This document shows, in pieces, positions 1 to 64,000 of a stretch of DNA of 64,000 bases. The stretch is taken from assembly GCF_022539665.2 (NCBI RefSeq), contig NC_081335.1, forward strand, positions 6,014,001 through 6,078,000. Direction: 5' to 3'. The DNA comes from Daphnia carinata (lineage: Eukaryota > Arthropoda > Branchiopoda > Diplostraca > Daphniidae). The number at the start of each line of letters is the position of its first letter. Position 1 is the first letter of the stretch. Under the pieces are notes generated by a model that saw only the letters and a program-made list of their open reading frames with translations, did not search any database and was not told the origin of the DNA. A program made the position numbers and the translations under genes.

Positions 1-960
1 TGTCTTGACGTAACTAACAGCTGTAATGGTGTTATTTCATCTGAACGATAAGAAAAATGATTACATAAATTTCACGAACAAAAAACTGTGAACATCTAGA
101 TTACCAGAAGGATGATAGTTATAAGGCAGCTAACAAGTTGGTTCCCAAATGGTTCATGGTAAATCATCTCTAGTTTCATGATTCTCCTTGAAAGTAACCA
201 CCTAAGAAACATTTCGGATTAGTAATCTGTGTCAAATTTCCAAATGCAATTAATAAAATTATGTCTATACTTTAAATACCTTTCCTTCCAAGTCAATTTT
301 TTTCTTCTGTGGTGCTAATGCCAACATGAATTTGAAATGTACCAAAACTGCCAAACCTAGGAAATAAAAATTTTTTAATTTTACTGAAGCTAGCCACTTA
401 CCTGTCAAACAAACACCGCTTACAATAAGCAACTTCAACGATTCATAGAATTGTAGGATGTTGACACTTCGATCTTGCAACAGTCGTCTGCTTGTAGTAA
501 CCGTTGCCATATATATCGTAAAAAACAATATTTTGCGCAAGGGCAAACAGTGTTTTATTATGAAATTAACGTTTATTAAATTATTTTTATGTAATAATTT
601 TCTTAGTTATCTGTGTATTAAGAGGTACTTATGCGCCCTCCCAAGAATCCTTATTGAGGCACGAAGAAAAAAAAAGTGAATAGTGACACTAGTAAAGGGC
701 GGGTGATGGTAGGCCTGAAAACACCAGTAAGAAAATGTAAAATGCAAAAATTCAAATACTGTGTAAACAAAATTACTTTTCTATTAAATGAGCTCTAAAA
801 AGCAATAGAAAAAGCATATAATCCTGCAAAAATATTATGAATGTAAATAAAAAAAAAAAAAGTTATAATGCAGTGAAGAGGCGTCATATTGATAACGGTG
901 TTTGGAGTGCAGAAACCAATATAGGCCGTTCGGGTTTTTTTCCAACATATAGGAAAACCA
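1..960. other. AT-rich non-coding stretch
   Basis: I see no coding pattern, repeat unit or RNA gene here. The short open frames are low-complexity and lack any recognisable motif or exon boundary. Confidence 0.5.
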
Positions 961-982
961 ATTGTACATTGATTTTTTATGA

Positions 983-1155
983 TGGAGAAATAGGACTTTA
1001 AGGCTGGAGAAATAGGACCCTCAATATGGAGAAATAGGACCCTTCAAAAAATGTTTGAAGATTGGGTCCTATTCCTCCAGGTCCTATTTCTCCAGGTCCT
1101 ATTTGTATGTCCTAAATCTTCGGGTCCTATTTCTCCAGGTCCTATTTCTCCGGCT
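983..1155. repeat. Palindromic cluster of GGAGAAATAGGAC boxes
   Basis: The motif GGAGAAATAGGAC occurs several times on the left and its reverse complement GTCCTATTTCTCC several times on the right, giving a multi-hairpin palindrome about 170 bp long. The last box ends TCTCCGGC. Related clusters sit at 24394-24535, 27800-27920, 36640-36785 and 51125-51220, where they mark repeat ends. No partner end is visible nearby, so this is a solo end or relic. Confidence 0.75.
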
Positions 1156-1565
1156 ACCGAAATTTCTCCCTCACTGTGGGCTCATTTTGGCTCGGGGAGC
1201 CACAACCTCAATAGAAAAATATACAAAATCATTTGGAAGATAGCAATGGTAAATAATCCCATTCATCTCTAAGTATAAATTGTCGAACTCTGATATCTAA
1301 ATATAAGAAAAATGTAACGTTAACCAAAATAAACTACAGTAAATGTAAACTTGCCTGATATTCTTCTGATGTCTCACTCGAGCAGACGTTACTTTAACAA
1401 TCGCCAACTGAATTCAAATTTAGCATTGAGAGGTAACCCAATGTTAATAAATAATTCACAATTATCATCTAAAACGGACTTTAAACACTTACTGTAATGT
1501 TTAAACTATATCCTTGTAAAAAACTCCTTCAATAATCAAGTTATTATATAAAAAGATTTTTGAGA

Positions 1566-2338
1566 TGAAACCATTCCCCGGTGTTTAGGGAAAGACTACT
1601 GAAATGATAAATAATGGTAGTTTCGACTTTCCAATTTTCGCATGCTAATTCAGCATTTCAGCTAGTCATCGCTTAGTTGTTCGTGGTGTAGTTTATCGTC
1701 TGTGCTGCTTATGTGCTGCGTCTGGAGTTTTCGTGTAACATTAAGTGAATTTCGCGTTTGGAACTTTTCTCGTTAACAACTAGTGCTTCTGTTACTCTGT
1801 GGGCTACTACCGTCTTCCGATTTTGTCTGTGCTGCGCCGTTCCGGATTACTTTCAGTGCCTATGTGCTTCTCTCGATGCTGTCCAGCGGCCTGCTCTGTT
1901 CCTCTCCAGCTGCGTAGTCTTCCTACTGAGGCCCCTCACTGTAGATTATTAAAATGGATCAGTTTTTTATTTGTCTTCCAAACTTGAAAGTTACATGTTG
2001 TATCTTATATGTCGGTATATGTCAATACAAAGAAATTTCTCACCATAATTCCATCGTTGTGTTACATTATTTATTTTCATACTTTACTTTAGCCAGGAAT
2101 GCTTAAACAAAGGTATTTCCATAATTCTCACATGTTCAGAGCATGTTCTTTTCCCGTCCAACAGGACTTCCCTCGGATATCAATCGGCATATTCCCGGGA
2201 GGTCTTCTAATATTCCGTCGGCATCCGATGGACATCCAACCAGGAGGTCGGGCAGTTCCACGGATGTTCGTAAGATGTCATCGTTATCCAAATAGGATAT
2301 ACCACGGATGTCCGTGGGACCGAATTGTGCTATGTGGG
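1566..2338 (+). mobile_element. Right-hand part of a CCCACATAGCACA-ended DNA element
   Basis: The segment ends with TGTGCTATGTGGG, the same 13-bp terminus as the complete element at 40973-44042. It also shares that element's internal block (here about 1566-1660, there about 42785-42870: a TGTTTAGGGA block followed by a GGTAGTT..CGACTT block) and its subterminal cluster of CGGATGTCC-type boxes (about 2160-2320). No matching left end is visible upstream. The short open frames at about 1758-1987 are not convincing genes. Confidence 0.6.
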
Positions 2339-2605
2339 TTTAGAATGCAGACAATATTATTTTAGGTTTTGTTCGATGAATCTAAATTAGAATTAAACAG
2401 GAGTTTTCCATCCAATTTAAGTTCAAATCTATCGATTACAAAAAGGCTTCAATTATGAATTGATGATAATGGCTGGTGAACGAAATACTAAAACTTATTT
2501 CGTTTGCCAGTTTGCTTAACTTAAATAATAGTCTTCTTAACAATTTTCCGTTCAATAATTTAGATTAATTAAAAAAACATAAAAGAATATTGTCTGCATT
2601 CTAAA
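2339..2605. mobile_element. Small inverted-repeat element (MITE-like)
   Basis: A 20-bp sequence at 2339-2358 (TTTAGAATGCAGACAATATT) recurs as its exact reverse complement at 2586-2605, bounding 267 bp of AT-rich non-coding DNA. Its left end directly touches the CCCACATAGCACA-family end. I could not define a target-site duplication. Confidence 0.5.
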
Positions 2606-3008
2606 ATCGCCTTTGGCCAATAAGTTTTCCTAACATTTCCTGCGGGTAGAAATACGACAACGGAAAATTTTGAAAAAAAAAGTGGGGTTGGGAAAAGGTT
2701 ACGATTCAGACAATGTGTGCCTTTCTCCAGACTTCTCAAATTTTCAGTTTTCTTTATTTAGCTCGAAGCAAAATTACAAAAAACATCGGAAATCGGCAAA
2801 CCGTCTGGAATTTTGCCGTCAAAACAAACAAACAAAAAAAAACGCATGCTTTTTTTGTTTATATGTTGCAAAAATTAAATGCCATCTAGCGCTAGTAATA
2901 TATTATTTAATTTTTGGCGACCGGGGGGTGCCTCTTTTTTCTGGAGGATACTGTACGTAGCCTATATATATATGTAGGACAAAAAAAGCACAAAAAGCAC
3001 ACACACAG

Positions 3009-3131
3009 ACGTTAGACGAGGCAGTTAAACGATTAAAAGAAATAGATGAACTACATCGTTCTATGTGTTGTAAACTGAAATTGCTTAATTTGCTTACCGG
3101 AGTCATGGAGAACATCGAAATGCAATTATGA
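3009..3131 (+). pseudogene. Orphan 3'-terminal exon of an unidentified helical protein
   Basis: After a plausible acceptor (CACACACAG) an open frame of 40 codons runs to a TGA. It begins TLDEAVKRLKEIDEL and ends with VMENIEMQL, an amphipathic coiled-coil-like composition unlike the surrounding AT-rich DNA. No upstream exon is visible and the next gene fragment starts on the other strand a few bases on, so it looks like a captured or duplicated terminal exon. I do not recognise the parent gene. Confidence 0.35.
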
Positions 3132-3132
3132 T

Positions 3133-3316
3133 GTGACGCGCTTCTCTCCCGCCGTAAAAATGCGAGGAGACCCTCTTTCTTTATCTTCCCTTCTCCAAAG
3201 TAGCGTGTGGGATTCTAGATTGCGCACATCACACGTGAATAGGACATCGTCGCCCTCGAAAACGTGAAGCGGTTGGCGTATACTGTCTCGTAACGTAGGT
3301 AACGCTATATGGGCCA
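3133..3316 (-). pseudogene. Ig V-set domain exon (dpr/DIP/lachesin-like)
   Basis: On the minus strand, after a good acceptor (TTTTCATAG), the frame encodes the first half of an immunoglobulin V-set domain: a hydrophobic strand, VLFTCDVRNL with the B-strand cysteine, HTLLWRRED with the core tryptophan, then a TAGEKRVTS segment. This order is typical of arthropod neuronal cell-surface Ig proteins of the dpr/DIP/lachesin kind. The second half with the F-strand cysteine is absent, and no GT donor is visible where the similarity stops (about 3133), right against the orphan exon on the other strand. I read it as a truncated gene fragment. Family assignment is from motif pattern only. Confidence 0.5.
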
Positions 3317-3800
3317 CTATGAAAACAATAAAACGTTTGAATTGACCCTCAACCACGTGAGGTCAAATTACATCAAATCACGCCTCTGTTACTACACGCA
3401 ATGAGATTAGTCTTTCATTTTCATTGTGGATGGGGAGAAAATGAATGCAAAAATAATGCCTACCATAGGCTACCGCAATAAAATTTATTTCGGCCAAAAG
3501 CTGTAGCTCCATTTGGAAGGATGTAGCCTAATGCAACTATGAAACCAGAAAAAGGTATCATGTACACTTATTAACGTAATAGTAAATCGAACAGACGCAA
3601 ACGAAGAGAGCACCCCTTCCCGTTTGTTCTCTTCTGCTTTTTATTAGAAAATTAGAAAAATATCATTAAGAAGAAATTAACTGGCGTAGAGGAGAGAGGA
3701 GGTGATTGGAACAAAAAACTTATTTTTGTTGCCTATGACTACAAAAGTTATCGAACTAAGCTAGAACAAATATATAGATTTGTACACAGTTATCTCAGCT

Positions 3801-3996
3801 CAGACTTGCCCCGGTCACGGTCAAAAATTGATCGCGATCCCGATCTCGATCAAAAAATAGATCGCCGATCCGATCTTTTGAGAAGATCGGATATCAGATC
3901 GGCGATCCCAAAAAATTGATCGCGATACGATCGTTTTTAGCGATCAAACGTTTCGCCATCTAGCTGTAGATGCAGTCGCGTGGATCTCTTGCAGTA
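3801..3996. mobile_element. Truncated GATC-rich hAT-like MITE
   Basis: It begins CAGACTTGCC like the complete copy at 27111-27576 and has the same dense GATC/CGATC-rich subterminal sequence and the internal CGCCATCTAGCTGTA block. The other end is missing; similarity breaks near 3996, where another repeat starts. Confidence 0.65.
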
Positions 3997-4001
3997 CTAT
4001 T

Positions 4002-4860
4002 AGAGTCATAGAAACCTGGTTGCTCCACGCTGTGCTATAAATGCTATACGGGTATGCTGGGACGGGATGGTGGTGCTGCTGAGACAGTGGTACCCCCCGT
4101 CATAAGTACCTAGAGGTTTCGACAGACGTACCCCAAAAAACGACAAACCTACCACGACAGGCCTACCCTTACAGAAAATGGAAAAACATCTCCCGTCAAA
4201 GCTACCCGACATATGTACCCAATAAAAAATTTTAAAACGCTCACGTCACAGCTACTCCTTTAAAAATTTATTTTAAAAAAGCCGTGTTATCTACCCATTT
4301 GTTTAACTGAGACCGACAAATCTACCCCTTCGCTGAACACTGATCGCCATACCTACCCTTTCGATTAATACAGTCCGACACACCTACCCATTTGATTAAT
4401 ACAGTCCGACATACCTACTCTTTCGATTAATACAGTCCGACACACCTACCCCTTTGATTAATACAGTCCGACATACCTATCCTTTCGATTAATACAGTCC
4501 GACATCCGTACTCCTTCACTGGAAATTGATCGACACACCTACCCCTTCTGTAAAAACAGTCCGACACTCCTACCCCTTCGTTTGAAATATCCGACTTACC
4601 TACCCCTTCGTTTAATAGAGCCCGACGCACCTACTCCTTTGTTACAGGACTTTTTAAAAATGTATTTAGACTGGCTTCAGTCTACCTCTGATAAGCAGCA
4701 TCCATTTTTAATCTTCTTTTTGCTCGTAAGATAAGATGAGGAAACAAGAGGATTCCGCTTACCCTATTGTTTTCATTATTTGATTAGCTTTAATATTTTT
4801 ATAATACTATGAAGTAGATTACAAAATATTCAATGAAGATTTCCCTGCCTAGTTTCTATT
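4002..4860. repeat. Repeat with about 30-bp tandem ACCTACCCC..CGACA units
   Basis: A terminus like that of the MITE at 32984 (AGAGTCATAGAAACC) at 4002 is followed, from about 4085, by a run of degenerate units of about 30 bp built on CCGACAYACCTACCCCTTYG and ATTAATACAGT, to about 4645. A unique tail (about 4665-4860) follows. A second, shorter copy with the same array and tail is at about 29935-30540. No credible gene lies here. Confidence 0.7.
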
Positions 4861-5489
4861 CTGGCCACCGTCTCCAAACTGCAATTCATTGCTTCGAAAC
4901 ATTAAATATTAATGACCTATTTTTTCTGTTTCTATACATACCATATTACCCGGTTTCCATAAATAAGCTGAAGTCTAAAACTCTAAGCGGAACTGGGAAA
5001 ACTGATAGATAGGATTGTTTTGTTTCGTATATTATGTGAATTAAACTTAGTAATAACCTATCCGATACGGAAGAGACAAAGAAGATGGAGAAATGGCGGG
5101 GACTCCTCCTGTCGAATGTTTGTTTCCCTTTCCTGGCAAGACATCTTTTATTCCTTTCTGAATCTGTTGTCGAAATATCTTCCATCTCTAAATCCGATTT
5201 GCATTACGCCTTTCCTCTTGGTATTATCTGAACGACGAATTATATTGAAAAATCAATAATGAATGATCAACCATGAAATGAGTACTGTTGCAACCCATGG
5301 GTCGTCGTTGCTTTCATAAAATTAGAAAATTCTCGACCATCAAGACTTTTCCTTGGCTGCAATCCACCCAACCCTGTTTCCATGATCGCCAAGGAAAAAC
5401 TTCCGCACTTTAGTTCAACGTACCGAGTACCCCACCCGGGGATTGAACCTTAGGTTGGTTTGTCGAAGAGTATCGTATTTCAGTTTGCT
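4861..5489. other. Non-coding stretch
   Basis: Both strands carry only short frames with no conserved motifs. I see no repeat family shared with the rest of the window. Confidence 0.4.
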
Positions 5490-5850
5490 CCCACACGGCA
5501 CAACGGCACAACTGGCTCCTAGATATCTCCCTAGAACGTCCTGCTATCCTCCCCAGTCTTTCCCATAACCGTCCTCGATTCCTCTTACAACCTTCTTTTT
5601 GGTTACCCGGTAGCTGCCTGACAAGCTCCTCAGTACCTCTTGCATCATCCTCAGGTAGTACCAATAACCTCCTCTTGCATCATCCTCAAGTAGTACCAAT
5701 AACCCTCCCATGGTATTAGCATCCAATACAATACCAATTATATTTAAATGCAATTAAATGTGTAAATGTAAAATAAAAAATGAATATTAAAAAACAATAG
5801 AATATTTTTAATGGTTTATTCAAATTCAATCTTAATAAATGATCTTTTAT
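5490..5850. repeat. Left end of a CCCACACGGCAC-ended repeat
   Basis: It starts CCCACACGGCACA and matches 50801-51120 over about 300 bp: the CTGGCTCCTA, CCTCCCCAGTCTT and TTGCATCATCCTCAGGTAGT blocks and then an AT-rich tail. The right terminus seen at 51842-51855 is not present adjacent; an inverted right end lies at 11183. Confidence 0.65.
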
Positions 5851-5875
5851 AGAAATTTTGCCGGCAATGACGAAG

Positions 5876-6379
5876 TCATTCAGTTACTTGAAACTGTATC
5901 TTCACTGAGGTTTTTTCATCACCGAAAAGGTCTTTGTTTGCGAGAACCGTACCTACAAAAAGCAACAATTAATTTTCTTACAGAGTAAGAACTTAATAAA
6001 TGAATATATACAACCACCTACCACAAATTGCAGCGTAAATATTTGTCAAATTAGAAAATTTTTCTTTCTCAAACTTCTTTGGGGATTTTCCCGTCCATGT
6101 ATATTGCATTCCAATTTCGCAAATAAACAGCTTTTCCATTATGGAATACACTGTTTTTTGGAGGGTCACCCCACCCATTCGGAGCAAAATTAGAACCTGA
6201 ATAGAAACACAAATATTTTAGGTGAACTGTGGAGGGAATTTTAAAACAATTATAACTTTGTTCCATTACCATTTGCTGCCGAGTTTGTTGGTCGCTCAGG
6301 GTTTTTTCCATCTCCTCTATGGCACCGAAAGAGTCCATAGGTGAATCACCACAATCCGTGAAAGTTACTGCAGCTAGTT
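5876..6379 (-). CDS. DUF4806-type protein, 3' exons (5876-5952, 6022-6196, 6270-6379)
   Basis: Three minus-strand exons with consensus splice sites read through in frame: 6379-6270 (acceptor TATTGCAG, donor ATG|GTAATG), 6196-6022 (acceptor TTCTATTCAG, donor GTG|GTAGGT) and 5952-5876 (acceptor TTTTTGTAG), ending at a TGA. The middle exon has the pattern that marks DUF4806: a GG turn, a run of hydrophobics, GMQYTWTGK, then KFEKEKFSNL. The first exon carries the typical acidic helix (FGAIEEMEKTLSDQQTR) before it. Introns are 73 and 69 bp. I see no stops or frameshifts, so this C-terminal half may be functional, but the 5' exons are not identified. DUF4806 has no known function; fragments of the same domain recur at 11949-12255 and 43154-43486. 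Confidence 0.6.
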
Positions 6380-6574
6380 CTGCAATACAAAAATACTAAC
6401 ACGACTGTTGAGGACGGAAAAATACTTATTACTTAGGATAAGAATTTCTATATTTTTTTTCGTTGTTACAAAAAAAACTAAAGGTCAACATAGCTTAAAA
6501 ACTTAAGCCCTGTTTCCCACGAAAACTTTATCACTAATGCAATTTAAGACCTTGCCCTGGGTCAAACAACTGAT

Positions 6575-6790
6575 CACACGAGGTGTAGCAACAATGCCCT
6601 TACTCTTAACTAATAGTGTCGGTCACTTGAAACGGTGCCGCCGTATCAAGCCCGATCTCCTATGTCCAGCTAGTCCAGCACTCACACGAGGTGTAGCAAC
6701 AATGTCCTTACTCTTAACTAATAGTGTCGGTCACTTGAAACGGTGCCGCCGTATCAAGCCCGATCTCCTATGTCCAGCTAGTCCAGCACT
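6575..6790. repeat. Two tandem 108-bp units
   Basis: The segment 6575-6682 is repeated almost exactly at 6683-6790. The unit is 36 codons long and stays open on the plus strand, giving a 235-codon frame at 6537-7244 with two copies of a 36-residue block containing LLLTNSVGHLKRCRR. I do not recognise the product and the frame has no strong start context, so I annotate only the repeat. Confidence 0.8.
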
Positions 6791-7244
6791 AAATAAAAAA
6801 ATTCTAGTTACCTTTTGGGGATCCACAAATAAACTCAAATTGCAGACAACGGAAAAACGGCAAAATAGCTCGGGACCGCAGCAAATTAGCGAAAAAATGT
6901 TTGGTGAGAGCAGCAAATGTAAGGCAAAACAGGTGCCGAGGGCAATAAATTCTTCGACAGAACGAAGGCGGAATAAGCCAGAGAAGGTAAAGGTCTGGAT
7001 CATACAAACTCATAATCCATTATGGTCATTGGTAAGTTTAATATTCTATTTAAAAACCTGTTATCCACAAACACTCGCTGGAGCACTAATTGCGATGGTT
7101 AGTCCTCTGAACTGGAATGCATACTGGTGGTCTAAACTGGAATGCACAGACGTATTCAGCACTACCAGCTTTCTTCATTCCCTAAACACAATTCTATGTA
7201 TCGCGAAACATGTTTCTCATGTAACAATATCTATGTGTTATTAG

Positions 7245-8026
7245 ATGTTACAGATCAGATATTTATGACGTTAAAATTTTAACGTGATTTAAATTTGTAT
7301 TTCATTTTGCTTCTTAAAATAATTTGTGTCAACTTTTACATTTGGCAACTCTCATAACGATGTAAACATTGCATTCGGCAGCCATTGCTAGACTACTGCT
7401 TAAGTAAAAACGCTGCGGTTTATGAAAACAAGGTAAGTTTTTGTTGTTTAGGATTATTTTGCTCTAGACTCAAGCTAAATTTGTTTTTTGTAGTTCAGCT
7501 TTTATATATATAGGAATTGGCATAATTTTATTTTGCCAGTAATTGAAGAAAAAACAAATAGCACATTGCTTCGAATTTTATATGGAACCTGTTCACTAGG
7601 AAAACGATTTATGAGTTGTGGTTCTCTCATTTACCTGCCTCTCTACTTCCAACAGTAAAAGGTTTTTTGCATTTTATTAATCATTTTAAATGTTTTTCGT
7701 TTGTAGCTTCATATAATACGGGTTGTAAACAACAGTGTTAGTGGCTATGGTTCATGATTCCTCTTACGCATTTCTAGATTCAATTTAAGTTGAAGAATAT
7801 CTGAGCAACTAACCTTTTAGCCTGCACATGTGTTGCATGTCACCGGAAGATGAACAAGTTACTTGAGCACTATCAGTTGTAGAAGGTTTGACATTGCTTA
7901 GGATTTGAGGTAGGTTATTAACGATAGCCTGAGGTTTTAATTTTTATACATTTATTTAGTGTGTGTTCCTTTTCTTAGTTATGGATGGTATTTGCTATTT
8001 TTGGAACCAAGAATGATATGTCCACC
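7245..8026. other. AT-rich non-coding stretch
   Basis: No exon pattern, repeat or RNA gene is evident on either strand. Confidence 0.4.
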
Positions 8027-8558
8027 TAGCTACTACACCACCAATGCCCCCGAGTACTACATCACTAAGGCTCTCCAACACTACATCACGACGTATGCAG
8101 CCCCCTTTTACTAGACTATAAAGGCGCCCGAATATTACACCTCGAGATATGCAGCTCCGGCTTACTATACTAAGGCTCCTCAATACTACACCACAAAGGC
8201 CGTGGAATATTAAAATACTGCAGCCGCGGAGTATTACAAAAAGAAAGCTGAGTACCATGCAACCACTTACGCAGCTCCAGCTTACTACACTGATGCTCCT
8301 CAATACTGCACTAGAAAGGCACCCGAGTACTACACCCTACCGCATGCTATACCAAGCTATTACACTGAAGTGCAATACTACACAACTACATATGCTACTC
8401 CCAGATACTACACCGAGGCAATGAAGTACTACTCAGCTCCAAGCTACTACACTACCATTTACGCCGCTCCCAGTTACCACACTACCACTTACGCCGCTCC
8501 CAGTTACTACACTACCACTTACGCCGCTCCCAGTTACTACACAGAGGCTCCAGCTTAG
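8027..8558 (+). pseudogene. Tyr-rich YYTT/YAAPSYYT repeat secreted protein, degenerate
   Basis: The plus strand reads as an array of YYTT-AP-type repeats: YYTTNAPEYY early, YYTKAPQYYTTKA in the middle and four near-identical TTYAAPSYY units at the end, closing with EAPA and TAG at 8556-8558. In-frame stops near 8127 and 8212 break the array, so only the last 62 codons from 8370 are open. Such Tyr/Thr/Pro/Ala repeats are usual in arthropod extracellular matrix, cuticle or egg-coat proteins; that role is inferred from composition. No signal peptide exon is visible upstream. Confidence 0.6.
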
Positions 8559-8599
8559 TACAAAAACAACGTGCGCTACTCCCCGCTATTACCCTGAGC

Positions 8600-9116
8600 C
8601 ATTGAAGTGCCGAGAGAAAGGCCAATACCAGCTGTCGTTCAGGTAATTTGTTTTTTATTTAATGAAAATGATTTTTTTTTTAATGTTTATTTGACCAACT
8701 TTCCAGGCCAGACAAATACATCCAGACGGTCGAGCAAGGCATGGTGATTATGGGCGTGACGGAACAAGAAGCCGGCCGATATGACTGCCGGTTAGGAGCG
8801 GACACGCTGTGCAGTTATAATATCACGGTCGATACGCAGCGATGCGCTGCCCCCAGCAAATCACACGATTATCAGAAGGTTTACTCCGACTGGTGTCACG
8901 AATTTGAGAAATACAAAATGGCCATGAAGACGTGGGAGAGAAGGCAGCTGGTATGAAAGCAATTTTCATTTTCAACATTTCATCCTGTGAACTGTTTCTA
9001 CTTGTTTTGTTTTTAAAACATTGTAGCAATGTAACAGTCGGCAAACGAACGATACAGCCAGCAGCAATCAGAATGCTCATCCCAACGAGATCTATCCACG
9101 GAGTCCTTTGGTCTGA
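8600..9116 (+). pseudogene. Sema2a: Semaphorin-2 (Sema2a/2b type), last exons only
   Basis: Three exon pieces join in phase: the end of one exon to 8642 (donor AG|GTAATT), 8707-8950 (acceptor TTCCAG, donor CTG|GTATGA) and 9027-9116 (acceptor ATTGTAG, TGA at 9114). They encode the second half of the semaphorin Ig domain (AGRYDC, LCSYNITVDT) and the conserved secreted class-2 tail: HDYQKVYSDWCHEFEKY, AMKTWERRQ, and the terminus HPNEIYPRSPLV. Semaphorin-2 is a secreted axon-guidance ligand for plexin B. The Sema and PSI domains and the start of the Ig domain are missing; a Tyr-rich repeat pseudogene sits where the upstream exon should continue. The exons themselves are open, so a gene broken by assembly or with distant 5' exons is an alternative to a duplicated fragment. 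Confidence 0.8.
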
Positions 9117-9243
9117 ACAAGTTCCAATAAAAGAAGGAGAAAAGAAAGGATCTGAATTGGGAATTGATGTGAATCTTCAAAAAGGCGTGCGCGTCCGGTC
9201 GACGTGCACAAGTTGGCTCAATGGCTACCTCTTCAACACACAG

Positions 9244-9712
9244 CTAAAAAATACATCTAATGATGATGTATTGAAAACGAAAAAAAAAAAATATTGTGGG
9301 AACCACATCGAGTGTTTCCTTTCTATCTCTTTACGTCTCTTGTGTGTGTGTTTTTTAAATGAATGTTCTTTTTTTCTATCTCTTTTTTAAAAAATCTGTT
9401 TATCACTCATCATATCCTCTTATGTTATATCATATCCTCTTGTGCAGCCTTTATACTCATCCTCTTATACTATTTATCACGAAAATTCCCTTGTCCTACA
9501 AGCTCCATGACTGGATAATTGAGTGTTGTTTTATCACATCTCCTCGTTTCAAAATGAGTATTTCCCTGCCAAATATTTTATGCTTTCACAGGTCGTTCCA
9601 TACGAATATGGTTTATTAGATGAAAATGTTTAATACAGCTCTAATGTCGTTACCAAATCCAATCGATTTATATTTCCCATTATTTAAACGCATGAGTCTT
9701 GCTTTCATGAAG
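9244..9712. repeat. Left arm of a 468-bp near-perfect inverted repeat
   Basis: This arm is the near-exact reverse complement of 11369-11835. It contains no gene; the 86-codon frame at 9359-9619 appears identically, inverted, at 11462-11722 and has no recognisable domain. Confidence 0.9.
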
Positions 9713-11182
9713 TGAACTCATTACGTAAAAGCAAACAGAAATACGTCTGCTTTTACAGTAAACTGTGTTAGCTGTCTGAAAAAGCGTAATGAGTGCAGCG
9801 CCTCAAGTGGAAACAAGATAAACTATTTTTGACGGGAAAAACTTAGCACAGTCTTCACTTTAAAAAATTCCCGTTCCTAAAATAATTGATATTAAGTTAT
9901 ATTACTAAAACAGGATATAGTTTAATGAATATCCTATCGATTAATGTAATTGCGACATCTAGAAAACATTTCCTTATATTAAAAAAAAATTCTAAAAAAT
10001 GAGGTAGTGTCATTAGGCACCCTATAAGATCAACGCGGTGTTCGGATAATACATGACTAGCATGTAAGTCAAAAAGTCTTATAGATAAAAAATTAAAAAA
10101 AATAGTGCTAAATAGCCCATTATTTAATTAACGTCAGAACAAAATTTTATTTTTTTATCGTCATTTTTACTGGCCCTTTTTTACCTTTGCGCAAGGGACC
10201 CTACCGCCATAAGACACCGTGTAAAAAAGCCCCAAAAACCCTTGGTGTTCGGATACTAAGGGCGGGTACTGTATATAGATGCGGTATTCAGGCGATACCC
10301 ACTTACCAGTCCGAGCGACATGGATACACAGCTATCCCTTTTTCTGGTGCGTGCGCTAATCCGTCAAAAGAAAATTATAGGCCCTATTTCACGAAGTCCT
10401 CAAAAACTACAATCCGCGTCATCGACATCAGATGAAGAGGAAGAAGAGGCAGCAAAAATTACGCTTGCAATAGAGGCAGATCCTGATTGATGTTATTTAT
10501 ATGTCAATTTACACTGAGCTTTCATCGTGTCCATTCGTAACCAAGATATGTTTATATATGTAAATACAGAATTTTTGTCTATCAGTTCGTCTTCATATTG
10601 ATTAATTTATTATAAATTCAACTAGTATAGTTAATTCATTAGTTTAATAATATGAAAATACAAATCGAGAAAAATCAATATAGTGTGGCTATTTACAATA
10701 CAAGCATTCAATGTTGCACAACAATATTGCTTCAGTATTTAAAAAGCAATATTGAAGTGCAACATAAAAGTGGGTGCAAAACAACATTGCCACATTATTA
10801 AAAAACATTCAGGCAGTATTACAATACGACACCAGCAGGACTTTGGCGCAATGTTGCTGGAGAATTTTTTGCTACCTGGGGCGGAACACATTAGATTTTC
10901 GTCCTTACCATGTAGGTCTTTCCTTTGTCTGCGAGAGGCACTACGATATGTTGTCAGTTTTACACTCAAACGGATGGAACGTGCTACGTACAATGATATG
11001 GGTTCGGCAATAATAGGGTATAGGATTCCGCAAATACATGGGGTAAAAGCAACGTTGTGTGTTTAATAATCGATCAAATCGAAAAAAATTGTGCAGAACA
11101 CTTAATAACACATAAGCATGCGACATCGTACAGTCTAGGAACTTTGTGAGCGGATTCCGTTGAAGAGAAGGCTACTAGGTAG
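9713..11182. other. Spacer inside the inverted repeat, non-coding
   Basis: The spacer contains a 55-bp block at 10219-10273 that recurs directly outside the right arm at 11835-11889, and an AT-rich section at about 10680-10870 with several CAATGTTGC/GCAATATTG palindromes. Short frames at about 10187 and 10752 have no recognisable product. Confidence 0.5.
10219..10273 (+). repeat. 55-bp direct repeat, copy 1
   Basis: It begins GTGTAAAAAAGCCCCAAAAA and ends GGCGGGTACTGTA; it is identical, or nearly so, to 11835-11889 in the same orientation. Copy 2 starts exactly at the outer edge of the right inverted-repeat arm. Confidence 0.85.
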
Positions 11183-11368
11183 CCCACACGGCACATCTCC
11201 TTCCTGGGAGCCTCCTAAAAGGTTCTTAGCCTCCCCAGCGCATCAATCATGCCGTTGGGAAGCACTGAGGAAGGCCACAAGCAGGTAGAAAATTTGTCGA
11301 GGAGCATGCTAATATATGGAATTCAAGAAATTTGTTGGTGATATTCTCAGGAGTGTTTTAGGAGCTCC
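11183..11368 (-). repeat. End of a CCCACACGGCAC-family repeat, inverted
   Basis: It begins CCCACACGGCACATCTCC and matches, inverted, the right end of the element at 50801-51855 (CTTCCTGGGA, TAAAAGG, GCCTCCCCAGCG, AAATTTGTTGGTGATAT-like blocks). It directly abuts the right arm of the large inverted repeat. Confidence 0.65.
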
Positions 11369-11835
11369 CTTCATGAAAGCAAGACTCATGCGTTTAAATA
11401 ATGGGAAATATAAATCGATTGGATTTGGTAACGACATTAGAGCTGTATTAAACATTTTCATCTAATAAACCATATTCGTATGGAACGACCTGTGAAAGCA
11501 TAAAATATTTGGCAGGGAAATACTCATTTTGAAACGAGGAGATGTGATAAAACAACACTCAATTATCCAGTCATGGAGCTTGTAGGACAAGGGAATTTTC
11601 GTGATAAATAGTATAAGAGGATGAGTATAAAGGCTGCACAAGAGGATATGATATAACATAAGAGGATATGATGAGTGATAAACAGATTTTTTAAAAAAGA
11701 GATAGAAAAAAAGAACATTCATTTAAAAAACACACACACAAGAGACGTAAAGAGATAGAAAGGAAACACTCGATGTGGTTCCCACAATATTTTTTTTTTC
11801 GTTTTCAATACATCATCATTAGATGTATTTTTTAG
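11369..11835. repeat. Right arm of the 468-bp inverted repeat
   Basis: It is the reverse complement of 9244-9712. Arms this similar imply recent duplication, gene conversion, or a foldback element. Confidence 0.9.
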
Positions 11836-11889
11836 TGTAAAAAAGCCCCAAAAACCCTTGGTGTTCGGATACTAAGGGCGGGTACTGTA
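11835..11889 (+). repeat. 55-bp direct repeat, copy 2
   Basis: It repeats 10219-10273 and starts where the right inverted arm ends. Confidence 0.85.
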
Positions 11890-11948
11890 ATTTCATAAAA
11901 GAAGTCATGAGTAGCAGAAATAACTGAAAAATTAAATAAATTACTTAC

Positions 11949-12255
11949 CTTTTACACATTCGTAAATTCTGGAGTGATCCATAAAAACTTTTTTGGGGTT
12001 CTCCTTATTTGCGTTGGTTTTTTTGAGTACGTATTGGGTTGCTACTTCCTTTGTAAGCAGCTTGTTCATGATTCCGAAAGCCATTTTAGGACCATCCACT
12101 CCACACCTAGGATGAGTTCCTCTGTCTGCATTTAGAAACATACAAGAAGTAAATTATTTTTAATTTTATCCTAGAAATTTAAAAACACTTACAAATTTTT
12201 TTTTTAAACTCTGTTTCTCAAATTCTGATTCAGTTTTTCAATATCTTGAATATTC
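11949..12255 (-). pseudogene. DUF4806-type gene fragment next to provirus A
   Basis: A minus-strand exon at 12125-11949 (acceptor AAATGCAG, donor AAG|GTAAGT) encodes a DUF4806-like helix-turn block: KMAFGIMNKLLTKEVATQY then a Lys-rich turn and a short helix. Upstream, 12255 down to about 12190 carries an EKLNQNLRNR-type helix that is cut off by the provirus A 3' LTR edge at 12256. So provirus A lies in, or at the edge of, this gene. An in-frame stop follows the helix, and no downstream exon is clear. Domain identity is by pattern only. Confidence 0.45.
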
Positions 12256-12459
12256 TGTAAAGTTTCCAAACCTCGTGTGTTACCAGTGGATTTGCCAAAA
12301 CAATTCCGCCTTACATGTTACAATCATGCAGTATTTATACTACTAAAGGATACAAATTATGAAGGTAAAATGGGAGGAGATACGTTCACTTTCACTGGTG
12401 AAACGCTTGAGGGATGTATGAGGTGTGGCTTCCTTTGGATCGCCTTTGGTCTCGTTACA
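12256..12459 (-). repeat. 3' LTR of provirus A (204 bp)
   Basis: It runs TGTAACGAG...ACTTTACA and is the same length as the LTRs at 29009-29212 and 49287-49490. It contains a TATAAATA box. A frame across it (12277-12546 on plus) is only the LTR read backwards. Confidence 0.92.
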
Positions 12460-12473
12460 TTCCTTCCCCTCTT
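12460..12473 (-). promoter_or_regulatory. Polypurine tract
   Basis: On the minus strand GAGGGGAAGGAA lies directly before the LTR TG; the same tract precedes the LTR of provirus B at 49275-49286. Confidence 0.85.
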
Positions 12474-12568
12474 CGGTAAGAAGAATTGGTCCTCCAATTT
12501 GCATTTTCCGTCACCGACTACAGTTGTTGCTATGGTTGAAAAATAAAGCCTGTTCCTTCACCTAAAAT

Positions 12569-13790
12569 TTAAGGAAAAGAGTTGTATGTGATTTTAATAA
12601 GGTTGTTGGTGTATTGTCTTGTTTTTCTTGTTCCTTTATTCCTGCTTTTCTTTCTGCCTGGTATTTCGGTTATGCTGATTATGGCTTGTTCATTTTCCTC
12701 GCGGCTGTATTGTTGGTGTTCTTTTCTTCTAGTTTTAGTCAGGGGGTTACCGTTATGTTTTTGTTCCCATTTTTCAAAGATGGCTTGCGCTCTTTTACTG
12801 CATGGTTTTGATCCCGCCGTGCGTCCATGGGAGTCTTTTATCCATGCGTCTGCTCCATGTAGAAGTAATATTTCAATCATGTCAATTCGATTGAATCCGA
12901 CTGCTACGTGTAGTGCGGTTTCACCTGAGTCGTCTTGCTGGTTGCTGTTGATGATTATTTTTGCGCAAATTAGAGTAGTTAGGTCTTCGAGTCCATACAT
13001 GGCTAGATAATGAAAACGGTTTTGCCCTGAGGTGTCTCAATGTTGATATTAGTTGGTGACCATATTAACTTCGCACTTTCTAGGTTTTCGTATGAGATTG
13101 CCAACATTAAGGGAGTTTCTCCGTTGTAGTTGCGAGTTGTAAATTCACAGTTGTTATGCTTCAGGATTCGTAGTAACAGTAGATCACTTTCGGCTGCTAC
13201 ATTATGGCCAATTGTTTTTCCGTGATAGAGTATCTCTGGGTCCGCTCCGAAGGATAGTAAAAGATCGGTAATGTCGTATCGACATCTTCGTACGCTTGTG
13301 TGGAGTAGCGTCTGTTCCTCTTCGAATCTTTTATTGAGGAATGTGGCCATCTTCTGTCTTGGCCAACCTTGTTGCGTTTCGAACTTGTTTTGGATGCAAC
13401 CTTCTTATTACCTGCAATGGGGCTCGCATCATCGTTAATGAAAGTTCACCGTTTTCTAAGTCTATCATGGCTTGTCTTCGCAGTTGGATTTTTCCTGCTC
13501 GGGCTGCTGATATGGATGCTACCGTTTTCATCCGACAGTTTTTACATGCTTCTGTTTCTCTTTGTTGGTCATCTGGCTTGTTCCGTTTTTTTGGGAGGTT
13601 CACACTGAAGATAGGTGTCACTGTCGTATTCTAATATAAAATCAACACTGTAGTCACTTTCCATATCGGGTTCTATTCCACTATACGCCGTTAATCCCTC
13701 GTTTTCATCATCACTTGATTCCCTGCTCGTGCATCGCAAATTCACAGCTGTTCTGTTTATGGCGTTCCTCTTCCAAATGTGATTGCATGG
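12569..13790 (-). pseudogene. Ankyrin-repeat (IkappaB/vankyrin-like) accessory ORF of provirus A, frameshifted
   Basis: Minus-strand frames 13621-13331, 13350-13003 and 13000-12569 together match the ankyrin ORF of provirus B (47776-49177). They hold the acidic segment with AYSGI, the basic RRQAMIDLENGELSL region, five ankyrin repeats (visible TLLHTSVRRC, FGADPEIL, GETPLMLAISYEN, GETALHVAVGFNRIDMI, LLLHGADAW) and a Lys/Arg-rich tail. A frameshift lies near 13340 and a stop plus frameshift near 13003. About 900 bp equivalent to the env-ankyrin spacer and the first codons in B are missing. The ORF sits between env and the 3' LTR, so it is part of the element. The likely role, interference with Rel/NF-kB signalling, is inference from the fold. 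Confidence 0.8.
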
Positions 13791-14215
13791 ACGGATGATT
13801 TTTTTTTTGTATTATTTGTTTTTGTTATTGGTTTTGTAGTTAAGCTGTTAATTGGGATTTCGAAATTGTTATTTTGAGTTTGTTCGTTTGCCTGTTCAAT
13901 GCTATTTGTTTTTGTTTTTGTAGATAAGGTGTTAGTTGGGAATACAAAATTGTTATTTTGAGTTCGTTTGTTCGTCTGTTTTTTTACTATAGAGTATTAG
14001 ATAGAGGCGAGTAAGTGAATTGGTGGAATGTGGGAAAGTATCTAATTTTTGTTTTCGATTTGGTGGATTTAAAAATGATAATCAACTTAATTGTTGAAGT
14101 TTTAACTATTGGTAAGTGCGTTATTTACTGGGGACTGTTAATTTATTATGTAATTAACTAAATTGTCAAGTGCTATGTTTAGTGGCTACTTTTAATTTCA
14201 ATGACCTTGGGGATT

Positions 14216-17200
14216 TCACTTTTTAGCAGAATTACTGCTGTCTGCTTCTGACATGCAACGACATAGGTCTTCCCAGACCATGCCATACCCGACGACGTAA
14301 GTGCACGTGGTGTGTTTTCCTGTACATCGTTTGGGTGTGTCAGTTTCTTCGAAAACGTGATGATTGTAGTGTGAGCTTACCACGGTAGCGCGAGCCAAAT
14401 AAGAGAGTAGATGTAAGATGAAGACGAACTGTAACACAACTCGTTGGCACGTCGTTAAAAACAAGTTACAAGAATTGAACACTCACTTCAACACGAGACA
14501 AAGATCAATTCTCAAACACAATATTAAACCAAGAGAAGGCACTTAGCTGAATCAGAACCTGACCGTTAGCCTCAGATACACGTCGGTAACTGACTTTCTT
14601 CAGGTCTTGAGTTCATCAAGAAACCTCGCATATTGGGCAATGATTAATTGCTGCGCAATTACTTGTCACCAATACATGGAATTTGATATGGCGCGATGAT
14701 GGCGAAATGATGAGAAATGCTTGATTCCGCCAATCAAAGATGTTGTTACAAGTGGCTTTATGCCGATGAAATATGATCAGACAGTGAGCAGGTGTTCATA
14801 TAGGTCACCCTGCTGCGTATATGTTATGGTGCAATATTGAAATGGCGCAGTTATATAGTTGCGCAATTCATAGTGTTTAAATGTGTTTAATAAGCATATA
14901 TTGACAAGAAATATAAAATGGATAATATATGTATTGACTTCGTTACAGTAGATTAATGAATTTGGTGCGCTTGGCCGTGGAGAGCGCATTTGACCATGTC
15001 TTTCCGTTGTCAGTTGTGCTGGGGCGGTCGTTCTTATGAACGGTTGTTCGATTGCTATGTCTGAATGGTAATTTGTTTCTCGTGCTGGTATCATTGATGC
15101 GAGTTCGTGTTCTTCCTCTATGCCATCGTCATATCTTCTTGTAAGGTTCCGGTTTCTGCGGATATGATTTTTAATCTTCGAGATAGGGTTGCAAATGATG
15201 AAGATTCGCAGACATACGAGGAATAGCACAAATTCAATCCCTGATTGACCGATTATTTTCAATTTGTCGAACCATGAGAATATGTGGTCTATTTGATTAT
15301 CTTGTTGTTCTGACATCACAATATCTCCAACAGAATTGGAATTTCCTTCTTGCATTCTGCCTACCAGATCATTTAATATATTCAATTGTTTCATCTCCAT
15401 TGTTTAGTGTACTGGAAGACTTTTCAGCGCGAAATCGAAATCGTTAAGATGTAGTTCTTCAAATTCCGTAATGAGGTCTAAATTTGGCATGTGAATGCTT
15501 GTTTTCTGGCGTATCCAATCTCCTGTTGTAGAGTTGTGTTCCCAGGTGTGTGGATTTCCATTTAAATTGACTAACGGTGTTTTCCAAAAACAATCGGAAT
15601 ATGGGTGAATTGACCACCCATCTGTTCCGATCGTAAAGTTCTTTCCTTCGTAAGTGAAGAACGGTTGGAATCCACATTTAGTTTCATTTGTTGATATAAA
15701 AATTCTTTTTGCTTTATATTGTTGAAGTGTCTTTGCTTGACCGAACCCGTGTAGTCGTGTGCAGATTGGTAAGCCTACTGCTGCTGCAGCTAAAATTCCG
15801 TTTGTTTGAGCTAAGATAACAGCTTGTGTTCTTTTGATGGCTGATAGTTGACAGTATACGTCCCGAATTTCTTTTGCAGATTTGTTTTCATGTTCTGTTT
15901 CAATGCCTATTTTATATTGGTCGTGCATTTTATTAATTTCGTGTTTTATTTTATCGTTGAATTCTTCCATATTTTTGGGTAGGCCGCTTTCTAGATTTTC
16001 ATTAATTAGTGTATCTTCAGTTTTCTGATCCATTGAAATTATCAGGGACTCCACTGGCGGTAAATTTCTATTCTTGTCTTCCTCGATGGCCTGAATTCAA
16101 GTTTCTTCTACTGTAGACGTTGTTTCTGTTGTAGTTAATGGGGTCGTTTTGGCTGTCTGTGTTAATGAATGTGGTGTCGTCGACCTTGTTTTCACCGTTG
16201 TCGTACTCGTTGTAGTTGAGCTTGGTTGACGCGTTGTTGTTGCTGTTGTTGTGGAGATTGTCGTAGTGGCCGTTTTTGTTGTTGACGTAGGCTTCGTGGT
16301 TGTAGTGGTTGTTGAAGTTGAAGTTACTTTAACAGTTGTCGTATGCCTAGTAGTAGTGGTTGTTGGTTGTTGGCTGCTGTGCTTGTAGCTGGCTTAATTG
16401 TTGTCGTGGTTTTCACCGTTGTTTTTGTCGTTGTTCCCAAGGTTGTTTTTATTTTAGGCTTTGTAGTTTTCGTAGTGCTTGTCGTTGTGTATTTTTCTGT
16501 TGTGGGCGTGGCAGAGGGAGTGGCCAAAGTGTTGTTCTTCTCTGATTGGTTGTTGATCTCCCTTTGCATTAGTGACGGTATAGATGGGAGTGCTCTTCCG
16601 ACCAATGACTGCTGAGTGTGTAGCGCTATAATGGCTGCCGCTGAAAGCGTCCTTATTTGATGTGGGTTGCGATATTCAAAGCTAAAGTGTTGTTTTTTAC
16701 TGGATCCGTGACAATGCCCCAGGCTCACACGTCCTACTCTCTGTGTTAGACACTTCCTGTCTGATGAGGGTAAATGTAATCCGGTTCTATCTGTTGGCAT
16801 GAGCTGGCCTGTGTTTTCGAATGTGCCCCAGATTCAGCTGGTGTTCGCGCATTCTTGAAGAACGAGCATTGTTGTATTGGCTTTAACACAGGTATTCGTG
16901 TTGAATGGTATGATGGTGAAATCAGATGTATATTCGAAAGCTTGTCCTCGTTCTGTTGTTTTGCTGCAGTTGGCAACTGTAGTTTGTGATCGCACTAATG
17001 GGTCATTACTGCTTACCAGCATTCTTAGTTCTTCTTGGCACTTTGTCCACTCAGTGTCGCACTCTTCCAGCGTCTTTTTCGCTTGTTTATTCCATGATGA
17101 GTTAGACATTTTTCACTCGGTGCTTTGCCATTTTTCAACAATCCCCAAGCAATCATGTTCCAGATTATATTTCCGCTACCGTGATTAGTTTTTAAAATCC

Positions 17201-18535
17201 CTCGGAATAGTGGTGAATTAATCGTGGTTGTGATTGCCTTTCGTTGTTCTTGCTGAATTGACAGCATTTCCGCTAATGTTGTATCCGGAAAATTTTCGAG
17301 GATCTCAGGGTTGGTGTTTACAGATTCGAAGATCCATTGTTGTTGTACGCTGCTGTCTCTGCATTCTTCCAGTATGATATCTTGGATTGGTCCTAGTGTA
17401 ATACATAGATGTGATTCTTGTGAGATTAATTGATAATTTTGTTGATCGAGGATCCATCGTGTTGAATATTCCGAACATTTGGCTACAATCAGTTGGTCTG
17501 CTTCTCCTTCCGTGACACAGGTATCGCTGTTTTGTAATCGTATTGTTTGATCAACGATGTATTCGAATTCTGATTTTTGTGGAAGTGGATCGGCGTTGTT
17601 GAGATGAAAGTAGCAGTTAATTGGTTGGTATCTCCAGGTGTATAGATTATGTGTATCGTGGCGTTATGTATGATGAATCTTTCCTTTTCTTTGGTTTTTA
17701 CTGCTTGTATCCCATTCTTAATGATCCCCAGGCGTAAGAAATGCTCTAAAGGCATTTTCCTATTTCTGAATCTTCGATAGGAGTGTTTAGCAGGAATGTA
17801 ACTTCCTGCTTGATGGATCGTCTCCGTCTGGCTAATTGGAGTTCTCTATAATCCTTGCATACTCATGTATCCAGGTGAGTAATCGACAACTTTGTAGCCT
17901 TGTGCTGTGATATCCCGATCTGGTTTGTTGAGGAATGATATCTCGATTTGTCGATTCGTTTAATAGAGACGGCTGGTGTTTTCATGTTCCGGCATTCTTG
18001 GAAGTTTCAGATATCCGCTTCCCTTAATCAATGTTTGTGGGTATGAGTTATTTGTTGTCCTCTCATCTCCCCATACTATTGTGTTTTGATTTTGAATGAA
18101 GTGCCCTTCCTGCTGGGTGGTGTTTAACGGTCCAAAGGGGCTTTCAATGGGGTCATCTGGCTTTTCTTGTCGTAGCGTGATTTGTTCTGCTACACAGTTG
18201 AGGGTGTGATATTGTTTTATGGCATACCATTGCCCTTCGCCTGTTGGAGTGGCTATAAAACTCAGTCCTGCTGGTCCGGTCTGCATGTTGTTATCGCCAC
18301 ACTTCTTGTCGTTCACCATTTTCCAGCATTCCAGTGGGGTTATTAATTTAGTTTCTTGTGAATATATTGTGTCGAAAGATCCAATCCAAAATGATCCTGT
18401 TATTTTCTTCGTTTTTATCCATTGTTTGCATGTCCAGCCTTTCCAAGAAGCTGCTGGTTTCTGCGTCGTTTTTAAAGTGTAAAGCGTGGGTATTCTGGGT
18501 AAGTGTGCTGTATCTGTTTCCGTTTCTGGTTTTTA
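14216..18535 (-). pseudogene. env: env of provirus A (degenerate, mucin-like insert, solo LTR insertion)
   Basis: Separate minus-strand frames at 18319-17960, 17755-17489, 17267-17025, 17109-16834, 16800-16324, 16054-15404, 15400-14777 and 14482-14216 align in order with the env of provirus B. Recognisable parts are the cysteine-rich ectodomain, a Thr-rich mucin-like stretch (about 16500-16130), a C-terminal ectodomain with a TKCGF...GTDGWSIHPYSDCFW region, a transmembrane segment (IEFVLFLVCLRIFIIC) and a cytoplasmic tail. The start and signal peptide seen in B are deleted: pol runs directly into sequence matching about codon 47 of B env. A 583-bp solo LTR (14365-14947) splits the tail. It would be an envelope glycoprotein; the copy is dead. 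Confidence 0.8.
14365..14947 (-). repeat. Solo LTR of a C-like element inside env of provirus A
   Basis: The homologous env tail of provirus B is continuous (46575-46610), while here 583 bp separate the two halves. The insert runs TGTAACG...ACTACA and resembles the 501-bp LTR of element C (56296-56796) in order of blocks, for example GTAAGCT..ACTACA at the end and ACCTCGCATATTG inside. Flanking bases (CTAC and ATCA) do not give a clear duplication. Confidence 0.75.
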
Positions 18536-21500
18536 GAATCTTGATACTTCATTACGTTGCCGTAAGTTATATCGTGGATTCGTCATTCTAGTGCGCGCAG
18601 GATGATGTGGTATAGGACCGGGAATATTTGGTGCGATGATAATACGAGTCTCCTCTTCTGCTGCTCGAAATATACGTGTTTTAGGAGAAGGCCTTCTTTC
18701 GTTGTTACTGAAGTGTTTTCTTGGCCTTCCTGGTCCTCGTCGTACTGTTTCATTTCTCGGTTGGTTTGTCGCACGTGATGTTCCTTCTGCTCTTTGGTTT
18801 CCTGGGACGTACAGTTTTAGGCGGTTGACGTGTACTATCGATTTTAGTTTTTCATTGTCTGTGTTTTGAATCTCGTAGGTGAGATCTGAGAAACTTCTGG
18901 TGATTTTGAATGGTCCGTTCCATATGTTGATGAATTTTCCGGCAGTTGGTGGGGCTTTCAGTAGCACAAAGTCACCGATGTTGTATTTGATTGCTTTTGT
19001 TCCTTTGTCGTAATATCTTTTTTGTTTTGTCTGCGCCCGAAATAGGTGTTCCTTTGCTAGTTGCTGAGCCTTCTTCCATTGATGTGAGTACATTACACTG
19101 GTGTCTTCGTATGTCTCGTAACGTCTGTCTTTTTCGATGTCGTTTGGGATCACGGGGTGTCTTCCAAAGAATAGAAAGAATGGGCTTTGTTGTAGTGTTG
19201 ATTGCTTCGCTGTGTTGTAAGCAAATGTGACGAACGGAAGATATTTGTCCCAATTTCCAGGTTCATCCCCCACGTAGCAAGCTAACATGTCACATAGGGT
19301 TCTGTTAAATCTTTCTACTAATCCATCCGTTTGGGGGTGGTATGCTGTTGTTCTTATTTGTTTGATCAAAACAACAGAACATTTTGCAATTTTCTTGGAT
19401 TAAGAACGACAAGAAGTTAGTCCCTTGATCTGTTAGGACTACTTCGGTGGATCCATATTTGGTAAAAATATCATTAACCAAGATTGTGGCAATTGTTTAT
19501 GCAGTCTGATCTTTCATTGGCACTGAAAAAAACGAAACGACTGACGTAATCTGATAGGACTAAAATATACCTATGTCCCTTTGCGCTTATTGGAACTGGA
19601 CCCACAATATCCGTCGCAAGTCTTTCCCACACCCTTTCGGCTGGGGGCATAGGTTGCAATGTTGCTTTACTTCCTCCTACAGCCTTGCGTTTTGCGCATT
19701 TTAGGCAATTTTTGATGTATTCTGTTACGTTTTGTCGCATATGTGGGAAGAATTATTGCTCTCGAAGTCTGGCTATTGTTTCGTTCTATTCCTAAATGTC
19801 ATGCTAACATGTGGTCATGATTTGCTCGTAAGATCCCTGTGATTAACGGTGTAGGGACTACTTACTTTCCTTGCCTATCTGTTAATAAACCTTTTTCGTT
19901 GATTATAAAGTTGCTTGTGAATTTGTTACTTTGACTTTTCTGACTAATTTCTTGTATTTTCTTTAATAATTTTTGGCAATATTTATCTGCTTGCTGTAGT
20001 TCTATCCATCTGTCTTGCTTCCAAGGCCTTTTACTGTCACTTCCAATTCCTCTTTCGGAACTTCCGCTCTTCTTTTGAACACTTTCCCTCTCGAAACTTT
20101 TGCTTTCTTTTCTTTCTAAACTTTCACTTTCTTTTTGAATACCTTCATTTTCTTTCTTAAGGTTTTCTTGTTTCTATAATAATTTGATCCTTACTTGTTC
20201 TTTTACTCTGTCTCTTTCCTTCCGAAGACTTTCTAGTTCTCTCATGATGATTTTCTTTTGTCTTGCTCTTGTTTCTACTCGTGCTAGTGGCACTATGGGA
20301 ATACGACTTAGGGTGTCAGCATTTTGGTGTGACTTCCCTGGTCGGTACCCAATGGCGATGTCAAATTCTTGGAGTTTTAGTGCCCATCTAGCTAATCTTC
20401 CTGCGGGTTCTGTATTGCTCATTAGCCATTCCAAAGGTCTATGGTCTGTAAATACAGTAAACCTGCGTCCGTATAAATATGTTCTAAATACTTCTATCGC
20501 ATGGATGATTGCGTAAGCCTCCTCTCTGTGGTTGACGACTTGGCCTCGCGGTCGTTCAGATGTTTAGAGGTATACGCTATGACAACTTCCGCGCCGTCTG
20601 ATTCACGGGGTTCCTGTACGTCGGACTCCGCCGAATCCGCTGATTGAGGTAGAGTCTGTATTTGAGCCAAGACTGCTCCTATTCCGTATCCTGAAGCATC
20701 CGTGTAAATGATAAATTCGTGCGTGAAATCTGGATACCCTAGGATAGGTCTAGTTATGAGACAGCTCTTGATACAATCAAAGGCGCCCCTTTGTTCCTCT
20801 CCCCATTTCCACTCGGCTGATTTTCTCGTTAGCGCTGTCAGTGGGTGGGCTTTATCAGCAAAAGCCCGGATGAATTTTCTGTAATAGCTAGCCAAACCTA
20901 AAAATGAGCCCAATTCTTTCACGTTTTTGGGAGCTGGGTATTTGATGATTGCTTCTAGCTTTTTCGTACTCGGTGTTATTCCTTTTTTCGAAACGATGTA
21001 TCATAAATAATCTAACTCTTCTTTAAAAAATTCATATTTCTTTCTTTTTAATTTTAGTTCTGCGTCTTTTAGAAGCTTAAACATTGTTTCTAGATGTGTC
21101 ACATGTTCAGCAATATTATTACTGAACACTATGATGTCATCCAGATAAACCAATGCAAATTTGAACAATACCGATTTCAAGATGTTATTCATTGCTCGTT
21201 GAAAAGTGCTTGGTGCATTTGTTAATCCAAATGGCATTCTATTAAATTCGTATTATCCAAATTCACAGATGAAAGCGGTTTTGTGCTTGTCGCCTTCTTC
21301 TATCTCGATTTGCCAGTAGCCGCTCAATAAGTCCAATGTTGAGAAGTAAACTGATTCGCTCAATGCATCAATGGTGTCATCAATTCTTGGTATTTCTCCT
21401 GACACCGTTCTGAATATTGGCGAGGGAGTGTTTTTAATTTCTTGAAGTTCTTCCCTCTTCTTTAGGTTGAAAAATATGCTGTCTGAAACTAAACTGGCTG

Positions 21501-21630
21501 CGGCTCCTGTGTCTACTGAAGCGTTAATTTCTTTTCCAAAAATTCTAATGGGTATACGTATTAGTTTGGGTATCGCTGATTCAAAATTTTATGTTGGGGA
21601 ATGGTCTGGTAGGGATATTGTGTTTACTGC
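18533..21630 (-). pseudogene. pol: pol of provirus A: protease, RT, RNase H, integrase (broken)
   Basis: Minus-strand pieces in order: aspartic protease with the active-site motif VDTGAA (about 21520-21499); reverse transcriptase palm with YLDD (in 21237-21001); RNase H with TDASGYGIGAVLAQ (in 20922-20494) and FTDHRPLEWLMS (20434-20174); a Lys/Glu-rich linker; an integrase zinc-finger remnant and DDE core with DIVGP and LSDYVSRFV (19740-19474), then a frame (19369-18533) with HPQTDGLVERFNRTL, the GPF chromodomain-like C-terminal module and an AT-hook-like RGPGRPRK. The end of the protease and the RT fingers are deleted: the sequence jumps from VSGEI to [10 protein letters not shown]. Stops lie at 21000 and 21250 and frameshifts are frequent. 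Domain order (RT-RH-IN, integrase last) marks the gypsy/Ty3 group. Confidence 0.85.
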
Positions 21631-21639
21631 ATTGGACGG

Positions 21640-24088
21640 TGGTTCAGATTGTTGATACGTGCCATATCTGTCCAACATTCTCGTTCAATGTATCCTCTTT
21701 TATTGCACTTGTAGCAGATAATAATCTTATTTCTTAGGGTGTCAGTGTCTGTGGATATTGATGAGGATAGCTTGGGTTTTGATGTTACACTTGTTGATTG
21801 TTGTGTGTTGAAAGTTTGGTTGATTGTAATGTATCGGACCGTTGTTGGTCGGAGATTTCTGTGTTTGTTGATAGGTTGGGTAATTGGGTTGTCTATACCC
21901 CGGAGAGGTACCTTCTCTACGTTGTGAAGTATAGTTGTTACGGTATGGGCTGTTTTCTCTGCTACGATTGAAGTTTCGGTCTCTACTGGAACCTCGACTA
22001 TTCGGCCTTTCGTGAAATCGAACTCGAGGATTTTGTGGTCTGGAGTATTGATCACTTGATCGGGATGGTCTTGGTTCGTATCGATCTGCTGCTGCTATCG
22101 TAATGTCGGTATCCTGTGATAATTCAGAATTTTTATTAGTTTTCCAGTTCCCGAATTTTTTGTTTTAAGAATTCAATTTCTGTCTTTTGTTGTGAAAGTT
22201 CGTTGTCTTGTTGTTTATCGTGTTGCGTTATCCCTGCAATTACTGCGTTGATTTCTTTGTCTTCTGCAGTCTCCTTGCCATATAAGATGCCTTCAGATAT
22301 GATTAGTTGTTTACATAACTGATCGAAGTCTTCAGGATCTTCGGGCATTCTGAAGTAGAGTTCAGCTCGGATTTTTGGTAAAATGCCTTGCATCAGGATT
22401 TTGATTTTGGCATGATCTCTCATTCTCTTGACTGTACTTATAAGTCGACCTTCGACGATAGGCTGGTTTTGGTCCAATTTTTCTTCTTTGCCTTCAATGG
22501 ACTCGTAGAGGCTGTTGAATTCTTGAGATTAGGGCTTTGCATTTCTCTTCAGGTTTTTGTTTTAACGTGGATAACTTTTTTCTTTGTGCTGCTAAGTCAT
22601 ATGCATCTTGGAACCTTGCAATAATGGCTGTCTTCAACTCGTCGTATCTTAACTCGTCACCCTGTTCTTCTCCTTTAGTACTTTTTCCTTTAAAAATCGG
22701 AATTGGCTTTTTGTCTTCTCTCGAAAATAATTCTCCTAGCGCTTTTACAATGGGTTGAGTTGTGGATTCGTCAGCATCTGTTGTGTCTCGATCAATTCTC
22801 GAAGTTTCTTTGTGTGAAAGTCCCATTTTGATTTTTTGTTTGAGGGTCTGGTACTTTCGTTCTAGTTGAAGGAAGTTATCGTTTTGGATCTCGATTTGGT
22901 TTTTTAGGTCGTGTTTGAGTTGCTGCAGCTCTGTTATTTGTTCTGATTCTAATTCGTAGTGAAGGGATTTGTCTCCTTCTGTTAATGAGGTTAGGTCGTG
23001 TATCTCGCTCACTAGTCTTGTTATCTCTCCCGGTTCGTTGGGGTGTCTAAGTCTTCGGTTTCGGCGAATGTTACCTGTTGCTTCCTATATTCTTTTATTC
23101 TGTTTTCCAGATACTTAATTTTTTCTTCTCGGTCTCCTGCCTAAACGTTGGTTTTTTGTAATTCTGTTTCAAGATTTTTATTCTTTGTAGTACTATCTAT
23201 CAGGCTTCTTCTTAAACCGACTTTTTCTGCTACGGTTTTTTCAAGGATCTCTTTTGTTTCTTTTGTTTCTGTCCGAAGTTGTTTGTTGGTTTCTAAGGCT
23301 GCTTTTATCTGCTGTTCGGCGTCTTCTAACCTCGTAACCAGTTGTTTTCTTTCACCTTCAAGTTTGCTAATTATTTCTTGCCCTTCTCTTTAAACGGCTA
23401 TGTTGTTCTCTTCTCGTTTTCGTAAAATGTTTTGCAATTGGCTTTCTGTTGCTGCGGCAGTTTCAAGGCTTATTTCTAATCCGCTGATTCGATTGGCAGC
23501 TTTTTCAATGGAGTTTTTGAGTGTTTTTCGTTACTTTCTTGGAGTTGTTCAAGGGAACTACTTAAGGTGTATTTGGAATTCTTTACCTTTTTCTTGTTGC
23601 TCTCTAGCTGTTTTCGCAAGCTCTGTAACTCGGAATTGAGATCAGACGAATATTTTTTTCTCTGCAATCTGCGCAGGTACTACTTCTTTTTGCAAAACAA
23701 GAATGGTACCGAACAGGAAGTTTTTCTCTTTACCATGTACAATGCTAATCTGCTGCAATAAACTGTCAAGGTTTTCGGTGTTGCCACCGAGAGATTTTAC
23801 GTTGTCTTTAATTGTCTTTGTGGTGTTTGTAATAGTTTCTGCTGTTATAACACTTCGTACTTGCAACGTTTGTTCTAACAATGAATATGAATATAATTGT
23901 AGTGCGGTCAAGTCCACAAGAGTTTTCCAGTTGTCTAAAACCTTTTCTCGATGACAGTTGGGATTTCGGTTGGTTGTGTCTGATTCGGGAAGTACGGGGT
24001 ACAACGGTGGGGATAGTTCGTCGACAATGTTTGGATACAAGGTATTCTCTTTACGAGTAGTCTCTGGTACAATATGATCAAGCGGCAT
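21640..24088 (-). pseudogene. gag: gag of provirus A (coiled-coil N-terminus, gag domain with deletion)
   Basis: The likely start is the ATG at 24088-24086 (MPLDH), nine bases downstream of a splice-donor-like GTAAGC. Frames 24160-23642, 23667-23476, 23012-22494, 22477-22136 and 22055-21624 run in order. The first half is a long coiled coil (SLEQLQESNEKHSK, ITELQQLKHDLKNQIEIQND). The retrotransposon-gag domain follows but lacks about 135 bp present in B, between FKGKST and EEQGDEL. A CCHC knuckle (CYKCNKRGYIERECW) ends the protein; its histidine is replaced by tyrosine. Several frameshifts and stops are present. Confidence 0.8.
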
Positions 24089-24094
24089 TCGCTT

Positions 24095-24100
24095 ACCTTT
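24095..24100 (-). promoter_or_regulatory. Putative 5' splice donor in the provirus leader
   Basis: The minus strand reads CAAAG|GTAAGC just upstream of the gag ATG; the same donor occurs in fragment D at 28868-28873. In a retrovirus-like scheme it would pair with the acceptor at 39615-39626 to make the env message. Confidence 0.5.
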
Positions 24101-24232
24101 GATGGTGTTCCTTGGTCTGGTAGAGTTGTTGGAGACTCGTCGGGGAAGTGTAGAGCACAATCACTGAAATAAGGTACGGGTAAGAAACCTTGTACTGGAC
24201 AACAAGTGTTAGTCTCGTTGGGACTTTCCAAT

Positions 24233-24393
24233 TGTAAAGTTTCCAAACCTCGTGTATTACCAGGGGATTTGCCAAAACAATTCCGCCTTACATGTTACAA
24301 TCATGCAGTATTTATACTACTAAAGGATAAAAATTCTGAAGCTAAAGTGGGAGGAGATACGTTCACTTTCACTTGTGAAACGCTTGAGGGATG
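24233..24393 (-). repeat. 5' LTR of provirus A, truncated
   Basis: It matches the last 161 of 204 bp of the LTR and ends ACTTTACA at 24233. Its 5' part is replaced by the GAAATAGGAC repeat starting at 24394. Two bases after the LTR a TGGAAAGTCCCAACG stretch is a candidate primer-binding site; the priming tRNA was not identified. Confidence 0.85.
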
Positions 24394-25010
24394 ATTGGCG
24401 GTGAAATAGGACTGAAACGAAATAGGACTGGAGAAATAGGACTGGGAAAAATAGGAATGACTTTTAAAAACTTTTAGGACAGTCCTATTTCTCCTCGGCA
24501 TCAGTCCTATTTCTCCTTAGAAATAGTTCTATTTCATTTACCTTGTTCCAAGGGGAACGATGAGCCTCCAATCCGGTAGGCAATGTATTGCACAAGAGCG
24601 CCGACTTATATCCATTTCTCTTTTTCAAAAACCGATGGCGTTTATTTATATGATTCACAAATGTTTTATCTCTTATCCTATTTTTATTTTAATTGCTGGG
24701 GAACATGAATTATTTTGAATCTAATGGAGTTCATTTAATAAAATATTATTAGAGCAAAATCAGAATATGTAAGAGCTGTATATAACGAAAGATGTATGAA
24801 ATAGTAAAACATTAGTTCAATTGGAAAAGTTGGTTATGGCCACATATTGTGCGATATAAGTAATAAATATTTCTGTAGTATGTCTAATAGTAGTTTGTTA
24901 AATGAACTCTATTAAATACAATATAGTTCATGTTCTCCTGTAATTTAAATTAAAATAGGATAAGAAAAAAAAGTTTTGTGAACCATTTATCTAATGAGTT
25001 AACACCATCG
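24394..25010. mobile_element. GGCGGTGAAATAGGAC-ended repeat inserted in the provirus A LTR
   Basis: It begins ATTGGCGGTGAAATAGGACT, then an array of GAAATAGGAC boxes in both orientations to about 24535, then a block shared with 51220-51475 (GAACGATGAGCC, CCAATCCGGTA). Inside, 24660-24720 and about 24925-24995 are inverted copies (ATCCTATTTT..AACATGAA). It interrupts the LTR of provirus A. Where it stops is uncertain, because the SURF6 pseudogene follows without a visible edge. Confidence 0.6.
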
Positions 25011-25054
25011 ATTTTTTAAATCCATGATCCCATGATATCCATGATTATGATATT

Positions 25055-25990
25055 AGAGGCACGTTTTGTAAATGGAAAAACGGAAAACTTGAAAGTGTCG
25101 TCTAAACAAGATTTGTAGGAATTGGACCCAAAAAATGAAGAGCCTGATAAAAAGCGAGGGCGCGTTGACGTCGGCGCTCTTAAATAGCAACTCTTTTCGG
25201 AAGACGTTTTCATTTCTAGCTCATTGACCAATATTCCAACTCAAAGTGTTTCTACAATTCAAGATCTCTATAGTAATAAGGCTGGTGTTGACCACAATAG
25301 TTCTTTCCAAAAAATTGGAACCGGGAACCGTGCTTACAATCCTGAAGAAATGGAAGAACGTCCAATATCTAAACTCTCACACTTCACAGGTATGTGTTAA
25401 CCTATACATTTGAGTAAAACGGCCAGTTTACTCCATTGATTTTAAGGAAAAAGCTGGATTTATCTGATAAGAAGACAAAAACCAAATCAAAGTTAGATGA
25501 AATGAAGAAGAAATTAAAAAGGAAAAATAAGAAGAAGAGGTCCTGAATTGCCAAACTTGCACGAGCCACCAAGGCAGCATCTGTGTCATCAACCTCAGGT
25601 CTTTCAGAGTTTAGCTAGTCTTCAGAGAAAAACTAAAACCACAAGTGAAAATCTTGGTAGGCCAAGCTGAAATTGAGAAGGCAAGAAGCATTAAAGAGAA
25701 ACAGGCATGAAATGGTGCTCTGCAATTAGCTGAAGGTTTTCAGGTAAACTTTCAATTTGGCAAACACATTTGTAAGATCATCAAAACTTTTAACCTTACT
25801 GTATTGCAATAGGTAAAGGACTGTGGAATTGCTTGACAAATAAATTAAGAAACGAGATAAAATCAAATGAAAAAGTAAAAAAAAATTGGGCTGAACGCAT
25901 CGAAGAAAGGGAAAAGAAAAAGGAATAACAACAGAAAAAGAGAAAAGCCAACATTAAAAAACGAAAACTGAGAAGAAAGAACATAAAGTG
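25055..25990 (+). pseudogene. SURF6: SURF6 pseudogene, copy 1
   Basis: Exons are recognisable with GT-AG introns: about 25055-25389 (donor CAG|GTATGT), 25445 to about 25742 (acceptor TTTTAAG, donor CAG|GTAAAC) and 25813-25990. They encode a Lys-rich stretch (KLDEMKKKLKRKNKKK), a KILVGQAEIEKARSIKEK segment with QLAEGFQ, and the SURF6 C-terminal signature NWAERIEERERKK, KKRKANIKKRK. SURF6 is a nucleolar protein of ribosome biogenesis. Premature stops occur in every exon (for example near 25107, 25183 and 25547), so it is dead. Retained introns mean a DNA-level duplicate, not a processed copy. A second copy lies inverted at 31535-32660. Confidence 0.75.
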
Positions 25991-27102
25991 AATAAATTGA
26001 AGAAAAACAGGCAAATGTATCATATGAAATACTGATACTGTCTCATGGATGAGCTAAACTCGTGTTCTATCATGTGTAAGCCATGTTGTGATAGTTTTTT
26101 ATAACAATACACTGGCATGCTTCCTATGATCGGGGAAAATTTGAAGAATAAAAATCTTAGATTCATTTTAAAAGGAGTGTAAAAGTGTCTTCACTAATAA
26201 AAGACTCAAAAAAAGCCCTTCATGGTAGAAAATAAGCTAAGTTGATTTGTAATTGTTAGTAGCTTTGTTAACGTAAAGTGCAAAGCTTCCTTATATTTCA
26301 CTGTAGTATGTGATGTGAATTAGGTAACCAATAGCTGCTTAATAATGTGCATAAGGGGAAAACAAGACGAAGAACGTAAAAAATCATTTATAATTGCTGG
26401 GAAAACGCGAGTGCTAACCAGAGACGTAGATGGTTCTCTCGGACTAAAGGTGAGGTTATTCTTTAACAAAAGCCATGCATTAACTATTTAAGTTTGACTC
26501 ATAGACGTTCCTACACAAATTGAATATTCCAGTTTTGCTCGAACTATTTATTGCTTTGCTGAAAAGCGCTTCAAGATAACTGTCAGCAGCTACCTTCTGG
26601 CATAGTTAATGCAGTTGATTATGATTTCAATATATTTATTTGGCTCTTTGTAATTGTGAAAAGAATTGAAAATGTGATAAGGAAATAAATGGTACGAGAA
26701 TCAATATTGAATTATAATATACTTTTTTTGTCCTCGCCTCAAACGATAGTTTAAGTTTATAATATTATTCCTATAAAAATTATTCATCAAATGTTAATAA
26801 TAATAAACTAGTCTTCGTGTTAACATATCTTTGTTCCCAGCAACCACAAAAGCCCCGCGGAACTCAGTTCACCGAATTCGAATTCAGTTTCCGTATTCAC
26901 AACGAATCAGTGGTCTTTACCTATGGCATAAGTATCGACAAAGGGAAGTTATAAGGGAGATGGACTGGGGTTTTGGGAAATGATCAAAAAAGGTGCACAG
27001 AACAAGGCTAAGTGCGAAAAACATTTATTTCTTATATTATATTTGAAGAAGCGATAGTAGTTCAATAAACAAAAATTGTGAAAAATGAACTTTATTTAAC
27101 GG

Positions 27103-27110
27103 GATATTAG
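27103..27110 (+). repeat. Target-site duplication GATATTAG (left)
   Basis: It is repeated at 27577-27584 and occurs once at the empty site 36411-36418. Confidence 0.92.
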
Positions 27111-27576
27111 CAGACTTGCCGCGCCGATCAATTTTCGGATCTCGATCTCCGATCCGATCTTTTGCAGTTTGATCGGATCGCCCGATCCGATCAAACTCAA
27201 AAGATCGGATCGGCGATCAAATTTTTCCGATCATTTTTACCGATCATTTTTGTGCGACATCTAACGCTTAAAATTCACACCTTCTAACGAATGTTGCATT
27301 GGCTGTCATGGCAGTCACTGACGGCCATTGAGGGTGAACCCTAAACAGTTTCCTTCAATTGGCATTCGCAAAAACAGTAGTGAAAAGAGCCATGCGACTG
27401 CAAAATTTACAGCTAGATGGCGAAAAGTTTGATCGCTAAAAATGATCGGATCGCGATCAATTTTTTGGGATCGCCGATCCGATCTCCGATCTTTCTCAAA
27501 AGATCGGATCGACGATCATTTTTTGATCGAAGATCGGATCGGCGATCAATTTTTGATCGCGATCGCGGCAAGTCTG
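27111..27576. mobile_element. Complete hAT-like MITE with GATC-rich ends
   Basis: The 466-bp element has 13-bp perfect terminal repeats CAGACTTGCCGCG, an 8-bp target duplication GATATTAG, and long subterminal regions made of repeated GATC/CGATC words. The paralogous sequence at 36411-36420 lacks it and keeps one copy of the target, which proves insertion. CAG ends and 8-bp duplications are typical of hAT transposons. It has no coding capacity. The core contains the CTAGATGGCG block also found in the truncated copy at 3801. Confidence 0.92.
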
Positions 27577-27920
27577 GATATTAGCAATATATAAATACTA
27601 ACATAATCTGAAATCAGATTGCTACCGAATAAATAATCAAAGATTAACTAGCGTACATACGCTAACATTGTTTGAGCTCGGCAAACCTTATAGAAGGTAA
27701 CGGTTTCAGCAACCTTTGTACATTCCAACTTCCACGGAATAGGAAGTTGGAAATACATTTTGGAAACAAATATTAAGTTTGTAGGAACATGGAAATTGAG
27801 CGGAGAAAAAGGCCCAGTGTTATGGAGAAAAAGGCCCACTTTTAAATTTGGAAAAAAGTGGGCCTTTTTCGTATGGGCCCTCTTTGCGGGCCTTTTTCGT
27901 CTGGGCCTTTTTCTCCGCCA

Positions 27921-28864
27921 ATCTTCGTTTCTTTTGCTTCTGTCTGAAGTTGTTTGTTTGTTTCTAAGGCTGCTTTTATCTGCTGTTCGGCGTCTTCTAA
28001 CCTCGTAACCAGTTGTTTTCTTTCACTTTCAAGTTTGCTAATTATTTCTTGTCGTTCTTTTTCAACAGCTATGTTGTTTTCTTCTTTTTTTCGTAAAAGG
28101 TTTTGCAATTGGTTTTCTGTTGCTGTGGCGGTTTCAAGGCTAGTTTCTAATTCGCTGATTCGATTGGCAGATTTTTCAAGGGAGTTTTTGAGTGCTTCGT
28201 TACTTTCTTGGAGTTGCTCAAGGGAACTACTTAGGGTGTATTTGGAACTTTTTGCCTTTTTCTTGTTGCTATCTAGCTGTTTTCGTAAGCTTTGTAATTC
28301 GTAGTTTAGGTCAAACGAATATTTCTTCTCTGCAATCTGCGCAAGTACTAATTCTTTTTGCAAGACATTGATTGTACCAAACAGGAATTCTTTTTCTTTA
28401 CCATGCACAATGCTAATCTGTTGTAATAAACTGTCAAGGTTTTCAGTGTTCCCAGCGAAGGATTCTACGTGATTTTCAAATGTCTTTGTGGTGTTTGTAA
28501 TACTTTCTGCTGTTATACTACTTGGTACTTGCAACGTTTGTTCTAACAATGAATATGAATACAATTGCAATGCGTTGTGTGTCTCTTTGCTAACTTCTTG
28601 TTTCTTGGATTCTATTTGATATATATTTGCTTTTGTCGTGGTAGTTTGATAAGTTTTGTTTCGTTCTAATTCTTGCTCAAATTCTAAGTCCACAAGAGTT
28701 TTCCAGTGGTCTAAAAATTTTTCTCGAAGACGATTGGGGTTCTGACTGGTTGTGTCTGATGCAGGGAGTACAGGGTACAAAGGTGGGGATAATTCGTCGA
28801 CCACGTTTGGGTACAAAGTATTCTTTTTACGAGTAGTCTCTGGTACGATATAATCAAGCGGCAT
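27921..28864 (-). pseudogene. gag: gag of fragment D, N-terminal coiled-coil half
   Basis: From the ATG at 28864 (MPLDY) the minus-strand frame stays open for about 315 codons up to the repeat junction at 27920. It is a long coiled coil: SLLEQTLQV, NLDSLLQQISIVHGKEKEF, ELQSLRKQLDSNKKK, SLEQLQESNEALKNSLEK, IISKLESERKQLVTRLEDAEQQIKAALE in pieces. It is better preserved than the same region of provirus A, where one internal block is missing. The annotated open frame starts further up inside the LTR (29080), but that ATG lies about ten bases past the TATA box and would not be in the transcript. The gag domain is absent; B begins about 330 bp further on in gag. Confidence 0.75.
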
Positions 28865-28867
28865 TCG

Positions 28868-28873
28868 CTTACC
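28868..28873 (-). promoter_or_regulatory. Putative 5' splice donor in the leader of fragment D
   Basis: CAAAAG|GTAAGC lies just upstream of the gag ATG, the same arrangement as at 24095-24100. Confidence 0.5.
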
Positions 28874-29008
28874 TTTTGATGGTGTTCTTTGGTCTAGTAG
28901 GGCTGTTGGAGACTCGTCGGGGAAATGTAGAGCACAATCACTGAAATAAGGTACGGGCAAGAAAATTTGTACTGGACAACAAGTGTTTGTCTCGTTGGGA
29001 CTTCCAAT

Positions 29009-29212
29009 TGTAAAGTTTCTAATACCTCGTGTATTTTCAGTGAGTTGCCAAAACAACTCCGAATTACATGTTACAATCATGCAGTGTTTATACTACTAAA
29101 GGATACAAATTATGAAGGTGAAGTGGGAGGAGATACGTTCACTTTCACTTGTGAAACGCTTGAGGGATGTATGAGGTGTGGCTTTTTTTGGATAGCCTTT
29201 GGGCTCGTTACA
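29009..29212 (-). repeat. 5' LTR of fragment D (204 bp)
   Basis: It runs TGTAACGAGCCC...ACTTTACA with a TATAAACA box. The four bases upstream of it are ACGC, the same four bases that follow the 3' LTR of provirus B. A TGGAAGTCCCAACGAG stretch two bases after the LTR is a candidate primer-binding site. Confidence 0.9.
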
Positions 29213-29720
29213 GCGTGAAGGAACCAGTCGGAAAAGACTGCATTAAAGAATCTATTTTATATTATTTTTGTGGCTACCTGATCCACGCACGTCCAGCCGT
29301 CACCAATTGCATTGATTGTAAAAAAAAACAGTTTAATGCGATCAACTAGATATACCTGCCGGTTTCTCAGCAGACCATTACACGGCCATTCGTAATCGCG
29401 GACATTTGGTTTTTGTAACTGTGCGATTTTTCCAAACTTTTCGTGTCATCGAAAACATTATAGAACAGCATTTTCAACCCCTTGGGCAACTATATGTGGA
29501 AGATTCCTTTCAAATATGTATTTCCAAAATTGCCAAAGCGAACCTCATTCCTATTTTCTGCGATGTTCATCGTGATTGACGTCTCCCTTATCTAATAAGA
29601 GAGTTTGTTTGTCTACGATACAATTTAGGTCTAAGCGCCTTAAAAATGTTATACTGCAAGTTGCTTCTGCGAAAGCTAAAACTCATGGAAAACTCTCCAA
29701 ACATGTATAATATTGTTATA
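29213..29720 (+). pseudogene. P-element-type transposase, 3' part
   Basis: Directly at the LTR edge of fragment D an open frame continues on the plus strand with the pattern of the P/THAP9 transposase C-terminus: an Ile/Leu-rich ESILYYFCGYLIHARP helix, then an NCIDC pair of cysteines. Further on, with stops and frameshifts, comes ADHYTAIRNRGHLVFVT and a terminal RYNLGLSALK segment. The frame is the exact continuation of the transposase half that ends at the LTR of provirus B (49491). So the two halves were one gene interrupted by the retroelement. Confidence 0.7.
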
Positions 29721-29934
29721 TTTTGTGGGTTTTAAAGTTCTTTGAAATGTTCTTGCCGTAAAACCCTGTTTAATTAAATAAACAAAGAATAGGTACGTGA
29801 TAAACAGCTTGTCCATTTCAAATTTCCCTCGTTTTGTGGGTCTGCTATGATTGGCTGTCGAAATTTTGACAAAAATTATCTCATTGGTTGTTTTGATGCT
29901 ATTTAGCTGCCAGAATTTAAAAACGAGTCCCAGC

Positions 29935-30540
29935 GGCATGAGGACAGTGCTACCCTCCGTCACAAGTACCTAGCGGTTTCGACAGACGAACACCAAAAAC
30001 GACAAACCTACCCCGACATACGTACACCTTCAGAAAATGGAAAAACATCTCCCGTCAAAACTACCCCGACATATGTACCCAATAAAAAATTAAATAACGC
30101 TCCCGTCATATCTACCCCATTATAAATATACTACAATTGCAGCCGTCGTATGTACCCTTTTGTTTTATTAAGACAGTAATACCTACCCGTTCGTTTAAAA
30201 CTGATCGACCACACCTACCCCTTCGATTAACACAGTCCGACATACCTACCACTTCGATGGAAATTGAACAACACACCAACTCTTTCAATTAAAACAGTCC
30301 GACATGCCTATCTCACACACCTACCCATTTGTTACAGACTCTTTTATTAGTGTATTTAGACTGGCTTAACTGTACCTCTGATAAAAAGCACCCGTTTTTA
30401 ATCATCTTTTGTTCTGTAAGAAGATAACGTAATGAAACAATATGATATTATTTCCATGTGAGATACCGTACTGTTTGTATTATTTGATCAGCTTTAACAA
30501 TATTATGATACTATGAAGGGGGTTACAAAGACAGACTGGA
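29935..30540. repeat. Second copy of the ACCTACCCC..CGACA tandem repeat
   Basis: It matches 4080-4860: a CCTCCGTCACAAGTACC start, degenerate units of about 30 bp around CCGACAYACCTACC, then the tail from ACTGGCTT. The block just before it (29820-29935) resembles the interior of the MITE at 32984. Confidence 0.7.
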
Positions 30541-30559
30541 AAGTATTCGATGATTCGTC

Positions 30560-31496
30560 GGACATAATATAACCGACATGCGTACGACCACCTTTCTTGG
30601 TATTATTCCACGTGGCAACCCACAAATATGTATTAAACCAATACGTAACGCATGGAACGAGCTTACGCCGTACCAACCGGTTGGGATACACCTCCACCGA
30701 CAAGTGATCGCTCTAAACATTTGCCAATTGCTTTATGAATGACCTTCCCGAAAAATCTGTCTGGTGCACAGGAAAAGTTCTCAGACCAAACGTTCTTCAA
30801 GTACCAATTAAAATCATTGCATCTAAACCTATCACGTAATAGGAACACGACCCTGTGGCTGGGCATCACGAAGCCGGTTGGCTTCAGGGTTCATTTTGAA
30901 AAAGAATTCTTTCCATTCTTCCATCCATACTAGCACAGCTCGAGCAAGATTTGAATAGAGGATTTGGATTTACTCCACCTGGAAAGATGTAAGGACTCGA
31001 TTTCTGGAATACGTGAGCGATATGGCTACATGGGGACGTTTCTACTCGACCACTACACTGCCAAATTCATAAAGACATTTCAATGTTCTCACCACCCCAA
31101 ATATCCATCTGGTCGTCGTATGTTCCAATTTTTCCAAAATATTCTCTGCCAATTGCAAATAATCCGCCTGTCATCACTTGAGTCCTAAAAGGAATGGTCC
31201 TGTTCCCACGTCGACATTAAGGCTTCCGATGCATGAAACCATCGAAAGTGCAGATTGCATGACATACCTCCATGATGGAGTTCGAAACTTCGTAAGAGGA
31301 CAACGCAGCCATCGCTAATAATGTCGTTTATTGGACGTACGGCTGAGTTTGGGTTCATTTTTATACGCTATAGAAGTTGCTCAAGCCATCCAACAGCAGT
31401 TGCGCAGTGAGCATCTAGAAACTGTAACACATCGCCAGTGGCCTTGCGAGCTCCCATGAGTCTAGCTCGTATCAGGCCAATTCTCTTGCCTAAGTC
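30560..31496 (-). pseudogene. Polypeptide N-acetylgalactosaminyltransferase, intronless pseudogene
   Basis: On the minus strand the GT27 catalytic region reads in order through frameshifts: [28 protein letters not shown] (the DxH metal site appears as DAHC), WLEQLL, NFHFRWF-like NLHFRWFH, a glycine/tryptophan-rich [10 protein letters not shown]-equivalent region with frameshifts, then FNWYLKNVWSENF, the linker FFGKVIHKAIGKCLE and the start of the ricin-type lectin domain (SLVGGGVSQPVGTA). These parts span several exons in animal genes but are contiguous here, so a processed copy is likely. The enzyme starts mucin-type O-glycosylation in the Golgi. Several stops make this copy dead. Its ends are cut by repeats on both sides. 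Confidence 0.75.
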
Positions 31497-31534
31497 AGTA
31501 TCAGTATTTAATATGACAAATTTTCCTTTTTAAA

Positions 31535-32660
31535 ATTTGGTTTAATCACTTTATATTCTTCTTTTTCAGTTTCCTTTTTCTTAATGTTGGCTTTTCTCTT
31601 TATCTATTTTTATTCCTTTCTCTTTTCCTTTTCTTCGATGCGTTCAGCCCAATTTTTTTTTAACTTTCTGATTTGATTTATCTCGTTTCTTAATATATTT
31701 GTCAAGCAATTCCACAGTGTTCTACCTATTGCAATACAGAAAAATTAAAAGTTTTTAACATCTTACAAATGTGTTTGTCAAATTGATAGTTTACCTGCAA
31801 ACCTTCAGCTATTTGATGAGCACCATTTCATGCCAGTTTCTCTTCAATGCTTCTTGCATTCTCTTTCTTCAGCTGGGCCTACCAAGATTTTCACATTTGG
31901 TTTAAGTTTTTTTCCATTTTAATCATTGCCACTTATTGATCTAAAGTGGTCTTTTTCAGAATGTGTGAGGGATTAAAAAATTCCATAAAACCAAATTTGC
32001 TGATAACTAGGCAGCCTTCTCGGTTGAAAATTGGTGTTGGCATTGTACTTGCTACTCTTGGTTCAGGAATATCTGTTTCGACAAACTCTGAAAGACCAGA
32101 GGTTGATAACACTGATGTTGCCTTGGTAGCTCGTGCAAGTTTGGCAATTCAGGACCTCTTCTTCTTATTTTTCCTTTTTAATTTCTTCTTCATTTCATCT
32201 AACTTTGATTTGGTTTTTGTCTTCTTATCAGATAAATCCAGCTTTTTCCTTAAAATCAATGGAGTAAACTGGCCGTTTTACTCAAATGTATAGGTTAACA
32301 CATACCTGTGAAGTGTGAGAGTTTAGCTATTGGACGTTCTTCCATTTCTTCAGGATTGTAAGCACGGTTCCTGGTTCCAATTTTTTGGAAAGAACTATTG
32401 TGGTCAACACCAGCCTTATTACTATAGAGATCTTGAATTGTAGAAACACTTTGAGTTGGAATATTGGTCAATGAGCTAGAAATGAAAACGTCTTCCGAAG
32501 AGAGTTGCTATTTAAGAGCGCCGACGTCAACGCGCCCTCGCTTTTTATCAGGCTCTTCATTTTTTGGATCCAATTCCTACAAATCTTGTTTAGACGACAC
32601 TTTCAAGTTTTCCGTTTTTCCATTTACAAAGCGTGCCTCTAATATCATAATCTTTAAACT
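31535..32660 (-). pseudogene. SURF6: SURF6 pseudogene, copy 2 (inverted)
   Basis: It is the inverted paralogue of 25055-25990 and includes sequence missing or decayed there, notably a PTPIFNREGCLVISKFGF segment that matches the SURF6 domain start. Exons and introns are kept (for example acceptor AATAG before the last exon, donor CAG|GTATGT near 32307). The C-terminal exon (about 31737-31545) carries NWAERIEEKEKRK and KREKPTLRKR-like repeats with a stop. Lys-rich exon and stops as in copy 1. The two copies point toward each other around the 26.2-31.5 kb section. Confidence 0.75.
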
Positions 32661-32983
32661 TCATTATTATTTACCTTGGTCTCTCAACATTATCATGGAT
32701 CAATCCATAAATCACACTATACGAACCTAGCTTATTGTTATTTTCTTTAGGGAACAACATTTTCAAGCCAAATCTAGCTTCAGGACGCCTCCACTTGAGG
32801 GCAGTTTAAGCAGATGGAAACCATGAGCAATAACAAAGTTATGGCAATCCGTTTTACACACAAAAAAAAAATTACACTTTTTTCTTTTTTTCCGACACGT
32901 AGCCATCTACCGCTCAGATTCGTTATTACTGGCGTAGGCAATTTCAGTCCATTTGATGCCATTCGCAGTTAGTTCAGTAGCGT

Positions 32984-33717
32984 CAGAGTCATAGAAACCT
33001 GGTTGCTCTACGCTGTGTGTAGATGCTACAAGGGTTTGTGGTGACTTGTGGTCCCGATTTCACCGATTTTGTGGGCGGAGCTGGCAGTGACAAAGAGCCA
33101 TCTGTTGACTAGAATTAGAGATATCCTAACATCTTAAAGGAAAACCATAAGAAAACGACATACGAAACATCAGTTGAAATGGCTGGTGGATAGCACCTCC
33201 GATTGCAGTGCGGGAGACCCGAGTTCGAATTTAGTCGCTGCATTTTCTTTTTTCCATTTCCTAACGTATGCTGGCCACGCGCTGCGCTAGGTTCCACTTT
33301 CTACTGTTTTTCCATTCATTGCAATTCTTTATTAAAATTTTATATTACGTAATTTTATATTAGTATTATATCTATTAAGCCTCTCTGACAATTAACTTAT
33401 TTGCGCAAGAAGTATTGCGCGCTGACAGGCCGTTATTACAGTAGGCCATGCTTGAAAGACACGCTTGACTTAGCCGTCCGACTACTCTAAGTACAAACCG
33501 CTGGAGTAAAGTACTAAGTACTTCCCCCTCGTTTGGCGGGTCTGCTATGATTGGCTGTCAAAATTTTGGCAGGACATAGCTCATTGGTTGGGTACCTTGT
33601 AGTACTCCACCAAAACTGCTAGGTTCGCTATTTAACTGCCAGAAGGGGACCACAAGTCACCACAAACCCTTGTAGCATTTACACACAGCGTAGAGCAACC
33701 AGGTTTCTATGACTCTG
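32984..33717. mobile_element. 734-bp element with about 70-bp terminal inverted repeats
   Basis: The left end CAGAGTCATAGAAACCTG and about 50 further bases recur inverted at the right end, with one or two mismatches. A 7-bp direct repeat GTAGCGT flanks it (32977-32983 and 33718-33724). It is non-coding; the interior includes a tRNA-like segment. CAG ends suggest a hAT-type MITE. Related ends or interiors are at 4002 and 29820. Confidence 0.85.
33175..33243 (+). other. tRNA-like segment inside the MITE
   Basis: The stretch GGCTGGTGGATAGCACC ... GAGACCCGAGTTCGAAT ... GTCGCTGCA resembles a tRNA D-arm followed by a T-arm (GTTCGAAT), with a 5-bp-like anticodon stem between. The acceptor stem does not pair well and the anticodon is not clear, so it is at best a tRNA relic or an internal pol III promoter. 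Confidence 0.3.
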
Positions 33718-33763
33718 GTAGCGTGGATGGAGAATAACGCGTGGCTGGAGGAACAATTGGAAA

Positions 33764-34286
33764 ATGGATAAGATAATAGAACAAAAGGATGGTAAGTATA
33801 AACATTATTATATTGCTTTTCAATTATTAATTATTGTTTATTAGATCAAATTATGAAGCTGCAGGCCCAATTATTGGAACAACACAAAATATTAGATAAC
33901 AGCAAAGCTAAGGATGGTAAGGCCTAATACATAATGATTCTATCTATTTGCTTTTATTCATTTGTGTTTTGTAGCTCAAATTTTGAGTCTACAAGCTCAG
34001 CTAGGGGAAAAGAACAAATTGGAACGGAACAGTTTCCAAACAGTGAAGGAGGTTTTTCAAAACTCTTCCTTAACTGAACATGAGGATGAATTGGCATTAG
34101 GCGAACACAGTCAGGTACCTAAACTTTTCAAATAAGAGTTCAAAATAATTATAGAATTTTAACAAACAATTATTTATTGTTTAGTTGTTCAGTCTACCAC
34201 CTGACAGTGTGTTAAAGTTAAATTCTGTTAGTGCTGCACTAAAAGAATTGTTAGTAATAAGTCCATGCAGCGAAGGAAGTGAATAA
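33764..34286 (+). CDS. Small coiled-coil gene, four exons, unidentified
   Basis: Exons 33764-33791, 33845-33916, 33975-34114 and 34195-34286 join with consensus sites (donors GATG|GTAAGT, GATG|GTAAGG, CAG|GTACCT; acceptors TATTAG, TTTGTAG, TGTTTAG). The frame stays open from MDKIIEQKD to GSE and TAA, about 110 residues. Exons 2 and 3 start with paralogous modules (DQIMKLQAQLLEQ and AQILSLQAQLGEK), a heptad coiled coil made by exon duplication in phase 1. The last part has LPPDSVLKLNSVSAALKELL. Downstream DNA to about 34790 has further exon-like pieces (SVTGWKSQP, LAKEQLVLYAQRVGEAGYLNG) that recall a BEN-type domain, but I cannot join them. It starts just after a MITE. Confidence 0.45.
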
Positions 34287-35184
34287 TTGTGGGACTGGAT
34301 TTGGGCTGAAAATGGGTGTGGTACGGAAACCCAGAAATAGCACGAGTTCAACATAAAACATGAATTAGGTACTTTTCGGTTTTTTGTCTATCGAAAAAGT
34401 ATTTTTAATGCTATTATTTTGCATTCACAGAATTTTAGCAGGGGATCAAGTCAAGTCTGGAAGTGTTACAGGATGGAAGAGTCAGCCTACAGTTGAAAAA
34501 ACACTGAGAGTGCATTACCATTAAGGTATGAGGTAAAGTAATAGAGTATGCACATTGTCTAATGAGAAGTACCATCTTGTGTGAATGAATCCTGTATAAC
34601 AGCAATCCTTTATAGTTCTGTCACAGCTAGAAGCCTCAAATAATTCTGCTTCCCTTGCTAAAGAACAACTTGTCCTTTACGCTCAGAGGGTTGGTGAAGC
34701 TGGGTACTTAAATGGCCCTAAAGATGTTTCACTTCACTGGCATTGCAGCGATGAACATCATACATGGACTCTTTAGGTATGAAAGGAATTTTCTTGAAAA
34801 TTTTTTGAATTTATGATGAAGCTTTTCTCCTCCTTTTTGCCAACCATGTCTATCTACAGAAAAAAGTTTATCCAATAGGAAAGGATTTTCGGCATACTGG
34901 GAACACAACTATCAACAATGCAACATTCTAGGGGTGCTATTTTATCATTCAAGAGCCTTATACAATGATTTTCATCTGCAATTTGTATGGCGTTTCCCAA
35001 GCTTCTGCCAGAAGTTGAATCTATAAGTCATGTAAGTCACATGAGCAACAATTGAGATGCTTAATGGTGTTGTTTTTCTTTTCTCAGCATAGGTTCATAG
35101 TAACATTGGCTGAAAAGATTCTTGGTTGGGGCAAGACACTGAATAAATTGTAATGATTGAATGGATGACATGACATTTCTATAC
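34287..35184. other. Exon-like pieces and AT-rich DNA
   Basis: Short open stretches with plausible splice sites occur at about 34438-34510 and 34617-34775, probably belonging to the gene before or to a decayed paralogue. I see no continuous frame. Confidence 0.3.
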
Positions 35185-35600
35185 TTAACTTGGATTCCCG
35201 AGACGGTATTTTGTATTTAAAAAATTGAAGTGCATATCTGGGCACCCTTCCTTTCCGTAGCCCCGTTTCCCCTTGACTCGTAATAAGCCCGTAGGGGGTC
35301 TTGCCCCTACTGTACGGTATATATAAAAACAACATATACCGAGGTTTGGAGGGCTCTGGCCGGAAAGGGGACGTGGGGGTCCGCTTAGTCCGATGATGTG
35401 TTCACGGAGGGCGACGTGGCTACCCACAAATCCGAACTAAAGGTTAATCGCACCTTTAAAAATGTTCCAAATCTTCAGCTCTTCTTCCGGCTTCTCTTAG
35501 CCAATCACCGGGTAATCTCCCCGGTGGGTCAACAAGGCAGTGTCTCCCCCTGCCTGGGTTGACGGCAACTTTTGAAAGGGCTATTATGCCTTTTTAAAGT
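35185..35600. other. GC-rich segment with strong hairpins, unidentified
   Basis: Unlike its AT-rich surroundings this segment is GC-balanced. It contains two adjacent stems: CCGGGTAATCTCCCCGG (about 35504-35521) and a long one with arms GTCAACAAGGCAG and CTGCCTGGGTTGAC (about 35527-35563). A TATATAAAAACAACATATA palindrome is near 35320. No protein is recognisable on either strand. It may be the 3' end or control region of a repeat. Confidence 0.35.
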
Positions 35601-35769
35601 TGCAAAAATAATTGTAATGTGCAGAGAATTGTCAATAAATTTTTTTTTATAACATTTTTTTGCAAAATTTGTCTCTTTCATTGTCTGTGTTCGCTTTGTT
35701 CACGCATTACATTTATCAATTTTTTTTTATTTAGCTTGCTCAATTCATCTTTATTGTTTTTGCCACCGT

Positions 35770-36783
35770 CATGGTAGAAAATTGATGTCATTATTAGTAG
35801 CTTTGTTAACGTAAAGTGTAAAGCTTCCTTATATCTCAATGTAGTATGTGATGTGTAATTAGGTAATCAATAGCTGCTTGAAAATGTGCAAAAGGTGAAA
35901 ACAGGACACGAAGAACGAACAAAATCATTTATAGCAGTAGGTTATAATTTTAATATATTTATTGGGCTCTTTGTAATTGTTAAAAGAATTGAAAACGTAT
36001 AAGGAATAAATGGTATTAGAATCAATTTTGAATTACAATAGTCTTTGTTTTGGTCCTTGCCTCAGACGATAGTTTAAGTTTGCAATATTATTCCTATAAA
36101 CATTATTTATCAAATGTTAATAATAACAAACTAGTCTTCGTGGTAACATATCTTTGTTCCCAGCACCCACAAAAGCCCCGCGGAACTCATTCAGTTTCCG
36201 TATTCACAACGAATCAGTGGTCTTTATCTATGGCATAAGCATCGACAAAGGGAAATAATAAGGGAAATGGACTGGGGGTTGGGAGGAATGATTAAAGAGG
36301 GTGGACCGAACAAGGCTAAGTGCGGAAAACATGTATTTCTTCTATTATATTTAAAGAAGCGATAGTTGTTTAGTAAACAAAAATTGTGAAAAATGAACCT
36401 TATGTAACGGGATATTAGCAATAGATAAATACTAACATAATCCGAAATTAGATTGCAACCGAATAAATAATCAAAGATTAACTAGCGTACAAACGCTAAC
36501 ATTGTTTGATTGCTGCAAACCTTATAGAATATCACGGTTTCAGCAACCTTTGTACATTCCAAATTCCACGGCATAGAGGTGGGAAATACAATTTTGGAAA
36601 CAAATATAAAGTTTGTAGGAACATAGAAATTGAGCGGAGAAAAAGGCCCAGTCCAATGAAGAAAAAGGCCCACTTTTGAATTTGGAAAAAAGTGGGCCTT
36701 TTTCGTATGGGCCTTTTTCGTCTGGGTCTTTTTCGCGGGCCTTTTTCGTCTGGGCCTTTTTCGTCTGGGCCTTTTTCTCCGAC
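35770..36783 (+). mobile_element. GGCCTTTTTCTCCG-ended repeat, copy E2 (empty MITE site)
   Basis: It is collinear with copy E1 (26218-27920) and has the single GATATTAG target (36411-36418) where E1 carries the MITE. The right end is a palindromic cluster of GGAGAAAAAGGCCC and GGGCCTTTTTC boxes (36640-36783), abutting gag of provirus B. Confidence 0.7.
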
Positions 36784-37495
36784 CTCCGCAGCAACTCAAC
36801 AACGACCTAAAAAACCAAATCGAGATCCAAAACGATAACTTCCTTGGACTAGAACAAAAATATCAGACTCTCAAACAAAAAATTGAAATGGGACCTTCAC
36901 ACAAAGAAACTTCGAGAATTGATCGAGACACAACAGATGCTGACGAATCCACAACTCAACCCATTGTAAAAGCGCTAGGAGAATTATTTTTGAGAGAAGA
37001 CAAAAAGTTAATTCCGATTCTTAAAGGAAAAAGCACTGATAAGCTTATAACAGAATGGCTGAAGGACGCAGAACATGTAGCACGTAACAACCACTGGGAC
37101 GACAACCAAAAAATACGATTCTTCTCCGACAGATTAAAAGGTGATGCCTTAGAATGGCATGGAAACTACGTTGAAGAGCAAGGTGACGAGTTAAGTTATG
37201 ACGAATGGAAAACCGCCATCATTGCAAGGTTCCAGGATGCATACAAGTTAGCAGCACGAAGAAAACAGTTATCCACACTAAAACAAAACCTGAAGAGAAA
37301 TGCAAAGCCTTTATCTCAAGAATCAACAGTCTCTACGAGTCCCTTGAAGGCAAAGAAGAAAAATCAGACCAAAACCAGACCATCGTCGAAGGTCGACTCA
37401 TAAGTACAGTCAAGAGAATGAGAGATCATACCAAAATCAAAATTCTGTTTGTAACAAACACGATGCCCTATTCGCAGAAAAAGAATCAGATCTGG
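36784..37495 (+). pseudogene. gag: gag of provirus B, gag-domain part
   Basis: The frame covers a coiled coil (NNDLKNQIEIQND, LKQKIEMG) and a full retrotransposon-gag domain: ITEWLKDAEHVARNNHW, FFSDRLKGDALEWHG, WKTAIIARFQDAY. This domain builds the particle shell. The N-terminal start is missing, a frameshift lies near 37300, and the zinc knuckle and protease are deleted (the sequence passes from the gag end into the RT start near 37460). Provirus A keeps the knuckle and protease but lacks the middle of this domain. Confidence 0.8.
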
Positions 37496-39600
37496 GCCTA
37501 GCAACTGATGTAAAGCATCCCATTAACATAGGATACAACGCCCCCATTACTCAAAGATTGCGCAGAACTCCAGAAGCATTAAAACTTATTGTAAAAACAA
37601 AAATTGAAGTAATGTTGAGTAACAAAATTATTAGAGAGTCACAGCCCATTTGCAGCAGCCATAGTAATGGTACCCAAAAAAGATGGAGAAATGCGTATAT
37701 GTATTGATTATAGGGCACTGAACAAAATAACCGTAAAAGACAAATATCCCTTACCAAGAATTGACGACACCATTGATGCATTGAACGGATCAGTTTTTTT
37801 ACGACATTTGACTTACTGAGCGGCTACTGGCAAATCGAGATAGAAGAAGGCGACAAACACAAAACCGCTTTCATCTGTGAATTTGGACAATACGAATTTA
37901 ATTGAATGCTATTTGGGTTAACAAATGCACCAAGCACTTTTCAACGAGCAATGAATAACATCTTAAAATCAGTATTGTTCAAATTTGCATTGGTTTATCT
38001 GGATGACATCATAGTGTTCAGTAATAATATTGCTGAACATGTGACACATCTGGAAACAGTGTTTAAGCTTCTTAAAGACGCAGGGCTTAAGTTAAAAAGA
38101 AAGAAATGTGAATTTTTTAAAGAAGAGTTAGATTATTTAGGATACATTGTTTCGAAAAAAGGAATAACACCATGTACGAAAAAGCTAGAAGCAATCATCA
38201 AATACCCAGCTCCCAAAAACGTGAAGGAATTGAGCTCTTTTTTAGGTCTGGCTAGCTATTATAGAAAATTCATCCGGGCTTTTGCTGATAAAGCCCACCA
38301 ATTGACAGCGCTAACGAGAAAATCAGCCGAGTGGAAATGGGGAGAAGAACAAAAGGACGCTTTTGACTGTATCAAGAACTTTCTCATTACTAGACCGATC
38401 CTAGGGTATCCAGATTTTTCGCGCGACTTTATCATCCACACGGATGCGTCAGGATACGGAATAGGAGCAGTCTTGGCTCAGATACAGACTCTACCTCAAT
38501 CAGCGGATTCGGCGGAGTCCGACGTACAGGAACCCCGTGAATCAGACGGCGCGGAAGTCGTCATAGCGTATAGCTCTAAACATCTGAACGACCGCGAGGC
38601 CAAGTGGTCAACCACAGAGAAAGAGGCTTACGCAATCATCCATGCGATAAAAGTATTTAGAACATATTTATTCGGACGCAGATTTACCGTATTTACAGAC
38701 CATAGACCTTTGGGATGGCTAATGAGCAAGACAGAACCCACAGGAAGATTAGCTAGATGGGCACTAAAACTCCAATAATTTGACATCGCCATTGGGTACC
38801 GGCCAGGAAAGTCACACCAAAATGCTGACACCCTAAGTCGTATTCCCATAGTGCCACTAGCAAGAATAGAAACAAGGGCAACGGAAAAAGAAATTGTCAT
38901 AAAAGAGCTCGAAAGAAATCGAAAAGAAAGTGAAAGATTAAAAAACAAACTACAAATTGAAAGATTAAGGAAACAAGAACAATTTGAGAGAGAAAATGAA
39001 AGTAGTCAGACAGGAAGCGAAAGTTTCGACACCAATGTAATGTACTCACATCAATGGAAGAAGGCTCAGCAACTAGCGAAGGAACACATATTTCGGGCGC
39101 AGACAAAATAAAAAAGATATTACGACAAAGGAACAAAAGCAATCAAATACAACATTGGTGACTTTGTGCTACTGAAAGCCCCACTAACTGCCGGAAAATT
39201 CATCAAGAGATGGAACGGACCATTCAAAATCACCAGAAGTTTCTCAGATCTCACCTACGAGATTCAAAACACAGACAATGAAAAACTAAAATCGATAGTA
39301 CACGTCAACCGCCTAAAACTGTACGTCCCAGGAAACCAAAGAGCAGAAGGAACATCACGTGCGACACACCAACCGAGAAATAAAACAGTACGACGAAGAA
39401 CAGGAAGGCCTAGAAAACACTTCAGTAACAACGAAAGAAGGCCTCCTCGTGAAACACGTATATTTAGAGCAGCAGAAGAGGAGTCTCGTATTATCATCGC
39501 ACCAAATATTCCCGGTCCTATACCAAATCATCCTGCGCGCACTAGAATGACGAGTCCACGATACAACTTACGGCAACGTAATGAAGTATCAAGATTCTAA
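37496..39600 (+). pseudogene. pol: pol of provirus B: RT and RNase H, integrase core deleted
   Basis: RT begins near 37520 (HPINIGYNAPITQRLRR) with the fingers in frameshifted form. The palm has FGLTNAPSTFQRAMN and YLDDIIVFS (37906-38020), then FLGLASYYRKF. RNase H follows with TDASGYGIGAVLAQ, STTEKEAYAIIHAI and FTDHRPLGWLMS to a stop at 38777. After a Lys/Glu-rich linker the frame passes from GSESFD directly to TNVMYSHQWKKAQQ, so the integrase zinc finger and DDE core (about 950 bp in A) are missing. The C-terminal module (KYNIGDFVLLKAP, WNGPFKI, HVNRLKLYVPG) and an AT-hook-like RTGRPRK remain, ending at TAA 39598. Stops at 37900 and 39109 are also present. Confidence 0.85.
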
Positions 39601-39614
39601 AAAACCTTCAAAGT

Positions 39615-39626
39615 TTTATTTCACAG
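39615..39626 (+). promoter_or_regulatory. Putative 3' splice acceptor of env
   Basis: A pyrimidine-rich TTTTATTTCACAG ends right before the env ATG (39627). It would suit the leader donor seen at 24095 and 28868. The homologous stretch is deleted in provirus A. Confidence 0.5.
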
Positions 39627-41214
39627 ATGGAACTGATACTATTATTCATCCACTTACTTACCATTATTCCATCAACGTATCCCATCTATTCAACTGTATG
39701 CGACTGTAACAACGTAAAGACCAGAGGAGTTTTAGATAAAGAAGCACCATATTACTGCAGCAACAAGGAAACAGATACAGCACACTTACCCAGAATACCC
39801 ACGCTGTACACTTTAAAAACGACGCAGAAACCAGCAGCTTCTTGGAAAGGCTGGACATGCAAACAGTGGATAAAAACGAAGAAAATAACAGGATCATTTT
39901 GGATTGGATCTTTTGACTCAATATATTCACAAGAAACTAAACTAATAACCCCACTGGAATGCTGGAAAATGGTGAACGACAAGAAGTGTGGCGATAACAA
40001 CATGCAGACCGGACCAGCAGGACTGAGTTTTATAGCCACTCCAACAGGCGAAGGGCAATGGTATGCCATTAAACAATACCACACCCTCAACTGTGTAGCA
40101 GAACAAATCACCATACGACAAGAAAAGCCAGAAGACCCCATTGAAAGCCCTTTTGGACCATTAAACACCACCCAGCAGGAAGGACACTTCATTCAAAATC
40201 AAAACACTACAGTGTGGGGAGATAGGACAACAAATAACTCATATCACAAATCACAAACATTGATTAAAGGAAGCGGATATCTGGAACTTCCAAGAATGCC
40301 GGAACACGAAAACACCAGCCGTCTCTATGACACAAATCGACAAATCGAGATATCATTCCTCAACAAACCAGATCGGGACATCACACCACAGGGCTACATA
40401 GTTGTCGGTATACCGCTAACATACCTCATTTTCCCGACGGAAACGACAAGGAAACTATATGAGATGTTTAAAACGACTATAAATACATGCATGCAGAATA
40501 CTCACCTGGATACATCAGTATGCAAGGATTATAAAGAACTCCAATTTGCCAGACGGGGACGATCCATCCAGCAGGAAGTTACATTCTTGCTAAACACTGC
40601 TATTGAAGATTCAGAAATAGGAAAACGCCTTTACAGCATTTCTTACGCCTGGGGATCAATAAGAATGGGATATCAACAAGCAAAAACCAAAGAAAAGGAA
40701 AGATTCATCATACATAACGCCACGATACACATAATCTACACACCTGGAGATACCAACCAATTAACTGCTACTTCCATCTCAACAACGCAGATCCACTTCC
40801 ACAAAAAACGGATTTCGAACATCGTTAATCAAACAATACGATTACAAAACAGCGATACCTGTGTCACGGAAGGAGAAGCAGACCAACTGATTGTAGCCAA
40901 ATGTTCGGAATATTCAACACGATGGATCCTCGATCAACAAAATTGTCAATTAATCTCACAAGAATCACATCTCCCACATAGCACATCTCAGCCGTCGGAT
41001 GTCCGATCCATGGCCGAATGTCCGTGTCTTCTATGGGCTGGCCCACGGATGTCCTTCGGCTAGTCTGGTTGGATGTCCGATGGATGTGCAAAAATGATGT
41101 CCTAACAACATCCCTCGAGCAGACAAGAAGATCTTCAACAAATTTTTTTGAATATATTGAAAATAAAAATATTTTTAATAAATTTTTACTAAGTAGTTGC
41201 ATTTAACTCTAGAA

Positions 41215-41620
41215 CCGTACATACCTTTTTTTGTTGTAGTGTGTAGGGAACACACAACTCTGAATGAAAGTGACGGCACACAAACAGAATTATTTAAAAG
41301 ATCCAATCTATTTTCGTCAACTTGTAATAAAAAAAAAGGTGAGGCAGTACGAGGAGGACATAGCCAACTGTCGTTTGCTCATTATGGACGGAAACATCGA
41401 ATTAACGACCATGGAGTACATCCTTGACCTCTGCCGCTCTACCAGAGTTCCAGGTAAGACCCCAAACAAGTTTCTGGTAAAACTACTTTACATTAAAAAA
41501 AAAGAGAAACATTACAGCTCACTCAACGATTTAAATTTAAGCAATGGACGGAGGTGACATTGTGGAACGGAATGATGGATAAAGAGATTCACAGCTGCAA
41601 CTGTTTGTAGCCCAAATATT
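41215..41620 (+). pseudogene. Exon-like frames of an unidentified gene
   Basis: After an acceptor (TTGTTGTAG) an open frame includes YFRQLVIKKKVRQYEEDIANC and GNIELTTMEYILDLCRST up to a donor-like CCAG|GTAAGA near 41452; a next exon may start after ATTACAG (41518) with TQRFKFKQWTEVTLWNGMM. The style is coding, but I do not recognise the family. Confidence 0.3.
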
Positions 41621-41640
41621 TGAGGATGAGGCACACATTT

Positions 41641-42471
41641 TCAGATGTAAATCTGGCTGCCGTGTGATTGCATCTGAACAACTAGATTGCTGTTGGCTTT
41701 CTTGCGTTCCACTGTCCTCTTGGCGTCATTTTTAGAATAGTTTGCTTGGTTTAGAATTATTTCATGGTGAATTGCATGATGAGAACTTACGAAGTAGAAA
41801 CTGGCTGTGGCAGCCATTCCGATGAACATGGCGATTACGGCAAACACGTACGACCAAGAGAGGTAGTTGAAATTTGGGTAGGGCATCCAGTCACGTCTCC
41901 AACATTGTCCACCAAAGACAGCCACCGACAGGAAGAGGCAAAAGGATTTCAAACCATTCATTAGTGCACAGGCAGACAGGATCTGCACTGGTATCGGAAT
42001 GTGAAGTTGAGCGGCCAACGAACAAGAAGCATTGTTAAGGCAATGTGGGCAGAGCAGGAAAATATCAAGGCCAGCGTCATAAAAACCTGCACTGCCATCA
42101 GCCAACCTTTGGAGAGCAAATGAAAGAGTTGTGAAGTAGCCGGCAAAGGAAAGTGTGACTCTAAATTTACCTGGCAGCAACCATTCCCAAATCACAAAGT
42201 ATGTCTTGCTGAAGACATAGTGGCAACCATCAACGAGGTCATCAAATTGGTAGTTTGGGTAACGGAATCTGCTAAAACAAAACTCCCAGAGACCCATGTT
42301 CTTGAACGGGCTGTATGTGTCTTGCCAAGAGACCAGCCAATGTGGACTGTAAACAAAGGGTAAATTGGCATATGAATGTTTGACAGAGAATTGGTTGGGA
42401 TTACCTGGCAAATGACATAACCAACAGCATAAGTGATATAAAAGACAGAATGGATCCCAACATCAGTAAAC
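41641..42471 (-). pseudogene. Claudin-like four-helix membrane protein (pasiflora-like), frameshifted
   Basis: Minus-strand exons 42471-42415, 42346-42171, 42106-41791 and 41718-41641 have consensus GT-AG borders (introns 68, 64 and 72 bp). They encode helix 1 (LLMLGSILSFISLMLLVMSFA), an extracellular loop with WLVSWQDTY, a GLWEFCF signature and DGCHYVF, helix 2 (VQVFMTLALIFSCSAHIAL), helix 3 around CALMNGLKSFCLFLSVAVF, helix 4 (SYVFAVIAMFIGMA) and a basic tail ending HGSQIYI. The W...GLW..C loop is the claudin-superfamily mark of arthropod septate-junction proteins such as pasiflora. One frameshift near 41990 breaks it and the first exon is missing. Introns are kept, so this is a genomic copy carried in a transposable element. 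Confidence 0.65.
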
Positions 42472-42779
42472 CTGTTAACGAAATAATTTCATTCACGTCA
42501 TGTTGACAGTTACAGGCGCAAATCCACTTGTCGTATTTGTGAAAAACACATATAATACATGGTATTTAGAAAAATAATGGCCGCCTTTTTCCCCTATATA
42601 TTAAATCAGCATTGTCAGATAACTTAAATGGCAGTGATATGTTCCAGCAGTTTATTAAATTTAAATTTACTTGAAATTACTATTTAATATGTAACGTAAA
42701 AACATCTACTTAAATTTCAACAGTGTTTTTTTATAAGATAACTGTTTTATTAATAATAATTATTTGATGAGCAATTTTT

Positions 42780-43100
42780 TGAGAAGATACCATTTACCTG
42801 TGTTTAGGGAATGAACACCAAAAGCAAAAAAAATGGTAGTTCCGACTTCTTTCGCATGGGGATCTAGCGATTCAGGCATTCGCTCGGTAGCTGCCTTTGA
42901 GTCATGTGCTTTGTATGGTGTTGTGTGAATTTTTTGAAAATTAGCAGAACTTGGATTTTAAAGTGTGCATGAAAGACTTGTGAAACGTGTTCGTCGCGCT
43001 GCCCAGCTGCCTTGCCGTACCCGCCCAGCTACCCAGCTGCCTTGCCGTACCCGCCCAGTCACAACGTTTGGTAATTTTTTTTTAATTATTAAAATTTGAA
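42780..43100 (+). repeat. Internal block shared with 1566-1700 and a CCGCCCAGCTACCCAGCTGC repeat
   Basis: The TGTTTAGGGA..GGTAGTT..CGACTT..TTCGCATG block is common to both copies of this element family and may be its promoter region. A short direct duplication (TGCCTTGCCGTACCCGCCCAG, twice) lies at about 43007-43060. Confidence 0.5.
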
Positions 43101-43153
43101 TTAAATTAAACTTCAGGTGTTGTCTGTTTGTTTGTTTTTTAAATGTTTTCTAG

Positions 43154-43486
43154 AAAACCCACCTGATCGCAATAGGGGGAAACACCCCAAGAACAATTGT
43201 TAGATCGATCGCCCGGCGGCTTATGACCAACGAACTAGGCAAATCTTTCAGCTGGTTTGGACATCGTAATAACAAAAAGCTAGCCGATACCAACATCGGA
43301 AAAGTGATAATTGGTATTTATTTTAAATATTCATGTTATCCGTTTCATTCGTTTATAATACGTATTGATCTTTCAGCTGCATCGGTACGTAACACGCCAT
43401 TGATTACAGAGGCAGATGTTAAATCAGCCATGATTGACATGCTGCGACACTGTAAAGACAAACCTCGCACGGTACCTGTCCTATGA
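43154..43486 (+). pseudogene. DUF4806-type fragment in the transposable element
   Basis: Two exons (43154-43310 and 43378-43486) flank a 67-bp intron (donor ATTG|GTATTT, acceptor CTTTCAG). They encode the DUF4806 core: HLIAIGGNTPRTIVRSI, RRLMTNELGKSFSWFG, then SAMIDMLRHCKDKPR and a TGA at 43484. The GG turn, the LMTNEL motif and the aromatic-Trp segment match the domain at 5876-6379. No N-terminal part is visible. It may be a passenger gene of the CCCACATAGCACA element. Confidence 0.55.
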
Positions 43487-46400
43487 GTCCCATCATCATT
43501 CCATTCATCATCCATTCACAAAGAAAAAAATTGTATTTTTTTTATGTTTCTCGTCTATATTCTCAGTCAGTCACAGTCACACAGATACAGTCAGCCCGAA
43601 TAATGTTGAAGCAATGTTTTGTTTTTGTTTTTGTAGTCAGACAAATGATTTCTTTATGAATCTGTTTTCCTTTTTTTGTTTTTGATCTGCATATGGTTGT
43701 GCAACACAAGGTTTCTCATGTTCATTAATCTGGTCATGTTTCAATACAAAGATCAAAAAATAACAACAGTCTTTTCTATTTCACGATTTTATTTTATTAA
43801 TCAATAAAACGAATGAATATGCAGATATCCCTTACATGTCCAAATTATAGCCGTAAGAAGTCCGGTCAGATATCCTTCGGATGTCTGACGGCGCTGTTTA
43901 GGGCGGTCAAAACCAACAAAAAAAACATCCGTCGGACATCCAAATCGGATTTCGGGCTGTCCGACGGATGTCAACAGGATGTACCTTATATCCGACCTCG
44001 ACATCTAGCGGACATCCCACGGCCAGACTTGTGCTATGTGGGCTATGTATTACAATAGGACCAATCCAAGATATCATACTGGAAGAATGTAGAGACAACA
44101 GCGTACAACAACAATGGATCTTTGAAACTGTAAAGACCAACCCTGAGATCCTCGAAAATTTTCCGGATACAACATTAGCGGAAATGCTGGAAATCCAGCA
44201 AGAACAACGAAAGGCAATAACAACCACGATTAATTCACCACTATTCGGAGGAATAAAAAACTAATTACGGTAGCGGAAATATAATCTGGGACATGATTGC
44301 TTGGGGATTGTTGAAAAATGGGAAAGCACCGAGAGAAAAATGTCTAACTCATCATGGAATAAACAAGCAAATGACGCTGGAAGAATGCGACACCGAATGG
44401 ACAAAATGCCAAGAAGAATTAAGAACACTGGTGAGCAGTAATGACCCATTAGTGCGATCACAAACTACAGTTGCCAACTGCAGCAAAACAACAGAACGAG
44501 GACAAGCTTTCGAATATACATCTGATTTCACCATCAGAGCATTCAACACGAATATCTGTGTTAAAGCCAATACAGCAATGCTGATTCTTCAAGAATGCGC
44601 GAACACCAGCTGAATCTGGGGCACATTCGAACACACAGGCCAGCTCATGGCAAGAGATAGAACCGGATTACATTCACCTTCATCAGACAGGAAGTGGCTA
44701 ACACAGAGAGTAGGACGTGTGAGTCTGGGGCATTGTCACAGCTCCAGTAAAAAGCAACACTTTAGCTTTGAATATCGCAATCCACATCAAATAAGGCAGC
44801 CATTATAGCGCTACACACTCAACAATCATTGGACGGGAAAACACTCCCATCTATACTGTCACTAATGCAAAGGGAGATCAGTAACCAATCAGAGAAGAAC
44901 AACACTTTAGCCACTCCCCCTGCCACGCCCACAACAGAAAAATCCACAACAGCGAAAAGCGTTACGACGACTACAAAGCCCACAATAAAAACAACCTTGA
45001 GAACAACGACAAAAACAACGGTAAAAACCACGACAACAAATAATCCAGCTACAAGCACAGCAGCCAACAAACCGACAATAACACATAAAATAACAACGAA
45101 ACCCAGTATAACAATAACATCAACAAAACCATCCATAACTACAAAACCAATAATCACGTCAACAAGCACTAAACCTACCACTACTACTAGGCCTATGACA
45201 ACTATTAAAATAACTTCAACTTCAACTTCAACAACCACTACAACCACAAAGCCTACGTCAACAACAACAACGGCTACTACGACAAGCTCCACAATAACAG
45301 CAACAACAACAACGCACCAACCAAGCACAACTACGCAAAGTACGACGACAGTAAAAGAGAGTCCAATGACCCCACAATCGTCAACACAGACAGCCAGAAT
45401 GACCCCATTAACTACAACAGAAACAACGTCTACCACAGAAGAAAATCAAATTCGGGCCATCGAGAACAACTTTCCAAATTTACCACCCGCAGAGTCCCTG
45501 TTAATGGATCAAAAAACTAAAGAGTCATTAATTAATGATCATGTGGAAAGCGGTCTACCTAAACACATCGAAGAATTCAACGACAAGATTAAATACGAAA
45601 TAAGCAAAATGCACGACCAATATAAAATCAGCGTTGAAACAGAACACGAGAACAAACTCGCAAAAGAAATTTGAGATGTTTATTGTCAACTATCGACAAT
45701 AAAAAAAACACAGGCCGTTATCTTAGCTCAAACCAACGGAATTTTGGCCGCAGCAGTAATAGGTTTACCTATCTCTACGAGACTACAAGGCTTTGGTCAA
45801 GCAATGACACTTCAACAATGCGAAGCCAAAAGAATTTTTATATCAGCAAATGAAACAAAATGTGGATTTCAATCGTTCTTTACTTACGAAGGAAAGAACT
45901 GTACGATCGGAACAGATGGATGGTCAATTCACCCATTTTCCGATTTTTTTGGAAAACACCGTTAGTGAATTTGAATGGAAATCCACACACCTGGGAACGC
46001 AACTCTACAACAGGAGATTGGATACGCCAGAAACCTAGCATTCACATGCCTAATCTAGACCTCATTACAGAATTTGAAGAACTCCACCTTAATGATTTCG
46101 ACTTCTCGCTGAAAAGTCACCCAGCACACGAGACAATGGAGATGGAACAATTAAATATCCTAAATGACCTAGTAGGCAGAATGCAAGAAGGAAATTCCAA
46201 GTCTGTTGGAGATATTGTGATGTCAGAGCAACAAGATAATCAAATAGGCCACATGTTATCATGGTTAGACAAATTGAAAATAATAGGTCTATCAGCGATT
46301 GGACTTGTGCTTTTCCTCGTATGCTTACGGATATTCATCATTTGCAACCCCATCTCGAAGATTAAAGAACATATACACAGAAAACGGAAGTTTACAAGCA

Positions 46401-46732
46401 GATACGATGATGGCATAGAGGAAGAACACGAACTCGCATCAATGATACCAGGACGAGAAACAAATTACCATTCAGACATAGCAATCGAACAACCGTTCAT
46501 AAGAGCGGCCGCCCCAGCACAACTGACAACAGAAAGACAAGGTCAAATGCGCTCTCCACGGCCAAGCGCACCAAATTCATTAATATACCCATTTGTCGAA
46601 GAAACTGACACACCCAAACGATGTACGGGAAAACATACCACGTGCACTTACGTCGTTGGGTATGGGATGGTCTGGGAAGACCTATGTCGTTGCATGTCAG
46701 AAACAGATAGCGGTAATTCAGCCAAAAAGTGA

Positions 46733-47775
46733 AAATCCCCAAAGTCACTGAAATTAAAAGTAGCCACAAAACGTAGCCCTTGACAACTTAGTTAATTACA
46801 TAATAAATTAACAGCCCCCAATAAATAACGCACTTACCAGAATTTAAAAGCTCCAACAATTAAGTTGATTATCATTTTTTTAAATCCTTACCATTATCCA
46901 ATACTCTGAAACTTTATAGTAAAAACAAACAAACAAACCAACTCAAAATAACAATTACTGTATTTCCAACTAACACCTTATCTCCAAAATCAAAAATTGA
47001 ACAGGCAAACTAACAAACTCGAATAACAACGTCAAAATCCCAATTAACAGCCTAACTACAAAATCAATAACAAAACCAAATAATAATACAAAAGAAGAAT
47101 TAAAAAAAAAATTTTATATAAAGCAAAACAACACTTACGAATAATAGTAATAGTTGTGCGCCGGACGTTTGGACCCGAAATCCAGTGTCACCAAACCCGA
47201 CACTTTAAATGCCAGTCGAAACAAACCGAAGAAGAGGCTCCGATCCTCTTCGCGGAATTTCCAGAAAAGACTCGTAGAAAAAATCGCGTCATCAAGCCCA
47301 CGCAAGGCCATATCAATCTGTGGTCGATAATGAAACACGTACACGTTGAGAAACACCCCACTGGAAAACGAAGGAACAAACATAACGACGGCACAAGCAG
47401 TGTAATCTTCAAAGTAACGAAGAAAACTAACTCACAAAGAAGAATGAGAACACAAGGACCCCTATAAGAAAATGACAAAGACTAAAAAAGGAATAAAGAA
47501 AGTTTGAAACGAACAGGATCGCCCTGCGGCAAATCCGCATGTCAACGCGACACAAGAAGCAGACAACATATTAAATGCACGAAAACCTGTAATTAAATTA
47601 AGAAAAATAGAAACAAGAACTTAAGGGAAAAGAAAAAGCAATGCGACAAACTTTGAAAGATTTGCAAAAATGCGAAACTCTTCCCAGTGTTTCAACGGCA
47701 TAAATCCAACAAAGTTTCACAATTCGTGTGCAGTGTGTGCAGAGTGTGCATCACATACTATTAATTCATCTCAAA
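46733..47775 (+). other. Spacer between env and the ankyrin ORF of provirus B
   Basis: The first part is AT-rich and is shared with provirus A (13790-14215). The part from about 47090 is absent in A. It has a CTATAAG box at about 47462 and, close to the ORF, a GTGTGCAGTGTGTGCAG stretch (about 47730) that could hold an initiator. Frames at 47135-47478 are not convincing. Confidence 0.4.
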
Positions 47776-49177
47776 ATGGCAAATAATTTCATCACCAAAG
47801 TTTACGACTGTAAAGGTACCATCATCCCCAGGAAGATGGAAAAGGTATACGAATTAATCACCATCAACGACACCGAAAGTGAGAATAGTCAACAGGACTG
47901 CAGAGCAAAAGAAAGTGCGAAAAGTGCGGATGAAAACAAGCAATTAGTGCAATACATGGGATGGAATGGAATAGAAACAGAAAAGAACGACTTTTTCGCA
48001 AATAAAGAGAAAGCGAATGACAGCAGTGAATCAAGTGAGGATGAAAACGAGGGTTTAACGGCGTATAGTGGAATAGCACCCGATTGCGAAAGTGTCTACA
48101 GTGTTGATTTTATATTAGGAAATGACAGTAACACTTATCTTCAGTGTGAACCTTCCCAAAAACGGAGTAAGCCGGACGACCAACAAAGGGAAACAGAGGC
48201 AGTAAAAAATTGTCGGATGAAAACGATAGCATCGCTATCAGCAGCCCGAGCAGAAAAATTCCAACTACGAAGACAAGCCATGATAGACTTAGAAAACGGA
48301 AAACTTTCATTGACGATGATGGGAGCTCCAATGCAGGTAATAAGAAGGTGCATCCAAAATAAATTCAAAAGGCAACAAGGTTGGCCGAGACAGAAGATGG
48401 CCACATTCCTCAATGAAAGATTCGAAGAGACAGACGCTACTCCACACCAGCATACGAAGATGTAGGTACGACATTACCGATCTTTTACTGTCCTTCGGAG
48501 CGGACCCAGAGATACTCTATCACGGCAAAACAATTGGCCATATCGCAGCGGCCGAAAATGATCTACTGTTACTGAGGATCCTAAAGTATAAGAACTGCGA
48601 ATTTACAGCTCGCAACTACAACGGAGAAACTCCCTTAATGTTGGCAATCTCACACGAAAACCAAGAATGTGCAAATTTAATATGGACACCAACTAACATC
48701 AACATTGCAACACCTGACGGCAGAACCGTTTTGCATTATTTAGCCATGTATGGCCTAGAGGACCTGGCCACCCAAATTTGCGCAAAGAGAATCATCAATA
48801 TGAACCAACAAGACGACTCAGGCAAAACCGCATTACACGAAGCAGCCGGATTCAACCGAATCGACATGATCGAGCTTTTACTGCTACACGGAGCAGAAGC
48901 AAGGATAAAAGACTCCCATGGACGCGCGGCTGGATCAGAAACATGCAGCACAAGAGCGCAAACCATACTCCAAAAATGGGAACTAAAACATAACAGTAAT
49001 TCCCTGGGTAAAACTAGAAGAAAAGAACACCAACAATACAGCCGCGAGGAAAATGATCAAGCCGTAATCAACATAGCCGAAATACCAGGCAGAAAGAAAA
49101 GCAAAAATAAAAGAAGAAAAGAAAGAAAACAATATACCAACAACCTTATTAAAATCACATACAACTTTTTTTCTTAA
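47776..49177 (+). pseudogene. Ankyrin-repeat (IkappaB/vankyrin-like) accessory ORF of provirus B, one frameshift
   Basis: The start ATG at 47776 has a strong context (TCAAAATGG). The first frame (to 48465) gives an acidic Ser-rich region with LTAYSGIAPDCESVYSVDF, reminiscent of the phosphodegron region of IkappaB, then a basic helix region (RRQAMIDLENGKLSL, VIRRCIQNKFKRQQG). One frameshift near 48425 leads to the second frame (to 49177) with five ankyrin repeats: QTLLHTSIRRCRYD, GHIAAAENDLLLLRIL, GETPLMLAISHEN, GRTVLHYLAMYGLED and GKTALHEAAGFNRIDM, then a Lys/Arg-rich tail (GRKKSKNKRRKERKQ), a likely nuclear signal. About 450 residues in total. Provirus A has a homologue in the same place, so the gene belongs to the family. 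Function is inferred, not shown. Confidence 0.85.
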
Positions 49178-49274
49178 ATTTTAGGTGAAGGAACAAGTTT
49201 TATTTTTCAACCATAGCAACAACTGTAGTCGGTGACGGAAAATGCAAATTGGAGGACCAATTCTTCTTACCGTA

Positions 49275-49286
49275 GAGGGGAAGGAA
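49275..49286 (+). promoter_or_regulatory. Polypurine tract of provirus B
   Basis: GAGGGGAAGGAA directly precedes the LTR TG, as in provirus A. Confidence 0.85.
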
Positions 49287-49490
49287 TGTAACGAGCCCAA
49301 AGGCTATCCAAAGGAAGCCACACCTCATACATCCCTCAAGCGTTTCACAAGTGAAAGTGAACGTATCTCCTCCTACTTCACCTTCATAATTTGTATCCTT
49401 TAGTAGTATAAATACTGCATGATTGTAACATGTAATTCGGAGTTGTTTCGGCAGCTCACTGAAAATACACGAGGTATTAGAAACTTTACA
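49287..49490 (+). repeat. 3' LTR of provirus B (204 bp)
   Basis: It runs TGTAACGAGCCC...ACTTTACA with TATAAATA at 49407-49414. It is followed by ACGC, matching the flank of the D 5' LTR. Confidence 0.93.
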
Positions 49491-50795
49491 ACGCAATCAA
49501 CGTACCGAATTGTAAGTTCCTTTAACAGTTCGTCTTCCAAAACAGCCTTTAGGTCAGCGGCTTGCACGTCGCATTCTTTAGTAGTCCTTTGTATGCACTT
49601 AGTCATCTTTACTAAGATGTTCATTTCTTCATAATTGTCAACGTTTGCAACCTTCACTACCGACGATAATCGGGCTCCGAGTGATACATAACGGATAATG
49701 TGTTGAAACGAAGTAACTGTAGGACGTGAGTCCACGGATCGAACTATACCAAATAATCTCTAAAAAGCGATGAAGGAAATTATCATCATAACATAGTCAA
49801 GACATAACATTTATGGCAATTACCTCCACAGGATCCTGGTTTAGTTTACCAGTTAGGACTACACTATAATTAGCGTTAAACAATTTTTCGGTGAGTGCAA
49901 TGACACTCTGAATTGTAATCCTCCATCCGCGAAGTGTTGTATAGGAACAAAACATTTCTTTACTTTTATCCTTTTAATATACCCTTTCGGTGTGGGCTAG
50001 AACTGCTAGCATATTGTCAAGAATGTTTTTCTTCTCAGCCCAATTTGCTATTGTAATGCTCTCTTTGCAAAAGCGTCCATTCAGGACATCGAAGATGTCA
50101 TTCAGCAGTTTCGTTAACCTTTCGATGGTATTTGAATCTGAAAAAATAGGTTCAAAATTGACGAAATACATTGCTATGATTGATTCCTTTTATCTCTAGT
50201 TGAAAGGATCGGTTACCTGCAAACAGTGCCGTAATTTTCTCCTCGGGTGATTCGGCAGTCAGATTGTGATACAAATAAAATCCTAGTGCATTGGTGTTTG
50301 AAAACAATCGCGCTGCCAATCGAACATTCATTTTTTGAAAATTATTTGGATGTAGCATGTCATTTGTCAGCTATTAACAAACCATAAGTTGTTTTCCTCT
50401 CTGAACGCAGAGCAAATCTTCATAAGACTTATAGTTCACTTCTAATTCTTGAAACTGGAATCAAATAAAACGTTAATACATTCTCGACAGGTATAACGTT
50501 GAGTAAGAAATTTTCAATTACCTGAACAATTCTATGCTTCTCCATATGACTGCGTGTACATTTAAGAAGGTGTGGCACATCGGTTAACTAGTGAATTAAG
50601 ATTTTGTCGTCCATTGGATGACTTATGGCATTATTACCGCCTTTGTCACCAGAAATACCAAAATTACCCATAACTGATTTGTTGGTGAAACACCGTCACA
50701 AACAGTAGCTATGGCAATTGCACCGGCACGGTCATCAATTCAAGAAATCCTTTCGTTATCAGCTCAATCAGAATCATTGCTGGAGCAGCGCCCTT
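49491..50795 (-). pseudogene. P-element-type transposase, 5' and middle part
   Basis: Reading minus from about 50795 the frames show the P/THAP9 transposase order: a TVCDGVSPTN-like GTP/catalytic region with HPMDDKI and TDVPHLLKCTR (50720-50530), LHPNNFQKMNVRLAARLFS and NALGFYLYHN (50358-50152), TKLLNDIFDVLNGRF and KNILDNMLAVL (50171-49974), and ILVKMTKCIQRTT with LLKELTIRYVDCV up to the LTR edge (49735-49491). Introns of 60-100 bp separate them. The frame continues, in phase, at 29213. The upstream end is cut by the CCCCACACG element at 50801. P elements move by a cut-and-paste mechanism; this copy is dead. Confidence 0.75.
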
Positions 50796-50800
50796 AGTGC

Positions 50801-51855
50801 CCCCACACGGCACGACTGGCTCCTAAGTACCTCCGCAGAACATCCTACTATCCTCCCCAGTCTTCCCCGTAACCGTCTTCAATTCCTCTTAGAACCTTCT
50901 TTTTGGTTACCTGGCAGCTGCCTGACAGGCTCTTCAGTCCCTCTTGCATCATCCTCAGGTAGTACCAATAACCTGCCATGGTATTAGCATATAGAATAGA
51001 ACCAATACAGAAGCAATTATACAACCAAGCATTTAAAAGTTATTAAAATAAAAAATGAATATTAAAAGGCAATAGAATATTTGAAATGGTTAATTCACAT
51101 TCAAAACCTTGATCTTTTATTGGAATTGGCGATGAAATAGGACTAACTTAAAATATTTTAGGTCAGTTCTGTTTTTCCAAGGCATTAGTCGTATTTCTAC
51201 TTAGAGATAGGGCTATTTACACAAATTGATTCAATTGGAACGATGAGCCCCAATCCGGTACGCAACATATTGCGTAAAAATCGTCGGCTTATATGCATCT
51301 TCCTTTTTAAAATACCGATGTTGTTTACTCATTACTTAAATGATTCACAAAACCTTTTTTTCTTGTGCTATTTTAATTAAAATTACAGGAGAACATGAAC
51401 TATGTTGTATTTCATAGAGTTCATTTAACAAAATACTATTAGAGCAAAATCTGAAATATGTATTTCTTATATTGCACTTTATAGTGGCCATAACAAACTT
51501 TTCCAATTTCATAAAATTTTTACTATTTCATACTACTATCGTTACCTAATTCTAAATTTCTAATTTTTCATTCTAATTTGAAATGGTAAACCCAAAATTT
51601 ACATTATCTAACAATTCTACTTGAAATGTTTTTGTGATACTTTAAAACTCACTAGTTTTACTTTCATGGAGGGATCTCCTAAAGCACTCCTAGCATATCA
51701 CCAACAATTTCTTGAATTGAAAATATTGGCATGTTTCTCCACAATTTTCCAGCCTCTTGTGGCCCTCCTCAGTACATCTCAACGGTTTGATTGATACGCT
51801 GGGGAGGCTAAGAGCCTTTTAGGAGGTTCCCAGGAAGGAGATGTGTCGTGTGGGG
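50801..51855. mobile_element. 1.06-kb CCCCACACGGCAC-ended element
   Basis: The left end CCCCACACGGCAC and the right end GTGTCGTGTGGGG are imperfect inverted repeats. Left-end sequence is shared with 5490-5850, right-end sequence with 11183-11368 (inverted). A GAAATAGGAC-type repeat (51125-51480) is nested inside. It lies against the 5' part of the P-type transposase. No coding capacity. Confidence 0.7.
51125..51480. repeat. GAAATAGGAC-type repeat nested in the CCCCACACG element
   Basis: It begins TTGGCGATGAAATAGGACT and matches 24394-24780 in order (box cluster, GAACGATGAGCC, CCAATCCGGTA, AGGAGAACATGAA-like block). It is shorter and more decayed. Confidence 0.65.
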
Positions 51856-51901
51856 AGGACTTGCATGCGGAATGTGGCAATTGAAACAAGGTGTTCCATT
51901 C

Positions 51902-52180
51902 CCACGTGTGTTCAATGTGAATATATGCTACAACGTGGTTTATGAAGCAAATCTAAACAGTATCAAATATACGTGTATTCTGTGTGAATATAGTGTGATA
52001 CAATGAGTTGCGTGAACTACATTGAAACAGGATCAAATATACGTGTGTTCAAGGTGAATATAGTATGATACGATCAGTTTTATGAACTACATTCAAACAG
52101 TATCAAATATACGTGTATTCAATTGGAGTATAGTGTGATACAATGAGTTTCATGAACTACATTCAAACAGAATCAAATAT
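51902..52180 (+). repeat. Four tandem units of about 66 bp
   Basis: Each unit contains CGTGT(G/A)TTC, GTGAATATA, GATACAATGAGTT and AAACAGTATCAAATATA in order; unit starts are at about 51902, 51971, 52040 and 52110. Non-coding. Confidence 0.8.
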
Positions 52181-52689
52181 AAAGTACCCACCAGAAGAAT
52201 TGGATCACCTCGGTCCAATTTTCCTGTTTTAACACGCGTAGGATAGTCCCAACGGTGTCTCATGCAGGAATTTTTTTTTCGTATAGAAATATTTGCACGT
52301 AAAATTATCGGGTTTGTTGCATTAGAAAGATAAAGGAATGTTCTTTATCTTTCTAATTTTTTATTTAAAATCCGTTCAGAATTCTATGAAATAAAAAGTA
52401 GAAAAATATTTGATCACCCCTACACAGCCACATAGATTGCCCCTACCCGCGGCTTAGCCTTAAGATATGGGAGGTGGCAAAGGTGGGAGAAATCTATGCT
52501 ATATAAAAAAACAAGGAAATCGGGAGAGGAGCCTGTCATGCTGTGCATTTGTTGTGATTGGCTGGAAACCACCGCCGGCTGCGGGATGTTGTGATTGTCT
52601 GGCGCCAAAACCGGCGTCTGCTACAGCGAATTGGTGAGATGGGGATTTGGAAAACTAAAATGTGGGTTGAAATGCGGTTTTAGGCAATT

Positions 52690-53830
52690 TTTCAGTCTAC
52701 GGGCTTGGCTTAAAACGGGTTGGCGCTACAGTAGGTTAGCCGACGGGCAGGGATAGGGGGTGCGTTAAATAGGAAATAAAGAGGGGCATGACGGACAAAA
52801 GTTGTGGGATGGAAGATGGGCAGAGGCAAAGAGTGGGTGGATGGGCCACTAAAGCGGGCATTTCGACGGGCTGGGAATGGGAGGGAAGGGCAGGCCAATG
52901 CAACGAAAAGTTGATGGGCCATACAGCATGTGTGTTGGCGAACCGACAGAGAGTGGGCGGACGGGCCGAGAGTGGGCCGACGGGCAAAGAGTGGGCCGAC
53001 GGGCCGAGATTGGGTTCGACGGGCAGAGAGTGGGCCGACGGGCAGAGAGTAGGCCGACGGGCCGAGAGTGGGACGATGGGCAGAGAGGGAGCCGACGGGC
53101 AGTTAGGGGGCCGACGGACAGAGAGGGGCCGGTGGGCAGAGAGAGGGTCGACGGGCAGCAACGGCGAGTTCCTTGGTGAGCAAAGTGGGTTGACGGGCAG
53201 AGGCAAAAAGAGGGTTGACGGGCAATTATAGCGGGCGTTTGACGGGCGGCGACTGGACAAGAGGACGAGCAAATGAAAAAAAATGAGATAGGCCTCTAAA
53301 GCAGGCGTTTTTGCGGGCAGATAGTGGGTTGACGGGCAGAGAATGGGTTGACGGGCAGAGAGTGGATTAACGGGCAGAGAGTGGGTTGACGGGCAGCGGG
53401 TAGCCAACGGGCAGCGAGCTGGCCGACGGACAGAGAGGGGGTCGACGGGCAGCGAGTAGCCAACGGGCAGCGAGTGGGTCAACGGGCAGAAAGGGGGCCG
53501 ACAGGCAGTGCAGGGGCCGACGTGCAGAGAGGGGGTCAACGGGCTATAACAGCGGGTTTTTTAGCGGGCAGAGGCAAAACGTGAGTGGACGGACAACTTT
53601 AGCGGGCGTTTTGACGGGCGGAGACTGTGACGAAAGGGTGGGGAAATGCAAAAAAAAAGTATGTCCCCCCAGCAGGAATTTTTGCGGGCGGAATGTCCGT
53701 AGACGGGCTAAGTGTGGGTTGACGGGCAGAGAGGGGGTCGACGGGCGACTGGCAGGAACAGTGTGTGGGTCGGAGAGCAAGAAAAAGGAACTTTTGATTA
53801 AAAATAATTAAAAGTAGACGGGCGATAAAA
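52690..53830. repeat. GC-rich minisatellite built on GACGGGCAGAGAGTGGG
   Basis: About 50 irregular units of 12-25 bp (GACGGGCAGAGAG, CCGACGGGCCGAGAGTGGG) fill the region. Long open frames on both strands (for example the Leu/Ser/Pro-rich 267-codon frame 53539-52736) come from the absence of stops in the units and are not genes. Confidence 0.85.
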
Positions 53831-54339
53831 TAGCGTGGATCGATTTTCTTAAAAATAGCGTAAGAATACGCTAGCGCCACCCTGGCACCCTGACACCCTG
53901 GCCCTGGACGGGCTCAAAGTTACTAGTAGTTACCTAGAAATATCATGTGAATTTTTGTACCATATTCCGATAGGGGCGCTGATGCATGCCTATTTTTCTC
54001 TTATTTTTCGAAGAAAAAAATGTTCGATTTGAAAACTTATTTGCTCATTCTAATTTGCATAGAATTCTATGTTTCAAAGCTAGGGAATTAAAACCATAAC
54101 ATTATTTAGTGTAGCCTTTTGACGAAAAACAACATGGGTACTAAAAAAACATTTAAATGTGGCGGAGAGGGGAAAAAAGATTCATTCATACAAAACGTTA
54201 GGGTTCAATAGGAAAGGGAGGAAAACATTAAGTCTTCCATATAGCACCGTTCGGTAAACCAACGGTTTAATGAAACAAATTCGATTCGTTCGGTAAATCA
54301 TATAGTTTAATGAAACAAATTCGAATTACGACAGACCTG

Positions 54340-54705
54340 GACGTGGACGTTATGGATTTCTTTCGGATTCGGACAAGCGCTTTATTAAGCTTATTAGTAA
54401 GAGCGACCGAACTATAACAGCGCCTGTTATTAGTAAAGAGTTTGACTGCAGCAGGAAGAAAACCGTTTACAAAACAACTATTCGCCGCTGTTTATTGAAT
54501 TGGGGTCTTGCGGTCGTGTTGCGGCAAAAAGCCTTTACTGCGGAAGCAAAATGTTGTGATAAGATTGGCGTTTGCCAAAGAACATGTTAATTGGACTAAA
54601 GATCAGTGGTCTAAGTTCTTTTTTCTGACAAAAGAAAATTTGTCATCGAGGCTAAAGATGGCCACACGAGGTTTTAATACAGAGGTATCTGACAATGACT
54701 TTTAA
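54340..54705 (+). pseudogene. Tc1/mariner-type transposase fragment
   Basis: The plus strand has, across a frameshift, the second helix-turn-helix region (TVYKTTIRRCLLNWGL) and the start of the catalytic region (KKPLLRKQNVVIRLAFAKEH, NWTKDQWSKFFF), which precede the first catalytic aspartate in Tc1 transposases. The first frame ends and the last 65 codons (54508-54705) are open. The DDE triad is missing. A dead remnant between the inverted arms. Confidence 0.75.
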
Positions 54706-55780
54706 TACCTGCGAATTTTCTTGTTGTGTAGCATCTCTTTCTCATAGTGTAACTTACAATTTAAAAATATTATTACAATAATAATTACGCCGGCCTGATG
54801 CCGTAAACATTAGAAATAGTAGGCGAAGGAAAAACAGAAAAACCCATAGCACGACAGCTACAATTCTTTTCAAATTCTGAACATTTATTTTTTGGTCACT
54901 TCAGGGGTATTGCACTTTACAGAGCTTGTTTTCGACTCTTTGGGTACTTCTTGCTTCTTTTCCGTAGATTGAGGTTGTTCATTAAGAACTGTCGATGGTC
55001 CTAAAATATAAAGTTCCCCTGTACGGTCATGGATAGGTGTTCCACCATTCCAAATTCCACCAAAAAATCAACTTCGCCATTTTCTAATAAGAAATCCTTA
55101 TTACCCTAAAATTGAGACAACTTTTTTTTAATGTGTTGTTTTACCGTTCAACGAGCGTTAAAGTAATCGTAACTCTAGTACTATCCGTCAATTTAGATAT
55201 CTGTAAATGCAACATTTAGGGCAACGAAATTTTATCATTATTACTTCGATCAATCAAAAATATGTAAACTACTTTACGTATTAAAGGGAACGAAGCTGTA
55301 ATCCAGTTAAATTTAAACACTGTTTTGTGTCACGGCGATATGACAGAAAAAAACAAGAAACCCATGACAGAAAGTAGTCTGCTGGACGTTTTCTATAAAT
55401 ACTACCTCAGCGCCCTTATCGGAATATGGTACAAAAATTCACCTGATACTTTTAGGTAACTATTTCTCCTACCTTTACCACCTCCCATATTCTAAGGCTA
55501 AGCCGCGGGTGGCGACAATCAATGCGTCTGTTTTAGGGGTGATCAAATATTTTATGACAACATTTTATTTCATAGAATCCTGAACGGAATTTAAATAAAA
55601 AATTCGAAAGATAAAGAGCATTCTTTTATCATTCTAATACAACAAAACCGATAATTTTACGTGCAATATTTCTATACGAAAAAAGTTCCGGCGTCAGACA
55701 CCGTAGGGCTTATCCTACGCGTGTTAAAACAGAAAAATTGGACGGGGGTGATCCAATTCTTTTGGTGGCGACTGCACACA

Positions 55781-56295
55781 TCATATCTCCAAACATATTT
55801 TGAAAGGCCCAGTTTCTTCGTCATATGGGTCATATTCCTCATTCGTAATGGTGCTGTTTCTCCCTCAGAAGCATCTTATTTCACCGATGTTATATTAACC
55901 GTACGGTTGTAGTTTTTCGTACTCCAAACAGTGTTATCAGTTGCTCGTCTTATCACTCCATCGTAACTTTTTTGTTTGAATTTATATTTGAAATGTTTAT
56001 GCACGATTACATGCTCTCCCTATTGCTTTATACACCTCATTTACTGTCAAAGTAATTTTTTTACACAGAGTTTGGTTTTTAGCCCTTGGCATTTGGTTAC
56101 TTATGTAAAGCATCTTCTCTGTGAGAAGATGTACTTTACGGAATTAAGACAAATTGGAATGAATCGAACTCGGAGGCGATTTACCCACACGATGATTTAT
56201 ATTTATCCAAGTAGGGCTAAGCGGTACAGAAGTCAGTTGGGATAGTACAAAAGGAGTCAGACTAAAGAAAGAGAAGTCGGAGTGTAATATGATAC
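55781..56295. other. AT-rich non-coding stretch
   Basis: No gene or repeat is recognised between the Tc1-type arm and the LTR of element C. Confidence 0.4.
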
Positions 56296-56796
56296 TGTAG
56301 TATAAGCTTACCGCGGTGGCTTGAGCGGAGCACGGGCGAGGATATAAGAGAAGGCAGCGTTAACAGGAGTTCGTCGGCACGTGGGTAAACAATATGGGTG
56401 AACCGAACACTCAGACAAGCACGTGACACAGCTCAATTCACTTGCACCAATTTATCAATGGGGAAGCACTAGCTGAACTTGAACTCCGCCTGTAAGAGTC
56501 AGAGGCTCATCGACAACTGAACTTACTCAGATCTTGGTTCACCACGAAACCTCGCATATTGCACAGCAATTAACAACTGCGCAATTACATGTCGCAACTA
56601 ATGAAATTTGATATATTAAGTTGATGGTGCAATACAGATCAACGCCTAAGCAGCCAATCACAAATGTTGCTAAGCGGCAAGGTGCCGATGTAATATAATA
56701 CACTACTGCGCAGTTTATATGGCGTAACACATGAGTCATATATAAAGAATAAACGGGAAGGCATATCGAATAAAAACATTTATTTGCTTCTTTACA
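56296..56796 (-). repeat. 3' LTR of element C (about 501 bp)
   Basis: It runs TGTAAAG...ACTACA, starts 33 bases after the env stop and resembles the solo LTR at 14365-14947. It contains AATAAA and TTTATATAT motifs near its start. The boundaries rest on TG..CA ends and alignment to the solo copy; the 5' LTR is outside the window. The base run after it is GTAT. Confidence 0.75.
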
Positions 56797-56829
56797 TCAC
56801 TCCCGGCGGCGTGAGATTACGTCTCGTAA

Positions 56830-58569
56830 TCAGACTTGATGCATGGGGATGGATCCGGAGGATGTTGAACGTTTATGAGGGCGACGGCATATAACCCAGA
56901 AGATCTTGAAGAGACCGCAACAGTAGCAGATGCGTAGGAAGAGTAATACGAGGATGCACATGATGCCGATGAAGAAGTAATTTTTTATTGTTTCCCACCA
57001 AGATGTGTAAGCTCCGACACTGGAGGCCGTTATGAAAATATTTGTGGCGCTGGGTTTACCGTGCGACGTAAATTCGGATGATGGATGTTCGTTGATCACG
57101 GCTGCTATGTCGGCCATGATGTTCATGTGGTTAAGCATATTGTCGGTGTATGCCGGGTTACTTTGGTGTTCGTAGTCGAAAAATTCGACGTTCTCGTAGC
57201 GGAAAGAGTGTGCCAGCGTTTGCTCAGGCAATACAATTGTGGCTTCGAGTTGTTCCCACGTATTATTACGGAAGGCATAGGGTTTGTTATTGAAATTGAC
57301 AAATCCATTTGTCCAATAACAAGGAGAATATTTTACGAGTTCCCAGCCATCGAGGTTAATCGTATAATTTTGGAATTTTGGTTGCGGTCCGCACGAAGTC
57401 AATACAGTCTCAAATGTGACATTTAAGGCCTGACATTGAATTAATACGACCGTCTTCCCGAATGCTTGTAATTTCGTGCACCGGGGTAAGTTTAATTGTG
57501 AGGCCGCTAGCCATCCATTATATTGGGCGGTTGTGACGGCCCTTTCATGTTTGGCTTTACGAGCTTCACATTGAAGTAGTTGAACCTGTCGTGCCAATTC
57601 ATTCTCGTGGTCGGTGAGTTGATCACGGATGTATTGGATATTGGCCGGAATATTTAAGTTTTCGGCGCCGAGTGGCGCTCGGGTCTCCACTGGGGTTGCT
57701 TTTTCCATTATGGCTGCCGTCGTGACGAAGAGTTTTGATTGGCCGACGATTTCATATGAAGAAGTTCTATTGGAGCAATTTTGTTGTACTGAAACGCAGC
57801 GCAGTACTGGTGTCAGGTGGAAGTCCAATTGGTTTTTGTCATCTTGGAGTCTAAGGAGTGGTTTTTCTCCTGGCAATCGGGTCAGCATACCGATGCCGTC
57901 TTCGACGAGTCTGGTAGTTACTTTGGTCTTCTGTGTGTAGGTTTTGTCCCAAATCAGTGTTAAGTGATTGTGTGACAAATTGCCGGACGTAGCAGAAGCA
58001 ATTCCGATGGGTGTTGAGAAGTCTGCATCCTCCTTTTGCTGGAAAAGTTCGACTTTCTCGAGAACGCAGTTTATGATTGACGAATCAATTGTTTGTAACC
58101 AGTATCCAGAGATATCTGGTTCATTGTCGAACACAAATTTTCCGTCGACAAAAGTCATCCGGTTATCATTGCACCTCTTGTTGTCAATCATTTCGTTGCA
58201 GTCGGCGGGGGTAGTATCAATTGGGATTTTATCCGGCACAACCAATAGTTGCCCGAAGAAGGTCATTGTGATGTGTCGGATATTTTTCCAACGGGCACAG
58301 ATGTAACCCGGGAATTTAGTCGCGGCGCGTTCTTCACTATACACGGCGTATTTCACCTTGGTGGCTTTAATATCGGTGGATGTCGGTTGACAATTCTCAT
58401 CGGAGAATTGAAGAATTCCCACCTTCACTGGTTCCGCGCAATTGCATACGGTAGTCTCGAAGGCCTGGGAATGTAATCCGTACACGCATAATAGCAGCAG
58501 GAATGCAGAGGGGGACATTTCTATATCCGGCCGGTACATACAGACAAAAGAAAATATGTGACTTAACAA
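56830..58569 (-). CDS. env: env of element C (envelope glycoprotein, open frame)
   Basis: The frame is 579 codons, or 562 from the second ATG (58518), which begins a clear signal peptide (MSPSAFLLLLCVYGLHSQA); I prefer that start. The ectodomain has at least 15 cysteines with the order CNCAEP, GYICARW, ADCNEMIDNKRCNDN, INCVLEK, then after a spacer LLQCEARKAKHERAV, LNLPRCTKL, CGPQP, NLDGW and SPCYW. A single anchor (NYFFIGIMCILVLLFLRICYCC) precedes a short basic tail. There is no mucin-like block, unlike A/B. The protein would sit in the particle envelope and mediate entry, as known for env-bearing gypsy elements. The cysteine layout recalls class III-type glycoproteins of some negative-strand arthropod viruses; that is unproven. 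No frameshift is seen. Confidence 0.8.
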   Translation of the reverse strand: MLSHIFSFVCMYRPDIEMSPSAFLLLLCVYGLHSQAFETTVCNCAEPVKVGILQFSDENCQPTSTDIKATKVKYAVYSEERAATKFPGYICARWKNIRHITMTFFGQLLVVPDKIPIDTTPADCNEMIDNKRCNDNRMTFVDGKFVFDNEPDISGYWLQTIDSSIINCVLEKVELFQQKEDADFSTPIGIASATSGNLSHNHLTLIWDKTYTQKTKVTTRLVEDGIGMLTRLPGEKPLLRLQDDKNQLDFHLTPVLRCVSVQQNCSNRTSSYEIVGQSKLFVTTAAIMEKATPVETRAPLGAENLNIPANIQYIRDQLTDHENELARQVQLLQCEARKAKHERAVTTAQYNGWLAASQLNLPRCTKLQAFGKTVVLIQCQALNVTFETVLTSCGPQPKFQNYTINLDGWELVKYSPCYWTNGFVNFNNKPYAFRNNTWEQLEATIVLPEQTLAHSFRYENVEFFDYEHQSNPAYTDNMLNHMNIMADIAAVINEHPSSEFTSHGKPSATNIFITASSVGAYTSWWETIKNYFFIGIMCILVLLFLRICYCCGLFKIFWVICRRPHKRSTSSGSIPMHQV

Positions 58570-59237
58570 AAGAAAAATGTCATCGTGTGGGCTTCTTAAC
58601 TAAGTAACACAAAACAAAACAAAAACATACAAGAAGAAGTGAGGAAGTGAAAAATAGCCTACGGCTGTCGCAAGGTCAACGGCTTTTCCCGTCGGCTTTA
58701 TTAGTAGGCTACGGAAAAGAGAAAGGAAAAAGGGCACTAGAATAAAGTTTTGTTTTAAGGGGGAAGGACAACTTGTTTTTTATATTATTTAGTATCGTTG
58801 GAAAGAGAAAAAGATGACCATAATTATCGGAAAGGGAAAGTAAGAAAATACAGGACAGTTGATCAGGGAAGACGAGAAAAGAAACGTTTAGAAGTTTGCG
58901 ACGGGAAAGGATTTTGCCGCGAAGGTCCAAGGTCCAAGAGTAGTATTAGTTCCAGGAAAAGGGAGGCGGCGCTAATACTGTATTCTTGATGTTGGCTATG
59001 GCCAAGCTGTAGTGTACGAACGAAAGGGAAAGTGAACAGTATTGCGTGGCATATTGGAATGAGAGTATAAAAGTTATGGCTACGATTTGGACCTATTCGT
59101 TGAAAAATAACGAAAGTGACGTGTAGGAGATAGGAAGGGAAATAGGAAACGAAATTTGACATTGCGGTTCAGAAAATCATTTGTGCGTTATATATGTGTT
59201 TTTGACAATATATAAAGGTATTTCTTTTCTTTCTTAT

Positions 59238-59271
<34 letters not shown>

Positions 59272-59698
59272 CTTGGTGTTGTTTTTGTTGGTTAGTATGG
59301 TAATGTCTCCACATCTACCGTGTTAGTTTGGCAATAGGAATCTACAAAGGGGAGCTACTTAATTTGTGACTACTAAATTGATATGTTGTGACACTCATTT
59401 ACGGGTCTTGATGAAGGTATGATCAAGCTAAAAATTTTTTTCTGAAGCAAAAGATTTTTTTTATTTATTATTATTATTTTTTTTTCTCTACTCAAAAGGC
59501 TCTACTTATCAGAATCTATGTGGACTTATACTATGGGCTGTCAAACAAGGGAATGACTACGGGGCGTAAATTGAGAAAGTTAAAGTGCACGACATGAAAA
59601 ACAAGATACATGTTGTAACGGATAATACGTTCATAGATATTGTTGTTTGTTAGCCACTAAGTGTTTTATTATCATGTTTTGTTTCTATTTTTTTTTTC

Positions 59699-59729
<31 letters not shown>

Positions 59730-59957
59730 TGACAAACGATTAAGCAACCAATGAGTTTATTTCGATGGATAGCAGCAAGGAGAGTTAAAGCGAATATTGG
59801 TATGTGAAATCAAAATAAAGGTAAATATTAAAGTATGGTAAATGTAAACATTAAAATTGAAGGAGAAATATCAGGAATAACACATAACGAGGACTGAAAG
59901 AGGGTCGAATGAAAAAGCTTCCTCCTTCCTCGATTTCTTCGGTTGTCCTCGTACGAC
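58570..59957. other. Spacer between the accessory ORF and env of element C
   Basis: The 1.4-kb stretch has no recognised gene. It holds two long poly-T runs on the plus strand (about 59240-59272 and 59708-59731), that is poly-A on the sense strand of the element. The second follows the accessory ORF by about 230 bp and could be a processed-RNA scar or a slippage-prone tract. Confidence 0.5.
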
Positions 59958-60482
59958 TTAGAAGTATCTCGGCTTCTTTGCGTTGGGGTCCTTCTGTTGA
60001 TCGTCCGTGCTGGGTCTCTTCTCGGGCAAGTCCCAGTGGCACGATGTCCAACCATAGAGCGGTGGATGGCGCCTTTCGGGGTCCAGGTCGAGGATCGCCT
60101 TTAGGGTGAAGACGGCGTCACTCCATTTCTTGTCATACAGGGTGATGAGAAGACGGGCGATCAACTGATTTGTCTTGATTTCCAGCTGCTTCTGCTCCCA
60201 GGCTGCATCGAGGTGCCAGTCCGAGGTGCGGGGTCTGCCGCGGCTAAAATCGATGGCATCCTCCATCTCGGACGTCCCCGGCGGGTTTCGGGCCGCGGTC
60301 TCCTCGTCGTCGATTGGTGAGGGATCTGGTGAATCCGGCGCGTCACGTTCGGCCGTCGAGGCGTCTCCGGACGACGTCGTGAGGTCTACCAAGAGGGCCT
60401 CCGCGACGGGGAGTGGGATGGACACCATAGGTATCCAGTCGTTGGTCACGGGCTCAGAGATGGGTTCAGACTTGTTGTCCAT
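59958..60482 (-). CDS. Accessory ORF of element C (174 aa, unknown)
   Basis: The ATG has a strong context (GCCAACATGG). The N-terminal half is acidic and Ser/Pro-rich (SGDASTAERDAPDSPDPSP, DDEETAARN). The C-terminal half is predicted helical (WEQKQLEIKTNQLIARLLI, KWSDAVFTLKAILDLDPE) and ends basic (PEKRP, PNAKKPRYF). No signal peptide or membrane segment is seen, so it is likely nuclear or cytosolic. It lies between pol and env and has a CCAAT and TATA box about 115-140 bp upstream. The acidic region plus basic end would suit a transcriptional activator, but I do not recognise the family. It is unrelated in sequence to the ankyrin ORF of A/B. Confidence 0.65.
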   Translation of the reverse strand: MDNKSEPISEPVTNDWIPMVSIPLPVAEALLVDLTTSSGDASTAERDAPDSPDPSPIDDEETAARNPPGTSEMEDAIDFSRGRPRTSDWHLDAAWEQKQLEIKTNQLIARLLITLYDKKWSDAVFTLKAILDLDPERRHPPLYGWTSCHWDLPEKRPSTDDQQKDPNAKKPRYF

Positions 60483-60596
60483 GTTGGCTTCTTAACGCTT
60501 CTTTGTACGTGAAGAAATGGCAAAACAGACAGAACAGTTGTCGTCGTTGTTCTCAGAGAGTACAAGAAGTTGTGTCTTCCTTCACTTAACGTACGG

Positions 60597-60622
60597 TTTA
60601 TATAGTAATCACTCGGTATTGG
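60597..60622 (-). promoter_or_regulatory. Internal promoter candidate (CCAAT and TATATAAA) of element C
   Basis: On the minus strand CCAAT (60622-60618) and TATATAAA (60604-60597) lie just after the pol stop (60654) and 115 bp before the accessory ATG (60482). Transcription would be expected to start near 60570-60575. The sequence is outside any LTR. Confidence 0.55.
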
Positions 60623-60653
60623 TTCGGCAATCGAACTAGGATGTATGATGACG

Positions 60654-63600
60654 CTACATTTCGTCCCTGTAACGAATCGGTTTTCTCCGATTTCGCTGAG
60701 GGCGTCGGGTGACTTCTTGATGCAATAACGCTGCTGTCACATCATCTTTGGGCTCTACTTGTTGAAGGTCGGAATCACTATCAGCGTATATAGGAGTATT
60801 TTCGGAAAGTGGCATTGGATGCTGAGCATCATTCGTCACATCGCAATTGTCACTCGAGGTTAATCGTCCTTCGAACGACAGATGAGACGGGCCGATCACA
60901 TTGTCTTCTCGCACAAGTTGATGATTTGCCGAATAAGTGTCTGATACCACTTCTGATACGGCTTCGGACTCGGTGTTTTGTTGCCTTGCGGTTTCGACAT
61001 CGTGCTCGTGTTCACGCACATTAGTTTGAGTCGCAATAGACTTCCGGAATCGGCTCTCGAATTCCAAAGGGGTCTCAAGTGGCGGACAATGCTCATGTTT
61101 CCACAGCATTGTTTCATACAAGGGTTTTAATCTATTTACATGCGTACGCTGACATATATATGAATTATCAGCAATGTCTACAGTATTATTTGAATAAACG
61201 TTTACTATTCTATAAGGCCCTTTATATTTCGAAGTAAATTTCTTGCTATCTCCTTCCTTGACTACTCGAATATCCAATAACACCCGATCGCCTATCACAT
61301 ATCGTTTTTCTTTCGCGCGCTTGTTATATTGTTCCCTTTGGCGCTTTCTAGCTTTTTCGCTTTCCTCTCTAACTCTTTGAAAACTATAACGCAAACGTTC
61401 TGTCAGATTCCCAACATAGTCAGAAGAAGATTTGAATGTTTTGGGAGATGCATTAAGAAATTCGTTAATAGGAATGTTTGGGTCCCTACCGTGAAGTAAA
61501 TAATATGGAGTGTCCAATGTCGAAGAGTGGACCGAGCTACGATACGCAAATAAAACATCATCTAATATTTCTTCCCAATTGGCATGCTCGCCGTCTTTTA
61601 ATTCTTTTCTTAACATAGACGTTAAAGTTCGATTGAACCTTTCCGTCTCCCCATTACTAGCAGGGTTATAAGCGGTGGTTAACCTCTGATCGATCTTCAA
61701 TTTTTTACAAAAATAGCGAAATAACTTGGACGTGAAATTTGTCCCACGATCAGAAATAATTGCCTTAGGCATACCATGTCTAACAATAACAGTTTTATAT
61801 ACACATTCTGCTGTTGTCTGAGCAGTTTGATCTTTTAAAGCAACAGCCTCAACCCAACGGCTAAAATAATCTGTAATAACTAAAATGTAACTATTACCAT
61901 TGGGCGAAACTGGTGTAATAGGACCCAGAAAGTCCATTCCAATTACATCAAAAGGAGCCTTCGCAACTTCGTGCGGATGCAAAAGTGCTCGATAGGGTGA
62001 AGCAGTGTTGGCTATGCAAACTTCACAAGCCCGGCAATATTCTTTAACATCGCCTCTCATGTTGGGCCAATAATAATTATTTTTGACTTTCATATAGGTC
62101 TTATAAAATGCCAAATGTCCACCCATCGGTGCGTCGTGTAATTCTTTAAGCACTAGGTGGCGTAGGGATAATGGCAAAACTAATTGATGATGGGTGTCGT
62201 TCCTTTTATTACTCTGAGATGGCAGTTCCCGTCTATAAAGTATTCCTTCAATTACCTCAAAATATTCAATTTCCTTTACCCACTCGGGTTTGGACAATGT
62301 AAAAATTTCATCCAGCTCTCCTTCTTCCAGATAATTCTTGATGGCTATACAGAGGTCGTCCTCCTGTTGTTTTTCGCAGATCAATTTAATATCCTTCCCA
62401 GTTTGAATGCTAGCTATTTTTAATCTAGACAAACAGTCCGCGTTCTGGTGAACACGGCCTGGCCTATATTTTAATTCATAATTTGTTGCAGCCAATAAAA
62501 TGGCCCACCTCCCTAACCTTCCATTATTATCCTTCTGATTTTTAAGCCACTGCAAAGGACGATGGTCACTAATTATCTCAAAGGGTTTATCCAAGAGATA
62601 GTGACGGAAATGTTTAATGGCATCCACGACTGCCAGAGCTTCTTTTTCGGTTGTACTATACTTCATTTCCGCCTTAGTTAACTGCCTACTGGAGTACGCT
62701 ATCGGGTGCTCTTGGCCGTTTTGCATTTGAGATAAGACGGCCCCAATACCATAGTCGCAGGCGTCAGTGAAAAGAATAAATTTTTCATTGAAATTTGGAT
62801 ATGCGAGAACCGGCGGTGTAACCAGGGATGTCCGTAACTTTACAAACGCGACTTGTTCTTCGTCTCCCCAGGTAAAAGGTCTTTTACTAAGATCTTTGTG
62901 AGTTAACCTAGTCAGAGGTTTTGCGATTGAACCAAAGTTGGGAATAAATCTCCTATAATAACCTGCTAACCCGAGAAATGACCTCACCTCATCGGCAGAA
63001 GTAGGCGTTTTGTAATTTAATATTTTGTCGATTTTTCCAGGATCAGGTTTAATTCCCTCAGTCGAAATGACGTGGCCCAAATAATTTACAGAACGTTTAA
63101 CGAATTGACATTTCTTAAGTTTTAATTTTAAATTGGCAGTTTTCAATAAGGTAAAAATTTCCCGAATATCTTTCAAATGATTATCAAAAGTATCCGAAAA
63201 TATAATGACGTCATCCAAATAAACTAACGCTTTATGTCCCAAAACGTCTTTCAGTACATAATTCATTAATCTTTGAAATGTGGCGGGTGCATTGCACAAG
63301 CCAAACGCCATCCTTTTAAACTCGTAAAGATTGTTTTCTACTACAAAAGCCGTTTTTTCAATGTCTGGTTCATTCACTTGAATTTGCCAGTAGCCGGAGG
63401 CCAAATCGAGGGTCGTAAAAAATTTCTTCCCATATAATTTATCTAACGTTTCATCAATCCTTGGCATAGGGAATGAATCTTTTTTTGTAATGCTATTTAA
63501 TTTCCGATAATCAACGCAAAACCTCACGTCTCCGCCTTTCTTCTCAACCAAAACCACAGGTGACGCCCATGGAGAATGAGAATATTGTATTACATTTGCG

Positions 63601-64000
63601 TCCATCATTTCCTGCACTTTATCCTCCAGTATCTTTCTTTGGTGGTTCGTAACTCGATAGGGTCGTTGCCGGATAGGGCCTCTTCCTTGGGTATCGATCG
63701 TATGCTTAATGAGATTAGTGCTCCCTAATTCCGAGTCTTTTGTTGCGAACAAGTCATGAAAGTCATTTAATAAACTTGAGAGCGGAGCTTGAAATTCAGC
63801 GTCGACTTCCGAAATTAAAACTAGCTCCCGTTTTTGTGTAGGCTTTTCCTCTGGTTGACATAAGGCAATCTTACCAATTACGTTATGAATTACTTCGATT
63901 TGGCCTAAGGTTGTATTCCTAGGAAGTATGACTTGACTTAACGAATGGTTTTCGACCATAATTTGATATTTCCCATCTCCTGATACAGTTCCAACAAATT
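60654..64000 (-). CDS. pol: pol of element C: RT, RNase H, integrase (open, 5' end beyond window)
   Basis: The frame is open from the window edge, so the methionine at 63959 is not necessarily the start. RT shows RFCVDYRKLNSITKKD, FTTLDLASGYWQI, FGLCNAPATFQRLMN and the catalytic YLDDVIIFS, then FLGLAGYYRRF. RNase H shows TDACDYGIGAVLSQ, YSTTEKEALAVVDAI and SDHRPLQWL. Integrase has the HHCC finger (GGHLAFYKTY, YCRACEVC) and the DDE core: GMDFLGP, ISDRGTNFTS and YNPASNGETERFNR. The C-terminal GPY/F module follows (YVIGDRVLLD, YKGPYRIVN, THVNRLKPLY). Domain order and motifs are those of Ty3/gypsy elements. All catalytic residues I looked for are present, and no stops occur over 1,100 codons, so this copy is young or selected. 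Confidence 0.93.
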   Translation of the reverse strand, partial: FVGTVSGDGKYQIMVENHSLSQVILPRNTTLGQIEVIHNVIGKIALCQPEEKPTQKRELVLISEVDAEFQAPLSSLLNDFHDLFATKDSELGSTNLIKHTIDTQGRGPIRQRPYRVTNHQRKILEDKVQEMMDANVIQYSHSPWASPVVLVEKKGGDVRFCVDYRKLNSITKKDSFPMPRIDETLDKLYGKKFFTTLDLASGYWQIQVNEPDIEKTAFVVENNLYEFKRMAFGLCNAPATFQRLMNYVLKDVLGHKALVYLDDVIIFSDTFDNHLKDIREIFTLLKTANLKLKLKKCQFVKRSVNYLGHVISTEGIKPDPGKIDKILNYKTPTSADEVRSFLGLAGYYRRFIPNFGSIAKPLTRLTHKDLSKRPFTWGDEEQVAFVKLRTSLVTPPVLAYPNFNEKFILFTDACDYGIGAVLSQMQNGQEHPIAYSSRQLTKAEMKYSTTEKEALAVVDAIKHFRHYLLDKPFEIISDHRPLQWLKNQKDNNGRLGRWAILLAATNYELKYRPGRVHQNADCLSRLKIASIQTGKDIKLICEKQQEDDLCIAIKNYLEEGELDEIFTLSKPEWVKEIEYFEVIEGILYRRELPSQSNKRNDTHHQLVLPLSLRHLVLKELHDAPMGGHLAFYKTYMKVKNNYYWPNMRGDVKEYCRACEVCIANTASPYRALLHPHEVAKAPFDVIGMDFLGPITPVSPNGNSYILVITDYFSRWVEAVALKDQTAQTTAECVYKTVIVRHGMPKAIISDRGTNFTSKLFRYFCKKLKIDQRLTTAYNPASNGETERFNRTLTSMLRKELKDGEHANWEEILDDVLFAYRSSVHSSTLDTPYYLLHGRDPNIPINEFLNASPKTFKSSSDYVGNLTERLRYSFQRVREESEKARKRQREQYNKRAKEKRYVIGDRVLLDIRVVKEGDSKKFTSKYKGPYRIVNVYSNNTVDIADNSYICQRTHVNRLKPLYETMLWKHEHCPPLETPLEFESRFRKSIATQTNVREHEHDVETARQQNTESEAVSEVVSDTYSANHQLVREDNVIGPSHLSFEGRLTSSDNCDVTNDAQHPMPLSENTPIYADSDSDLQQVEPKDDVTAALLHQEVTRRPQRNRRKPIRYRDEM

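What the first reader, a model, noticed from the sequence alone, without database searches (positions are those of the whole stretch)
47776..49177. An ankyrin-repeat (IkappaB/vankyrin-like) gene carried by an env-bearing gypsy element
Two copies of the same family (A and B) have, between env and the 3' LTR, an ORF of about 450 residues with five ankyrin repeats, an acidic Ser-rich N-terminus containing a YSGI..ES motif, and a nuclear-signal-like tail. Both copies sit inside the LTR boundaries and are homologous over their length, so the gene was in the ancestor of the family. IkappaB-like ankyrin proteins are known as immune suppressors in polydnaviruses (vankyrins). A captured Rel/NF-kB inhibitor in an endogenous retrovirus-like element of a crustacean would be a new kind of accessory gene.
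Basis: partly seen in the sequence, partly recalled or inferred. Interest (0 to 1): 0.88.

Follow-up and report, generated by a model that had tools for sequence, protein, structure and literature searches.

The report
Ankyrin accessory gene of water-flea retroviruses
A retrovirus-like mobile element in the water flea Daphnia carries, besides the usual gag, pol and envelope genes, a fourth gene for a probable nuclear ankyrin-repeat protein that selection has kept in several element families and that has relatives in another Daphnia species.

Summary
The gene is real; the IkappaB reading is not supported. In the window's genome (Daphnia carinata), env-bearing Ty3/gypsy elements of three families carry an ankyrin gene between env and the 3' LTR. 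57 of 120 merged ankyrin loci have an env start 2.3-6.5 kb upstream on the same strand, against 3 and 1 in two controls. 35 of 76 matches keep an open frame of at least 400 codons. dN/dS between subfamilies is 0.15-0.25. Relatives occur in D. pulex and metagenomes. A leader donor and an acceptor before the ankyrin AUG predict a spliced mRNA. The copy in the finding is frame-shifted, and no 5' LTR was found for it in the window. The repeats show no affinity to the host Cactus and Relish loci; DSGxxS is absent in 24 of 24 proteins. Best explanation: a nuclear regulatory accessory protein (acidic disordered N-terminus, five ankyrin repeats, basic clusters, a CtBP-like tail in some relatives). That function is inferred. 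New variant of a known kind.

The parts
47776..48465 (+). Ankyrin gene of copy A, first part: acidic Ser-rich N-terminus and CxNC-type linker; ends early because of a frame shift
   Evidence: homologous to residues 1-224 of intact copy L017 at 81% identity
48413..49177 (+). Ankyrin gene of copy A, second part: ankyrin repeats and basic tail, in another frame
   Evidence: Ank_2 E=1e-22; residues 195-456 of L017, 79%
47678..47696 (+). Conserved block CTCTTCCCAG/TGTTTCAAC, predicted splice acceptor for the ankyrin mRNA
   Evidence: block in 10 of the 10 copies aligned, this one included; single match in the window; chance expectation 0.03
49274..49286 (+). Polypurine tract directly before the 3' LTR
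   Evidence: sequence; same arrangement in other copies
49287..49491 (+). 3' LTR of copy A (begins TGTAACGAGCCC)
39627..46732 (+). env remnants of copy A, in several pieces and interrupted by other DNA around 41.1-43.9 kb
   Evidence: the uninterrupted env frame of a family 2 copy is 1,372 codons
36788..39600 (+). gag and pol remnants of copy A; no 5' LTR found in front of them
   Evidence: (RVT_1, RT_RNaseH)
12593..13727 (-). Ankyrin gene of copy B, broken into three frames
12256..12459 (-). 3' LTR of copy B
24232..24436 (-). 5' LTR of copy B
24213..24228 (-). Primer-binding site of copy B (2 mismatches to the families' PBS, which fits the 3' end of tRNA-Thr)
24086..24098 (-). Predicted leader splice donor AG/GTAAGCGAATG of copy B

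Best explanation
The feature is a dedicated accessory gene of an env-bearing Ty3/gypsy (retrovirus-like) lineage of Daphnia. Order: LTR, primer site, leader splice donor, gag, pol, env, ankyrin gene, polypurine tract, LTR. Inferred step 1: the ankyrin protein is made from a spliced mRNA joining the leader to an acceptor just before the ankyrin AUG. Inferred step 2: it enters the nucleus through basic clusters. Inferred step 3: its five ankyrin repeats bind a host regulatory protein, while the acidic Ser-rich N-terminus (and, in some D. pulex-side relatives, a C-terminal CtBP-like motif) recruits or blocks transcription or silencing factors, so that the element is better expressed or less silenced. 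Gene order, selection and relatives are shown; splicing, nuclear entry and target are inferred. I hold the anatomical part about 95% certain and the mechanism much less so; the number below is for the whole statement.
For: Env and ankyrin gene are linked in order and orientation: 57 of 120 merged ankyrin loci, controls 3 and 1; 65 of 89 env loci have an ankyrin locus downstream within 15 kb. LTR pairs with 0 to 10 mismatches enclose the gene, target duplications of 4-5 nt are visible in 5 of 7 pairs, and PBS and PPT are in place. dN/dS between subfamilies is 0.149 (95% bootstrap 0.099-0.217), 0.195 (0.138-0.267) and 0.239 (0.177-0.329). 35 of 76 matches have an open frame of at least 400 codons without stops. 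Donor AGGTAAGCGAATG in 6 of 6 leaders examined (five of family 3, one of family 2); acceptor block in 10 of 10 copies aligned (9 of the 14 fetched loci of families 1 and 2, plus window copy A); family 3 has CTAACACTAACTTCAG in the two copies examined. Model: residues 1-169 disordered, helical cap, five ankyrin repeats. Net charge of the N-terminus -17 to -39 in four D. carinata proteins; a basic NLS-like pattern in 20 of 24 proteins. Relatives in D. pulex and metagenomes keep the linker plus ankyrins; 4 of the 6 longest of the P0122 group end in [PA]L[DN]LSxK.
Against: No transcript, protein or binding data. The CtBP-like motif is absent from all 14 D. carinata ORFs scanned, from 2 of 6 in the P0122 group and from P0142, P0143 and P0145; P0006 has PLDLS near its N-terminus instead. 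The SUMO-interaction-like motif is patchy (11 of 24), and NLS-like patterns are simple, sometimes fall inside the folded part, and lie at different places in different families. So no single recruiting motif is universal. Within subfamilies dN/dS is 0.15-0.57 on few changes, so recent copies are not clearly constrained. Linkage to pol or env could not be tested for the D. pulex-side relatives.
Confidence: 0.42

Rival explanations
1. IkappaB mimic: the ankyrin domain holds Rel/NF-kappaB proteins and damps immunity, as polydnavirus vankyrins do.
Confidence: 0.15
2. RNA export factor: a Rev-like protein that lets unspliced genomic RNA leave the nucleus, as CERV does for Cer1 of C. elegans.
For: The element has a predicted leader donor and downstream acceptor, so unspliced RNA must be exported. 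CERV is a nuclear protein encoded by a spliced Cer1 mRNA, and its phosphorylation is needed (abstract of PMC10309623). The N-terminus here is Ser/acidic rich and basic patterns are present.
Against: Ankyrin repeats are protein-binding modules (recalled); Pfam found no RNA-binding domain in the copy A halves or in four full-length proteins. No sequence comparison with CERV was made.
Confidence: 0.15
3. Ubiquitin-ligase adaptor that brings host restriction proteins to degradation, as poxvirus ankyrin proteins do (recalled).
For: FEM1 substrate receptors are among the tied structural matches; an ankyrin domain plus a flexible region suits an adaptor.
Against: Pfam found no F-box, PRANC, SOCS or BTB domain in four full-length proteins (E up to 0.1).
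Confidence: 0.1
4. Passenger: a captured host gene fragment with no role for the element.
For: Many copies are broken, including both in the window.
Against: dN/dS well below 1 between subfamilies, upper bootstrap limits below 0.35; linker and ankyrins conserved between families at 28-37% identity; conserved acceptor.
Confidence: 0.03

Closest known systems
Burro giant Gypsy-like elements of planarians (passages and section 7 of PMC6431247)
   Same: Gypsy-like LTR elements with env homology and ankyrin repeats
   Different: There the ankyrin repeats are one of many domains of an ORF1 polyprotein of 4,873 residues; here it is a separate gene after env with its own AUG and predicted splice acceptor
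Additional ORF3s of bdelloid rotifer LTR retrotransposons (abstract and passages of PMC5408684)
   Same: Extra gene downstream of pol in retrovirus-like elements; a passage says that ORF3s are typically expressed from spliced messages
   Different: Those are env-like, GDSL esterase, DEDDy exonuclease, coiled-coil or TM ORFs; the word ankyrin does not occur in the text
CERV of Cer1, C. elegans (abstract of PMC10309623)
   Same: Accessory nuclear protein of an LTR element made from a spliced mRNA
   Different: Described there as a novel protein; no sequence comparison was made here
Polydnavirus vankyrins (abstract and passages of PMC3757122)
   Same: Virus-borne ankyrin proteins without the IkappaB degradation signals
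   Different: Vankyrins are homologous to IkappaB and lack the terminal regulatory domains; here no IkappaB affinity is seen and a long acidic N-terminus is kept. No vankyrin sequence was compared directly
Bcl-3 and Notch ankyrin domains
   Same: Fold; nuclear co-regulators that work through ankyrin repeats (recalled)
   Different: Only fold-level similarity, tied or nearly tied with many other ankyrin proteins

Membership tests
Env-bearing Ty3/gypsy LTR element | Ty3-type pol: protease, RT, RNase H, integrase in this order | tested here: met
   one family 3 copy (L045): protease matches, RVT_1 E=2.2e-41, RT_RNaseH, Integrase_H2C2, rve, Integrase_p58_C; Ty3_capsid in gag
Env-bearing Ty3/gypsy LTR element | Paired LTRs (TG..CA), PBS, PPT, short target duplication | tested here: met
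   7 LTR pairs examined; PBS fits tRNA-Thr; duplications of 4-5 nt visible in 5 of 7
Env-bearing Ty3/gypsy LTR element | Env with a fusion-protein signature | tested here: inconclusive
   Weak Baculo_F match in copy A's env C-terminus (E=0.0034, below cut-off) and none for the intact env; a ricin-type lectin domain was found instead. Signal peptide and TM segment judged by eye only
IkappaB family | Ankyrin domain closest to IkappaB/Cactus | tested here: not met
   Cactus-like locus 19th and Relish 14th of 20 host ankyrin loci for the element profile; host genes are split by introns, which lowers their scores
IkappaB family | N-terminal degron DSGxxS (motif recalled) | tested here: not met
   0 of 24 proteins
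IkappaB family | IkappaB-like fold of the ankyrin stack | tested here: inconclusive
   tied or nearly tied with many unrelated ankyrin proteins
IkappaB family | Binding to Rel proteins | not testable with these tools
   needs a binding assay
Polydnavirus vankyrin | Homologous to IkappaB | tested here: not met
   as above; no vankyrin sequence was compared directly
[quoted passage not shown]
   N-terminus of 128-215 residues before the linker in the four D. carinata proteins measured; disordered in the one modelled
Accessory ORF of an LTR retroelement | Separate ORF inside the element, conserved across copies and under selection | tested here: met
Accessory ORF of an LTR retroelement | Expressed as a (spliced) transcript | not testable with these tools
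   Conserved donor and acceptor only; no RNA data

The most novel reading that the evidence does not exclude
Daphnia harbours an old lineage of 'complex' Ty3/gypsy retroviruses: besides a lectin-bearing envelope they have a leader splice donor and a dedicated 3' regulatory gene whose product is a nuclear ankyrin adaptor (with a CtBP-recruiting tail in some species), a counterpart in the gypsy group of the regulatory genes of complex vertebrate retroviruses, acquired independently and kept across Daphnia species.
Probability: 0.33. Interest if true: 0.85.

Novelty: new variant of a known kind. Interest (0 to 1): 0.66.

Why it matters
Gypsy-type elements with env are usually seen as simple gag-pol-env entities. 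A selected, widely shared fourth gene with its own predicted splice site suggests that retrovirus-like complexity arose in invertebrates too. Daphnia can be cultured and is open to RNAi (recalled), so what such a gene does against host silencing or immunity can be tested. It also suggests that some gene models of the D. carinata annotation ('ankyrin repeat domain-containing protein 1-like', 'tankyrase-2-like') belong to mobile elements.

Tried and rejected
Rejected: IkappaB/vankyrin identity. Rejected: chance ORF or passenger. No relatives were found in the IMG/VR viral contigs with four queries. Phage records gave only generic ankyrin proteins of Wolbachia phage WO, in 4 records. PHROGs gave families of unknown function only. 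I first took the primer tRNA, from memory, for tRNA-Gln (noted); the three genome matches looked at are tRNA-Thr genes. The host gene from which the ankyrin gene came was not found. Literature searches whose listings showed no report of an ankyrin gene as a separate gene of an arthropod gypsy element: (titles and starts of abstracts of the rows listed only), and a term search in Rho et al. 2010 (PMC2996953: ankyrin 0 times). Most subscription papers are not held.

Full report
What was given. The finding names 47776-49177 as an ankyrin ORF of about 450 residues in an env-bearing gypsy element, in two copies, and reads it as a captured IkappaB-like immune inhibitor.

The copy itself. Copy A has the ankyrin gene, but in two frames: 47776-48465 and 48413-49177. 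Pfam finds clear matches to ankyrin repeats only (Ank_2 E=1e-22). It is followed by a polypurine tract and the 3' LTR at 49287-49491. No 5' LTR was found in front of copy A in the window; similarity to the other copy's gag begins at about 36788. Copy B (minus strand) has LTR matches at 24232-24436 and 12256-12459, a PBS at 24213-24228, a predicted splice donor at 24086-24098, and an ankyrin gene broken into three frames at 13727-12593.

The organism. The window lies in a genome of 108 Mb.

The family. The ankyrin half finds 151 matches in the genome, not all listed. I fetched 20 loci chosen for open frames. They fall into three families: family 1 (451-499 codons, three subfamilies), family 2 (413 codons, in one copy 405) and family 3 (up to 511 codons). 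In an alignment of 13 of them, identity to the first sequence (family 1) is 60% for family 2 and 28-29% for family 3. Env seems to follow the same pattern at a slower pace: many of the long matches to copy A's env lie at 79-84% and a second group at 52-58%. I did not build trees for env.

Linkage. I merged 122 of the 151 rows and the 76 rows into 120 ankyrin loci and compared them with 89 of the 94 env rows. 57 ankyrin loci have an env start 2.3-6.5 kb upstream on the same strand, most near 5 kb; 66 have one within 15 kb. In the two controls (env downstream on the same strand, or env on the opposite strand, within 15 kb) the numbers are 3 and 1. 65 of 89 env loci have an ankyrin locus downstream within 15 kb. 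I did not examine the other 54 ankyrin loci one by one; truncated copies and the caps of the searches may explain part of them.

Element anatomy. Family 2 has an LTR of 201 bp and family 3 one of 365 bp. In seven LTR pairs (six of family 3, one of family 2) the mismatches are 0 to 10 (K 0 to 0.028), so these insertions are recent. Target duplications are visible in five pairs (CATG, ACAC, ACGC, GTTC and, 5 nt long, ATAAC); one pair shows none, and in one the 3' LTR lacks its end. The PBS lies about 2 nt behind the 5' LTR. Its complement occurs 114 times in the genome, and the three matches I scanned lie at tRNA-Thr(AGT) genes. Pol is of Ty3 type; gag has a Ty3 capsid match and a zinc-knuckle match just under the cut-off. 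Env is one open frame of 1372 codons in a family 2 copy; in the family 3 copy that I read it lies in two frames.

Expression signals. Ten copies of families 1 and 2 (nine fetched loci and window copy A; some are near-copies of each other) share the block CTCTYCYCAG in front of the ankyrin AUG, in a leader that is otherwise less conserved. In the nine loci the distance to the AUG is 67-102 nt, with no other AUG in between; the single AUG counted for L018 and L019 is the start codon itself, because I had set their start too late. Family 3 has CTAACACTAACTTCAG, 72 nt before its AUG in L025. All six 5' leaders examined (five of family 3, one of family 2) hold a donor: AGGTAAGCGAATG 113 or 126 nt behind the start of the PBS. 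In a family 3 copy its ATG is the start of the first ORF after the leader. The window holds the same donor in copy B and in a further element. This is the layout of a retroviral leader donor with a downstream acceptor. It is a prediction; no RNA was seen.

Selection. Nei-Gojobori dN/dS between subfamilies with unsaturated dS (0.53-0.84) is 0.149, 0.154, 0.195, 0.239 and 0.251; the upper bootstrap limits are below 0.35. Within subfamilies it is 0.15-0.57 on few changes. Comparisons with family 3 are saturated, and those of family 1 with family 2 nearly so; they were not used. 35 of the 76 rows have an open frame of at least 400 codons without stops. The gene is therefore maintained by selection, most simply selection on the element.

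Wider distribution. Relatives with nearly the same linker (C-x-N-C-x-x-K-T) and ankyrin domain are found in public data: P0006 and P0121-P0125, of which P0124 is a D. pulex gene model, and more divergent ones, P0142-P0145, that lack the CxNC motif. A tree of 20 proteins separates the D. carinata rows from the others (96/93; the tool warns of long branches). Whether these relatives lie in elements could not be tested here.

The protein. AlphaFold2 with 5 sequences gives a disordered stretch 1-169, a helical cap and five ankyrin repeats (about 239-389) with pLDDT mostly near or over 90. A D. pulex-side relative gives a similar picture plus a low-confidence C-terminal part. The N-terminus is acidic (net charge -17 to -39 in four D. 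carinata proteins), and a basic NLS-like pattern occurs in 20 of 24 proteins, in some only within the folded part. Four of the six longest proteins of the P0122 group end in [PA]L[DN]LSxK, which resembles the CtBP-binding motif of cellular repressors and of adenovirus E1A (motif recalled). None of the 14 D. carinata ORFs has it, nor have P0142, P0143 and P0145. A SUMO-interaction-like stretch near the N-terminus occurs in 11 of 24 proteins and is only a lead.

IkappaB test. The genome has RHD loci on C1 and C4, a Relish-like ankyrin locus next to the C4 one, and a Cactus-like locus. The element profile scores the Cactus-like locus 15.3 bits and Relish 33.7 bits, while the IkappaB-alpha probe gives 46.0 and 39.6; other host ankyrin loci reach 115 bits with the element profile and 94 with the IkappaB-alpha probe, so the probe itself is not specific for these split genes (20 regions chosen from the 82 matches). 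DSGxxS is absent in 24 of 24. Structure comparison cannot decide: IkappaB, Bcl-3, Notch, gankyrin and FEM1 are tied or nearly so, Notch ranking first for the D. pulex-side model. I therefore call the IkappaB identity not supported rather than excluded.

How it most likely works. I judge a nuclear regulator most likely: spliced 3' gene, acidic disordered N-terminus, protein-binding ankyrin stack, basic clusters and, in some relatives, a corepressor-like motif. Rivals are an IkappaB mimic, an RNA export factor like CERV of Cer1 (abstract, PMC10309623), and a ligase adaptor.

Known context. Extra ORFs behind pol or env are known in LTR elements (PMC6431247, passages and section 7; PMC5408684, abstract and passages), and planarian Burro elements have ankyrin repeats inside ORF1. 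In my searches I saw no report of an ankyrin gene as a separate accessory gene of an arthropod gypsy element. I therefore rate it a new variant of a known kind.

Noticed in passing
L044:55-4143 (+); also L043 and window 44293-44613: The env protein (1,363 residues) contains a ricin-type beta-trefoil lectin domain (PF00652, E=3.9e-15) and, in the window copy, a Thr-rich stretch; possibly a captured receptor-binding module. The 8 rows listed of one literature search show no report of it.
   Followed up: partly
L012:2151-3387, L026:2088-3654, L013, L016, L023, L036; window 51904-52181: Several elements of families 2 and 3 end directly in a 70-bp tandem satellite. Two unit positions (about 25 and about 45) recur at the 3' junctions of different copies, hinting at a target preference.
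   Followed up: partly
window copies A and B; G000 C5:9258409-9294514: The pair of copies A and B recurs about 3.2 Mb away on the same contig with nearly the same spacing (97% identical ankyrin part of A), so the locus was probably duplicated as a block; copy counts include such duplicates.
   Followed up: partly
41641-42411 (-): Inside the interrupted env of copy A lies an ORF with a weak claudin-like match (PF13903, E=1.2e-4, below the cut-off), apparently part of an inserted stretch.
   Followed up: no
9282-9719 and 11362-11799: Perfect inverted repeat of 438 bp with 1.6 kb between the arms, perhaps a recent foldback or DNA transposon.
   Followed up: no
27842-29080 (-): A 412-codon ORF that starts within the LTR region and reads into a coiled-coil, gag-like protein; it belongs to a third, apparently truncated element with LTR at 29008-29212.
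   Followed up: no
52736-53539: GC-rich minisatellite with 19-bp units that gives long ORFs on both strands; probably not coding.
   Followed up: no
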